From: Malania oleifera
Lineage: Eukaryota > Streptophyta > Magnoliopsida > Santalales > Ximeniaceae
NCBI RefSeq assembly: GCF_029873635.1
Contig: NC_080422.1
Location: 4,568,001 to 4,632,000 of the forward strand
Reading direction: 5' to 3'
DNA: 64,000 bases
Part shown: in pieces, positions 1-64,000 of the stretch
How the letters are laid out: every line of letters starts with the position of its first letter
How positions within the stretch are numbered: the first letter of the stretch is position 1
The notes under the pieces: model-generated
What the model was told of the DNA's origin: nothing
Seen by the model: the letters and a program-made list of their open reading frames with translations, nothing else
Databases searched by the model: none
Position numbers and translations under genes: made by a program

Positions 1-26
1 ATGGGATGAAAGGGGTATTTCACGGT

Positions 27-1170
27 TAGAGGTGGAAAAATGGGTCGAAACCCGACGGGTGACCTGTGACCCGCTCGTTAAATGGGTTCGGGTTTGTACA
101 AGCCAATCCATTTATAAACCGGTCAACTTGTGACACGCCCATTTATTAACGGGTCAAACCGGATTCGGGTCGGGCCACCCGTTGGGTGACCCATTTAGTT
201 GGCTCCTATTCCGATTCTATATATAAATCTCATTGTACAGCGGCCAGGAACAATCTAGTAGCAATCTGTTTCTTCACCTCCGCCTTGTCCCATTGCGCTG
301 CCACCATGCTACTTGACTAGCCCCAAGGCTCCACGCAGAGCCTCCATCCGGCAGTGTCAGCTGCGGCTACTCCCTTAACTACCAGGACCGCCCTCTTCTT
401 CCATCAGGTGCTAATCCTCTCTCCTCTGGTTTATCTATTCTCCTTTTTCTTCATCTTCTTCAAATTCCCAAATAGATTTTCATCTTTAAATAAATTTTAA
501 CCCCAAATTTGTTTTAATCCCCAAATCAATTTCCAAGCCTGCTGCCGTGAAGGAGATGTCATTGCTTTGAGGGGCTGCTGTCGTGAAGGAGTATTGTCAT
601 GGTGAAGATTTTCACTCATAAAGAAATAGGGAAAAATTTGGGGAAATCTTTGTTGCCATTGTTGTGAAGAGCTATGCCGTGAACGGTTGCTGTCGTTGCG
701 GCGATGCAGAATGTTTGTCCTTGTGACGAAGAGTTGTTGTAGCCCTCGAGTTATTCTCTCTCTCTCTCGCGCGCGCGCGCGCGCACACACACCCAAAACA
801 CATTCGATTTTGTACCTATAAAATTGATTTAGCGAAATAAAACCCTAGAAATTGATTTAACAATTGGACTTGTGCATGCTGCTATTGAAGTGTGCGGGTG
901 AGTATGTTTTGGGTTGCTTTGCTGTTTCTTTCCTAAATGTATAAACCAATTTCTAATCTTCAAAATGATTTTCAACCTTGTTTTGCAAATAATTTCATAA
1001 ACTGATCTTGCCAAATGGTTTTTTAAACGGGTAACCCATGACCCGCTCATTTATTAAATAGGTGGGTTAGGGTTTGCATGGCTGTGGTCCGTTTAGCATC
1101 GACCCGTTTACGACCCAGCCTATTTACGACCAGCCCGGACCCAGCCCGCGAACCCGTTTTGCCACTCCTA
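27..1170. mobile_element. hAT-like non-autonomous DNA transposon, copy 1
   Basis: The element is flanked by a perfect 8-bp direct repeat TTCACGGT (19-26 and 1171-1178), the target size typical of the hAT superfamily. Its ends form an imperfect inverted repeat: TAGAGGTGGAAAAATGGG at the left and TAGGAGTGGCAAAACGGG at the right read on the other strand, about 15 of the first 20 positions agreeing. Sub-terminal sequence is rich in GGGT/ACCC words. I see no transposase reading frame, so it would be non-autonomous. The interior (about 240-800) has a moderately GC-rich stretch of unknown origin, possibly captured host sequence. A second copy is at 33533-34675, and an empty homologous site lies near 29.19 kb. 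Confidence 0.85.
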
Positions 1171-1178
1171 TTCACGGT

Positions 1179-2829
1179 ATAGTGATCTCTTCCTCCTTAT
1201 CCCTAGGCAAGGGCAAGCCTTTAAACCTGTATGGATGAATGGGAACCGGTGCTTGCACCACGGGACCGAGACTCTAAGGGTAAATTTGGAATTCTCTCAC
1301 TAAAAGTATATATATATATATTTTCAAAAGATCATTCAAATTGTGTATTTCTTTGGCCGATGATGAGTTTAGTAAATTTTTAAAAAAATCTCTCCATTTT
1401 TTGTCAAGTATCCATATTAAAAAGGAAACTTCCGTTTTTGAAAGTCAAACATCTTCGTAATGATTGATTGCCAATCAAAGAGATCCAATTTTTCCCATTC
1501 AAACCCTAATTGACAATTAGGAGATTTTCAAATCTCCCATTTAAGGATTGACCTAATCAACCATTAAAATCTTGATTGATAATCAATGATTTTCAAATCT
1601 CCTATTAAAGAGTTGACTTAATCAACCTTTAAAACCTTGACTGACAATCAGTAGATTTCAAATCTGTCATTTAAGGGTTTACCCAATCAACTCTTAAAAC
1701 ATTGATTGACAATCAAGAGATTTTCAAATCTCCCATGAAAGGGTTGACTCCAATCAATCATTCAATCCCTGATTTGCAATCAGAAGATTTTCAAATCTCA
1801 TATTAAGGATTGAATTCAGTTAAATCCTGATTGGTAATAAGGAGATTTTTCAAACCTCATTTAAGGATTGAATCTAATCATCATTAAACTTTGAATACCA
1901 GTTAAAAGAATTTTCAAAGCTTTTCTCCTTAATTGATTGACATCAATCACTCAAACCCTAATTGGCAGATAGGAGATTTGAGAAATCCTTCATCAATGGT
2001 TGATTTTAATCACATTGAAACTTTGATCGCCAATTAAGAGAATTTGCAAATCCATTAAGAATTGATTGACTTCAACCCTCCATTAAAGCCGGATTTCAAT
2101 CAGGAGATTTTCAATCTCGTCAACATTGAACTCTCTAACTTCAATCATGGGACTGGGACCACAATTTCCATTAATTCATACTCAATCAATAATCCCATGC
2201 ACCTCATCCAATCCCTTGATTAAAGTAATATATTTTGATATTGATTTCCCCTTAATCCTAACTTTCAAATGAAAAGGTCTTCTTTGAAATTTGTTCATGG
2301 CAAGCAATCAAAACATTTTTCCATCATTTCCTCTTTTACTTCATGTTTTCAAAATTTAGGGTTACCCAAGGCCAATCCCCTTTTTCAAACAAGAGCATGT
2401 TAGAGCTTTCAACTTTGGTTTTTGGGCTCTTGGACAGTGATACTTCATTGAATGACCTAAAAGGGGAAATTTCTTTCTTTTCATTTCTTTATTTTTAGTT
2501 AGGACACACCCACACACAGCGGTAACGGTTCTTAGAACTGGTGTTGATAGGGTGTTGGTTGACTAATTTCCCTTAAAATGGTTGGTCCATCACCTTCCTT
2601 GAACACAAATGTACTCTCGAATCCTTGTTCTCTGTGTCGTTGACCTTGTAGGGTTTTTTCCTTTGTTTTCCTTAAACAACAAAAATAATAAAGGTAGCGA
2701 CTCTGCATTTTTAATCTTTTGCATCTTCTTAGAATCTTTGTCTATCCTTTTTGACTTCCTTGTTTAGGGGATCACCATGCAACACTCCCATTTGTTGGCA
2801 CAACATCGGACAAGAATCCAGTGTCAACA
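1179..2829. repeat. Right arm of the foldback-like repeat, copy 1
   Basis: From about 1440 to 2130 this arm holds about ten diverged units of the ~65-bp minisatellite (core words GATTGACAATCA, GATTTTCAAATC, TTGACTCAATCAACC). From 2130 it runs through a unique terminal module ending GTGTCAACA at about 2829. The terminal module recurs at 21392 and 36331 in the same direction and at 12001 and 23524 inverted. The inner end (1179-1330) is the reverse complement of about 29004-29195. No coding capacity is seen. The family could be a foldback DNA element or a giant LTR-type element with TGTTGACAC termini; I cannot decide between them. Confidence 0.7.
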
Positions 2830-3700
2830 ATAGTTCTCCCCATTCTTATCTTTGAAATTTTATTTCATTAGTCTAATTTTGCAATTTTTTCACATATATA
2901 TTTGGATTTTGTAAAATATTGACTTCCTGTCATGTTCTACTCGACTACTCCTAGTTTGAGAGAAGCTCATTTTTTAATTGTTAGAATTTTGCATCATTTT
3001 TCGTAGCAAACATAGCTTCTAGAGTGTTCTGCACGTCCTTGGGTGCTTTTGTATCTTTGATGTGTTGTCAAATGTCATATTCTAGTGTTACCGCCAGCAT
3101 GTATAGTGCTTTACTATCTCTCACTTTCCATTTCTTCAATTCTTCAACCTGGGTGTTGTAGTCTTACTACCACCATCTATCTCCCATAAGTCTTTTTTTG
3201 AGAAAGTAAAATTGCATGCCAATTGCCCAATTATTTTAATTGTTGTGGTTGAGCTTCTTTACATTGCTTGTTGAGGTTGCAATGTGTATCATCATTACTT
3301 GGTATCAAGAGCCAAGCTTGTCTAGCATTATGCTTGCTTGTGACCGCTTATGTTGTGTGCATGAGATGGGTAATCATCATGTAAATTGTAATGTAGGTTT
3401 TATTCGTTGAGTAGGATAGTGCGTTAGTAAAAAGATGGGAATATGATTCCTCTGTCATTTTAATGTTTCCTAGTACCAGAGCTAGAGTAGCATAGAAAAT
3501 TCATTAGAGGAGAGTAAGTTTTCGTCATTCATTGTAAACTAGTTTTGTAAAAGTGTTTAGCCTACTTGCCTCCTTTGCTAAACACATGTTACCTACGAAG
3601 GTGTCAATAATGATATGTCGCTTTTCAATTAACTGCATGGCTCATTTACTTTCATGTTTTTTTACTGTTTCCACTTGACTTTGTATTTCATGTTTTTAAA
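2830..3700 (-). mobile_element. Ty1/copia gag relic, copy 1
   Basis: On the minus strand a decayed frame reads like the UBN2-type gag of copia elements, with words such as [11 protein letters not shown] and LENELLS at about 2960-3060. A TGGTATCAAGAGCC string near 3300 resembles an initiator-Met tRNA primer-binding site but is in the opposite orientation, so more than one relic may be mixed here. The same stretch is repeated at about 36332-37210 within the segmental duplication. It is broken, old, and without recognisable pol genes. Confidence 0.45.
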
Positions 3701-3949
3701 TTTGTTATTATTGTGAAACCACAATATACTTTGGGCTAACTAGTTAAACAATAGTGCTATGACTAGTGCCACATGGCAGCCCTTCACAGGGTGTGAAGAG
3801 TTCAGCCTGTGACACTTGATGATGCCCTGCACTTAACTGAGTAAGAGTGGTCCCAAGCCAACTGACTTCACGATACCAGAAAAAAATTCCTCGTGCCACA
3901 ATCACTGCAACGGTCCTTGACTGCCAGCTCTGTTGCCTTTTTTTGGGGA

Positions 3950-4368
3950 CTGCAGGCAGTGGATCGCAACAAAAATTAACTCTTATATATGAAAACAAAT
4001 TAGGTGCCAACCACATGACACTTGAATTTACTGATTAACAATAAGGCATTCACACTCAACCTCAAAACAAACATGCTATTATATTATATACCCCACATTG
4101 AAAATGACACCCAACACTGTCATGCATACTCATATACGATACACCTCAGCCACTGCATGCACTTTTTTTCTCTCTCACAGCACAATCACACAAGAATTTC
4201 TTGCTCTCTTCCTTTGCACGGTTTCTTCTCTGTTGCGCAGCCTACACTGACTTCTCTTACACAACATACACTTGATTTTCTGAGCACAGCAATAATGCAG
4301 TCCTTCCCCTTTTATAGTTACTCAAAATTTTCTGGAATTTCCCATAGATGGCAGCAACAATTATGAAG

Positions 4369-4427
<59 letters not shown>

Positions 4428-4465
4428 ATCGTAAAGAGGGGGGAAATTTCTGTAGAGAGTTGGTC
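3950..4465 (-). mobile_element. Copia-type LTR fragment, copy 1
   Basis: This shares a long diverged similarity with 9190-9566, which is the LTR of the copia relic in intron 4, as shown there by the adjoining polypurine tract and RNase H end. Common words include AAAACAAATTAGGTGCC and GTCCTTCCCCTTT. It has no adjoining internal region, so it is a solo or truncated LTR. The homologous copy at 37490-37974 ends in TGTCAACA, about nine bases past the point where copy 1 is cut off. Confidence 0.6.
4371..4424. repeat. (GA)n microsatellite
   Basis: About 27 uninterrupted GA repeats inside the copia-type LTR fragment. The paralogous site at about 37893-37922 has a shorter tract, so this locus changed length after the segmental duplication. 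Reading frames through it are artefacts. Confidence 0.95.
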
Positions 4466-5846
4466 TGTAAGTCTGATGGGTCTGCCAGACCTGGTTCGTA
4501 CACCAGGGGCGCTCACACACTTCTTAAGAACCATATCGACCATCCAATCTCATACCACTCCGTACAGCGGCGTTAACACAAATATCATGATAATGATGAC
4601 CATGAACATATAGCAACGGTACCGTGCAAGTGTTAGCCTAGACCATGCCAACCAAGTTCTGATATCATATAACATATATTGAAACTGTGATACATGGATA
4701 TTTCATATAATTAATTATCAAATCAATCATTTCATTTTGCATATATACGTATATCATGAAAATCATCGGCCCGTACGCCGGTATTTCACATTTTACCATA
4801 GCTCGGCCTGTACGCCGGCAAATCATACACATAGTACAGCCTGTACGCTGGCAAATCATTTACATAGCTCGGCCTGTACCCGGCAAATCATACACATAGC
4901 TCGGCCCGTACGCCAGCAAACATATATAAAAATTTCGGCTTGTACGCCGATTTTTCATTATAAAAATCCGTATCATAATCACATTCCCAGAAAACAGTAT
5001 TTCATAACAATTTTTACTCATACCACACTAAACAGGTTTTTCGTATATTTAACATACCATCATTTTCAATAGTATTTTCCCAAATATAAATCATATATAA
5101 ATCTATTTATTTCCCTGAAATCAAATACTATAATAATATACATACTTTCCATAAATAAAAAAAACTAGCTTAATTTATCCCCTTAGCTGAGTCCTGAAAA
5201 CCCCCTAAGAAAATCTGTCTTGCACCCGCAGGGTTCCCTATTCAATACCCTAAAAACAACATTTCCCATAACTAAAGTTCAGTATTTCTATGCGTACTAC
5301 GTTTTCTTCAACTTTCAAATAACCAAATACTAAGTAGAAAGCCTTACCCTGAATTTGGGATGATTTCCAACTTAGCCCCCTGACGATCCGCTCCGGTAGA
5401 CTTGCAGAGAACTTTCCCAGGAGCGTTGTGGTGACTTCTGATTGTTGAACCGGCGGAAATCCGGCCTAGAATCTTAGAGAGAAGGAGGAGAAACCGAAGG
5501 ATGAGAGAGAGAGAGAGATTCTACGCAGGAAAATATACTGAAAAATCACGTTTAATCCAATTTATACTGCAGGATTCATCGACGAGCCACGCCACCTCGT
5601 CGACGAGTTCTGTAGAAAGTTCGTCGACGAACTTTAACCCTCGTCGACAAATTTCAGGCTTCCAAAAATTCTCTCTCGGTATCTTCTTGTCAACGAGATG
5701 GAACTTCGTCGACGAGGCCTGAAAAATTTCTCGGGATTATCCCATCCAAAATGCAACGTCGTCGACTGCCTCCTTCTATTCCTGTTTCCTTTTTCCCGTT
5801 CTTCTTATTATTTAAATACCATTATTCTTCGGGTCGTTACATCAAT
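4466..5846 (+). mobile_element. Ty3/gypsy-type LTR relic with internal 36-bp tandem repeats
   Basis: The block starts TGTAAGTCTG directly at the break of the segmental duplication and ends CGGGTCGTTACA at about 5846, a TG...CA pattern with the GGGTCGTTACA end common in plant gypsy LTRs. At about 4765-4960 there are about six tandem units of roughly 36 bp built on GGCCTGTACGCCGGCAAATC-like sequence. At 5575-5725 the palindrome TCGTCGACGA occurs several times. No internal coding region adjoins, so it is best read as a solo or truncated LTR. Broken; moderately old. Confidence 0.55.
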
Positions 5847-6040
5847 AATTATGAAAATTCCAAAATTAGCTTTACAGATAATTAATTTATCGTTTGCAAA
5901 AAAGAGATGGTTGATAATAGGACCTCTCTTGCTAAGGGCAATACCCCACAATCTTCCTTGGCTAACATTGTGGTTAAAAAGGGTTGAGAATGCTTCCATA
6001 ACTATGATGAAGATCAAGGGCTTAATGTTAGATTAAATCG
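5847..6040 (-). mobile_element. L1-type LINE reverse transcriptase fragment
   Basis: The minus strand (about 6017-5808) encodes a peptide with LFNHNVSQGRLWGI, INHLFFANDKLIICKAN and no interrupting stop over about 60 residues. This is the region around the reverse transcriptase catalytic box of plant L1 ORF2 proteins, where the family usually has FADD; here it reads FAND, so the second catalytic Asp position is altered. Only about 190 bases remain, with no poly(A) tail or target duplication visible. A dead fragment. Confidence 0.75.
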
Positions 6041-6640
6041 TAGTCAAATTAAAATTAAAGGGGGACTTTAATAAGTACAAGATAGAAAACAATAAAATGT
6101 AATAAAATGAAACCTATATGTTTTCAAAATTCACATTTTACTATTGTCCATCTACACAATAATAAAGTACAATAATATTTAACTGATGCACAGAAGCTGT
6201 ATCCGCATCTGGACTTTACCTTGATTAGTGAGAACTGAGGGCGGAGGACTCTGATCCGTAGATTTGGTGCCGCACCAGAGGGGTCCGAAGGGCTCGTTGG
6301 TGGCTGGAATTCTTATGTAATAAAAAAAAAAAAAAAAAAAAAAATTTTCTCATTTGAAACTTGACAAACATTAAGAAAAGAAAAGAGAAGTACAAAGAAA
6401 TCTATTTTTCCATAGTTGATTATAAAATATTGCGCTGTATATAATTGTATGTGTATTTAATTTGCATTCAAATATCTTTTCTAATAATATTTTTTTGAAA
6501 AAATTAAATACTAATAATGTATAAAATAAACAAAACTATTTTTTAATTCATCAAATATTTAATTTAATTTTATTTTACTTTCCCAAAGCTCCTCTCTTAA
6601 ACCCCTCGCTGCTACTTTCCCCAACCCTCTTATGGTTCTT
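6041..6640. other. AT-rich intergenic DNA with an oligo(A)-tailed unknown insert
   Basis: At about 6180-6345 a GC-richer stretch ends in an uninterrupted run of about 23 A. It looks like a retroposed sequence on the plus strand, but I recognise neither a gene nor a SINE box in it. The remainder is AT-rich with no feature I can support. Confidence 0.3.
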
Positions 6641-6929
6641 AACAGCGGATACAGCTGTTGAAGCCTCGGCAAAAGTCGCGCGCTTTATACCTCTTTCGCT
6701 GTCGACATCCCTCCTCCGCGATAGGTTGCCAGTAAGGCACTCATAATCATCATCATCATCTTCTTCTTCTTCCTGTACTTATGTGTCTCTGCATAATTTC
6801 TTTACCGAATTGGCTATGTTTACGAGGTGGTAATTTATTTATTTGTTTTTCAAGTAGCGCTTACCGAGTTTTTCGAATATTTTATCTTTTCCAGGCCTAG
6901 TGAACATGAAATCAGGGTTCAAAAGTTAA

Positions 6930-7164
6930 TGCAATAATTTTTTGTTTGCTAAGTTTACAAGAAAAACAGAGGTTGAGAAGAATATTTGTTTGTTCTCAAT
7001 TTCTCAATGAATTCATACAGAACATATAGAGATGGGTAAAACAATCAAGCTACACATATAATGAATCTATTCTCACCTACTGGATAGATACATTGTCTCT
7101 AGAATAGGAAAGAATTCCAAAGTTAATTACAATGATTGTTGACTATCAATCCAATATTTCAACA
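6930..7164 (-). mobile_element. Short copia LTR with adjoining 3' internal end
   Basis: Read on the minus strand, the block starts TGTTGAAATATTGG and ends AAATTATTGCA, a TG...CA unit of about 235 bases. Immediately outside its start, at 7165-7185, is a purine-rich tract (minus strand GAGGGGAAG) of the kind found just before a copia 3' LTR. Beyond it about 70 bases resemble the degenerate end of a copia polyprotein region. Nothing else of the element remains. Broken; moderately old. Confidence 0.6.
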
Positions 7165-7407
7165 CTTCCCCTCAAGTTGGTGCATAGATGTCACACATGC
7201 TCAACTTGCCAAAACTTTGAGAAAACTTTGGTGCATGGATTGTATTTCTATATAACGTAGAAATTTATTAAGAAAAATAGAAATTATGGAAACAAATACT
7301 GTCCTCTGCAAGGTTGTTGGGTTCTAAGAGTTTTGGAAATATATATATTTTTTCATATTTTATAGTTAATTATTGTTAGTATTTTTTGCTTCCATGTATG
7401 ATAACTT

Positions 7408-7707
7408 TTTTTTGATAAGGGAAGGAGAGGTCGAGATGGTTTGAGCACAAGCAATGTAGGCCAAATATTGTATTGGTGAGTAGGAGTGACCTAGTTATTG
7501 CTAGTAGCAATGTATTGGTGGGGAGGAGTGAACTAGATATTGTTAGTGGTAGAAGGGGTAGGAGTGAACCCAAAATAACTTGGAGTGAGATGGTAATAAC
7601 CGTCAAGTTGCCGGAGGCAATTGCCCAAGATTGTGTAAATTGGCGGAAAAGGATTCATGTAGCTAACCTTACCTAGTGGGAGTTAAGGTTTTTGTTTGTT
7701 GGTTTGT
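7408..7707 (+). mobile_element. 5'-truncated RTE-clade LINE (3' end only)
   Basis: The insert is bounded by a perfect 14-bp direct repeat ATGTATGATAACTT (7394-7407 and 7708-7721). Its sequence matches the last ~270 bases of the larger RTE copy at 13208-15926, including the coding end (GRRGRSEPKITW, CVNWRKRIHVANLT) and the G/T-rich tail. RTE elements lack a poly(A) tail and end in short T/G-rich repeats, as here. It sits in the putative 5' UTR intron of the PDCD2-like gene. Dead on arrival, as usual for truncated LINE copies. Confidence 0.85.
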
Positions 7708-7836
7708 ATGTATGATAACTTCTTAAAGATTTCTTGTCCTGTAAAATTCCTGTGCAGTGCACAGCTCTTCTGTAAAATAAAGGCCTTGCACTTAGTGTGT
7801 TTATGATTCCTGTTTTTGTTCAGCTAGAGTTAAGTG

Positions 7837-10800
7837 ATGGCTAAAGTTCTTCTAGGCATGCCAGGACCGTGGGCAATTGATAATAACGAAGCATCTGATC
7901 ATTATACAACAAAAATTGGTGGGCTTCCTGTAAGTTACTGCAAGTTATTTATTTAATTTTGGATTACACAAATAACTGCAAGTAATTTGCTAGCATATTG
8001 TTATAATGCTGTAAAGTGCACAATATCTGAATTCCTGTTTTATTTCTTCCTTGGCAGGACTGGCCGTCTCAAACTTTAGCGCTACGACCCGAGCTGCTTT
8101 GCAGTGAATGTCGAAGTAAACTTTGTCTTGTTGCACAGGTTTATGTTTGTCTTGTTGCACAGGTTTATGTTTTCAAAACCATTAATTCAGTACTTATGAC
8201 AACTGATTATTTCAAATGCAGATCACTGAAATCCCCCTTCTTCTTTAGGTTTATGCACCGATTTCAAGTGGCAGCCTGAAAATTGAAGAGCGTGTAATCT
8301 ACCTCTTTGGTTGTGTAATGCCAAAATGTGGAAGCAATCCCCTTAGGTCATTCCATAGTTCTTCTTTTGTCTTTTACTGTTTGAATGTTGGTGCTATTAT
8401 GGGAACTGTAACAATCATACTTTATGGACATTTCTGAGGACATGCAGCTGGCGGGTTCTTCGCATTCAGAAATTGAACAAAGAAAAAGTGTTGAACACCA
8501 CATGCCAGGAAGCTGCCTCTCCAGTTGTTTCTTCTGTTTCAATTTCAAACAGTAACTGGCGGGAAAATTTGTGGGCTGTCAACTCTACAGAAGAGGAAGA
8601 TGATGGAAATAATGATGTAGATATGGAGGAATTGGGTAGGGCACTGTTTGAGGCTGCAAGAATGGCTTCTGGCTCCAAGAAACATAATGGCAAACGGCAT
8701 CAAGAGAGCAATGTGAAACCTGCGTCCTTAAGCCAAGGAAAAAGATCTATTGATGTTAATGTGCCAGGTAAAATTTCCATTCCTTTGAAAGAAATTCTCA
8801 ACATAGTATTAGTCTTATGTGTTTTGTTACTTGCTTTTAAAACTTGTATTGGTGGTTGTTTAAAATTTGACTTTCGACTAGTGCAGGAGTGCATCTCATG
8901 ACAAAGTCAAGTTTTTATTTAATTCTTGATGTGATTTCTGAATCAAATGCCCAATTTACCTAACAAACCTAGAAACTAAAGTTTTTACTTGATTTTTTAA
9001 TGAACAACTAATAACTATAAAATAAAAGATGGAATAGGTGAGGATAAGAAAGAGATCATGCTGTTTTTGACTTGTGGCAGAGAATGGCAAATCTGTTGGC
9101 AATCTTTATAATGAGCAAATGGATAAGTAGTTAGGTGAAATCATAAAGTGATTAGGCCTTGTTATCATTGGGAATTGGAGGTGGTGAACCACAACCAAAA
9201 TTGACTCTTAATTATTTTGTGAAAACAAATTAGGTGCCCAACACCTTACACTTGGACTCACAATTAGACACTCATCCCAAACCTCTTAAAACACACGTGC
9301 GCAATAATATACCCCAGACTCACAATGACACCCAGCACTTTCACACTTACTCACGTATGACACATCACCACAAAAATCTTGCACTTCCTGCACACACTTT
9401 TCTCTTGCTCACAGCACACAAGACTTCTTCCTTTACACAGCACACACTTGGGTTTTTGCACACAGCAGCAATGGAGTCCTTCCCCTTTAATAATTGCTCT
9501 AAGTTTGGTTACCAATCAATTCAAATCTTCTAGAAAGAGAGAGTGTGTGTCAGTGCTCTGCCAACACTCCCTCTCAACAATTACTCTATCTCTATTCCTT
9601 TTTACAAGTCCTACCAAATTGCCTTTCGAATCCTTTGAATTTGACATCACGGAGTCCTTTAGTAAGTAGGTTTGCAACTTGGTCTTCAATCTTATGTGCT
9701 CCTATGCTCCATCTTCTTGAGTCATAGCTACATTTGTGTATTTGGAATTTGCTTTTTTTGTCTAATGACCTGCGAATTTGACGCTGAGGAGATTCTTCTT
9801 CTTCGAGCTGTTTTACTTGACTTTGTCTATCATCTTTTGTTCTAATGGACGTGTGAAGATGAGGTTATGGTAAATACTTGTTTGCCATGGACTTCTAGCT
9901 TTTTCTAGCGACTTTGCTCTTGATTTTTCTCTAGCTTGACCTTCCAAAGGTCCAGCTTCCTCAACTCTTTCCTAGCTTGGCTGGATATTGTCAATGTTTG
10001 CTCTTGCATTTTGTCTTGCAACTATTCCTCAATTTCCTTGGTGTTTGGAAGTAATGTTGCTTGTGATGACCACCATGATGATGCCTCATCGAACATTACA
10101 TTGTTAGAGATATAACAGCCAGTTGTGGGATCACAACATCTCCATTCCTTTGATTGTCATAACCCACAAATATGCAATGAATTGATTTCTTGTTGACTTG
10201 TTTCATAAATGATTTGGGTCAAATACATAGCACACGCAAACAAATACTCAAGGGTTTAATGTTCCACAACTTCTCAAAGGGTGAAATGGTTGCCAATTTT
10301 GCTTGAAATAGCCTATTAATTACATGTTCTACTATCTTCATGCACTTGGCCCAAAAACATGGTGGCGCATTCTTGGCATGTAGTATTCTACATATATATG
10401 CTAGACACTAGTTCTTTATTTTTGGTACTCCATTTTGTTTTGGTGTGTCTAGACAAGTCAGTTGTTGGGGTTTATTGCAGTTTTGCAAATATTCTAAGAA
10501 TTCATTTGATGTATGCTCTTCCCATTACTTGTGCATAGATATTGTATCTTCTAACCTGCTTCTTTTTCCACTATAATCTTGAATTCCTTAAATTTTCTTG
10601 TGCTTTTGATTTCTTTCATAAATTCAACATATACATACCAAGTCATCTATAACGGTTATCATGTATCAAAATCTGTTAGTGGACCCCTGTCTTGCTCTCC
10701 CAAATACGTTTGAGTGAATTAGTTCAAGAGGCTTCTTAGCTATTAACCTTGAATCCTCATATGCTAACTTGTGTGCTTTTCCATACTAGCATCCCATGCA

Positions 10801-13800
10801 CAGAATATCTTCTTGAACATCCATCTAAGGGAATTCTTTGAGCACGAACATCTTATCACGATATTTTTTTTGTTTGATAGGAAAAGAAAATCTCATTAAT
10901 AGGAAGTGAATTTACACGAGGGAGAATAAGACATCTCCCGAAAAAAGCTTGGAACACTTCTACATCACGATTTTGAGCTTGTGATGGCTTACATGTCCTA
11001 CTTGTGATCACTATCAATCTGCTGCCTCATTCTTTCTTGTTTTATCTACATTTGCTTCATGGGCTGAGATCGCGTATTTAGACTTGAACCTTCCTTCCTT
11101 CATGGTCGGTGCACCAATCGCTAGAAACTTTGGTACACCTTGACATCATTCAGGTCAAACTCCACATAATTCCCTAGAGTGGTGAGTTGTGATATTGTAG
11201 CAATTTTTTCTTCATTCCAAGAACATGCAACATATTTTGCAATTGCACTTGTTATGGCCTAAACCTTGGCACTATTACTATTTTGCCAATATGAGTTATT
11301 GGTTGTTTAGAGTTGTTGGTGGTCACTATTACTCACCCTCCTTTACATTGAGACACACTTTCTAATTTCTCTTCTTCAATCACGTGATTGGAATATCCAT
11401 AATGTATTATCCAATCACTATTATAATTAATTAGTTTATCATTTTCCATAATGAATGTTGATTCCTCCTTTAGTTTGATGAAGCAAAAAGTTGTGTGCTG
11501 TTCGTTGGACTTGCCCTTCGTTCCATCAAAGGATTCTTTGAGTTCCCATTCTTCTTTGTTCACTCTTACCCTGAATGAATGTTACAACATTCCCGTCTAC
11601 TTGTTTGTGCCAACAATCTTGAGCCATGTGTCCTCTCTTGCCATATTTATAACATTGGTTGTTTCCATTAATACTTCTTATCTTCATTTTCTTCTTAGTC
11701 TTGAATTTGTTCAGCTCCCCCTCATCAAGAGCTTCTCCCATCTGGATGCCAGCGTTTTTTCGTTGTTCTTGATTTTCCGTCCTTACCATTTATTCTTGTA
11801 TCTACTTTATCCTTCCTTTAAAGGTTTTCTTATCATAGGGCCTTTTCCTCATCCTTCACCAAAATTCCAGACATTTGTTTGTCCAAAGCCTTTTGATTGG
11901 CTAATATATTTCCAACTTTGTTAGAGTTGGTTCTTTATCCCTTCCATGAGTTGTGCTAATGAGACCATTATATTCCGGCCTGAGGTTTTGAATAATAGTT
12001 GTTGACACCAGATTTTGGTCCGTGGGATGTGCTGATGAATGGAATGTGTATGCATGGCGATCCCCCAAACAAGAAGGTCAAGCAGGGGTGGATAAGATTC
12101 TAAGAAGATACAAAAGATTGAAATTTGGAGTCGCCACCTTTACTATTTTTTTTGTTTAGGGAAAAAAAAAAGGAAAAAAAAAACCCTAAGTATGATATAG
12201 AGAGTAAGGGTATGGGAGTACATTTGTGTGTAGGGAATGTGGTGCACTAACCATCCTGCTTGTCAATCTGGGAATAAATGGGCTATTGAGTCAATTATTT
12301 AATGAGATTTAAAAATCATTGATTGTTAATCAGGGTTTTAATGGTTGATTGAGTCATCCTTTAACTAGGAGATTTCAAAATCTCCTGATTGCTAATCAAA
12401 GTTTTTTATGGTTGATTGAGTTGACTCTTTAATCAGGATTAGAAAATTATTGATTGTCAATAAGAGTTTTAATGGTTGATTGAGTCAAACCATAAATGGG
12501 AGATTTGAAAATCACCTGATCGCTGATCAAGGTTTTAATGGTTGATTGAGTAACGCTTTAATGTAGGATTTGAAAATCATTGATTGTCAATTAGGGTTTT
12601 AATGGTTAATTGAACCAACCCTTAAATAGGAGATTTGAAAATTTAATGGTTGTGAATTAAGTTTTAATGGTTGATTGAGTTAACTCTTTAATAGGATTTG
12701 AAAATCATTGATTGTCAATCAGGGTTTTAATGGTTGATCGAGTCAACCTTTAAATAGGAGATTAGAAAATTTCCGTATTGCCAATCAAGGTTTTAATAGT
12801 TCATTAACTCTTTAGTGGAGGATTTGGAAATCATTGATTGTTAATCAGAGTTTTAATGGTTGATCGAGTCAGCCCTTAAATAAGAGATTTAAAAATCTCC
12901 TGATTGCCAATTAAGGTTTTAATGGTTGATTGAGTCAACTCTTTAATGGAAGATTTGAGAATTATTGATTGTCAATTAGGTTTTTAATGGTTGATTGAGT
13001 CAATGTGAGATTTAAAAGTCTCCTAATTGACAATTAGGGTTTTTAGTCATGTTGTTTGAACTCTTGGACATTGATGCTTCACCGAATGGCCCAAAAGAGG
13101 GATCTTCTTTCTCGTAATAATTGATTGCCCAACCAAAGAGACTCAATCGACCATTTAAAACCCCTTATTGACAATAAATGATTTTCAAACATTTTATTTA
13201 AGGGTTGGTACACTAGAAAAGAAAAACATAAGAATGGAGTATGCATTATTATAGACAAAAACTTAAAAGATAGCGTTGTGGATGTAACTAGAGTAAGGGA
13301 TAGAATTATAAAAATTAAGATGGGACGAGGTAATAAATATCATTAGTGCTTATGCTCCTCAAGTTGGCTTAGTAGAAAATCTTAAGAGATAATTTTGGGA
13401 AGATATGGATAGTATCATACAAGACATACCAGGGACTGAGAAAATATTTATAGGAGGAGATCTGAATGGACACGTTGGAAGAGATAATAAAAATTATGAG
13501 AGGATGCATAGAGGATATGAATATGGAGACAAAAATGAGTCTGGGGAGATGATCTTAGACTTTGCTATGTCATATGATTTTAGTATAATGAATACTTGCT
13601 TTAAGAAGAGAGAAACACTTAATAACCTTTAAAAGTGGACAAAATAGAAATCAAATAGATTTTTTTTTAGCTAGGAGGGTAGATCGTTTATCATGCAAGG
13701 ATTGTAAAGTTATTCTAGGTGAAAGCCTAACCACACAACATAGAGTCTTAGTGTTAGATATATGTATTAAAAAATGGAAGAAAAAGGATAAAATAAACCA

Positions 13801-16800
13801 ATGTGGGAGAACTAGATGGTGGAACCTAAAAGGAGAAAATATAATAAAATTTAAAGATAAAATGATCAAAGATGGGGATTGGACCATAGAGGATGAGATA
13901 GATACCAATACTCTTTGGAATAGGTTAGCTAGCTTTATTAAAAAGATAGCAAAAGAGATTTTAGGTGAATCAAGGGGAAGATTCTCGAATAGCAAAGAGA
14001 GTTGGTGGTGGGATAAAGATGTACAAAAAATCATAAAGACAAAAAGAATTTGGTATAAAACATGGCAAAAAAGTAGAAACAGAGATAACTTTGAAAAATA
14101 TAAGGAGGCAAGAAAAGATGCAAAAAGGGCCATTAGTGAAGCTAAATATAGATCTTTTAATAGTTTGTATGATAGATTAGGTACAAAAGAAGGGGAAAGA
14201 GGTATATTTAAACTTGTTAAAGCTAGAGAAAGGAAGAGCAAGGACTTAGGAAATGTAAAATGTATAAAAAGTGAAGATGATATTGTCTTGGTTAAGGACG
14301 AAGATATTAAAGAAAGATGGCAAAGTTACTTTAGTAAGTTGTTTAACGAAAACCAAATAGAAGACTTAAACTTAGAATTGTCAAATGAGGAAAAGACTAA
14401 AAATATAAGATTTATTGCAAAATTAGAGTTAACGAAGTTGAGTTTGCTCTAAAAAAGATGAAAAATTGGAAAGCCATGGGACCAAATAACATCCCAATTG
14501 AAGTTTGGAAATGCTTGGGTGATAACGGAATTATATGGTTAACTAATTCATTTAATACAATTGTAAAAACTAAGAAAATGCCAGATGAATGGAGGAAAAA
14601 CACTTTAATACCTATATACAAAAATAAAGGAGATATTCAAAATTGTAATGACTATCGTGGAATTAAACTTATGAGTCATATGATGAAACTATGGGAAGAG
14701 GTAGTTGAACAAAGATTAAGGTTAGAAACGAAGATCTCAAAAAATCAATTTGGTTTTATGCCTGGGAGATCTACCACGGAAGCTATTTATCTTTTAAGAA
14801 GATTAATGGAAAAGTTCAGGGAAAAGAAGAGACACTTGCATATGATATTTATTAACCTTGAGAAAGCATATGATAGGATACCTAGGGAAGTTCTATGGTA
14901 GGTTTTAGGAAAAAAAGGTGTATGTTGTAGGTGTACGGATGTCATTAAGGATATGTACGATGGAGTAATGACTAGTGTAAGGACTATAGATGGAGAAACT
15001 AGAGAATTTTCAATTACCATAGGTGTACATCAAGGATCTGCTTTGAGTCCTTCTCTTTTTGCTTTAGTGATGGACCAATTGACTAGGAGTATTCAAAAGG
15101 AGGTTCCATGGTGTATGTTGTTTGCAGATGATATTGTATTAATTGATGAAACTAGGGACGGAGTAGAGGCTAAGTTAGAATTATGGAGAGAAGCTTTGGA
15201 ATTTAGATGCTTTAGGATAAGTAGAAATAAAACAGAATATATGAAATGTAATTTTAGTAATGATAGGAGGAATATTGGAGACAAAGTTAAACTTGATGAT
15301 GGAGAAATAAATAGCACTTATAAATTTCGATACCTTGGATCTATTATGCAAGATGAAGTAGAAATTGAAGATGATGTAATGCATAGAGTTAAAGCAGGCT
15401 GGGTAAAATGGAGAAGTGCTTCAAGTGTGCTATGTGATCGTAGAATACCCTTAAAATTGAAAGGGAAGTTTTATAGGATAGCTATAAGATCAGCTATGCT
15501 ATATGGATCGGAATGTTGGGCGACGAAGAAACATAATATCTAAAAAGTAAAAGTTGCCGAGATGAGAATGCTTAGATGGATGAGTGGTATAACATTGAAA
15601 GATAAATTAAGGAATGAACATATTTGTGGTAAGTTAGGTGTAGCTCTTATAGAAGATAAGATAAGAGAGGGACGACTCAGATGGTATGGACACTTGCAAT
15701 GTAGGCCACATAGTGCACCTGTGAGGAAGAGTGATTTAGTTACTGTGGGGGGCAGTAGAAGGGGGAGGGGTAGACCTAAAATAACTTGGGAGGAGATAGT
15801 GAGCAAGGATTTAATATCCTTGAATCTATCAAAAGAAATGGTCCATGATCGCATAAATTGGCGGAAAAAGATTCATATAGCCGACCCCACTTAGTGGGAC
15901 TAAGGCTTGGTTTTGTTGTTGTTATTATTTAAGGGTTGACTCAATCAGCCATTAAAATCTTGATTGACAATCAATGATTTTTAAATCCTCCATTAAAAGG
16001 TTGACTCAGTTAGCTAGTAAATTCAAATATCCTATTTAAAGGTTGACTCGATCAACCATTAAGACCCTAATTGAGAATCAATAATTTTCAAAGCCTCCAT
16101 TAAAGAGTTGACTCAATCAACCATTAAAACCTTGATTGACAACTAAGAGATTTTCAAATCTCATTGATTGCCAATTGGGGTTTTAATGGTTAATTGAACC
16201 AACCATTAAATAGGAGATTTGAAAATCTCATGATTGTGAATTAGGTTTTAATGGTTGATTGAGCCAACCTTTTAATGAAGGATTTGAAAATCATTGATTG
16301 TCAATTAGGGTTTTAATGGTTGATCGAGTCAATCCTTAAATAGTAGATTTAAAAATTTCCTTATTGCCAATCAAGGTTTTAATAGTTGATTCACTCTTTA
16401 GTAGAGGATTTGGAAATCATTGATTATCAATCAGAGTTTAAATGGTTGATCATGTCAACCCTTAAATAAGAAATTTAAAAATCTCCTGATTGCCAATTAA
16501 GGTTTTGATGGTTGATTGAGTCAACTCTTTGATGGAAGATTTAAAAATTATTGATTGTGAATTAGGTTTTTAATGGTTAATTGAGTCAATCCTTAAATGA
16601 GAGATTTAAAAATCTCCTGATTGACAATTAGGGTTTTTAGTCATGTTGTTTGAACTCTTAGACATTGATGCTTCACCGAATGGCCCAAAAGAGGGACCTT
16701 CTTTCTCGTAATAATTGATTGTCCAACCAAAGAGACTTAATCGACCATTTAAAACCCCTTATTGACAATAAATGATTTTCAAACTTTTTATTTAAGGGTT

Positions 16801-19800
16801 GACTCAATTAACTATTAAAATCCTAATTGACAATCAATGATTTTCAAATCCTCCATTAAAAGGTTGACTCAATCAACTAGTAAATTCAAATATCCTATTT
16901 AAAGGTTGACTCGATCAACCATTAAAACCATGATTGAGAATCAATAATTTTCAAAGCCTCCATTAAAGAGTTGACTTAATCAACCATTAAAACCTTGATT
17001 GACAATTAAGAGATTTTCAAATCTCATTGATTGTCAATTAGAGTTTTAATGGTTAATTGAACCAACCCTTAAATAAGAGATTTGAAAATCTCATGGTTAT
17101 GAATTAGGTTTTAATGCTTGATTGAGTAAACTCTTTAATAGGATTTGAAAATCATTGATTGTCAATTAGGATTTTAATAGTTGATCGAGTCAACCCATAA
17201 ATAGGAGATTTGAAAATTTCCTTATTGTCAATCAAGGTTTTAATAGTCGATTAACTTTTTAGTGGAGGATTTGGAAATTATTAATTGTCAATCATAGTTT
17301 TAATGGTTGATCGAGCCAATCCTTAAATAAGAGATTTAAAAGTCTCTTGATTGCCAATTAATGTTTTAATGGTTGATCGAGTCAACTCTTTGATGGAAGA
17401 TTTACAAATTATTAATTGTCAATTAGATTTTTAATGGTTGACTAAGTCAATCCTTAAATGAGAGATTTAAAAATCTCCTGATTAACAATTAGGGTTTTTA
17501 GTCATGTTGTTTGAACTCTTGGACATTGATGCTTCATTGAATGGCCCAAAAGAGGGACCTTCTTTCTCCTAATAATTGATTGCCCAATCAAAGAGACTCA
17601 ATCAACCATTTAAAACCCCTTATTGACAACAAATGGTTTTCAAATTTTTAATTTAAGGGTTGGTTCAATCAACCATTAAAACCCTGATTGACAATTAATT
17701 ATTTTCAAATTCTCTATTAAAAGGTTGGCTCAATTAGCCAGTAAATTCAAATCTCCTATTTAAAGCATGACTCGATCAACCATGAAAATCCTGATTAAGA
17801 ATCAATAATTTTCAAAACCTCCATTAAAGAATTGATTCAATCAACCATTAAAACCTTGATTGACAATTAGGAGATTTTCAAACCTCATTGATTGACAATT
17901 AGGGTTTTAATGGTTAATTGAACCAACCCTTAAATAGGAGATTTGAAAATCTCATGGTTGTGAATAAGGTTTTAATGGTTGATTGAGTTAACTCTTTAAT
18001 AGGATTTGAAATCATTGATTGTCAATCAGGATTTTAATGATTGATCGAGTCAACCCTTAAATAGGAGATTTGAAAATTCCTTATTGCCAATTAATGTTTT
18101 AATGGTTGATTGAGTCAGCTCTTTAATGGAAGATTTGAAAATTATTGATTGTCAATTAGGTTTTTAATGGTTGATTGAGTCAATCCTTAAAATGAGAGAT
18201 TTAAAAATCTCCTGATTGACAATTAGGGTTTTTAGTCATGTTGTTTGAACTTTTGGACATTGATGCTTCACTAAATGGCCCAAAAGAGGGACATTCTTTC
18301 TCCTAATAATTGATTGCCCAACCAAAGAGACTCAATCGACCATGTAAAGCCCCTTATTGGCAATAAATGATTTTCAAACTTTTTATTTAAGGGTTGGCTC
18401 AATCAACCATTAAAACCCTGATTGACAATCAATGATTTTCAAATCCTCCATTAAAAGGTTGACTCAATCAGCCAGTAAAACCTTGATTGACAATTAGAAG
18501 ATTTTCAAATCTCCTATTTAAAGGTTTACTTGATCAACCTTGATTAAGAATCAATGATTTTCAAAGCCTCTATTAAAGACTTGACTCAATCAATTATTAA
18601 AACCTTGATTGACAATTAGGTGACTTTCAAATCTTCTATTTAAGGGTTGACTTGATAAACTATTAAAACCTTGATTAACAATTAACGATTTTTAAATCCG
18701 ATTAAAGAGTTGACTCAATCAACCATTAAAACCTTGATTGACAATTTGGAGATCTTCAAATCTCTTATTTAAGGGTTGACTCAACCAATAATGAAAACTC
18801 CGATTGACAATCGATGATTTTTAAATCCTTTATTAACGAGTTGACTCAATCAACCATTAAAACCTTGATTAACAATCAATTTTTTTTTAAATTTTCCATT
18901 TAAGGGTTGACTCAATTGATCATTAAAACTCTGATTGACTATCAATGATTTTCAAATCTCATTAAAGAGTTGACTTAATAGCCCCTTAAAACCTTGATCG
19001 ACAATCAGGAGATTTTCAAATCTCCCATACAAGGGTTGACTCCAATCATTGAAACCCTTATTGTCAATCAGGAGATTTTTAAACCTTCATCAATTGTTGA
19101 CTTTAATGATATTTAAACCCTGATCGCCAATGAAGAGACTTTTAAAATTCATTAATAATTAGTTGCCTTCAACCTCCATTAAAATCTGATGTCAATTAGG
19201 AGATTCTTAACGCCGTCAACATTGAACTATTTAACTTCAATCATGGGACTGGGACCATAATTTCTATTGATTTAAAACTCAATCAATAATCTTATGCACC
19301 CCATCTAGCTTTTAATTTAAGTAAGATATTTTGATGTTGACTTTTCTCCAATCCTAACTTTCAAAGGAAAGGATTATCTTTGAATTTACTCGTTGCAATC
19401 AATCAAAACCTTTATCCGATGTTTCTCTTTCTACTTTACATTTTCAAATTTTAGGGTTATCTGAGTCCAAACCCCCCTTTTTCCGACAAAATTATATCAG
19501 GGTTTTTAACCTTGTTGTTTGAACTCTTGGATAGTGATGCTTCACTGAATAACCTAATAGGGGAACCTTATCTCTCCTAATAATTGATTGCCTAACCAAA
19601 GAGACTTGACCCATCATTTAAAACTCCTGATTGACAATCAATGATTTTCAAATCCTCCATTAAAAAGTTGACTCAATAAAAAATCATTAAAACCTTGATT
19701 AGCAATCAGAAGATTTTAAAATTTTTTATTTAAGGGTTGGCTCCATCAATTATTAAAATCCTGAATGAGAATCAATGTTTTTCAAATTCTCCATTGAAGA

Positions 19801-22800
19801 ATTGATTCAATCGACTATTAAAACCTTGAATAACAATCAAGAGATTTTCAAATCTCATATTTAAGGGTTGATTCAATCTATCATTAAAAAGTTAATTGAT
19901 AATCAATGATTTTCAAATCCTCCACTAAATAGTTGATTCAATCAACCATTAAAACTTTGAATGACAATGAGGAGATTTTCAAATCTCTTATTTAAGGGTT
20001 GACTCGATCAATTATTAAAATCCTAATTGTCAATCAATGATTTTCAGATCCTTCATTAAAGAGTTGATCCAATCAACCATTAAAACCTTAATTGACAATC
20101 AAGAGATTTTCAAATTTCCTATTTAAGGGTTAATTCGATAAATCATTAAAACTCTAATTGACAATCAATGATTTTTAAATCCTGTTACAGGTTGACTCAA
20201 TCAACCATTAAAACCTTGATTGACAATTAGGAGATTTTCAAATCTCCTTTTTAAGCGTTGACTCAATCAATTATTAAAACCCTGATTGACAATCAATGAT
20301 TTTCAAATTCTCCATTAAAGAAGTTGACTTGGTCAACCATTAAAATCTTGATTAATAATTAGGAGATTTTCAAAATCTCCCATTTAAGGGTTGACTCAAT
20401 CAACCACTAAACCCCTGACTAACGATTAATGATTTTCAAGTCCCATTAAAAAGTTGACTCAATAGCCCATTAAGAGTCTAATTGACAATTAGGAGATTTT
20501 TAAATCTTCTTGTAAGGGTTGACTCAATCATTAAAATCCTAATTTTTAAACCTTTATCATTGATTGACTTCAACCACATTTAAGCCCTGATTGCCAATTA
20601 AGAGACTTTTCAAATTCATTAATAATTGGTTGACTTCAACCCTCCATTAAAACCTGATGCCAATCAAATAATTTTCAATCCCGTCAACAATGAACTCTCT
20701 AACTTCAATCATGGGATTGGGACCACAATATTCATTAATTCAAAACTCAATCAATAATCTCATGCACCTTATTCAACTTTTGATTAAAGTAAGATATTTT
20801 GACGTTGACTTTTCTGCAATCCTAACTTTCAAAGGAAAGGATCATCTTTGAATTTACTTGTGGCAATCAATCAAAAACCTTTTTCCATCGTTTCTTCTTT
20901 TAACTTTATGTTTTCAAAATTTAGGGTTATCTGAGGCCAACCCCTCCTTTCCAAGAAGATCATTTTTGGGTTTTCAACTCTATTGTTTGGACTCTTGGAT
21001 AGTGATGCTTCACTAAATGACCCAAAAGGGGGACCTTCTTTCTTTTCTTCTTTATTCTTAGTTAGGACACACACACAGAGTGGTAACCGTTCTTAGGGTG
21101 GGTGTTGGTTGACTAATCCCCCTTAGAATGGTTAGTCTACCAGCTTATTTACACACAAATGTACTCTCGAACCCTTATTCTTTATATCGTAGGTCTCTTA
21201 GGGTTTTTACCTTTATTGTTTTTAAACAAAAATAATAATAAAGGTGGCGACTTCGCATTTCAATCTTTTCTATCTTCTTAGAGTCTTATCCACGCATGCT
21301 TGACCTTTTTGTTTGGGGGATCGCCATGCATACATATTCCATTATTCGACACATCCCTCAGACTAGAATCTATTGTCGACAACTTGATTGGTTGATGAAA
21401 CGTTTCGTCGTCCATGTCTGCTAGGTGATTGTCGAATGTCCTATGTAAGGGCTGGCCTTAATCATTAAAATCCTGATTATCAATTAGGAGATTTTAAACC
21501 TTCATCAGTGATTGACTTTAACCACATTTAAAACCCTAATTGGCAATCAAGAGATTTTCAAATCTCCCATGATTGTTTAGAAAAAGGTGTTAATTTCTTA
21601 ATTTAAATTTGCTTGCTTATTGAAAATCTCCCGATTGACATCAGGTTTTTGTGGAGGGCTGAAGCCAATCAATTATTAATGAATTTGAAAAGTCCTTTAA
21701 TTGGCAATCAGAGTTTAAATGTGATTGAAGTTAATCATTGATGAATGTTTGAAAATTTCCTGGTTGACAATCAAGGTTTTAATGATTGAGGTCAACCCTT
21801 ACATAGGAGATTTGAAAATCTCCTGATTGTCAATTAGGGTTTTAATGGACTAACGGGACTTGAAAAAATTGATTGTCAATTAGGATTTTAATGGTTAATT
21901 GAGTCATCCCTTAAATGAGATATTTGAAACTCTCCTGTTTCCTAATCAAAGTTTTAATGGTTGATTAAGCCAACCTTTAAATAGGAGATTTGCAAATCTC
22001 TTGATTACTAATCAAGTTTTAATGATTGATTAAGTCAACTATTTAATGGAGGACTTGAAAATCATTGATTGTCAATCATGGTTTAATGGTTGATCGAGTC
22101 AACTCTTAAATAGGGAATTTAAAAATCTCCTGATTGTCAATTAAGGTTTTAATGGTTGATTGAATCAACACTTTAGTGGAGGATTTGAAGATCATTGATT
22201 GTCAATCAGGGTTTTAATTGTTGATTGAGTCAACCCTTAAATGAGAGATTTGAAAATTTTCTAATTATCAATCAAGGTTTTAATGGTTGATTGAGTCAAC
22301 TCTTTAATGGAGGATTTGAAAATTCATTGATTGCCAATCTAGTTTTTAATGGTTGATCGAGTCAACCCTTAAATTGGAGATTTGAAAATTTCTTAATTGC
22401 TAATCAATGTTTTAATGGTTTTTTGATTAAGTCAACTCTTTAATGGAGGATTTGAAAATTATTTATTGTTAATCAAGGTTTTAATGATTGATTAGTGAAC
22501 CCTTAAATAGGAAAATTGAAAATCATTGATTGTCTATCAGGTTTGACTCGATCAACCATTAAAAACTGGATTGACAATCAATGATTTTTCAAATCTTCCA
22601 TTAAAGAGTTATCTCAATCGACCATTAAAACCTTGATTGTTAATTAGAAGATTTTCAAATCTCCCATTTAAGGGTTGACTCAATCAACAATTAAAACCTT
22701 GATTGACAATCAATGATCTTCAAATCCTCCACTAAAGTGTTGACTCAATCAACCATTAAAACCTTGATTGACAATCAGGAGATTTTTAAATTCCTTATTT

Positions 22801-25800
22801 AAGGGTTGATTCGATCAACCATTAAACCATGATTGACAATCAATGATTTTCAAATCCTCCATTAAAGAGTTGACTTAATCAACCATTAAAACTTGATTAG
22901 TAATCAAGAGATTTGCAAATCTCCTATTCAAAGATTTGCTCAATCAACCATTAAAACTTTGATTAGGAAACAGGAGAGTTTCAAATCTCCCATTTAAGGA
23001 TCGACTCAATTAACCATTAAAATCCTATATGACAATCAATTTTTTCAAGTCCCATTAGCCCATTAAAACCCTAATTGACAATCAAGAGATTTTCAAATCT
23101 CCCACATAAGGGTTGACTTAAATCATTAAAACCTTGATTGTCAACCAGGAGATTTTCAAACATTCATCAATGATTAACTTCGACCACATTTAAACTCTGA
23201 TTGCCAATTAAAAGACTTTTCAAATTCATTAATAATTGATTGACTGCAGCCCTCCATAAAATCCTGATGTCAATTAGGAGATTTTCAATAAGCAAGAAAA
23301 TTTAAATTAAGAAAATAACACCTTTTTTCCAAACAATCATGGGAGACTTGAAAATCTCTTGATTGCTAGTCAGGGTTTTAAATGTGGTTAATGTCCATCA
23401 CTGATGAATGTTTAAAATCTCCTAATTGATAATCAGAGTTTTAATGATTGAGGTCAGCCCTTACATAGGAGATTTGACAATCTCCTGGTAGACATGGACG
23501 GAGAAACGTTTCATCAACCAATCAAGTTATTGACACTAGATTCTAGTTTGGGGGATGTGCCAAAGAATGAAATGTGTATGCATGGCGATCCCCCAAACAA
23601 AAAGTTCAAGCATGGGTAGATAAAACTCTAAGAAGATAGAAAAGGGTGAAATGTGAAGTCGCCACCTTTATTATTATTTTTGTTTAGGAACAATAAAGGT
23701 AAAAACTCTAAGAGGCCTACGACACAATGAATAAGGGTTCGGGAGTACATTTGTGTGTAGATAAGCTGGTAGACTAAACATTCTAAGGGGGATTAGTCAA
23801 CCAACACCCACCCTAAGAACGGTTACTGCTCTGTGTGTGTGTCTCCTAACTAAGAAGAAAAGAAAGTAGGTCCCCCTTTTGGGTTATTCAGTGAAGCATC
23901 ACTGTCCAAGAGTCCAAACAATAGAGTTGAAAACCCAAAAATGCTCTTCTTGGAAAGGGGGGGTTGGCCTCAGATAACCCTAAATTTTGAAAACATAAAA
24001 TTAAAAGAAGAAACGATGGAAAAAAGTTTTGATTGATTGCCATGAGTAAATTCAAAGATGATCCTTTCCTTTGAAAGTTAGGGTTGGAGAAAAGTCAATT
24101 TCAGAATATCTTACTTTAATCAAAAGTTGGATGAAGTGCATGAGATTATTGATTGAGTGTTGAATTCATGGATATTGTGGTCCCAATTCCATGATTGAAG
24201 TTAGAGAGTTCAATGTTGACGGGATTGAAAATCTTCTGATTGGCATAAGGTTTTAATGGAGGGTTGAAGTCAACCAATTATTAATGAATTTGAAAAGTCT
24301 CTTAATTTGCAATCAGGGTTTAAATGTGGTTGAAGTCAATCATTGATAAAAGTTTAAAAATTAGGGTTTTAATGATTGAGTCAACCCTTACAAGAAGATT
24401 TGAAAATCTCCTAATTGTCAATTAGACTTTTAATAGGCTATTGAGTCAACTCTTTAATGGGATTTGAAAATCATTAATCGTTAATCAGGGGTTTAGTGGT
24501 TGATTGAGTCAACCCTTAAATGGGAGATTTTGAAAATCTCCTAATTATTAATCAAGGTTTTAATGCTTGACGAAGTCAACTTCTTTAATGGAGAATTTGA
24601 AAATCATTGATTGTCAATTAGAGTTTTAATGATTGATTGAGTCAACGCTTAAAAAGGAGATTTGAAAATCTCCTAATTGCCAATTAAGGTTTTAATGGTT
24701 GATTGAGTCAACCTTTAACAGGATTTAAAAATCATTGATTGTCAATCAAAGTTTTAATGGTTTATCGAATTAACCCTTAAATAGGAAATTTGAAAATCTC
24801 TTGATTGTCAATCAAGGTTTTAATGGTTGATTGGGTTAACTCTTTATTGAAGGATCTGAAAATCATTGATTGACAATTTGGATTTTAATAATTGATCGAG
24901 TCAACCCTTAAAATAAGAGATTTGCAAATCTTGTGATTGTCAATCAAAGTTTTAATGGTTGATTGAGTCAATTATTTAGTGGAGGATTTGAAAATCATTG
25001 ATTATAAATTAAGTTTTTAATGATTGATTAAGTCAACCCTTAAATGTGAGATTTGAAATTTTCTTGATTGCTATTCAACGTTTTAATGGTTGATTGAATC
25101 AGTTCTTTAATGGAGGATTTGAAAAACATTGATTGTCAATCAGGATTTTAGTGATTGATGGAGCCAACCCTTAAATAAAAAATTTTAAAATCTCCTGATT
25201 GCTAATCAAGGTTTTAATGGTTAATTGAGTTAACTCTTTAATGGGATTTAAAAATTACTGATTGTCAATCAATGTTCTAATGGTTGAGAGAGTTAACCCT
25301 TAAATGGGAGATTTAAAAATCTCTTGATTCTCAATAAATGTTTCAATGGTTGATTCAGTCAACTCTTTAATGGAGGATTTGAAAATCATTGATTGTCAAT
25401 TAGGGTTTTAATTGTTAATTAAGTCAATTCTTAAAATCTCCTAATTGTCAATCAAACTTTTAATGGTTGATTGACTCAACTCTTTAATGGAGAATTTGAA
25501 AAATCATTGATTGTCAATTCAGGTTTTAATTGTTGATCGAGTCAACCCTTAAATTGGAGAGTTGAAAATCTCGTGATTGCCAATCAAGGTTTTAATGATT
25601 TTTTATTTAACTCTTTAATGGAGGATTTGAAAATCATTGATTGTCAATCAAGGGTTTTAAATGATGGGTCAAGTCTCTTTGGTTGGGCAATCAATTATTA
25701 GGAGAGATAATGTTCCCCTTTTAGGTTATTCAGTGAAGCATCACTATCCAAGAGTCCAAACAACAGGGTTAAAAATCTTGATATAATCTTGTCGGAAAAG

Positions 25801-28800
25801 GGGGGGGTTTGGTCTCACATAACCCTAAATTTTGAAAATGTAAAGTAGAAAGAGAAACAATGGATAAAAGTTTTGATTGATTGTAACGAGTAAATTCAAA
25901 GATAACCTTTCCTTTGAAGGTTAGGATTGGGGAAAAGTCAACATCAAAATATCTTACTTAAATTAAAAGTTAGATGGGGTGCATAAGAATATTGATTGAG
26001 TTTTGAATCAATAGAAATTGTGGTCCCAGTCCCATGATTGAAGTTAAATAGTTCAATGCTGACAGGTTGAGAATATCTTGATTGACATAAGATTTTAATG
26101 GAGGTTGAAGGCAACTAATTATTAATGAATTTTAAAAGTCTCTTCATTGGCGATCAGAGTTTAAATATCATTGAAGTCAATAATTGATGAAGGTTTAAAA
26201 ATCTTCTGATTGATAATAAGGGTTTTAATGATTGAAGTCAACCCTTATATGGGAGATTTGAAAATCTCCTGATTGTCAATGAGGATTTTAATGGGCTATT
26301 GAGTCAACTCTTTAATGGGATTTGAAAATCATTGATAGTCAATCAAAGTATTAATGATCAATTGAGTCAACCCTTAAATGGAAAATTTAAAAATCTTTTG
26401 ATTGCTAATCAAAGTTTTAATGGTTGATTGAGTCAACTCTTTAATGAAGGATTTGAAAATCATTGATTATTAATCAGGGTTTTCATGATTGGTTGAGCCA
26501 ACCCTTAAATAGGAGATTTGAAGATTTCCTAATTGCCAATCAAGGTTTTAATGATTGATTGAGTCAACTCCTTAATCGGATTTAAAAATTATTAATTGTT
26601 AATCAAGGTTTTAATAGTTTATTGAGTCAACCCTTAAATAGGAGATTTGAAAGTCACCTAATTGTCCATCAAGGTTTTAATGATTGATTGAGTCAACTCT
26701 TTAATAGAGGCTTTGAAAGTCATTGATTCTTAATCATGGTTTTAATGGTTGTTCGAGTCAACCTTTAAATAGGAGATTTGAAAATATTATGATTGTCAAT
26801 CAAGGTTTTACTGGCTGATTGAGTCAATCTTTTAATAGAGGATTTGAAAATCATTGATTGTCAATTAGGGTTTTAATGGTTGATTGAGTCAACCCTTAAA
26901 TAAAAAGTTTGAAAATCATTTATTGTCAATAAGGGGTTTTAAATGGTCGATTGAGTCTCTTTGGTTGGACAATCAATTATTAGGAGAAAGAAGGTCCCTC
27001 TTTTGGGCCATTCGGTGAAGCATCAATGTCTAAGAGTTCAAACAACATGACTAAAAACCCTAATTGTCAATCAGGAGATTTTTAAATTTCTCATTTAAGG
27101 ATTGACTCAATCAACCATTAAAAACCTAATTGACAATCTATAATTTTCAAATCTTCCATCAAAGAGTTGACTCAATCAACCATCAAAACTTTAATTGGCA
27201 ATCAGGAGATTTTTAAATTTCTTATTTAATGGTTGACTCGATCAACCATTAAAACTCTGATTGACAATCAATGATTTCCAAATCCTCCTCTAAAGAGTGA
27301 ATCAACTATTAAAACCTTGATTGGCAATAAGGAAATTTTCAAATCTACTATTTAAGGGTTGACTCGATCAACCATTAAAACCCTAATTGACAATCAATGA
27401 TTTTCAAATCCTTCATTAAAAGGTTGCCTCAATCAACCATTAAAACCTAATTCACAATCATGAGATTTTCAAATCTCCTATTTAAGGGTTGGTTCAATTA
27501 ACCATTAAAACCCCAATTGACAATCAATGAGATTTGAAAATCTCTTAGTTGTCAATCAAGGTTTTAATGGTTGATTGAGTCAACTCTTTAGTGGAGACTT
27601 TGAAATTATTGATTCTCAATAAGGGTTTTAATGGTTGATCGAGTCAACATTTAAATAGGATATTTGAATTTAGTGGATGATTGAGTCGACTTTTTAATGG
27701 AGAATTTGAAAATCATTGATTGTCAATAAGGGTTTTAACGGTTGATTGAGCCAAACCTTAAATAAAAAAATTTGAAAAAAATTAATTATTTCAATAAGGG
27801 TTTTTAAATGGTCGATTGAGTCTCTTTGGTTGGGCAATTAATTATTTGGAGAAAGAAGGTCCCACTTTTGGGCCATTCAGTGAAGCATCAATGTCCAAGA
27901 ATTCAAACAACATGACTTAAAACCCTAATTGTTAATTAGGAGATATTTAAATCTCTCATTTAAGGATTGATTCATTCAACTATTAAAAACCTAATTGATA
28001 ATCAATAATTTTTAAATCTTCCATTAAAGAGTTGACTCAATCAACCATTAAAATCTTAATTGACAATCAGGAGATTTTTAAATCTTTTGTTTAAGGGTTG
28101 ACTCGATCAACCATTAAAACTCTGATTGACAATCAATGATTGACATTAAGTTTTAATGGAGGGTTGAAGTCAACCAATTATTAACGAATTTGAAAAGTCT
28201 TTTAATTGGCAATCGATGTTTAAATGTGGTTGAAGTCAATCATTGATGAAGGTTTAAAAATCTCCTAATTGATAATTGGAGTTTTAATGATTGAGGTTAA
28301 CCCTTACATGGGAGATTTGAAAATCTCCTGATTGTCAATTAAGGTTTTAATGGGCTATTGAGTCAACTCTTTAATGAGATTTGAAAATCATTGATTTTTA
28401 ATTAGAGTTTTAGTGATTAATTGAGTCAACCCTTGAATAGGAGATTTAAAAATCTCAAAATTGCTGATCAAGGTTTTAATGGTTTGATTAAGTCAACTCT
28501 TTAATGCAGGATTTGAAAATCATTGATTGTCAATTAGGGTTTTAATGGTTGATTGAGCCAACGCTTAAATAGGAGATTTGAAAATCTCTTGATTGTCAGT
28601 TAGGGTTTTAATAAGCTATTGAGTCGGCTCTTTAATGAGATTTGAAAATCACTGATTGCCAATTAGGGCTTTAGTGATTGATTGAGTCAACCCTTAAAGA
28701 GGAGATTTGAAAATCTTCTGATTGTTGTTGAAGGTTTTAACGGTTGATTGAGTCAACCCTTTAATGGAGGATTTGAAAATCATTGATTGTCAATTAAGAT

Positions 28801-31800
28801 TTTAATGGTTGATTGAGTCAACCCTTAAATAGGAGATTTGAAAGTTATTGATTCTTAAAATGGGGTTTTAAATGGTGGATCGAGTCTATTTGGTTGGGCA
28901 ATCAATTATCATGAGAGGGAGATTTTTGACTTTTGAAAAAGGGAAAGTTTCATTTGGAATATGGTACTTGATAGGGAGGTTTTTTTTTTTTTTTTCCCTA
29001 AAATCTACTAAATTCATCATTGTTCAAAGAAAGAGCCAATTCCAATGGTCTTTTGAGGAGGGGAATTCCAAATTTGTCCTAAGAATCTTGGTCCTATGGT
29101 GCAAGCATCGACTCTTGCTTACCCATGCGGGCTTAAGGGAGAGTGCTTTTCCTTGCCTTGGGTTGAGAAGGAAGAGGTCACCATACGGTGAGATCTCCCT
29201 TATCACCCCATTAATAGCCGAGTTGAAAAATTCAGAGGCCCACATGGGGATGACTAAGATGAATTAACTTAGCGTAAGAGCCAATTGAATCTACTAATCA
29301 TCAATCACACAAACACTCAAATCATACTTAAGCCATGCAAAAAAATACCATCAATGTGTACCTTGGTTACATTCGAGCTTTAATGAGGCCTTAAACCCCA
29401 CATGAATGAGAGATCTTCCCAAATCAAACAAGAATCATTAATTCTGAATACAACCCAAGCCATCAAAATAAGAAGCCTTATCAAGGGCTTATTATCTTTC
29501 CTAGCCATCTCTTTTTCATGCATTCATGAAGATCAAATGAGCATCAAATTAGAAAAAAATCAAGAAGATAAAAGTGATTTTTATAAGAGAAACAATGAAA
29601 AATAAGCACGCAAATTTAAATTAAGAAATTAACACCCTTTTTCCAAACATTCGTATAAGAAATTAAAAGAGGACTCAATAAGACTAGTCCTAAGGAGATG
29701 GAAGAAAATCATTAAGGCAAATAAATTGCATTCTAAATGATCCAAACAAAGGAAGCCATCAAAACCAGCCCAAAGGGGTAGTTTGCATGGGCTGATTGGG
29801 CCTTCCTTCTCACCATGCTAGTGTTTCACGTGAAACCCTAGCCGCCACCCAAACAATGGCCGAGAGAACTCAGCTGCTGCCGCAGGCAAACCACAGCCCC
29901 ACAGCTTCCTTCTTCACCTTCTACTCACACACATTCACGGCTAGGGTTTCCAGCTCATAACCCCTTTTTACCTTTTATTTGCCATGAGCAACAGCTAAAA
30001 AAACCAATTGCAGCAGCTGCAACTTGCAGGTGCTGCTACAATTGCTAATCCTTTACACACTACCTCACGTGCACGGCTAGGGTTTTAATTAAAACCCTAG
30101 CAGCCAGCTGTTGCACACACCTACGTACTCTCATAGCTAATACCCATACCCCCCATCACGTCATCCTCCTTGAAGTAGACCAATAGCCGAAGCTGGGTCG
30201 TAGCCCCCTCAACTTGCAGCCTCAACAACCTCTTTGCTGCTGCTGTGTGCCTCAAACCTGAACTAGAACAGCACAACTATTGCTGCTGCTGTCAAACCAT
30301 GCTGGGGCCAAACTCTAGAAACTGATAAGCCATGCATATTGCGTGCGTGTGAGTGAGTGAATGAAAGGGTGCGTGTGTGTTTGATCAAAAGGGGCACAAC
30401 CATGGATGCCTATTCATGGAGCTTCACTAAAGAGATTAAAAAAAGATAATATGAATACATATTAAAAAAAAAGGGGTACAAGACGATAGGAAGCTTACCT
30501 TGATGAGTTCCTTGAAGTTTCACCGATAACTTCAAGAATGCGTAGCCTCCTCTCCTTCCTTTCTTTCCTCTCTCTTGTTTTCTCCTCTCTTGGTTGTGCC
30601 TCTCCTCCTCTTTTCTTGTGTACTTCATCTTAGGTTGGCCATGCAAGGCCCCCTAGGGTTCGTGAGTTCTTTTTTTCTCCCTCCCCTCTCTTTTCTCTCA
30701 CCTTTTTATTTTTATGTCTTGACCCCTTTTTTCAATTATGTGGCAGTACAAGACCCCATTTCTTATATTCTCTCTCTCTCTCTCTCTCTCTCTTTTCTTT
30801 TTTTACGTACGCTCTCTTCCCCCTCCCCCCTTGTTCTGTGCTCTCCCCTAGCTCCCCTTCCTATTTATAGGCAAGAAGGAGCTAGGGCTTCTCTTAAAAA
30901 TCTGAAGGATAGTTACTTCCTTACCCTTTAGAACCCTTGGGAGTGCTTATGAAGCCCTGTAGGCCCAACAGGGGCCCATTTAACCTGAATAAAAATCCTT
31001 CTGACCTTCAATGAGGCTTCGAGAAGCCCCGAGCCATAGTTAAAGCCCCCTTAAGCATCTCTTAAGCCCGCTAATTACTGTAAAAGACCCCTGGATCAAA
31101 ATTGGGCATAGACAGTTGTCCCTCTTTGACTAATGTCTTCGTATGAAGGCATTAGATAAAGAAAAAAGTGTGCCATTTTGACCAACCAAAGCCAAGCAAA
31201 ACCACAAGCAAGTAAGGATGTGTCACTCATAAGGATCTGCGACCTATGTTGAATGAAACAAGAATATAATAGCCTAGATGAAGGTAAACTCAAAAAACTA
31301 AAAGTGTGTGAAATTGGGAGCCATTACATGTGCTAGGGTGAGACACACATAAAAAAATTGGAAGACAGGAGCCATTACATGCGCTTGGGCAAGATTCTAT
31401 GTGCAGAAAGTGTGAAAATGGAAGCTATTATATGCGTCGAGGCGAGATCCGTGTGAAAAAACTGGAAGTTAGGAGCCATTACATGCACTCGGGCAAGACC
31501 TAGTATAAAAATCTTGAGATCAGGAGCCATTATATGCAGTTGGGCAAGACCTTATGTACAAAAGTGTGTGAAAGCAAGAGTCATTACTTGTGCTAGGACT
31601 AGACTTGTGTGAAAAAAAACTGGAAGCCAAGAGTCATTACATCCGCTTGGGCAAGACCTAGTATAAAAATCTAGAAATGGGAAGCCATTACATGCACTTG
31701 GGCAAGACTCGGCGTGTAAAAAGTGTGGAAGCAAGAGCCTTTACATGCGCTAAGGCAAGACTTGTGTGTGAAAATTGGAAATCTTGAGCCATTGCATGCG

Positions 31801-34800
31801 CTTGGGCAAGACCTCGTATAAAAATTTGAAAATCGGGAGCCATTACATGCACTTGGGCAAAACTTGATGTGCAAAAGCATGTGAAAATGAGAGCCATTAC
31901 ATATGCTAAGGTAAAACCCGCGTGAAGAATTTGGAAGCCAAGAGTTGTTACATGCACTTTGACAAGACTTTGTATAAGAATCTAGAAATTGGGAGCCATT
32001 ATATGCGCCTGGGCAAGGCCCGATGTGCAAAAGTATGTGAAAACAGGAGCCATTACATGTGCTAGGATAAGACCCACATGAAAAAAATGAAAAGCCAGGA
32101 GCCATTACATGCGTTTGGCAATACCTGGTATAAAAATCTGAAGTTTGGGAGCCATTACATGCTCTTGGGAAAGAATAGATGTGCAAAATGTGTACATAAG
32201 CTGAAATTATTTACACATGCTGACAAAGTATGTATTCACAAGAATTTTCATGTTTCAAATGCTAACAAAATACATATCAACTGGACTCAGGCTATTTTTT
32301 CTTGTTTTAGCAAATTCCCCATTGCTCTGATCCGCATACCTCAAAAATTGATGGGCAAACATTGTTTTGAGAACCTTTCTAGAGCCATGGACTTTCCATA
32401 CACAACTTTTTCCAAGTATGAGTAATGGTAAAAAGTATTTGTTAGTTAAAATAAAATGAGCCAAATGGATTTCGAAAAAAAAAAAACTTTTGCAAAAAGC
32501 AACCGACTATAGTATAAGATTCACAATAATTGCACATCATCCCTTGTTCATCACGTTAGGAGAGTACACGATTCTGCTAGGACGTCAATCCAACCTCGGG
32601 ATAACCTTTGCAATAGGAACAAATGTAACTGATAACCTCACCTAAAAAACTGCCCCAATATTGGTAATCTTCATTTTGTTTGTTTTTCTTCTACTTCTTC
32701 TGCCAATATATGGATGAAACCTTTAGCTTCCTTCAGCATGTCCCAGGGTTTGCCTTTGCGGGGGCGACATTGGATGCCGATCCAACTCAGTTGTGCAAGA
32801 AGGGTCACGTGTAAAGGACCTTGTGAGTCGAACAAAACTTTTACATAAAACAACAATCTTATAAAACAACAATCATAGGATGAACTTTTGGGATGAAATG
32901 TGGCCATGGGTTTTGAAATACTCTCAAAAAATGGATTAATAGGTTTAAAACCTCCTTTTCTTCTTGACTGTATTTGACTTCGGTGATTTAGACTGAACCT
33001 ATTGTTTGAGTCACAGGTTGCCTATAGTACCCTTTACAGGGATTAAGTCTTTGTGTAGTTCATCTGCATTGATTTGACTGGAAAGAAGATGATAAATCCC
33101 ATTCAAGAGGGCTATATTTTTGGTTGTAATAGGGTTAGGATTTGGGGGTAAAACGAGAAAGGATATAGTAGACTAAAAAATGACTGTTTATGGTGGCTCA
33201 AATGGTCACGAATCACCTTTGTTTCCACTCCTTCGGGGCATTTAGTTTGTCTGACTTTTCTTGCATTCCCTTTTCAACTTTTGGGATATTCTTTATTTTT
33301 TATCAGTTGCTTTCTCAGCCTTTTTTTTTTGGTCAATTCCCATTCTTTTCTTTTTTCTTATTTTTTTTTTTCAAAAACAAAATTGCCCCAGTGTTAAGCA
33401 ACAAGATGTTTTAATGATGCTCAGAGCCAAAGACTGCTCATATTCCTTGATAATACATTCTAGTGTGTCTTCAAAATTAGCTCATGGTTTCTTAACCCAA
33501 CTTATGATGGGATGAAAGGGGTATTTCACGGTTAGAGGTGGAAAAATGGGTCGAAACCCAACGAGTGACTCGTGACCTGCTCGTTAAACGGGTTCGGGTT
33601 TGTACAAGCCAATCCGTTTATAAACCGGTCAACCTGTGGCCCGCCCATTTATTAACAGGTCAAACTGGGTTCAGGACGGGCCACCCGTTGGGTGACCCAT
33701 TTAGTTGGCTCCTATTCCGATTCTATATATAAATCTCATTGTACTGCGGCCAGGAACAATCATAGTAGCAATCTGTTTCTTCACCCCCGCCTTGTCCCAT
33801 TGCGCTGCCACCATGCTACTTGACTAGCCCCAAGGCTCCACGCAGAGCCTCCATCCGGCAGTGTCAGCTGCGGCTACTCCCTTAACTACCAGGACCGCCC
33901 TCTTCTTCCATCAGGTGCTAATCCTCCCTCCTCTGGTTTATCTTTTCTCCTTTTTCTTCATCTTCTTCAAATTCCCAAATAGATTTTCATCTTTAAATAA
34001 ATTTTAACCCCAAATTTGTTTTAATCCCCAAATCAATTTCCAAGCCTGCTGCCGTGAAGGAGATGTCATTGCTTTGAGGGGCTGCTGTCGTGAAGGAGTA
34101 TTGTCATGGTGAAGATTTTCACTCATAAAGAAATAGGGAAAAATTTGGGGAAATCTTTGTTGCCATTGTTGTGAAGAGCTATGCCGTGAACGGTTGCTGT
34201 CGTTGCGGCGATGCAGAATGTTTGTCCTTGTGACGAAGAGTTGTTGTAGCCCTCGAGTTATTCTCTCTCTCTCTCGCGCATGCGCGCACACACACACCCA
34301 AAACACATTCGATTTTGTACCTATAAAATTGATTTAGCGAAATAAAACCCTAGAAATTGATTTAACAATTGGACTTGTGCATGCTGCTATTGAAGTGTGC
34401 GGGTGAGTATGTTTTGGGTTGCTTTGCTGTTTCTTTCCTAAATGTATAAACCAATTTCTAATCTTCAAAATGATTTTCAACCTTGTTTTGCAAATAATTT
34501 CATAAACTGATTTTGCCAAATGTTTTTTTAAACGGGTAACCCATGACCCGCTTGTTTATTAAATGGGTGGGTTAGGGTTTGCATGGCTGTGGTTCGTTTA
34601 GCATCGACCCGTTTACGACCCAGCCTATTTACGACCAGCCCGGACCCAGCCCGCGAACCCGTTTTGCCACTCCTATTCACGGTATGGTGATCTGTTCCTC
34701 CTTATCCCTAGGCAAGGGCAAGCCTTTAAACCTGTATGGATGAATGAGAACCGGTGCTTGGACCATGGGACTGAGGCTCTAAGGGTAAATTTGGAATTCT

Positions 34801-37800
34801 CTGACTCAAAGTATATATATATATTTTCAAAAGATCATTCAAATTGTGTATTTCTTTGGCCGATGATGAGTTTAGTATTTTTTTTTAAAAATCTCTCCAT
34901 TTTTTGTCAAGTATCCATATTAAAAAAGAAACTTCCTTTTTTGAAAGTCAAACATCTTTGTATGATTGATTGCCAATCAAAGAGATCCAATCTTTCCCAT
35001 TCAAACCCTGATTGACAATTAGGAGATTTTCAAATCTCCCATTTAAGGATTGACCTAATCAACCATTAAAACCTCGATTGATAATCAATGATTTTCAAAT
35101 CTCTTATTAAAGAGCTGACTTAATCAACCTTTAAAACCTTGATTGGCAATCAGTAGATTTCAAATCTCTCATTTAAGGGTTTACCCAATCAACTCTTAAA
35201 ACATTGATTGACAATCAAGAGATTTTCAAATCTCCCATGAAAGGGTTGACTCCAATCAATCATTCAATCCCTGATTTGCAATCAGAAGATTTTCAAATCT
35301 CATATTAAGGATTGAATTCAGTTAAATCCTGATTGGTAATAAGGAGATTTTTCAAACCTCATTTAAGGATTGAATCTAATCATCATTAAACTTTGAATAC
35401 CAGTTAAGAGAATTTTCAAAGCTCTTCTCCTTAATTGATTGACTTCAATCACTCAAACCCTAATTGGCAGATAGGAGATTTGAGAAATCCTTCATCAATG
35501 GTTGATTTTAATCACATTGAAACTCTGATCGCCAATTAAGAGAATTTGCAAATCCATTAAGAATTGATTGACTTCAACCCTCCATTAAAGCCCGATTTCA
35601 ATCAGGAGATTTTCAATCCCGTCAACATTGAACTCTCTAACTTCAATCATGGGACCGGGACCACAATTTCCATTAATTCATACTCAATCAATAATCCCAT
35701 GCACCTCATCAAATCCCTTGATTAAAGTAATATATATTGATATCGATTTCCCCTTAATCCTAACTTTCAAATGAAAAGGTCTTCTTTGAAATTTGTTCAT
35801 GGCAAGCAATCAAAACATTTTTCCATCATTTCCTCTTTTACTTTATGTTTTCAAAATTTAGGGTTGCCCAAGGCCAATCCCCTTTTTCAAACAAGAGCAT
35901 GTTAGAGCTTTCAACTTTGGTTTTTGCGCTCTTGGACAATGATACTTCATTGAATGACCTAAAAGGGGAACTTTCTTTCTTTTCAGTTCTTTATTTTTAG
36001 TTAGGACACACCCACACACAGGGGTAACCGTTCTTAGAACTGGTGTTGATAGGGTGTTGGTTGACTAATTTCCCTTAAAATGGTTGGTCCTTCTCCTTCC
36101 TTGAACACAAATGTACTCTCGAATCCTTGTTCTCTGTGTCGTTGACCTTGTAGGGTTTTTTCCTTTTTTTTCCTTAAACAACAAAAATAATAAAGGTAGC
36201 GACTCTGCATTTTTAATCTTTTGCATCTTCTTAGAATCTTTGTCTATCCTTTTTGACTTCCTTGTTTAGGGGATCACCATGCAACACTCCCATTTGTTGG
36301 CACAACATCGGACAAGAATCCAGTGTCAACAATAGTTCTCCCCATTCTTATCTTTGAAATTTTATTTCATTAGTCTAATTTTGAAATTTTTTCACATATA
36401 TATTTGGATTTTGTAAAATATTGACTTCCTGTCATGTTCTACTCGACTACTCCTAGTTTGACAGAAGCTCATTTTCTAATTGTTAGAATTTTGCATCATT
36501 TGTTGTAGCAAACATAGCTTCTAGAGTGTTCTGCACGTCCTTGGGTGCTTTTGTATCTTTGATGTGTTGTAAAATGTCATATTCTAGTGTTACCGCCAGC
36601 ATGTATAGTGCTTTACTATCTCTCACTTTCCATTTCTTCAATTCTTCAACATGGGTGTTGTAGTCTTACTACCACCATCTATCTCCCATAAGTCTTTTTT
36701 TGAGAAAGTAAAATTGCATGCCAATTGCCCAATTATTTTAATTGTTGTGGTTGAGCTTCTTTACATTGCTTGTTGAGGTTGCAATGTGTATCATCATTAC
36801 TTGGTATCAAGAGCCAAGCTTGTCTAGCATTATGCTTGCTTGTGACCGCTTATGTTGTGTGCATGAGATGGGTAATCATCATGTAAATGGTAATGTAGGT
36901 TTTATTCATTGTGTAGGATAATGCGTTAGTAAAAAGATGGGAATATGATTCCTCTGTCATTTTAATGTTTCCTAGTACCAGAGCTAGAGTAGCATAGAAA
37001 ATTCATTAGAGGAGAGTAAGTTTTCATCATTCATTGTAAACCAGTTTTGTATAAGTGTTTAGCCTACTTGACTCCCTTGCTAAACACATGTTACCTACGA
37101 AGGTGTCAATAATGATATGTCGCTTTTCAATTAATTGCATGGCTCATTTATTTTCATGTTTTTTTACTGTTTCCACTTGACTTTGTATTTCATGTTTTTA
37201 AATTTGTTAGTATTGTGAAACCACAATATACTTTGGGCTAACTAGTTAAACAAGAGTGCTATGACTAGTGCCACATGGCAGCCCTTCACAGGGTGTGAAG
37301 AGTTCAGCCTGTTACACTTGATGATGCCCTGCACTTAACTGAGTAAGAGTGGTCCCAAGCCAACTGACTTCACGATACCAGCCTGTGCCCTAGCAGAAAA
37401 AATTTCCTCGTGCCACAATCACTGCAACGGTCGTTGACTGCCAGCTCTGTTGCCTTTTTTTTGGGGACTGCAGGCAGTGGATCGCAACAAAAATTAACTC
37501 TTATATATGAAAACAAATTATGTGCCAACCACATGACACTTGGATTTACTGATTATCAATAAGGCATTCACACTCAACCTCAAAACAAACATACTATTAT
37601 ATTATATACCCCACATTGAAAACCCAACACTGTCATGCATACTCATATACGATACACCTCAGCCACTGCATGCACTTTTTCTCTCTCTCACAGCACAATC
37701 ACACAAGAATTTCTTGCTCTCACTTCCTTTGCACGGTTTCTTCTCTATTGCGCAGCCTACCTGACTTCTCTTACACAACATACACTTGATTTTCTTAGCA

Positions 37801-37886
37801 CAGCAATAATGGAGTCCTTCCCCTTTTGTAGTTACTCAAAATTTTCTAGAATTTCCCATAGATGGCAGCAACAATTATGAAGTTTT

Positions 37887-37927
<41 letters not shown>

Positions 37928-40009
37928 ACATCGTAAAGTGGGGGGAAAATTCTGTAGAGAGTTGGTCCTGTCAACAGTTAGAATAGGTCAGCAAAACATA
38001 TTTTCTGGGTCAGCATATTCAACAACATAAATTGTAAATGGGACACTCAGTTAACGCTTGAGTACAAAACTTGCTTAAAATAGCTTGTTATATAAATTGG
38101 GGATGTTTTGGATGTTTTTACTTGTACATTTATAATATGCATGTTCCATTGTTTGGTTTTGGATTCAATTTTTTGCTGTTGGTGTTTATAATCTATGGTG
38201 TGTATGCACACGTGTGTGGTTTTTTTTTTGTGGGACTGATGTAAGGCGTGGTTATATTTGGTCCATGCTTTTGTTCATTGCAGTGGTCCCTTGCTTTTAT
38301 ATATATACTCAGGAAGAACAATCTTCTAGGGAGGTTTCTTCTGTTTGTTTGAACTATTCCTCGCTTTCCATCGAGGAGAATCAAAGTGATCCTGATGATG
38401 GTGGACATGAAGAAAAATGGGAGGAGGAAAGCTACGAGTATGATAGAGCTTTGAATGCTGACAGGAATTACCTCAAGTTCAAGAAGCGAATGGATGCTTA
38501 TCCTGAGCAATGTTTCAGGTTTGGAATATTAGTATGATAGAACTGGTCAATAACTGCTGAAAATATGGTCATGGCAACTTGTGATAGTTACGGACTCCTC
38601 CTTTCTGCTGCTCCTTTCTGTTGTTGCATTGTGCAATTTCAACTTTACCTGACTCAAATGGGCAGTAATAAGCTATATATGAATACCCACTTTCCCAACA
38701 CATTTTTTCAACTTACAAGAGCAGATAATACATAGCTATATATTTTCTGCAGTTTCAGGTAGGACCATAGGCTTTTGGCGCAATGGTTAATCTCCTGGCT
38801 GCTGCAAGCGGGACCAGGGGTTAGGGTTCAACTCCCTTTTGGGGAGTTTGTGTTTGGTGTCTGCGTGTATGCATATTTAAGTACACCCATTAGAAAAAAA
38901 CCATCAAAATACTATCCTCCTTTGCTGAATGACATATTTTGCTTTAAAATGTTTTTCCTGGTGGTCTCACTCTTTCTTATTCACAATATAGATCCTGGTT
39001 TCTGGTTTTCTCACATGTTTTCATGTCCTTCAGATATTCATTTGGTGGGAAGCCACTTCTGGCTAGTGGAGAGGTAGGTGACCCTGGGACATGTGGACTA
39101 TGTGGTGCATCAAGGCACTATGAGATGCAGCTCATGCCCCCGTTGTTATATTTTCTACAAGAAGCATCTGACAATCATCAAAGACATTTACTAGAAAACT
39201 GGAACTGGATGACACTCTTCGTATATACTTGTTCAAAGGTTGGTTCTTTACTCATCTTCTTCTAGTCTGAATGAAAGACTTCCCCTCCCTATTTTCATAC
39301 TATAAACTTTATATATACTTCTATTAAAAGTATCTTCTCCTTTTCGCTTCCTAATATTGCCAATTTTTTTTTGAAATTCCATTGCATTCTATTTAAATAA
39401 GATAGTTGAAGGGTAAGAAGGCAATTTAAGACATCATGAAGTGCTCTACCGACTTTTAACTTCCTGTAATGAATTTTCAAACTTGTAAAACTATTCTTCC
39501 GTGACTTACTATTTTCTTGAAATTTCAACTTCTTAAAACCAACCATTTAAAACTTTATCTGTAACCCCTATTTAATGACACATCATGAAGTGCTCCACCG
39601 ACTTTTAACTTCCTGCAATGAATTTTCAAACTTGTAAAACTATTCTTCCATGACTTGCTATTTTCCTGAAATTTCAACTTCTTAAAACCATCCATTTAAA
39701 ACTTTATCTGTAACCCCTATTTCATGATAATGCCTGTGGATGATGCCTATAGGGAGGTTATTTATGGTCCTTTCCTATGGTCTAGAGGACGCCTCAAAAT
39801 TTCTGCTTTTCTTAATTGGCTGATAGAGGATCCTGTTATGCTTGTCTGGACCGCTGGTTGTAGTATATGCGCTGCTCCCTTAGCTTATATGACCTTGTTC
39901 CACATATCTGTCTTTATAGAGCTGTTTTCGATCGTCCGATCAAGAAAAGTCCAATGGTGAAGGCTGGACTGTGGCAGAGGAAGCTCTTGCAGTGCAATTT
40001 GAGAGTTAA
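7837..40009 (+). CDS. PDCD2-like protein (PDCD2 C-terminal domain family)
   Basis: Seven exons: 7837-7929, 8058-8138, 8249-8346, 8448-8767, 38284-38518, 39034-39238, 39920-40009. All borders are GT/AG, phases match, and the total is 1122 nt, 373 aa. The ATG follows an in-frame TAA at 7831. The N-terminal half has GLPDWP, paired cysteines (C46/C49, C80/C85) and LVAQVYAPI; the C-terminal domain (about 250-372) has [13 protein letters not shown], a CGLC pair (296-299), [14 protein letters not shown] and a [15 protein letters not shown] end. No MYND finger is present, which fits the PDCD2L type. Known family role: PDCD2/Tsr4 proteins bind the nascent small-subunit ribosomal protein uS5 and support 40S assembly; the plant role is inferred from that. 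A 29.5-kb repeat-filled intron 4 and a duplicated last exon are unusual. A longer list of splice forms is possible. Confidence 0.9.
8122..8172 (+). repeat. 24-bp tandem duplication across the exon 2 donor site
   Basis: Two copies of a 24-bp unit containing CTTGTTGCACAGGTTTATG lie head to tail, so the donor CAG/GTTTAT occurs twice, at 8138/8139 and 8162/8163. Using the second donor would add exactly 8 codons (VYVCLVAQ) without a stop or frame change. The first donor gives the family-typical LVAQ-VYAPI junction and is taken as the main one. Confidence 0.9.
8768..9189 (+). other. Start of PDCD2-like intron 4, apparently original sequence
   Basis: This follows the exon 4 donor (CCAG/GTAAAA) and is AT-rich without a recognised element. 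A short open frame continues from exon 4 for about 40 codons and would give a truncated protein if the intron were retained. The intron then enters a copia LTR. Confidence 0.5.
9190..11960 (-). mobile_element. Ty1/copia retrotransposon relic
   Basis: Parts on the minus strand, right to left: gag with a CCHC zinc knuckle ([16 protein letters not shown], about 11650-11700), protease/integrase-like stretch (about 10060-10820), a short RNase H end ([11 protein letters not shown], about 9660-9690), a purine-rich tract, and an LTR at about 9190-9566 starting TGTTGGCAGAGC. Most of the reverse transcriptase region and the other LTR are not seen. The element is broken with many breaks and is old. A ~100-bp poly(T)-headed sequence is inserted in it at 10863-10963. 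It lies antisense to the host gene, inside intron 4. Confidence 0.8.
10863..10963 (-). mobile_element. Small oligo(A)-tailed retroposon inside the copia relic
   Basis: The 101-bp insert is flanked by the 8-bp direct repeat ATCACGAT (10855-10862 and 10964-10971). On the plus strand it starts with a T run, that is, it carries an A tail on the minus strand. The body resembles the 3' end of plant SINE or LINE sequences, but I cannot assign a family. It inserted after the copia element. Confidence 0.6.
12001..12280 (+). repeat. Left terminal module of the foldback-like repeat
   Basis: The module begins TGTTGACACCAGATTTTGG and continues through GGCGATCCCCCAAACAAG, AGTCGCCACCTTTA and GGGAGTACATTTGTGTG. 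It is the inverted counterpart of the module ending at 21392 and matches the start at 23524 directly. It joins the minisatellite abruptly at about 12285, lacking the ~600 bases of sub-terminal sequence seen at 23750-24220, so this end is shortened. The string TGGCGACTCC on the other strand resembles an Arg-tRNA primer-binding site of Tat/Ogre-type elements, but its placement relative to the terminus does not fit a normal LTR. Confidence 0.65.
12285..20720. repeat. ~131-bp dimeric minisatellite in ~860-bp direction-switching higher-order units
   Basis: The base unit is about 65 bp (for example GATTGACAATCA, GATTTTCAAATCCTCC, TTGACTCAATCAACC, ATTAAAACC). Two variant types, one with CAATGATTTTC and one with CAGGAGATTTTC, alternate to give a ~131-bp dimer. 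Orientation flips repeatedly: units read in one direction at 12.29-13.02, 16.16-16.63, 17.03-17.48 and 17.88-18.22 kb, and in the other at 13.09-13.20 plus 15.93-16.16, 16.70-17.02, 17.58-17.88 and 18.31-20.72 kb. A single-copy anchor (GTCATGTTGTTTGAACTC) marks each unit at 13046, 16640, 17501 and 18235; spacings are 863 (after removing the LINE), 861 and 734. Rich in stops in all frames; no gene. Confidence 0.9.
13208..15926 (+). mobile_element. RTE-clade LINE, 5'-truncated, inserted into the minisatellite
   Basis: A direct repeat ATTTAAGGGTTG (13196-13207 and 15927-15938; up to 14 bp with TT) brackets the insert. In order: the end of an AP-endonuclease domain ([21 protein letters not shown], about 13340-13630), a linker (13751-14450), reverse transcriptase ([57 protein letters not shown], 14458-15543) and the RTE-type C-terminus ([25 protein letters not shown]), then a TTGTTGTTGTTATT tail. 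The first catalytic Asp is replaced ([10 protein letters not shown], usually FIDL). Stops at about 14898 and 15541 and frame shifts near 13630-13750 and 14450 break the single ORF. The endonuclease start is missing, so about 2.7 of an expected 3.2-3.5 kb remains. Confidence 0.92.
20721..21392 (+). repeat. Right terminal module of the first foldback-like repeat
   Basis: Unique sub-terminal sequence (including GGTAACCGTTCTTAGG, ATGTACTCTCGAACCC and GGTGGCGACTTCGC) leads to the terminus ATTGTCGACAA at about 21392. It is the near-complete reverse complement of 23524-24220 and is directly similar to 2130-2829 and 35640-36331. Confidence 0.8.
21393..23523. repeat. Palindromic spacer at the centre of the giant inverted repeat
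   Basis: The two edges mirror each other: TTGATTGGTTGATGAAACG at 21394 pairs with CGTTTCATCAACCAATCAA ending at about 23521. The next ~150 bases also pair, including a 45-bp AT-rich segment (CTTAATTTAAATTTGCTTG, about 21600; inverted at about 23290-23335) that recurs a third time near 29610. Between these are minisatellite units in one direction up to about 22540 and the other afterwards. The centre of symmetry is about 22460. Confidence 0.8.
23524..29270 (+). repeat. Left arm of the second foldback-like repeat (terminal module plus minisatellite)
   Basis: The arm starts TTGACACTAGATTCTAG (terminal module 23524-24220), then carries the same minisatellite and higher-order pattern as 16-20.7 kb but inverted. 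The inverted anchor occurs near 23921, 25763, 27045 and 27910, and the 27045-27910 spacing (865) matches the unit length of the other side. The inner end (29004-29270) is the reverse complement of 34684-34860 plus the flank left of 33525, so arm and counter-arm can pair. No coding sequence. Confidence 0.8.
29271..31289. other. Non-repetitive loop of the second foldback-like repeat, first part
   Basis: No gene is recognised. Visible marks: the palindrome TTTCACGTGAAA at about 29826; repeated CTAGGGTTT words at 29.9-30.1 kb; a pyrimidine-rich stretch with a (TC)n run at about 30772-30795; a TATA-like CTATTTATAGG at about 30864 followed by GC-richer sequence; and ATTGGGCATAGACAGTTG near 31105. 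TATA box, leader and a short TAGACA end would fit the promoter half of a long LTR, but this is only a suggestion. Confidence 0.4.
31290..32190. repeat. ~57-bp minisatellite in trimeric (~165-170 bp) units
   Basis: About 16 units share GAGCCATTACATGCGCTTGG followed by GCAAGAC. Three variant tails alternate in order (GTATAAAAATCTGAAAT..., GATGTGCAAAAGTGTGTG..., CGTGTGAAAAAATTGGAAG...), giving a trimeric higher-order unit. It is unrelated in sequence to the 65-bp family. A 171-codon open frame on the minus strand is just this repeat in translation. Confidence 0.88.
32191..33506. other. Unassigned DNA, second part of the loop
   Basis: AT-rich with T runs at about 33320-33375. Words such as AAAACTGCCCCAATATTGG and AATTGCCCCAGTGTTAAG resemble untranslated parts of large plant gypsy (Tat-type) elements, but no protein motif supports this. 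No gene seen. Confidence 0.35.
33533..34675. mobile_element. hAT-like non-autonomous DNA transposon, copy 2
   Basis: Same element as at 27-1170, with the same 8-bp target duplication TTCACGGT (33525-33532 and 34676-34683). It therefore predates the segmental duplication. The uninterrupted homologous site, inverted, is at about 29174-29200 (GTCACCATACGGTGAGATC), which shows the pre-insertion state with one copy of the target. Confidence 0.87.
34684..36331. repeat. Right arm of the second foldback-like repeat
   Basis: Copy of 1179-2829: minisatellite units at about 34950-35640 and the terminal module ending GTGTCAACA at about 36331. With the left arm from 23524 and a loop at about 29.3-33.5 kb it frames a candidate 12.8-kb foldback element. 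Its minisatellite array is far shorter than that of the left arm. Confidence 0.72.
36332..37974 (-). mobile_element. Ty1/copia relics, copy 2 (gag fragment and LTR fragment)
   Basis: Paralogue of 2830-4465. The minus strand at about 36350-36660 reads like a decayed copia gag. About 37490-37974 is a copia-type LTR fragment resembling 9190-9566, read on the minus strand as starting TGTTGACAGGACC, with a (GA)n tract at about 37893-37922. Broken and old. Confidence 0.5.
38765..38915 (+). mobile_element. tRNA-derived SINE in PDCD2-like intron 5
   Basis: Polymerase III promoter boxes are present and correctly spaced: box A TGGCGCAATGG (about 38777) and box B GGTTCAACTCC (about 38827). A G/T-rich body follows, with a short A-rich end (ATTAGAAAAAAACC) near 38900. 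Target duplication not resolved. It lies between exons 5 and 6, sense to the gene. Confidence 0.72.
39421..39730 (+). repeat. Two-copy 150-bp tandem duplication in PDCD2-like intron 6
   Basis: CATCATGAAGTGCTC starts at 39431 and again at 39581, and the following ~145 bases match with about half a dozen differences. Non-coding. Confidence 0.92.
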
Positions 40010-40130
40010 TTTCTGTATCTCACATCTCTCTCTTGATAGAGCTGTTTTCAATCTTCCGATTGAGGAAAGTGGCGAGGGCTGGATGGTGGCTAAGAAGCCC
40101 TTGCAGTACAATTTGAGAGCTAATTTGATG
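39901..40130 (+). repeat. Tandem duplication of the terminal exon of the PDCD2-like gene
   Basis: The block 39901-40010, holding the exon 7 acceptor and all of exon 7, is repeated at 40021-40130 (offset 120). The acceptor TAG/AGCTGTTTTC is kept in both. In the second copy the same frame reads SCFQSSD and then TGA, so splicing to it would remove the conserved GWTVAEEA end. It is a decayed exon copy now lying in the 3' UTR. Confidence 0.9.
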
Positions 40131-43100
40131 GATTTGCTCGACTTCGATTTCTCTTGTGGTCTCTAGCATGGTTTGGAGAGGACACAAGACATTATATTTT
40201 TTGGATTGGATCACAGATAACTAGAATGAGTTGTTGTCACACATGCTTGATGGGATACTCTAGAGGTCTAGCTTAGTGATTCATATTTAATTAATTTTTT
40301 GGTGTCTTGTGATATTATCTTTTTCCTTCTCCCTTCCAGTCTTTTTGGGTTGTTGGGTGAGGTCCAATTTGGTGTTTATGTGCTTTGGATGCAAGATAAA
40401 TATTGCATTTGCTTCTACAGTGGCTTCAAATTCCTGATTTTCAAGTATCATTGAGCTAAAGCTCATAAATTACATGGTACATTATGAGGTATGAAATTGA
40501 AACCCTTTGCTTTGCTTTGCTTTGGTTTGCTTTTTAGCTTTTTCCATATTTTTTGTTTTATTTTTTAGCTTTCACTTGCTGCTTGCGACTTTACTTGATG
40601 ACCTGTGTTTCAGAACTCTGAAGAGTTTCCAAATTAACATAAGTGATCACATAAACTGTTTGCAGGTATATGTGCACATGGGATTTCCTCGTCTCGTGGC
40701 TCCATTTTATTATATTCCATCCATATCCCAATTCCATTCATTTAATATCCCTTTGGTATTATTGACATGAGAGATGTCGTTTATAGTCTATCTATTTCTA
40801 TTTCTATATATGGAAAGTTTAAAAATCATATCCAAAATTTGCAATAGAAAAAAAAAAAGGGATCCTATTCCCAAATGGATCATCCGTGGAGCTCTCAGTC
40901 CAACATGAAAACCTAAGAAACTCTTCGAAAATATCGAGAGCTCGTCCCTAAGTGCTTTTAAGGGTTGCTCGTTCACTAGCTTGTAAACCCTTTGTCGATA
41001 ACCATCTTGTGCTATTGCATATGAACTTGCACGGTTTGTTTACACTTTTAAATGTTGCTTAACTTGCTTGGTTTACTGCTGAGTCTTAATAGATATGATT
41101 TGCAACTGTTAGTCAGAGTTACCCAAGTAGGGCTTGAATTAGGTGACCAATTTTCAACAAAAGGGTGCGAGTAGTGTGATAAATAAATCACGCAACCACA
41201 ATTAGTAACAATAATCCCAGAGAGAGAGGGGAAGAGAGATAAACATAGTATGAGGTGAAAATTTAAATGGGAAATATGGAAAAATTAAGTAATAAATTTT
41301 TATTAAATGAAAATTTATGTAGTAAAATTTAATTTAATTTTCTTTTAATTTTATTCTTAGTATCAAGCATGTTAATTATTGTAGACTAGTTATAATGAAG
41401 CTTATATGTAATTCCTCGCGTGTTTGTTGATCATATGAATGTATTTAGTGTACTCAAGTTGTGCTTGAAAGCATGAATTTCAGATTTTGATTTGAATTTG
41501 GACAAATTTTAATACCATTATATAGTATATCTTATCTAAATTTAATACAAATTCAAATTTAATCTTATGGAGAGTCATTGAATTTGGATTTGTATTGAAT
41601 TTAGATAAGATATAATATAAAATTGTATTGAAATTTGTCTAAATTTATCTAAATTTAAATTTAACATATGAAATTAATGGTTCCAAACACAATATTAAAT
41701 TTTCCAAATATAAGTAAAGGTCTTTGGTTTCAAACTACAATTTCATTACCATTGCACAAAAGAGGAACTCTTTCAATTTCGAGACCAACCTAACAGTTAA
41801 AAAATAAATAAATAATAAACTTATTAGCGACTCTCAAGCAATTTGTAGAGTAGGTGAAAAGTATATTATTTATGTATATATAATATGTTATGCTAACATC
41901 ATCAATTTGACTGAATCAATTTCTTTTTCAAGTTGCACACTAATCCAAATTTTAAAATCATAATTCTTATCGATACCCATAAAAACCCTTTTCAATTATT
42001 TTTCCTCCTTCAACTAGTCTTCCTGAAATATTCTTAATTTATAAATTATTTTTTAGTTAAAATATTTAAAAATCATCATCTTATGGTTTTTTAATTTATT
42101 TAATTAAATTTCTTCAAAACTCTTTCTATTTCACTCAAATTTTATAAATTCTTTCTTAAAAAAAGATCAACGGATAACTTGCATTTTACCAAATCAGTTT
42201 CGTAATTATATAAATCTAATCACAAAAAAAAATAAAAAAATACACAATACCTTCTCCTTTTTTTGTGGAACAGCATAATAATTTTTTGGTTGGTTGTTTC
42301 GGCACGACTAATTTTTTACTAAATAAATGGTTATTTAAGGTTATATATTAAAAATAAAATATGCATAATTTTAAAACTAAAGAAATAAAAATTAAAAACC
42401 CACCACTATTCTTTACTGCCAAAGAGGGGATCTTAGATGGAGAATTATTACTTTTTAACTCAATTTTAAGATTCCCAAAATGCTCATATAATTGCCCAAA
42501 ATTCCTATTAAGTGAAAAGGGTATGGAGGGAAAAACAACAAATTTATATTTTAAATGTAAAAAAAAAAAAATTGAGAGCCATCCAATACATAAAAATAAA
42601 AATATAATTATTTTTAAAAATAATTAATAGAACAATTTTTAAAATAAAAATATAATTATTTTTTCAAATTAGACGATGGAGAATTTTGAAATGGCAAAAG
42701 CAAAACGGACAAAACGCGAGGGCGTTCTCTCACGTTATTATTATTATTATTATTATTTTTAAATAAAAAACCAATAAAACAGATACGAATGCAAAGGGAA
42801 ACACTGAAACATCGTTTGGCAAGCGAGAAAATAAATTTAATTTTGGCAAAGTTCGACTGTGACCCTTCTGTCCCTCTTCCAGACCCAGCGAAGAAAAGCA
42901 TCTCCTCTCTTTTGAAGGGTTAGTTCTGTACTCTCAATTCCCCTCTCTCTCTCTCTCTCTCTAAAAATTCTCCCTTTCTGGATCTTCTTTTCTCGTACTC
43001 TGTTCTGGTCATCTGGGTACTACTAATCTTCAGTTCTAACGGCCTTCTTCGTCTTCAATCAACGGATGAAATAGGGGAACACCCAACGGAGAGAATTCAT

Positions 43101-43145
43101 AATATCGTCGGTTTTTTTTTTTTTGGCGATTTGTTTGAATAATTT
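40131..43145. other. Intergenic region between the PDCD2-like gene and SINAT
   Basis: Strongly AT-rich. It holds the 3' flank of the PDCD2-like gene, a MITE-like hairpin (41482-41660), an (ATT)n run near 42737-42760, and the SINAT promoter and 5' UTR with a (CT)n tract at about 42944-42962, common in plant leaders. No further gene seen. Confidence 0.6.
41482..41660. mobile_element. MITE-like inverted repeat
   Basis: Two arms of about 78 bp (41482-41560 and 41580-41660) are reverse complements with few mismatches, around a ~20-bp loop. The pairing includes ATCTTATCTAAATTTAATAC against GTATTGAATTTAGATAAGAT. Such short AT-rich hairpins next to plant genes are usually MITEs; the superfamily is not clear because no certain target duplication was found. 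Confidence 0.65.
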
Positions 43146-46100
43146 ATGGAAGTGGATACAATTCAATGCACGTCATCTTCGGACGTTGGGATCTTCGAGG
43201 AAGAGATCCACCACCATCTTCATCAGCGTTCTCCGTTTTCTTCATCCCCGAAGCCCCACACCAATGTGCTTTCTCCGGCCACCAGCGTCCACGAACTCCT
43301 CGAATGCCCTGTATGCACCAATTCTATGTACCCACCGATCCATCAGGTTTGTTGATCGATTCCTTCGTTTATATTTACAGATTGGGTTAACCCTCCTAAT
43401 TTTTAGATCGTCATGTTGGCTTGATCCTTATTATCATTATCAACAGGAAAATGGATCACCCTTCATTGTATAGCCTGGACCTAAGATGCCCATTTGAATA
43501 CATGCTTGATCCCGCGTGAAATCAAATCCAGCAACCCTTTTTTTATTTGTTGCATTGAAATGTTTAATTCCGTGCAATATGATGGAATGTGTAGGGAATT
43601 TTAGTCTTTGGGATTTTTGGTTTCATAGGGGAGCAATCTGATGCCGTTTAGAAGCATGGTGTTGAAATTGTTTGTTGCCTGGGCCTGTGCACGCAATAAT
43701 TTGGTGGCTGGCTATAGTGTTGACTAGAATTGGTAACCTGTATTCAGAATTATTGCGTTTGAAGGATTTGTGGATTCGGATTGTCTCTGTCTGTTGATGG
43801 ATTTTGGCTTTGTTTGCAAATACCATTTGTTTTGACAAGGAATATATTCGGCTGAAGTGGGATTTTTTGGAGGTATATGATACATTTCTTTCTGAACGTT
43901 TTTAACATGAGGCTGATTTATTAATGAAAATCTGGAAAATTCCCGTCTCCTGTCCATTTGTTTTATTTTACATTTACTTTTTTTAGTTTTTAGTGCCATC
44001 ATGATTGCGCTTATATGGTTCAGTGATAGTATTCGGTAATAGTATTCTTTTTTGCACCTGAAAAGAGTTTCTTAAAAGTTTTTTGCGGTGGCTGTGGGAA
44101 TGCAGAAGATTCTTAACGTATGATGTTGTTTTCTTGATATGTTTAATTCATTGGTTGTTTATCTGAGATGAATTAAGTTGGACATTGCCAAAATGCTGTT
44201 GTTTATTTTATTTGAGAAAATACTGTTCATTTAGATATAGATTGCTTAAACAATATTACAAATTAATGCGATGCAATAAATCTGGTTGATAAAGACAAAT
44301 AGAGATCCTCTTTAAGGGCTTGAAGCTAAAGCATAATTGATCTCCACCTAGTGCATCAGGAGCTTCCTAAGTTCAAAATCAAATGATTAGAGCTTCCTAA
44401 ATTTTCAGAAGATTATACATAGAAAAATAATTCAGTCACTGTATGACCCCTTAAAAATTTTATTTTCTTGAGCCCCTTACATGTGACCTAACAAACAACC
44501 AATGCTCAAGGCTCCTCCATCATATGGGGGTTCTGGGCAAGGCATGATGTCTTTAGTCTTACCTCAACATTTGGAGAAAGTTGCTTTCATGACTTAAAAA
44601 TGTGTCTTATTACATGTGACCTGACAAACAACCAATGCTCAAGGCTCCTCCATTTGGGGGTTCTGGGCAAGGCATGATTCTTTAGTCATACCTCAACATT
44701 TGGAGAAGTTGCTTCCATGACTTGAAGACATGATCTTAAGGCTTGAGTTAGACACCCTTACTGGATCAAGACTTGTCTTTACTTGAGCCCCTTAAATGTA
44801 TATTAAGAAAAAAAAAATTATGTTTTTGCGTACTCATGGGAAGTTCTTGGGGGAGTGTGAAGGGTCAAACATGGCACCTCAGCCACCTCATGCATGCTTT
44901 GGTTGAAGGCCAGCCAACAACTGCTCCACCTCTTGGGGTTTATTTTGTGTGCATGTGTAGCTCTCAAGGGGAGTGGGAAAGGTCAAATATGGAAATTAAT
45001 TTTTTTTTAGTATGAAGGCCAGCTGAATGCTGATGCACCCCTTGGGGGTTTATTGTGTGTGCATGTGTAGCTCTCAAGGGGAGTGGGAAAGGTCAAATAT
45101 GGAAATTAATTTTTTAGTATGAAGGCCAGCTGAACGCTGATGCACCCCTTGGGGGTGAAATCTCTTGATCGAAGGGAGCGGATAATTTTTTCAGCATTCA
45201 TAACATATCAAGTGTGTCAATGAATTTAGCACTGCAAATTATGCAACTACTATGGTTTGATTGATTATGGTTATCAACAAATTCCTCTATACTAATAGAT
45301 CTTTTTGGTTTAGAGTTGATATGCCGTATAAACAAAAAATTTATCAAATTATAGTGAAAGAGATGTCTAATATACTTTATTTCGTTTTATTTGATTGCAT
45401 GTAGCTCATGCATGCACCACTAAAGCCAGAACGCCAAGAACCAATTTATAGATATATATGCATGGGCTGCCATATGATGAGTCTAAACTCACACTTTGTG
45501 AATATTTCAAACTTGCGAGGAATCTGAATCAACTGTTCTGTTTCTTGTTTGAAATTATAACTTTAATTTGTTGAAATGTACCTTTTTCCATGGGGAAAAA
45601 CTATTTTTTTACCCTATAAACAGGAACAGTATGAGCATAACAATGCTGACAGCATATTTAATTAATGATAAACAAAGAAATGGCTTTGAAAGTGGATAAA
45701 GAATTTTTTAAAATAAAATTTTTAATGTGTTGATTTTGCTATGTCAAAAATGGAAACTATGCAATGTGAAAAATGCAGGATAAGGTTTTTCCGCACGTCT
45801 ATTGAACTTTTGAAGGACATGAAGGATATAGAGTGCACTCTTGTGGCCCAATTGTTTGAATTGGGGTAAAAAAAAGTTACAAAATAATGCAATGAGTGAG
45901 AAGGGATAGTTTGAGGACATGAAAATTTTTTTACTGTCTCGTAAAGATTTTGGTTGATGGGATTTACATGGCATTAGCTAGGTCTGGGGCATACGCAAAT
46001 GATCTTTGGTTTGTGATAAAACTTTTGATGGTATCTTGATGGTTTAGATTTTTAGGCTTCCGTTGTACATTTTATAGGGATGTGGGCTTCATTGTGTTTT

Positions 46101-48203
46101 GTATTTTTAGCTTAAGAAAGGAACAAATTGCAAATTTTGTGGTTCAGGGCAATTATGGTGAGAAAAAATCGGCGGTTGCTGGCAGTTACAATTGTTGGTC
46201 TTTTATGAGCAGACCTCTCCTCTGCTGTGGAGCAGGGATAATTTTTTATTTTTTATTTTTCAAAATAGATTCCATTTTAAATAGCTTCCTATGTGGTGTT
46301 CTTGTATGATGAGCTTTTGTTTATGCTTTTAAAACATGTAGTATATGCTTGTTAATAATATTTGGCAAAATATGGTAGTAATAATTTGTCATTTTGCAGT
46401 GCCATAATGGGCACACTCTGTGTTCCACCTGTAAAATTAGGGTGCACAATCGGTGCCCCACTTGTAGACAAGAGCTTGGAGATATTAGGTGTCTAGCATT
46501 GGAAAAAGTGGCTGAGTCGCTTGAATTGCCCTGCAAGTATAGCTCCTTGGGATGCCTGGATATCTTTCCCTACTACAGCAAACTCAAGCATGAGGCCCAA
46601 TGTATCTTCAGACCATACAATTGCCCTTATGCTGGATCTGAATGTTCTGTTGGTGGAGATATCCCTTTCCTGGTCACTCATCTGAGGGATGATCACAAGG
46701 TGGACATGCACTCTGGCTCCACATTCAATCATCGTTATGTCAAGTCTAATCCTCGTGAAGTAGAGAATGCGACTTGGATGCTCACAGTAAGTAAAGTTCA
46801 TAAAGGTTTGATTTGGTGTTTCCTGATTTTGCAATTAGAAATTTTTTTCTTGGTATTTTGAAATTAAGAGTGATTTAAGGTGTCATTGCTGCACTCTTTA
46901 ATAGAGCATGGTTAGAGATGTGGGATTTAGTAGTTGGCCCTGGGAATAACTTGGAAAATATTAGCATTGCATGTTTGGATTATAGAGCTCTTTTATAACC
47001 AACAATATGACAAAGTGAAAAACAATAACTGAGCCTTCATTCCAACTATTTGAGGTCACCCACATGAATATTTCTTCTGAGGGCGGACCTTGGATCAACA
47101 GTAAGGTTGTTTTTTTGTGACTGGTTGGTCATATGTTCAAGTCTAAGGAAATGACCTCTCTGCATAAAAGCAGGGATGAGGCTGTATATACAGTGATGAC
47201 CCTCACCCTATCATCACACAGCTGGGAGCCTTGTGGCCCTGGGATGTCCTTTTTTATTTTCCCCCCCTCATAATTCCCTCTTCTCCATTCTTAGCTTGAG
47301 GCCATCCCCAAAATTTACTAAATACTTCTACTGTTTTTTTAAATTAATCAAAATAATCAAGAGACTGAACTTTTGAAGTTATGCAGTGTGTGCAAAGTTA
47401 TTGAACAGTGTGCATGTTGCTTGGCCTCATTCTCCTTTGCTTTGGATGTGTAATTTTCTGAAAGCAAAGGACATGACTAACGGGTGGCGACACATATTGA
47501 CACCTACAGTGGCATGCATGTTCTTCTCTTAATTGCTGGAATTTAGTGGATACAACTTCCCTTTATAAAATTACCTCTTCGTTAAGAGAGTCTAAGGTGG
47601 ACTTTTCTCTCTCTTTTTTTTGGGTTGGGGGGTAGAGGAACCACGTGCGTCTGCCATTTTGATAATGATGCAGGCAATGGAAATATCAGTTTTATTTGCC
47701 CTGTAATTGATTCCATTGAACAAGGGAATTCTGGGAAGAAGGGTTGGTGAAATTGGTGGCCTTTTTGTAAATATACAGACGTAATTTGCTTGTGCTCCTA
47801 CTACATGCTAACTTTTCTTCTCTGCCCATCAATTTATCAGGTCTTTAACTGTTTTGGTCATTACTTTTGCCTTCACTTCGAAGCCTTTCAGCTTGGCATG
47901 GCCCCAGTTTACATGGCGTTCCTTCGTTTCATGGGTGATGAGATTGAGGCCCGGAATTTCAGCTACAGCCTGGAGGTGGGGGCGAATGGTAGGAAAATGA
48001 TATGGGAGGGAACCCCGCGGAGCATTCGAGATAGCCATCGAAAGGTCAGGGATAGCCACGATGGCCTCATAATTCAGCGTAATATGGCACTCTTCTTCTC
48101 AGGTGGGGACAGGAAAGAGCTCAAGCTTCGGGTTACAGGACGAATATGGAAGGAACAGCAGAACCCAGATGCTGGCGTGTGCATACCAAATCTTTGCAGC
48201 TGA
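43146..48203 (+). CDS. SINAT-type RING E3 ubiquitin ligase (seven in absentia family)
   Basis: Three exons, 43146-43346, 46400-46786 and 47841-48203, join in phase to 316 aa, the family's usual size. An in-frame TAA at 43140 fixes the start. Domains: serine-rich N-terminus; RING C3HC4 at 54-89 (CPVC, C68, H72, CSTC, CPTC), split by intron 1 just before C68; SIAH-type zinc finger at about 109-165 (CKYSSLGC, C, H, H); TRAF-like substrate-binding/dimerisation domain at about 170-310; typical CIPNLCS end. All RING ligands are present, so the ligase should be active. Plant SINAT proteins ubiquitinate regulators in autophagy, hormone and stress signalling; which ones here is unknown. Intron 1 is long (3.05 kb) with tandem repeats, and intron 2 holds a SINE. 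It converges with the next gene. Confidence 0.95.
44470..45150 (+). repeat. Tandem duplications in SINAT intron 1
   Basis: Two sets. A ~131-bp unit starting TTACATGTGACCT occurs at 44478 and 44609. A ~110-bp unit containing GCATGTGTAGCTCTCAAGG occurs at 44951 and 45061, with a partial third copy before them (44840-44940). Non-coding. Confidence 0.85.
47079..47260 (+). mobile_element. Degenerate Au-like SINE in SINAT intron 2
   Basis: The order of words follows the Au SINE consensus as I know it: a GGGCGGACCTTGGATCAAC start, GGTCATATGTTCAAGTC in the box B position, CTCTGCATAAAAGCAGGG, GAGGCTGTATATAC, GACCCTC, GGGAGCCTTGTGGCCCTGGG, then a T run. Many substitutions show it is old. Confidence 0.72.
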
Positions 48204-48574
48204 GGCATCTTGGATTCATCCATGCTTTGGCGTTTCTTGTCTTGTGCTTGATTCACTTGCTTTCACTTTCCTTTGCTGCTTGTATGTATGGCTGGCAAGT
48301 TTTGTTAGCTTGTTTTCTTGCGAGGGTGGAGATGTGGGGATCTTTAAAGTGTGTGATGCTAAATGTTTGAATGTGGGTTTATATATACTGTCTAATGAAG
48401 ATTCTCAGAAATCTCTCTATCTAAATCACCAGGTGGTTGAATTAATGAGACCCTATGTTGTAAACAGTAATTTTCTGATCGATGCATTTGCATTTTGCAC
48501 CTGATGCTATGATCATGCTAAGATGAACTGAGTTTTAAGCTTATTTAGAGAATCTTGAGATTACTTGAACTAGA

Positions 48575-49010
48575 TGCTTGCGAGAAAAATCAGACATTTC
48601 TGCGTTTCATTTCTAGATTTTTATTAATTACAAACATTTTATGAATGCTAATCGTGAAGTGTTTTTTTGTTTTTTTTTGTTGAGAAAATCGATATTTTCA
48701 CCTTTCATTCTAGATTTATTGTAATTACAAAAAATTCATAAATGCTAATCATCCAAGTTTTTGGCTTTTCATTTCTGGATTTTCAAGAATTACAATAGTA
48801 TATTGTTTTCAACTTTCCAAGACTAAGAAATCAATGCTAATCATGTAACTTTTTTGAGAAAAATCTCATATAGGCATTTTTCGCTTTTGATTTCTAGACT
48901 TCCAAGTCATAAAATTTCGGACGTGCTAATCATGTAAGTTTTTTCAAGAAGAATCAAACAGGCATTTTTGGCTTTTCATATTAGTAACTACAAAAATTTC
49001 ACCTTGTTTT
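48575..49010 (+). repeat. Diverged ~100-bp tandem array
   Basis: Four or five degenerate units repeat the order: GAGAAAAATC, GGCATTTTTGGCTTTTCATT, TCTAGATTT, AATTACAA, AATGCTAATCATGTAAG. Unit lengths vary; no open frame. Confidence 0.6.
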
Positions 49011-50044
49011 TAATTTTTCGAGACTTAAGAAATCTATAAAACATAAGAATGCTTCCCAACCTTCTTATACAAAGCTGAAAACAAAGTAGTGTTTTTTTTT
49101 CTAAAATTATTTACTACAACAATTCGAGCTCTTATCCTAAAAAAGCTCATCAAGATTTCTAAATTGGAAGACAATCAAGAGGCTCACATGAAAGGAAATG
49201 AGTAGATGAAGACAGCTTGGGCATTTGCTTCATCCCCATGTACACTTGATGCTGAGGTACTTCTCAGTCGAGGCAACTTTTCTTCACGGTTTACACAAGC
49301 ACTCATACACTAACATATCTACTGAAAAACCAAGAGTCCATTTAGTTATGAAACAATTTTCATTTTACATTTTAGTCTAAAGAATTAAGAAACAAGTTAA
49401 CTAATTTTTCTATTTTACAATATTTGTATTAAATAAATAAATAACAATAAACAAATTTAGCCTTATTTGCTTGTAAAAATAGTCTTTTTTTTTTTTCATT
49501 TTTAATGTTTCAAATAGTTACAAATATGCCATTTTATTTTCCAATTTTCTAAATTTATATAAAAAAATTTAAAATATCTTTTTATTATTTTTAAATTTTT
49601 TGACTTCTTAATTTACATACAGAGCATGACATACAAATCTTCAACTTTCATTTATGTGAATTATATATTGAGTTTCTTTCAAATCCACATAATTTCAAAT
49701 CCAAATCTCAAAATCCAAAGTCCTAAATAATAACTTATATAATTTTTTAAAATAAGTTATGTTTTCTAAAACAAAATTTTGATTTTCTACTATTTTAGTA
49801 CAAATTTCAAAACACTTGAAAATAAACTAAAACTTTAATAATTTTTTTAAAATTTAAAATAAAAAATAAAAAATATTTTCCTCGAACAAGACCCAATTCC
49901 CAAATGGAGGCTTTACGGCAAGCAAGGGATGCAAACAAGAGGGAATGTCTCCAAAGAAAGTCCTAACCTCTGTTTGTGTTGAGATTGACCATAATTTCCC
50001 CGAGAAATTGTCACATATAAGATGTGAAGAGAGAGAGAGAGAGA

Positions 50045-50163
50045 TTGATACGTTAGAATGGAATAGAATAAAATGAAATTGATATATATAATTTTACATA
50101 TTTATTGTATAATTTTTCATTTCATTCCACTTACATTGCATTCCGTTCTAGCGTACCAAACAT
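50045..50163. mobile_element. MITE-like inverted repeat
   Basis: The left side (ACGTTAGAATGGAATAG) and the right side read on the other strand (ACGCTAGAACGGAATGC) pair as an imperfect terminal repeat around an AT-rich middle. About 120 bp in all; family unassigned. Confidence 0.55.
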
Positions 50164-50409
50164 TGAGTTAAATGACCATAAATTCTAGAACTCAAACCAT
50201 TCTCCATGGGTTCAAATCTACCTAGAGCAGGACGCCGACCTAGTTTAGCTGTGGAGTCTGGGCCTAAACATTTTTGTACATTTTAATTTCTACAGGGCTT
50301 ATAAGTATGGTGTGAACTGGATACAGAACATACTTACAATATTCTACAGTTGTTTAACAGAACAGACGAAGTAGCTCAGACAAATGTACAGCCAAAGAGA
50401 TTATTACTT

Positions 50410-53400
50410 CTACTCTTTCTGCTGGGCTGCCTCGACATACTGCTCAGCAAGTTTCTTCACCTTCTCACCTTCCTTGACAAGGAAATTCGCATTCTTGGCT
50501 TTCAAGTGATATTTCATCACTTTATCTGTGGTTTTTGCAACTGCCCATCTATACTGTTCGGTTGTGATAATCCCACTTTTACACAGTGGTCTGATGTGCT
50601 CTTTGATGTAGGCTTCCACCTATTTGGAGTTTTAGACCAACTAATCAGCAAAAGGATGTCCAAGCACAATACAAGTGGTTCAAGAAAAAGAACAAGCAAC
50701 TGGATCTTTTGAGCAACTAGCACTAAACAATATGTAGCATCAATTATATAAAGTAAAAGTAAGGAAAAAGTACCAGTGACAAATTGTTTATTTAGTACCT
50801 TCTTATGTACAGAAGAGCTGCCATCGGACAGCTTGTCCATGTTACTGGTGGAATCCTTCTTTTCCCTTGGGAAATTTTCGGCCTTTTGAGAAGGATTGGG
50901 TGAATTTTGTCTCACAGAAGAGTTCTGACCAGTGAAGGCCACCGCTTTTTCTGTATGGCCCTCAGTCTCAGCAGCTATCCTCTTGGTTAAAGCTTCTGCA
51001 TCTACCAGATCGTGCATGTTTCTTGGTACATTCTCCTGAAACCTCACAGCCAGTGGTTCCCTATCTGGGCCATATAATTCTTCACATTCTGCGAGAGAAG
51101 GCTCTTCACCTTCACCATGTAAAGATTCTGGTGGAACATATGATGTGTCCGTCCTACTCTCTGTGCTTGAGCATCTGACACCTGTACTGGCATGCTGCTC
51201 AAGTGAACAATGAGATTCCTTTGGCACTTCAACAGAGCTCTGAAAACCCTTAGAATCAACTGCATTTGATGGATTGGTATTATGAGTTGAAAAGACTACT
51301 TTCATTTTCGACTCCCCTTCTTCTGGTTGCAGCTTAGGAAACTTTCCAGCAGTGGCACCCATATAGTCTTCATCTTCCAAATCATACTCAAAATCACCAT
51401 ATATATCCAATTCTGTGTTAGAATCCATTTCGAACACGTTACTAGGTCCTTCCCCTATGATCTTTGTTGAGTTGTTGTCCTCGTCAAGTTCTTTTGTGTC
51501 ATGATGAGGACTGCCTGTGGGGGAATCAGATAAAAGGCCTGCATTTCTTAATGCTTCCTCAACTGCAGGATCAGTAGAGCTTTCAGTGTTTATTTGTTTT
51601 GATCCACTGGTGGAAACAACTGAACTGGGGGAAGGATTTACTTCTGTGGCTTCAAGAGATCTGCTGTGCTCTGAATGATGCAATAGCTCCTGAGAACATA
51701 GATTCACATACACTAGCTTGCTATTTGACCTATCAGCAACCACCTTTTCAATATTAATCGCATCCGCAACAGCCAACTCTGTAACTGCAGTTCGGCAAAT
51801 GACTGGTAGATTGGCTTTCTTCAAGAAGTGCTCAGTCAGGCGATAAAGCTGTGCCTGTAAAAGAACTGTTTCCTAATTAATATGAACGAGACAATCAATC
51901 TCAATGCATGGTAACTCTAAAAAACTGCAGCAAACTCAATATGCAAGTAATCTGTACAACAAATACCAACTGAGGAAATTTGGTAAGGTCTCCGTAGAAA
52001 AATTTAAATTTGAAACAATTAAGGGTGTGCGAGAGTTTAAATCCAGAAAAAAGTCAGTTACATTGACCGAATAATGTTAAATTGAATATTGTGCAGCTTT
52101 TGCTAAGCCCAACTCAGAGAGACTTGGCAGTGCTGACAATGACGGTGATGGATAATGTTGAAGAGAGCGGCAGCAGTGGCTGCAAAGTGAAGCTAATAAA
52201 GGTAACAGAGCGGTTATGTTAGTCATGGGTTGTGGCGGCAGTGCCGAGATGCACCAACAATGAGAAGGTGCTAAATGGAGTACAAATGGTAGGCCAACTG
52301 CATTGTGGTGTGGTAGTGTTGTACTGCAGAATGGAGGGGCAGAATGGAGTTGGGTGTCTAGGTAATACTTTATTTCCTCAAAATTGAGGAAAAAACATAT
52401 TGAAACCTTCTTTCTTTAGGATTCTGATTTCTGAAGGATTTGGAGTACATTTCTCTGTTCATCTCTTCCAGTAACACATCCCAATTTATAACATTCACAT
52501 CTTGCATTGAAACACAAATTGGAATCTAGCAGCCAAATTTCAATCTCATTTCATATAAAAAACCAAAAGATCCAAAGGCAATATCAATTTAAGAAAGGGC
52601 TAATGTATGGAACAACTAGGAAAAATTGAGACAAGGCACAGCCTACCTGCCTAACTGATACAGGAATTTTGTTATGGCGACTAGGTGCCAATATAGGTCT
52701 CATATCAACTGGCAACTGAGCCTGCTCAAATCAACCAGGAAAAAATCATTTCATTAGCAGAATATCAAACAGAATGAAATCCCATTTATTGAAACCAAAC
52801 GACAAGAACAAATCTTCACATACCAGTAACAGGTAATTTCCTTTAAGCAGCACACTGTCCTGTTTTTCATGTGTTTCACTTTTTCCTGCAACAGCAGTTC
52901 TTCTTGCAAGAACCTCCATCGCCCATTTCCTCTTATCACTCTTTATATCATCAGACTTAGGAACCATTTCCTTCTGTAAATTAACTTTAGAACCACCTGA
53001 AAGTGAAACAGATGGCCCTTGTGGGCATCCATTTGGATGCACTTTACCAGAAGCAGTTTCAGCCTTTACACAGGAAAGATTATTGCTATTCCCCTTCTTA
53101 CCAAGTGAAGGAATGCCCATCTGTGGCAAAACCTTATTTGTCTCTGATAGTTTGACAGTAGAATTGTCAAGAGATATTTTATGAGCCTCTCCCCTTATTG
53201 CAGGTTCTTTATTCTGTTCAAGGTTGCCATCAGCTTTAAGAATGGATAGAGGCTTAATGTCATCTTTCCGTGGGAAAACAGATGTATCTGCTAAATACAA
53301 TCTGGACAGAATTGGGTTGGTGACCACACATTTGGGGCTCTGTTCTATATCCCCACTGTCAGCACTCTTCGTTAGGAGGCCAAGAACTGACTTTAATGTC

Positions 53401-56400
53401 TCTATTTTTTCAGGCTTAGTAATTCTCATGCAGCGGTGTTTCCAGAATTCTATTTGACAATCCCGATCCCATGCACGCCTTCGCCTTCCACTAGATGTCC
53501 CATAAATTTTCTTTGTTAAATTATCACGTGTCCTCCCTTTTTGCAACATTAACTTCTTCACCTTTACAACTGAAGGTGATAATTTTTTAACTGGTTCAGT
53601 CCTAGGTCCTGTTACGACAGCCCTGAATGCAGCAAGAAGTTTTGGGTCAAGAAGGTTCTTCCCTAAGTCAGCAGAGGATTTGTTACGGACAGCTTCTCTT
53701 ATTTCTTTTCTTAATTTTTGAACTATGACAGATGACTCCTTGTCCTCAGAAGCTATCCTCATTATCTTTTTAACCCTTAAGCCAGCTGCATTCTCTGTTT
53801 CTTTAGAGACTTTATCAGCAGGATGTGGACGCATAAGTCCCTTGATGGGTCTATGATCAGATCCCTGAACTATACTCATTATGTCTAAAGAAGCATTCTC
53901 GTTTTGTATATTTTTTGATTTGTCATCTTCAGAAATTGCAGACAGACATTTTTGGGATACCTCTGAAACTAGTTCACGCGTTAGGTCATTTGAAGAAATC
54001 ATCCGAGCACCTCTCTTGGTTTTAATTCTCTTTGCTGAAACTCCATTCTGAACATCAGCTTTAATTTCTCCATCCTCAGTGCTGGTATGAATTTTGTCAC
54101 TGATAGATATCATACCATTTTGAAGGGAAAATGGATCAACGAGTCAGATTCTACGTTCAACAAAAGGCTAATAATACAAAAAAAATTTCAATTCAAAGGA
54201 TTGAGCAAGTAAAAGCCAAGAACTATCAACACACTCATAGACTAAGTAACAATGAGACCCGCACTTTGTTATACATTTGTGTGTTATCGTCAACCACAAT
54301 GCATGCCTTTTGCCTTCACTTTTATATGTAATATCACAAGAATTAAACATGCAATTAGAAACTTGCAGACGTAGCTATTGAGACAATGAAACAGCCATTA
54401 AAAGAAGATCCAACATCTTTATTCGCTCTTTTGAATTTATTTACTGTACCAGAGTCTAGATGGGGTCCTCTTCTGAATATTTCTGTCCTCAATGACTTAA
54501 TAGAAAGCAAGGGAAATCCAGTGAATTCTCATATCAGTATAAAGACCATCTCTGAGTTTTAATTAAATGAAGAAGCAACATTGATGATGCAGTATTAGAG
54601 AGAAGAAGAAAAAGGATTCAGCCATTATCTCACAGCCACAAAAACCACACTTCAAAACAAATATAATGTCATGTTCATGTTCTCGAGGAAGTTGTAATAA
54701 TCACATTCATGCAGCAACCCCACCCCCCCCCCCCCCCCGGTGGGCCCGGGGGGGAGGGTGGGTTGGGCAAAAAAAAATCAATCCAAAAAAAAAAAAAAAA
54801 AAAAAAAGAGAGAAAAGAACATACCCACAACCACCAAAAGAGGTAGAGATACAAAATGATTATGTTATTAGTTTATTTTAAGTTGAGGGTAATGTGTTGA
54901 ATTTTACTTACCATTTGCTGCATCATGCTGGGTAGAATAACTTCAAAGAAGTGCTGGCATCGTGGCATGGCTTCTGCCATGAACCACACTCCATATGGTA
55001 TTTTAAACCAGCAGTCAGGTAGGATGGCTTTTCACCTCCCATAATTCAATATCCATACAGAAAATGTAAATGATTGCATTCTTGTGCATGGTGCAAGATA
55101 GCACCTTCTTGGGATCTCCATAAAGGGACTACTAAAATTTCATTGACCCTAGATATATAGATGCCTGGGTATGGGCAGAATCATTTTGCATGTTTTAATA
55201 CACGAGGCATGACAAACACCTTAGCTGCAATGTGATTGGTACTGATAATATGTGGATAGCAGTGAAAAATATAGGCAACACAGTATGAGTATTAGTTTCT
55301 AAAAATAATAAAAATAAAAAATAGTGGCTGGCTAATGACCTGCAATCTGAATGCTTTCTTTTTACACCAGCAATTGCAACAACATCCTCATCAGCGTCAG
55401 GTTCAATCTTGTTAACTGATTGCAGCAAAGAGGCAACGAGTTAAGACATGGAAATGATGTCTCCTATTAAAAAAAGAAAAAAGAAAAGAGAGAGAGAGAG
55501 AGAGGAAAAGATGTCTCACTGTTCCACAGAACATCATCTGCCCCAAGTCAATCCCATTCATACCTGATGATAATTGTTCATCTGAACGATGGTGCTGTAG
55601 CACATCTCCAATCGCTTTATCTTTAGCTCCATCATTGGGCATGCTGCTAACTAAACACACCAAAGATGATAGCAATAAGAAATGCAAAGCATTCTTTCAA
55701 TTTTCTGTGATTGTAAAAAGATGCTGAATTATAATAAGGTTTATACGAAAAATATTAAAATTGCAGAAGTTACCAGAGAGAAAAGAGCCCACAGATAAAC
55801 CAAGCTGAAGGTCCATATTGACTTCGCTTTCAGACAGTTCCTTAACATGGGATTCATCCAGCAATTTCTTTGGAGAAATTCTGCACCGATCAAAGCCACT
55901 TGGTTCAATCATAGCTTTATCACCACAAGATGTCTTCAACTTGGAATTCACAGACGAAGTAAGAGGTAAATTAAAGGATGGATCTTGCGATAAGGACAGT
56001 TTTAATTCTTGTGCTTCCAAGTTTGGCTGGATATTAGTCATCTGTTTCAATGACATTTCCAAATTCGGGCTATTCACATCATAAGTTGATGAAAATGTTC
56101 CAATTTTCAGGTCATCTTCAATTTCTAGAATTGAAAATTTCTCATTTGGTTCCTCAGTCTCTTGATTTTCTTCGACCATTGAAACAACAACAGCTGTCTC
56201 TCCAGCGTCAGCAACAGATACAGACACCTTTCCAGAAAAAGCATCCCTGACTGAATACTCACTGCCAGCGTTTGCTTGATCGCATTTATGCATTGAAGGC
56301 ATGTCTGACTTTTGTATTGTTTCATCAGATGCACATCTATATCAAAAGCCACAAAGAATGACAGAAAATTAACACGGGAAACAGACTGCTCTTCATAAAA

Positions 56401-59400
56401 TGTGTTTTTTCTAATATCACTCAAGACTATACATGTCTCTAACAAACCCTCCAAAAGTAGGGACTAAGAAGCTATATCAACTGGATCCTAACTCAAATAT
56501 ATCTTTAATTTTATGCCCAATTAAAGATATCTTTGATTAGGTAGTTATCAATCAAAATGAACTGCCAGTTATAGATTAGGTGGCTATCACTGAAATGAAC
56601 TGCCAAATGCTAACAGAGCTTCAGGATTTATGTAAACCTCGCCTGACCAAGAACAGAAACCACAGCAAAGGAGACTCCATTTAATATTATACACATTCAT
56701 AGGTATGAACATACATAAGCACAATATCAAATTCATAGGACTACATTAAGCAAAGAACCAAAAGCCCAAAAGTAACCCTGCCCCCCCCCCAAAAAAAAAA
56801 AAAAAAAAGAACAACGAATTGCCCTTGGAAGTTACCTCGGGCACAACCATGTACTTTCAGATGCACCTTCTGGATCAAATCCCACACAAAAAGCATGATA
56901 CCTGTATCCTTGCATATCAAGAAACAATTAGTAGAAAACTAAAATGATACATAATATGAGATATATAAGCAGAACAAAGGGCCTTTCTTGCCCTTCAAAG
57001 TAGAAATCCTGACTTCGGGTGATTTTGAATTAAAAAACATATAAAAAGTTACAACAACCAACTAAATTTTTTTTTTTTTTGTACAGTTACAATAAATAAA
57101 TAATAATTTTTTATTTATTATAATGGCCCACACAATTTAAGACACATTTATTGGACTCATTTCCTGTACATCTCTACTAGTAGTAGCAGCAATAGAAAAA
57201 ATAATAGTAAAATAAATACATAAAGGATATAAATTCCTTCAGCTTGGAAGTTTGATTTTGAATCACAGGTTCCGTGTAAAATATATACACAAAGGATATA
57301 AATTCCTTCAGCTTGGAAGTTTGATTCTGAATCATAGGATCCATTTATTCAATTGGAAAATGAAGGAATCCAGTGATCTACTTGTCCCCACCAAGAAGCC
57401 AACTGAATCCTCATAGCAAAAACTAAAACTAGATTGACTAAATACCTAATAAATAAAAGTTTATTTGAGTAGCTAAGCCCAATATGCCTTCATTTTTCAT
57501 CCGGTTCTGTATAAACAGCCAGTAAAATATATGAATATGTGGCTCAATTTAAAATTTTCACAAAAGCAAACTGAAGACTTAATGTTGAATCTATATGTAT
57601 AAGAGTTATAAAGCTAATTGAAGAATTAAATTCACCATATATCACATGAATCACAAGCAATAGACGTATCAAGATTTGAATCTTCCTCAATTGTTGCTGA
57701 TCCAGTACGAATTTTGCAGCCATCTCCATCCAAACAAATAACTGCCTACAAAATGATAAAACAGTACATTTGGAATTCATGCAGTGATCAACATGAATAT
57801 GTAAAGTCCTATACGAAACTAATTAAGGAAAGGAAACCTTGAGAAAAAGGAAAAGAAGCACATCATTAAAATTTCAGAGACAACACGAGCCCACCCTCCT
57901 TCAACATGTGTATGTTTGTTCTGTGAACAAAAGCAAAACAATCCCCCCAGATTTTGAATTGGTTTTTTAGCTAAAACTTTTCATGATTCCCCGATTTCTG
58001 CTTTTCTTCTTTTGCAAGAGGATATGCATTCTTGGGACTTCCATTTTGGGAGAAATCTTAATTAGAGAGATTAATGACTGATGAATTGGTTCCTTTGACC
58101 AACTTGCTCGATTCTTTTCATGTTCATTTGGGGAGTGATAAAAGGTTATGGAGTTTGGATCTGAGGAATTCTCTTACAAGTCCTTTTTCCCTATCTGATT
58201 CATGATGGCGGACCCTTTTGCTTTGTATTCTTTGATTTGGAAAGGAAACGGCCCGTTTAGCTTTGGAAAACAAATTTTTATCTACCATTTTTAGTTTTCC
58301 AAAGAATTATAAAAATGTTGAAATTACTTTTCAGTTTCCAATATTCATATAAAAAAGGTCGAGAACACTGGATTTGTTTAGGTGTTAAAAACAGTTTTTA
58401 TTTTTGATATCTTGATTTGCAATAATTACAAAATCACATTCGTTTTCCAATTTTCCAAAAATTATACTAAAAAATCTAAAAAAACAATAAAATTATGTTT
58501 TCAAATTTTCCTATAAAATTTTGGAAAGATAGAAAACAATGTGGCATTTTGTAATTATTTGAAAATTTGGAAGTGAAAAATAAAGCTATTTTCCACAAAT
58601 GAATAATGCCAAAACTTTTTATTGTTTTCCAATTTCTTTATACAAGAGTTGCAAAACTGAAAAATAAGCTGGATTTTTTTGTAATTTTTTGGAAAATTAA
58701 AAATACTATTTTCCACAACCAAAAGCAGGCCCTAAAGTTCCCTAAAAAATAAAAGCTTTTCCTTGGATTGAGATGCTTGAGAAATCAACATCAACGATTT
58801 TCTTTGAAAGAGAAGACCAAATGAGGTCCTGTCACCTCATATTAGCATCCTTTGTTTCAGGAGTGGGGAGACTTGCTCAGATTTGCTTCCGCATTGCCCC
58901 TTCACTTTGGGCATTCGGGATAAATATTTGGTATTCATGGTGAAAACTGGGTTTGCCTCTCCACATTGAAGCCTTTTTTTACTATGTTTAGGGGATTTGA
59001 CAAGGGAAAGGACAGGTACGCTTTGTGGCAGTGCACTGTTGTGGCTATTATTTGGTCTGTTTGATTGGAGAGAAATGCTAGATTCTGCAAAGACTTGGCT
59101 ACCGCGAGCAATTTGCTTTGAAGTAGAGTTCCTTATCTTGCATTGCTATGGGTGTGGGCATGTGGTTTCTTTCAACATGTTTATTCGGAAGACTTACAGT
59201 GGGATTGGTTGACTCTGCTTCATTGATTTGTTTTCAGTTTCTCTGTGATCACATAGCTGGTTTTCTTGTTGTAAAAGGAGGATTTCTTATTGATGAGGAC
59301 TGTCTGCATCGTACAAGCCGCCCATTCAGCACACCTATTTTAGGCATAGATTTAGGGAATTGTGTTTGTATAAGATCTCTTTTGTATTGTTTAGTGACTT

Positions 59401-62319
59401 TTTTTGGTATTTGTAATTATGTGTTTAGTTGGGGTTAGTTTGAAAATATGTGCTAGTAGTAGAAATGGGTATAAGTACTAAACATGCAAGTTAATGTAGT
59501 TATCATTCAAAATCAGAATTGCTGCTGTTTCCCTCTCTCTCACTCTTTCTCTCTCTCTCTGAATTCTAATATTTATCCTACATTACTTGCTCACGTTGGT
59601 TTTTGCTTTTCCTTTTTTGTTGTATAAAAAAAGTAAAAAGAAGAAGAAGATAAATTGAGATAGAAAACAAACTAAAGAGGACAAGAAGTCTTCAAAAAAA
59701 ATACAAAATCTAAAAACAAAGAAAAGAAAGACAACCTCAAACAAAACAGCCCACCAACAAAAAACCTAGCAAGAACTACTAGAGAAAGCCCCTTCTCAGT
59801 CCCTTTCTGTAATAGTTCAAAGAACACTGCAAATTTTCCAATTCCCATGGTCCCTTCTTAGCCTTACTTTTACCACAATCCAAGCAGACTTCCTTTCCGT
59901 CCAACTTAGCTAACTGCAAACACATTTTATACAGAAAATGTTGAAAATGCGAGATGCTCAAACTTACCTGTTTCCTCACCTAATCCATCCTTCTCCAAAC
60001 CAGAAACTCTAAGACCTCCAATGGGGAAAATCACCCAATATGTAAGAAGAAATTAGAAAACTCTGATTCAAACCTGAGTTATTCACAAATCCCATCAATT
60101 AGTAGCCCTCCATCATAATTAAGCACTGTCCAACTCACCATCCTCATCTGAAACGTCACCCCATTTCTTATTCTCAATAGAATTTTCCTCACTATCCTTC
60201 TTTGTTAAGTCTATTTTCGACCCAGTTCAGTGCTCCTCAATGCAAAAACTACCATCACTACATCTTTTCATAAACTTAACCTTCCTCACATGTGCACTAG
60301 AATGCCTGTCAACTGAGGAGTCCCTTTTTCCCATGCTCTTCGGCTTTCAACAAATATAAACCTGTGGTAATGCTGATTTTCTGGAAAATCAAGATTTTTT
60401 CTCCCCATCCATCCCTCCTCGTAGTTACTAGAACTCTGATTAACCCAATTCTCAGCCTGATCAGCAATCATATTTTCCACCACCTGCACATTGTGACATT
60501 AATCCTCTATAGAGACCCCTTTGGAGGGCTCGCCAGTTCTCAGAAAATTCCTTCACTCGGCCCTCTGCCAGGCAAAGATATGCGCTGCTCACTCACTCAA
60601 ATTCCTCTCGCTGGCGAGGATGTGCTGTGAAGCTATGCCAAGGACCAGACATGCTATGCCCCTCCCTTTGGAAGTCCAAGACATCATGAACCTCACCATT
60701 CTCAATCTGCTGAAATAATTGTTGGGCTTCAGGTGTACTAAACTGTACAGCCCCTTCACTAGTATGTTGGGCCTCCGGAACATGGGTCCGTAAAGAGGAT
60801 TTAGTCCCATTCTGGCCTGACAAAATCTCTTGTGCTTTAGAGATCTCAATTACCCTTAAAAGCTCCCTTAAGAACCCAACAAATCGTAAATGGGGCAGAT
60901 CTCCATTAAGAGTCCTGGGATTATTTCTCAATAATTGGTCATATAAATTGAGACGTTAAGAATCCCTGGCCCAACCCCCCCCCCCCCCCCAACAAAACCC
61001 TAGTTTCCCCAAAAATTCCTGGACCACCAGTTGCAGCCACTCCAGCACTTGGGAACACCTACAATTCCCACCTCCCGATCCACCTTCACTGTTTCTGACC
61101 ACTGGATTGAACCTCCTTCCAACTCCAGCGATCATGAGTCCCTCAACATCCAGCCACAACTTTACTCATCTTCTTTGAAACCATAATCACCTGCAACTCT
61201 TGCAAAAACCTCCACGACCCACCCCTTCCGGACCTCCAGGAATGAAGGTCGCAAAACCCTCACATCATAGACCCAACTACATAAAATTGCCTTTCTGATT
61301 GGCTTTAGTCGCTGTCCAGAATTTTACCTTGCCAAACTTCTGTTACAAGTGACCTTCTCTGATTTTGTCTCAAGTGAAGGTAAATGCTTGCATACCCATC
61401 TAACAGCCGATAGAGTAGTTCTAATCCATTGGCTGTGTTTCCAAGTTTTCTCCTCCAGATGAACAAAACCCCCTAACCCAACCTTTTCCAGATGCAGACC
61501 TTTCTTTCAATCAGCACCAGTTTTTTTAGGTTCACTCCCATACCTTTTTATGATTGAATCCATCAAAACAAACAATATAAAACTAGAGAGAACAAGAGCA
61601 AAAGCAATTGAGCGAGAGCGAGAATGATTATTCTAAAAATGCCCAACCCCTTGAACATTAGACAGATACAAACACCACACATCCTAGAGGTGAACAATAA
61701 GGAAGTACCATTGTGCACAAGCAAAAAGAAGAAACATCGCCCCTTCAGATTTTAAATTGACTAAATATGACCTCCATAGGGCCACATGCCAAAAGTGTTA
61801 CTGTCTGTTTCATTTTTTCCCCTATCAATGGGTAAATAATAGGGCTGAAATCCTTTTTCTTCCTACTGTTTCACTAATATGCAGTAAATCCATCCTGCAA
61901 ACTGTTCCAATTCTCAAACTCAAGTGCAAGTTAGTACCCACCTTTGCATGGGGGCACCACATGCATGAGTGTCACAATCAACATTAAGAGCTTGACCCTA
62001 GATTACAGCCTTCAACACTTATGAGGGCATCTCATAGTCAGCATGAGAAAGAAATAAGAAAAAAATTTAAACAGGCATAAAAACTAAGAAATGTGAATTT
62101 GCATTTTTCTAAAAAATATTGTCATCCTACTAATAAGACCAGCAAGAGTTTAATAACTTTAAATTTTGGGGAGATCACCATTAATTTCACAAATTCTGTT
62201 TGTAAATTAGCCCCAACATCAGAAATATCTACATATGGAGGATAATTACATTTTCATCAATATAGTATGATGGAAAAGAGAGTGTGTTACTCTTCCCTTC
62301 AATGCACCAATCATCAACT
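50410..62319 (-). CDS. PHRF1-like PHD-finger protein, 5' end outside the window
   Basis: Ten minus-strand exons in order: 62319-62250, 57745-57636, 56901-56836, 56336-55774, 55650-55564, 55415-55340, 54099-52824, 52721-52647, 51854-50799, 50619-50410 (TAG stop). All phases agree; 3589 nt, 1195 aa. The first exons encode [12 protein letters not shown] and [19 protein letters not shown], then a complete PHD finger (CLDGDGC, CDSCDIWYHAFC, WLCPRC). A long polar region follows, with basic patches ([11 protein letters not shown]), a conserved acidic block ([15 protein letters not shown]), and a C-terminal helical module ([16 protein letters not shown] to [13 protein letters not shown]) like the RNA polymerase II CTD-binding end of animal PHRF1. 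PHD fingers usually read histone H3; nuclear function is inferred. Close relatives begin with a RING finger; that exon is not in the 1.7 kb to the right edge. Confidence 0.88.
51855..52646 (-). other. Intron of the PHRF1-like gene
   Basis: Contains a less AT-rich stretch at about 52090-52360 with short GGTGG/GCAGCAG words of unknown origin. No element or gene recognised. Confidence 0.4.
54717..54806. repeat. poly(C)/poly(G)/poly(A) low-complexity tract in a PHRF1-like intron
   Basis: A near-pure C run (about 54721-54738) is followed by GGTGGGCCCGGGGGGGAGGG and then A runs. Similar C-then-A tracts occur at 56780-56808, 60967-60990 (C only) and about 62848-62888, all in introns of this gene. 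Length is likely unreliable because such runs are prone to assembly error. Confidence 0.7.
57222..57352. repeat. Two-copy 69-bp tandem duplication in a PHRF1-like intron
   Basis: AAAGGATATAAATTCCTTC starts at 57222 and 57291, followed by near-identical sequence including GCTTGGAAGTTTGATT. Confidence 0.88.
58010..59510 (+). mobile_element. L1-type LINE, 3' end of ORF2
   Basis: Plus-strand peptides in shifting frames match the zinc-finger (zf-RVT) end of plant L1 ORF2: DFHFGRNL and WSLDLRNSL-like stretches (58030-58190), [12 protein letters not shown] with a following Cys/His set (about 58800-58920), and [17 protein letters not shown]-like stretches (about 59010-59070). About 250 bases of non-coding 3' sequence follow. 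Several frame shifts are present. A ~485-bp MITE-like insert at 58250-58734 splits it. It lies antisense in an intron of the PHRF1-like gene. Confidence 0.7.
58250..58734. mobile_element. MITE-like AT-rich element inside the L1 fragment
   Basis: Ends pair imperfectly: GGCCCGTTTAGCTTTGGAAAA at the left without its first base, against GGGCCTGCTTTTGGTTGTGG read from the right end. The interior is AT-rich with repeated TTTTCCAA/TTGGAAAA words, unlike the surrounding LINE coding sequence, which resumes after it. Target duplication not resolved. Confidence 0.55.
59680..61620 (-). mobile_element. Probable L1-type LINE 5' part (ORF1 region)
   Basis: The minus strand holds several short open stretches whose composition and order resemble plant L1 ORF1 and the spacer to ORF2 (for example LVGVSKK-like start, GRREFQVF-like words near 61080, [16 protein letters not shown] at about 59800). 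No reverse transcriptase is seen. Orientation is opposite to the fragment at 58010-59510, so these are two separate insertions. Assignment rests on general likeness only. A C run interrupts it at about 60967. Confidence 0.4.
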
Positions 62320-63736
62320 CTGCAAACAAAAAAGGAAAAAAAATTAGTCACTACCGAAAGCCTAGTCATACTGAGATTTTCCATAATTTTGATTATTATA
62401 TATCCTTAATTTCAATTATAACTCAATTATCAGTATACATAAACCCCAAAACAGAAAGCATTTTCGAATATAATTATACATCAAATCCATATACAATGCC
62501 ATTGGTCATAGGGGTTATCAGAACCTACATGTGCTTCAATTTTTAATTGAGTATAAAATAGAAACCTATAAATAATTAGTCTTTTTGGAGTCTAGGACTG
62601 GTATTATTTACAGATCCAATTTATTTTTTATTTGTCATTTTTTTCACATTCTTTTTTATTGAGGACTCCAACTGCTCCTTTTTAGGAATCATGATATGTG
62701 CTGTTAGAACAGGCACTTGGATAAACCTGTTGAGGAAGATCCCAGGCCAACTCAAGTGCACATGTGAAAAAATTGAGACACAAGATCCAAAACCACTTGC
62801 AACCAAGTACACCATTGTTTGAAGCCTCAAACTGTTACCACCTTCCAGCTCCCCCACCCCCCCCCCCCCCCCCCCAAAAAAAAAAAAAAGAAAAAAGAGA
62901 AGAAGAGAAGAAACATAAAATGTGTTTCATACATTCAAATTTGGTAGACAATTCAATCGTGGGTGCAAACTATCAAGAATTATCATTTTTGGAAAAAATT
63001 TTGGCTAGTGACTACAACACTTAAGCAATGGATTAACCTACTAAAAGACAGAATCTAAGAGATGGTTCCTAAATGTGTGAAAGATCAGGTCAAGAAATAC
63101 TATCTCTTCAGCCATGATCCCTTTGACTAATCCAATCTCTCAAGCCTGTGACGGGGAGTTAATCAGTTGAACTATCGTATTAATTGTTTGACTAAAGAAG
63201 AAGTATTAAGCAATATGAATCAAATACAAAAGCCTTTGAGAATTATCACCTCTTACTCGTTCATAATGAAATTCATGCTACCAAGTCTTAAAAACCAAAA
63301 TTAACAGTGATTGCACCCAACACACTGCCAACACTTTGTGTGACCGATTGAGCACTTGTGTGTGGCAAACTCACAATGATATTATCAAAAACATTTTTGA
63401 GGCCATGTGCTACTTGCCCCAATAGAAATGCATACTGTGGTAATTTATCAAACAGCCAATACTGTCAAAGTATTGTGTGAATGGCCGAATGGTTTGGCCT
63501 TCAGTACTGTATAGTATATATAGACTTTACAAGAATGATATACATGGAAAGCAAAAAAGTTTCAGCATGATTCTAACCCTATACACGTAAACTATAATCT
63601 GTCAAGCCCTATACTTGTAAACTATAATCTGTCAAAAATATATGCTAACTATACAAAATAATGAATGGAGAAATAAGAAAATAATTGTGGGCTGAAATAA
63701 GGAAAGATGTGTAGACAGCAAGGCTTTTGCTGTTTT
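62320..63736 (-). other. Upstream intron of the PHRF1-like gene (in part)
   Basis: No further exon of the gene is found here on the minus strand; in particular no RING cysteine pattern. Contains a C-then-A tract (about 62848-62888) and, at about 63585-63640, a two-copy ~30-bp repeat (GTAAACTATAATCTGTCAA) that probably belongs to the LTR of the copia element to the right. Confidence 0.5.
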
Positions 63737-64000
63737 CTATTCCGTCGATAGCCCCCCTAAGATTGATGCGGGTTGATCAACAAGCATCAATTTGCTACTT
63801 AGGAAGCAATGTCGATGACGAGTGAGAGCCTTGGTGAAGATATCAGCAATTTGTAATTCAATGGAAATATGTGGAAGAGTGATAACACGAGCTTCAAATG
63901 CTTCACGGATAGAGTAACAATCGACTTCAATATGCTTCATGCGCTCATGATAGATAGGATTGGCCATGATCTGGATAGCCCTCATATTATCGGCATGTAG
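63737..64000 (-). mobile_element. Ty1/copia relic, RNase H end, cut by the window edge
   Basis: The minus strand encodes the end of a copia polyprotein (KHIEVDCYSIREAFEA, LQIADIFTKALTRHRH, LVDQP) followed by a G-rich purine tract, so the 3' LTR should lie just left of 63737; its limits were not resolved. Only the last ~80 codons are in the window, so I cannot say whether the whole element is intact. Antisense or sense relation: same strand as the PHRF1-like gene. Confidence 0.8.

Follow-up and report, generated by a model that had tools for sequence, protein, structure and literature searches.

A palindromic minisatellite block in a predicted Malania oleifera intron, probably the enlarged left terminal repeat of an old foldback-type transposon

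The predicted host intron and the elements within it

The window analysed here is a 64,000-nucleotide stretch of Malania oleifera contig NC_080422.1, and it carries a PDCD2-like gene that is probably interrupted by an intron of 29,516 bp at positions 8768-38283 (forward strand). This intron is predicted from splice sites and reading frame, as evident by the fact that a donor (CCAG/GTAAAA) at 8768 and an acceptor (TTCATTGCAG/TGGTC) ending at 38283 keep the frame. The initial annotation, which placed a giant palindrome of minisatellite arrays inside such an intron, is therefore probably right about its location. A match to PDCD2_C (E=2.4e-18) lies wholly in the exons to the right of the intron, and the exons to its left are presumed, from frame and sequence, to belong to the same PDCD2-like gene. 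A Pfam search with the gene's first coding piece returned DUF4113 only, below the cut-off, and a PDB sequence search with the gene product returned nothing useful (best E=0.91).

Within the intron, positions 12000-36331 form a 24,332-bp unit with the termini TGTTGACAC and GTGTCAACA. Each of its terminal repeats consists of an end module (M), an array of 65-bp units and an inner module (X), and this order at 12000-29210 is mirrored at 33509-36331. The left repeat has expanded to 17.2 kb, with its arrays bracketed by M′ at 12000-12257 and X at 28886-29210 (forward strand, inner edge approximate). The right repeat is composed of X′, an array in the F orientation and M at 35602-36331 (forward strand), and measures ~1.7 kb once a nested hAT-like element that splits X′ is left out. 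Units of 65 bp are present in both repeats, although 173 of the 196 unit matches in the window fall at 12,254-28,886. M′ corresponds to M positions 479-731 only, and its local alignment with the right M scores 125, compared with 16.1 +/- 2.7 for 200 shuffles (maximum 27.5). The outer end modules are 74-79% alike (K2P 0.2554 for outer M′ versus M), and therefore need not have been equal at insertion. X is 67% identical to 1482-1172 and 66% identical to 34984-34677, both in inverted orientation.

The central region (29211-33508) includes 51/156-bp tandem repeats at 31310-32188, and Pfam scans of 12 selected pieces of the element gave no family above the cut-off and no transposase, gag or pol. 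Two further elements are nested in the terminal repeats. The first, at 13208-15924 on the forward strand, is a LINE, apparently 5′-truncated, with reverse-transcriptase open reading frames (RVT_1 E=2.3e-12 and 8.5e-15), a TTG-rich tail and a 14-bp duplication, TTATTTAAGGGTTG; this interval had been included in the minisatellite arrays. The second, at 33533-34675 in X′, is flanked by an 8-bp duplication, TTCACGGT, and is termed hAT-like from its duplication length and end pattern rather than from a protein match.

Ends and target site of the candidate transposon

On the forward strand of the window, TGTTGACAC occurs once, starting at 12000, and GTGTCAACA occurs twice, ending at 36331 and, in a duplicate, at 2829. 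These terminal sequences are inverted relative to each other and present TG...CA ends (TGTTG...CAACA), with ATAGT on both sides in forward orientation (11995-11999 and 36332-36336). The target-site duplication is thus 5 bp, or 6 at most with the terminal A counted, and random pairs of 5-mers from the window match by chance in 0.2% of 200,000 draws.

When the flanks are joined at ATAGT, the resulting empty site preserves a single reading frame through a relic of Copia gag on the reverse strand, with two stops a few codons upstream of the junction. The right flank (36337-36760, end approximate) holds the N-terminal part of gag and matches Retrotran_gag_2 (E=1.1e-7), making it the only gag half that Pfam recognizes above its cut-off. 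The left flank (9601-11999) was assigned by eye to the C-terminal part of gag plus integrase-like pieces, and here the Pfam matches lie below the cut-off (zf-CCHC_5, E=0.028; zf-CCHC, E=0.098; SH3_retrovirus, E=0.0077). Six other scans of left-flank pieces, some overlapping, returned no family, and none was recognized in the piece at the junction. From the frame and from known gag sequence, we presume that the two flanks are halves of one gag.

Because TGTTGACAC and its inverted partner are bordered by ATAGT on both sides and the flanks join in frame, we read 12000-36331 as a decayed foldback-type transposon. Positions 12,001 and 29,270, previously given as the ends of the palindrome, instead mark the two edges of its left terminal repeat. 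That the block is one terminal repeat of a putative 24.3-kb transposon with its own target-site duplication had been missed.

Other delimitations of the insertion were considered by eye. A stand-alone element at ~11999-29212 with an AATAG/TAATAG duplication was dropped in favour of 12000/36331, whose ATAGT-bordered flanks join in a single frame. Nor do matching duplications accompany a split into two tandem elements (12000-21382 and 23527-36331). Positions 1-4465 and 33507-37967 are not a pair of LTRs, since 4465 and 37967 lack LTR-like ends and the right part consists of the transposon end plus Copia flank. This 4.46-kb pair (K2P 0.0261) is a duplication of the right end, so the window holds one independent insertion; the lack of a second copy with these ends counts against the foldback reading. 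Searching the literature for the end motif and for AGTCGCCACC yielded nothing relevant, and one exact unit pattern had 0 matches among viral contigs, a collection unsuited to the question.

An inverted duplication inside the left terminal repeat

The left terminal repeat contains a true inverted duplication. The best inverted self-alignment pairs 15928-25271 with 28698-19628 (79% over 9538 columns), and the next best (16734-20678 with 28754-24597, 80%) has less than half of its score; array registers other than the main mirror line also give inverted self-alignments. The anti-diagonal runs through a centre at ~22,453, close to the ~22460 proposed initially. The clean parts of the arms, at 18,100-22,395 (forward) and 22,508-27,185 (reverse), are separated by a spacer of ~112 bp of array at 22396-22507. 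These arms are 93% identical (K2P 0.0735), with 298 mismatches in 4285 columns and gaps of 127, 183 and 191 bp, and the right arm has ~0.37 kb more array. In a global alignment over 17,885-22,395, 16 of 18 windows of 250 columns show 91-96% identity and the other two show 89.6%.

In addition, 59 windows of 160 bp were each searched against 11,900-29,300 for their top match. The mirror partner is the top match in all 32 consecutive windows starting at 18,148-22,209, which together with the alignment confirms the palindrome; the final two windows, at its centre, have another top match. Further out, the top match is inverted in eight and direct in nine of 17 windows at 15,921-18,017, and inverted in two and direct in six of eight windows at 12,261-13,178. 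Mirror pairing, which had been proposed for the whole block, holds at ~18.1-27.2 kb and gives way outside to a mosaic of higher-order repeats.

These higher-order repeats are ~863 bp long, have the composition M79-X30-F array-R array, and share common breakpoints. Three copies (L1-L3) lie at 16209-18301 on the forward strand and a partial copy (L0) at 12,560-13,207, while R1 and R2 lie at 26834-28141 on the reverse strand. R1 is 96.6% identical to L1 over 649 columns, and 26,902-27,585 scores best with 16,106-16,789 (95-99%) and not with its positional mirror.

The anchor pairs on which the palindrome was originally proposed do fall in mirror order, with coordinate sums (44903, 45277, 45286 and 45417) within 2 of the alignment sums, and their spacings (1273/1282 and 734/865) were quoted correctly. 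However, they are not single-copy, as the eight points all fall within a 79-bp stretch of M that has 10 copies in the block, six on the forward strand left of the centre and four on the reverse strand right of it. The proposed pairing of terminal modules (20721-21392 with 23524-24220) also stands, but with different extents: a full-length M occupies 20671-21382 (forward, 79% identical to the copy-1 M) and a full-length M′ occupies 23527-24239 (reverse), each with its terminus towards the centre, and 20721-21392 is 91% identical to 24182-23517. Overall, the interpretation in the initial annotation is partly supported.

At the turn from F to R array, the left arm carries a ~50-bp piece of the element's central region (21571-21621, reverse strand), with a mirror copy at ~23287-23338. 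The piece is 92.3% identical to its source (29601-29652) over 52 bp, and its two arm copies are 93.1% identical over 58 columns. The resemblance of these two divergences was counted in favour of growth within a terminal repeat, as described below. Filler of ~38 bp adjoins the inner M ends and was counted against it.

Origin of the block and its possible RNA

The block is probably the hypertrophied left terminal repeat of the foldback-type transposon at 12000-36331, an old and seemingly non-autonomous element that inserted in a Copia relic and now lies within the predicted 29.5-kb intron. Non-autonomous copies have no transposase in any case. The 17.2 kb of the left repeat would be the outcome of array growth, formation of 863-bp higher-order repeats, inverted duplication on a large scale and insertion of a LINE. 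The order and mechanism of these duplications would be as follows. After the transposon jumped into the Copia retrotransposon relic, unequal exchange may have enlarged the left array, and the M79-X30 junction and tandem repeats could stem from recombination between M and X. F and R arrays would then have been joined, through a strand or template switch, into the 863-bp unit, and this unit amplified. A break or stalled fork may subsequently have caused ~5 kb of the arm to be copied back on itself, forming the palindrome, with the central-region piece perhaps caught at one turn by a local template switch, comparable to the recruitment of internal sequence by Galileo. The LINE would have landed in the left half. 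Relative ages by K2P run from 0.2554 (outer M′ versus M) through 0.0735 (palindrome arms) to 0.0261 (4.46-kb duplication).

Inverted ends with a target-site duplication, and long terminal repeats of tandem subrepeats, are what define foldback-type elements with terminal inverted repeats, and both are present at 12000-36331. FB of Drosophila melanogaster and plant foldbacks such as FARE have long inverted repeats built of subrepeats, as does the element at 12000-36331. Elements of the hAT superfamily make 8-bp duplications, and CACTA elements combine 3-bp duplications with CACTA ends; the whole element has neither pattern. The portion of PMC4079207 drawn on here names FB and an Arabidopsis foldback and links most foldbacks to the Mutator superfamily. 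Mutator elements make duplications of 8-11 bp, unlike the 5 bp found here. By analogy, the closest kind appears to be Drosophila Tetris and Galileo. In the same portion of PMC4079207, the terminal repeats of D. virilis Tetris comprise an outer flanking domain, a run of tandem repeats and an inner domain, with a non-coding middle between the two repeats, and arrays growing within the element become satellite-like blocks (reaching 66 copies of ~220 bp). Both the layout and an intra-element expansion of similar total size are thus shared. Tetris has 8-10-bp duplications and, in complete copies, terminal repeats no longer than 1,735 bp, whereas here we find a 5-bp duplication, 65-bp units and a 17.2-kb palindromic arm, a form of expansion that this portion of the paper does not mention. 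Likewise, Galileo (P superfamily, D. mojavensis) enlarges its terminal repeats by internal tandem repeats and recruited neighbouring internal sequence, but the excerpts of PMC3573991 give shorter repeats (longest ~1.26 kb) and a known P-family transposase, and they mention no nested palindrome. Unusual here are the 5-bp duplication with TG...CA ends and the palindromic arm.

The palindrome might instead have arisen by transposition, if a second family copy entered the array of the first and a reversed-end or sister-strand event produced facing ends with duplicated flanks. The full-length M ends at 21382 and 23527 do face each other across 2.1 kb with the same flank, and the inner M and M′ lie at about the same distance from either outer end (K2P 0.18-0.21), which would fit an origin from a nested second element. 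We nevertheless regard this origin of the palindrome as unlikely, because on inspection by eye the 5-bp flanks of the inner ends match those of no other end, and because the mirror symmetry continues well past the inner ends in either direction, more than a simple nested insertion would produce.

Derivation from an LTR retrotransposon seems improbable. In that case M-array-X would be an LTR, present as an inverted pair through integration or rearrangement, and its array of 65-bp units would be a hypervariable tandem repeat of the Tat/Ogre type. The TG...CA termini and the 5-bp duplication are usual marks of LTR elements, X homology fades after CCCA at both sides, and part of M may resemble plant LTR sequences. 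However, the terminal modules stand in inverted rather than direct orientation. By eye no primer-binding site is apparent, as the first 10 nucleotides past the inner X edge on the left lack TGG and on the right TGG begins 9 nucleotides in, and the 12 scanned pieces gave no gag or pol family. Tat-lineage plant LTR elements bear such arrays, according to the portion of PMC7004042 used here, and are likewise plant mobile elements, whose hypervariable 3′ tandem repeats are short but can grow to long arrays; those elements have direct LTRs and coding domains, neither of which was found at 12000-36331. Improbable, too, is a broader speculation, in which foldback ends combined with LTR-type integration marks would point either to an unrecognized transposon superfamily mobilized by an integrase of retroviral type or to LTR DNA that entered as an inverted pair; in both cases the minisatellite arm of this plant element would grow through recurrent fold-back copying and be a source of long intronic duplex RNA.

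If transcribed, the block could fold into a long hairpin. The sense RNA of 20,400-24,550 (4151 nucleotides) has a predicted fold of -3054.6 kcal/mol, compared with -957.1 for one dinucleotide shuffle, and 1903 of its 1950 predicted pairs span the centre. Plant endogenous long inverted-repeat small-RNA loci similarly have inverted arms of kilobase length from which long duplex RNA can form, but the duplex here is predicted from sequence and the arms are minisatellite arrays inside a transposon. A selected intronic hairpin that makes small RNAs against family copies or the gene would agree with this fold, and the transition-rich arm differences (Ti/Tv 2.27, versus 1.19 for the 4.46-kb duplication) would be consistent with cytosine methylation. 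We judge such a maintained function very unlikely: the arms diverge with indels and with repeats lost or gained, CpG depletion only slightly exceeds that of the window's gene part (0.30 versus 0.36), a similar richness in transitions (4.6) is seen in the hAT-like element that the 4.46-kb duplication contains, and Rfam detects no family at gathering score in the intron. Most likely, the block today does nothing beyond sitting in the intron. Such arrays pose difficulties for assembly, but a read folded back on itself is barely credible as the source of the palindrome, because such artefacts would be near-identical and the arms differ by 7% plus indels.

As the probable enlarged terminal repeat of a foldback-type transposon, the block offers one readable locus at which a terminal repeat of less than 2 kb would have become a 17-kb palindromic satellite-like block within a gene, with junctions that can be traced. 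If the pre-mRNA traverses the block, it could form an imperfect duplex of kilobase length as a potential substrate of Dicer-like enzymes, which may lead to local methylation. Such a natural intronic hairpin, if transcribed, would be a case in which to examine how introns of this kind are spliced and silenced in plants.

Mirror symmetry of the minisatellite block

Most of the region from 12.2 to 28.9 kb is made up of ~65-bp units of alternating orientation, as evident from a dot plot, a tandem-repeat scan and self-alignment, and 173 of the 196 unit matches found by nhmmer in the window (E<1) lie between 12,254 and 28,886. The mirror symmetry of this block exceeds mere array-to-array resemblance. 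Global alignment of the left half against the reverse-complemented right half matches 18,100-22,395 to 22,508-27,185 at 93% identity; 298 of the 4285 columns are mismatched (K2P 0.0735). When the best match of each of 59 windows of 160 bp was sought, it was the mirror partner in all 32 consecutive windows starting at 18,148-22,209, and was not in the two windows at the palindrome centre. The giant palindrome of minisatellite arrays proposed in the initial annotation is thus borne out, but of its proposed extent (12001-29270) only 18,100-27,185 forms clean mirror arms. Because inverted and direct best matches are mixed at 15,921-18,017 (8 and 9 of 17 windows) and at 12,261-13,178 (2 and 6 of 8), the match outside these arms is a mosaic, built of 863-bp higher-order units. 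Nor are the proposed anchors single-copy, since the 79-bp core of the transposon end module (M) is repeated ten times within the block. The outer left part also carries a LINE fragment (13,208-15,924) with RVT_1 matches and a 14-bp duplication.

Probable insertion and segmental copy

A BLAST query with the M module of a simple copy at 2100-2840 returned relatives at 35602-36342, 20671-21382, 24239-23527 and 12254-11999, besides several truncated ones, and inverted matches to the inner module X (28886-29210) lie at 1482-1172 and 34984-34677. On the + strand of the window, TGTTGACAC occurs once, at 12000, and GTGTCAACA twice, ending at 36331 and 2829. The motif ATAGT directly precedes 12000 and directly follows 36331. 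When the flanks are joined minus one ATAGT, a minus-strand frame runs through the junction uninterrupted, and two stops lie a little upstream of it. Pfam identifies the right-flank piece as Copia gag (Retrotran_gag_2, E=1.1e-7); the left-flank pieces give Copia-type domains below the Pfam cut-off or no match, and judged by eye they are probably the rest of the same gag. Given the ATAGT copies, the inverted termini and the frame across the joined flanks, 12000-36331 reads as one insertion. Its layout is M', arrays, X, a central 4.3 kb, X', array and M, with a hAT-like insert in X' that has an 8-bp duplication, TTCACGGT. The palindromic block appears to be the left terminal repeat of this insertion. 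The central region contains a 51/156-bp tandem repeat (31310-32188), whose - strand has a long open frame lacking any Pfam match above cut-off.

Positions 1-4465, whose left limit lies outside the window, repeat 33507-37967 in direct orientation at 96.5% by self-alignment (114 mismatches in 4442 columns, K2P 0.026, or 2.6% substitutions). One copy is upstream of the PDCD2-like gene and the other at the end of its intron. We rejected an independent insertion at 1-4465, because the repeat includes the hAT-like element and Copia flank along with the transposon right end, as a segmental copy of that end would. At 3299-3313 the + strand carries the string TTGGTATCAAGAGCC, resembling a Copia primer-binding site; the adjoining gag relic reads on the - strand.

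Junctions and higher-order repeats

The 863-bp unit consists of M79 (the core of M), X30 (a piece of X) and two arrays of ~65-bp units in opposite orientations, F and R. Left copies (L0-L3) lie at about 12.6-13.2, 16.2, 17.1 and 17.9 kb, and right copies (R1, R2) at 27.0 and 27.9 kb. R1 is closest to L1 (96.6%), yet its positional mirror is L3, to which it is 90.5% identical in the same alignment and 93-96% in windows of the global arm alignment. Loss, gain or conversion of units thus accompanied or followed the inverted duplication.

In six copies the R array meets M79 at positions 18-20 of the unit and about 301 of M, BLAST places the M79-to-X30 junction at seven sites (the R2 copy appears alike in alignment), and four higher-order copies turn from F to R at the same breakpoint, with 92-96% identity over 53 bp. 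These common breakpoints argue that each junction arose once and then multiplied. The turn of the four copies is not the one seen at 21.57/23.3 kb, at the palindrome centre or at 28.14 kb. At the 21.57/23.3-kb turn, both arms hold an inverted ~50-bp piece of the central region (29601-29652). This piece may have come from a source elsewhere in the genome; its 92.3% identity to 29601-29652, set beside 93.1% between the arms, suggests that a local template switch captured it not long before the palindrome arose. Event order and age ranking, drawn here from one locus, assume roughly clock-like change, and the terminal modules were perhaps unequal from the time of insertion. A ~38-bp filler containing GAAACGTTTC adjoins the inner M ends (21383-21421 and 23490-23526), and no good match to it was found elsewhere in the window.

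Probable host intron and relation to foldback elements

By translation, putative PDCD2-like exons lie at 7837, about 8060, 8249, 8448, 38284 and 39034. The frame is preserved if splicing joins donor GTAAAA at 8768 to acceptor TTCATTGCAG, which ends at 38283, for an intron length of 29,516 bp. The joined protein matches PDCD2_C (E=2.4e-18, residues 255-318) wholly within the two exons to the right of this intron. Frame, splice sites and a presumed likeness to plant PDCD2-like sequence suggest the link to the left exons, toward which a PDB sequence search with the gene product gave no help. The proposed location of the block in a PDCD2-like intron is probably right. At 8122-8172 a 24-bp sequence is perfectly duplicated in tandem (2.1 copies) across a likely exon end and splice donor, so that CAG|GTTTATG occurs twice and the gene has two in-frame candidate donor sites. 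Just before the likely start codon at 7837 is a LINE 3′ remnant (7414-7712; 70-75% to the block LINE), and a SINA-type E3 ubiquitin ligase exon lies at 46385-46861 (Sina_ZnF, E=1.9e-30).

Sense RNA from 20,400-24,550, the one 4.15-kb part of the block that was folded, has a predicted minimum free energy of -3054.6 kcal/mol versus -957.1 for a single dinucleotide shuffle, with 1903 of 1950 pairs spanning the centre and 1873 in mirror register. A pre-mRNA running through the block may form the predicted hairpin across the palindrome centre. The transition/transversion ratio is 2.27 between the arms versus 1.19 in the 4.46-kb duplication (4.6 for the hAT-like element inside it), and CpG depletion is near that of the gene part of the window (0.30 vs 0.36); these values are at most weak evidence for methylation.

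Tetris is described as having a flanking domain, tandem repeats, an inner domain and a non-coding middle, the same layout as that of the 12000-36331 insertion, with arrays amplified within the element to as many as 66 copies (PMC4079207). In Galileo, terminal repeats are reported to lengthen through tandem repeats and through recruitment of internal sequence (PMC3573991). However, Tetris target-site duplications are 8-10 bp, against 5 bp here, and foldbacks are said mostly to belong to Mutator (PMC4079207), so the insertion allows no simple filing. It shares TG...CA and 5 bp with LTR elements, whose repeats are direct whereas these are inverted. The insertion has the structural foldback features that could be tested, namely inverted termini with a target-site duplication and long terminal repeats built of tandem subrepeats. 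The open-access literature searched yielded no comparably large palindromic arm in a plant foldback, and an arm of this kind is unusual for a foldback element.
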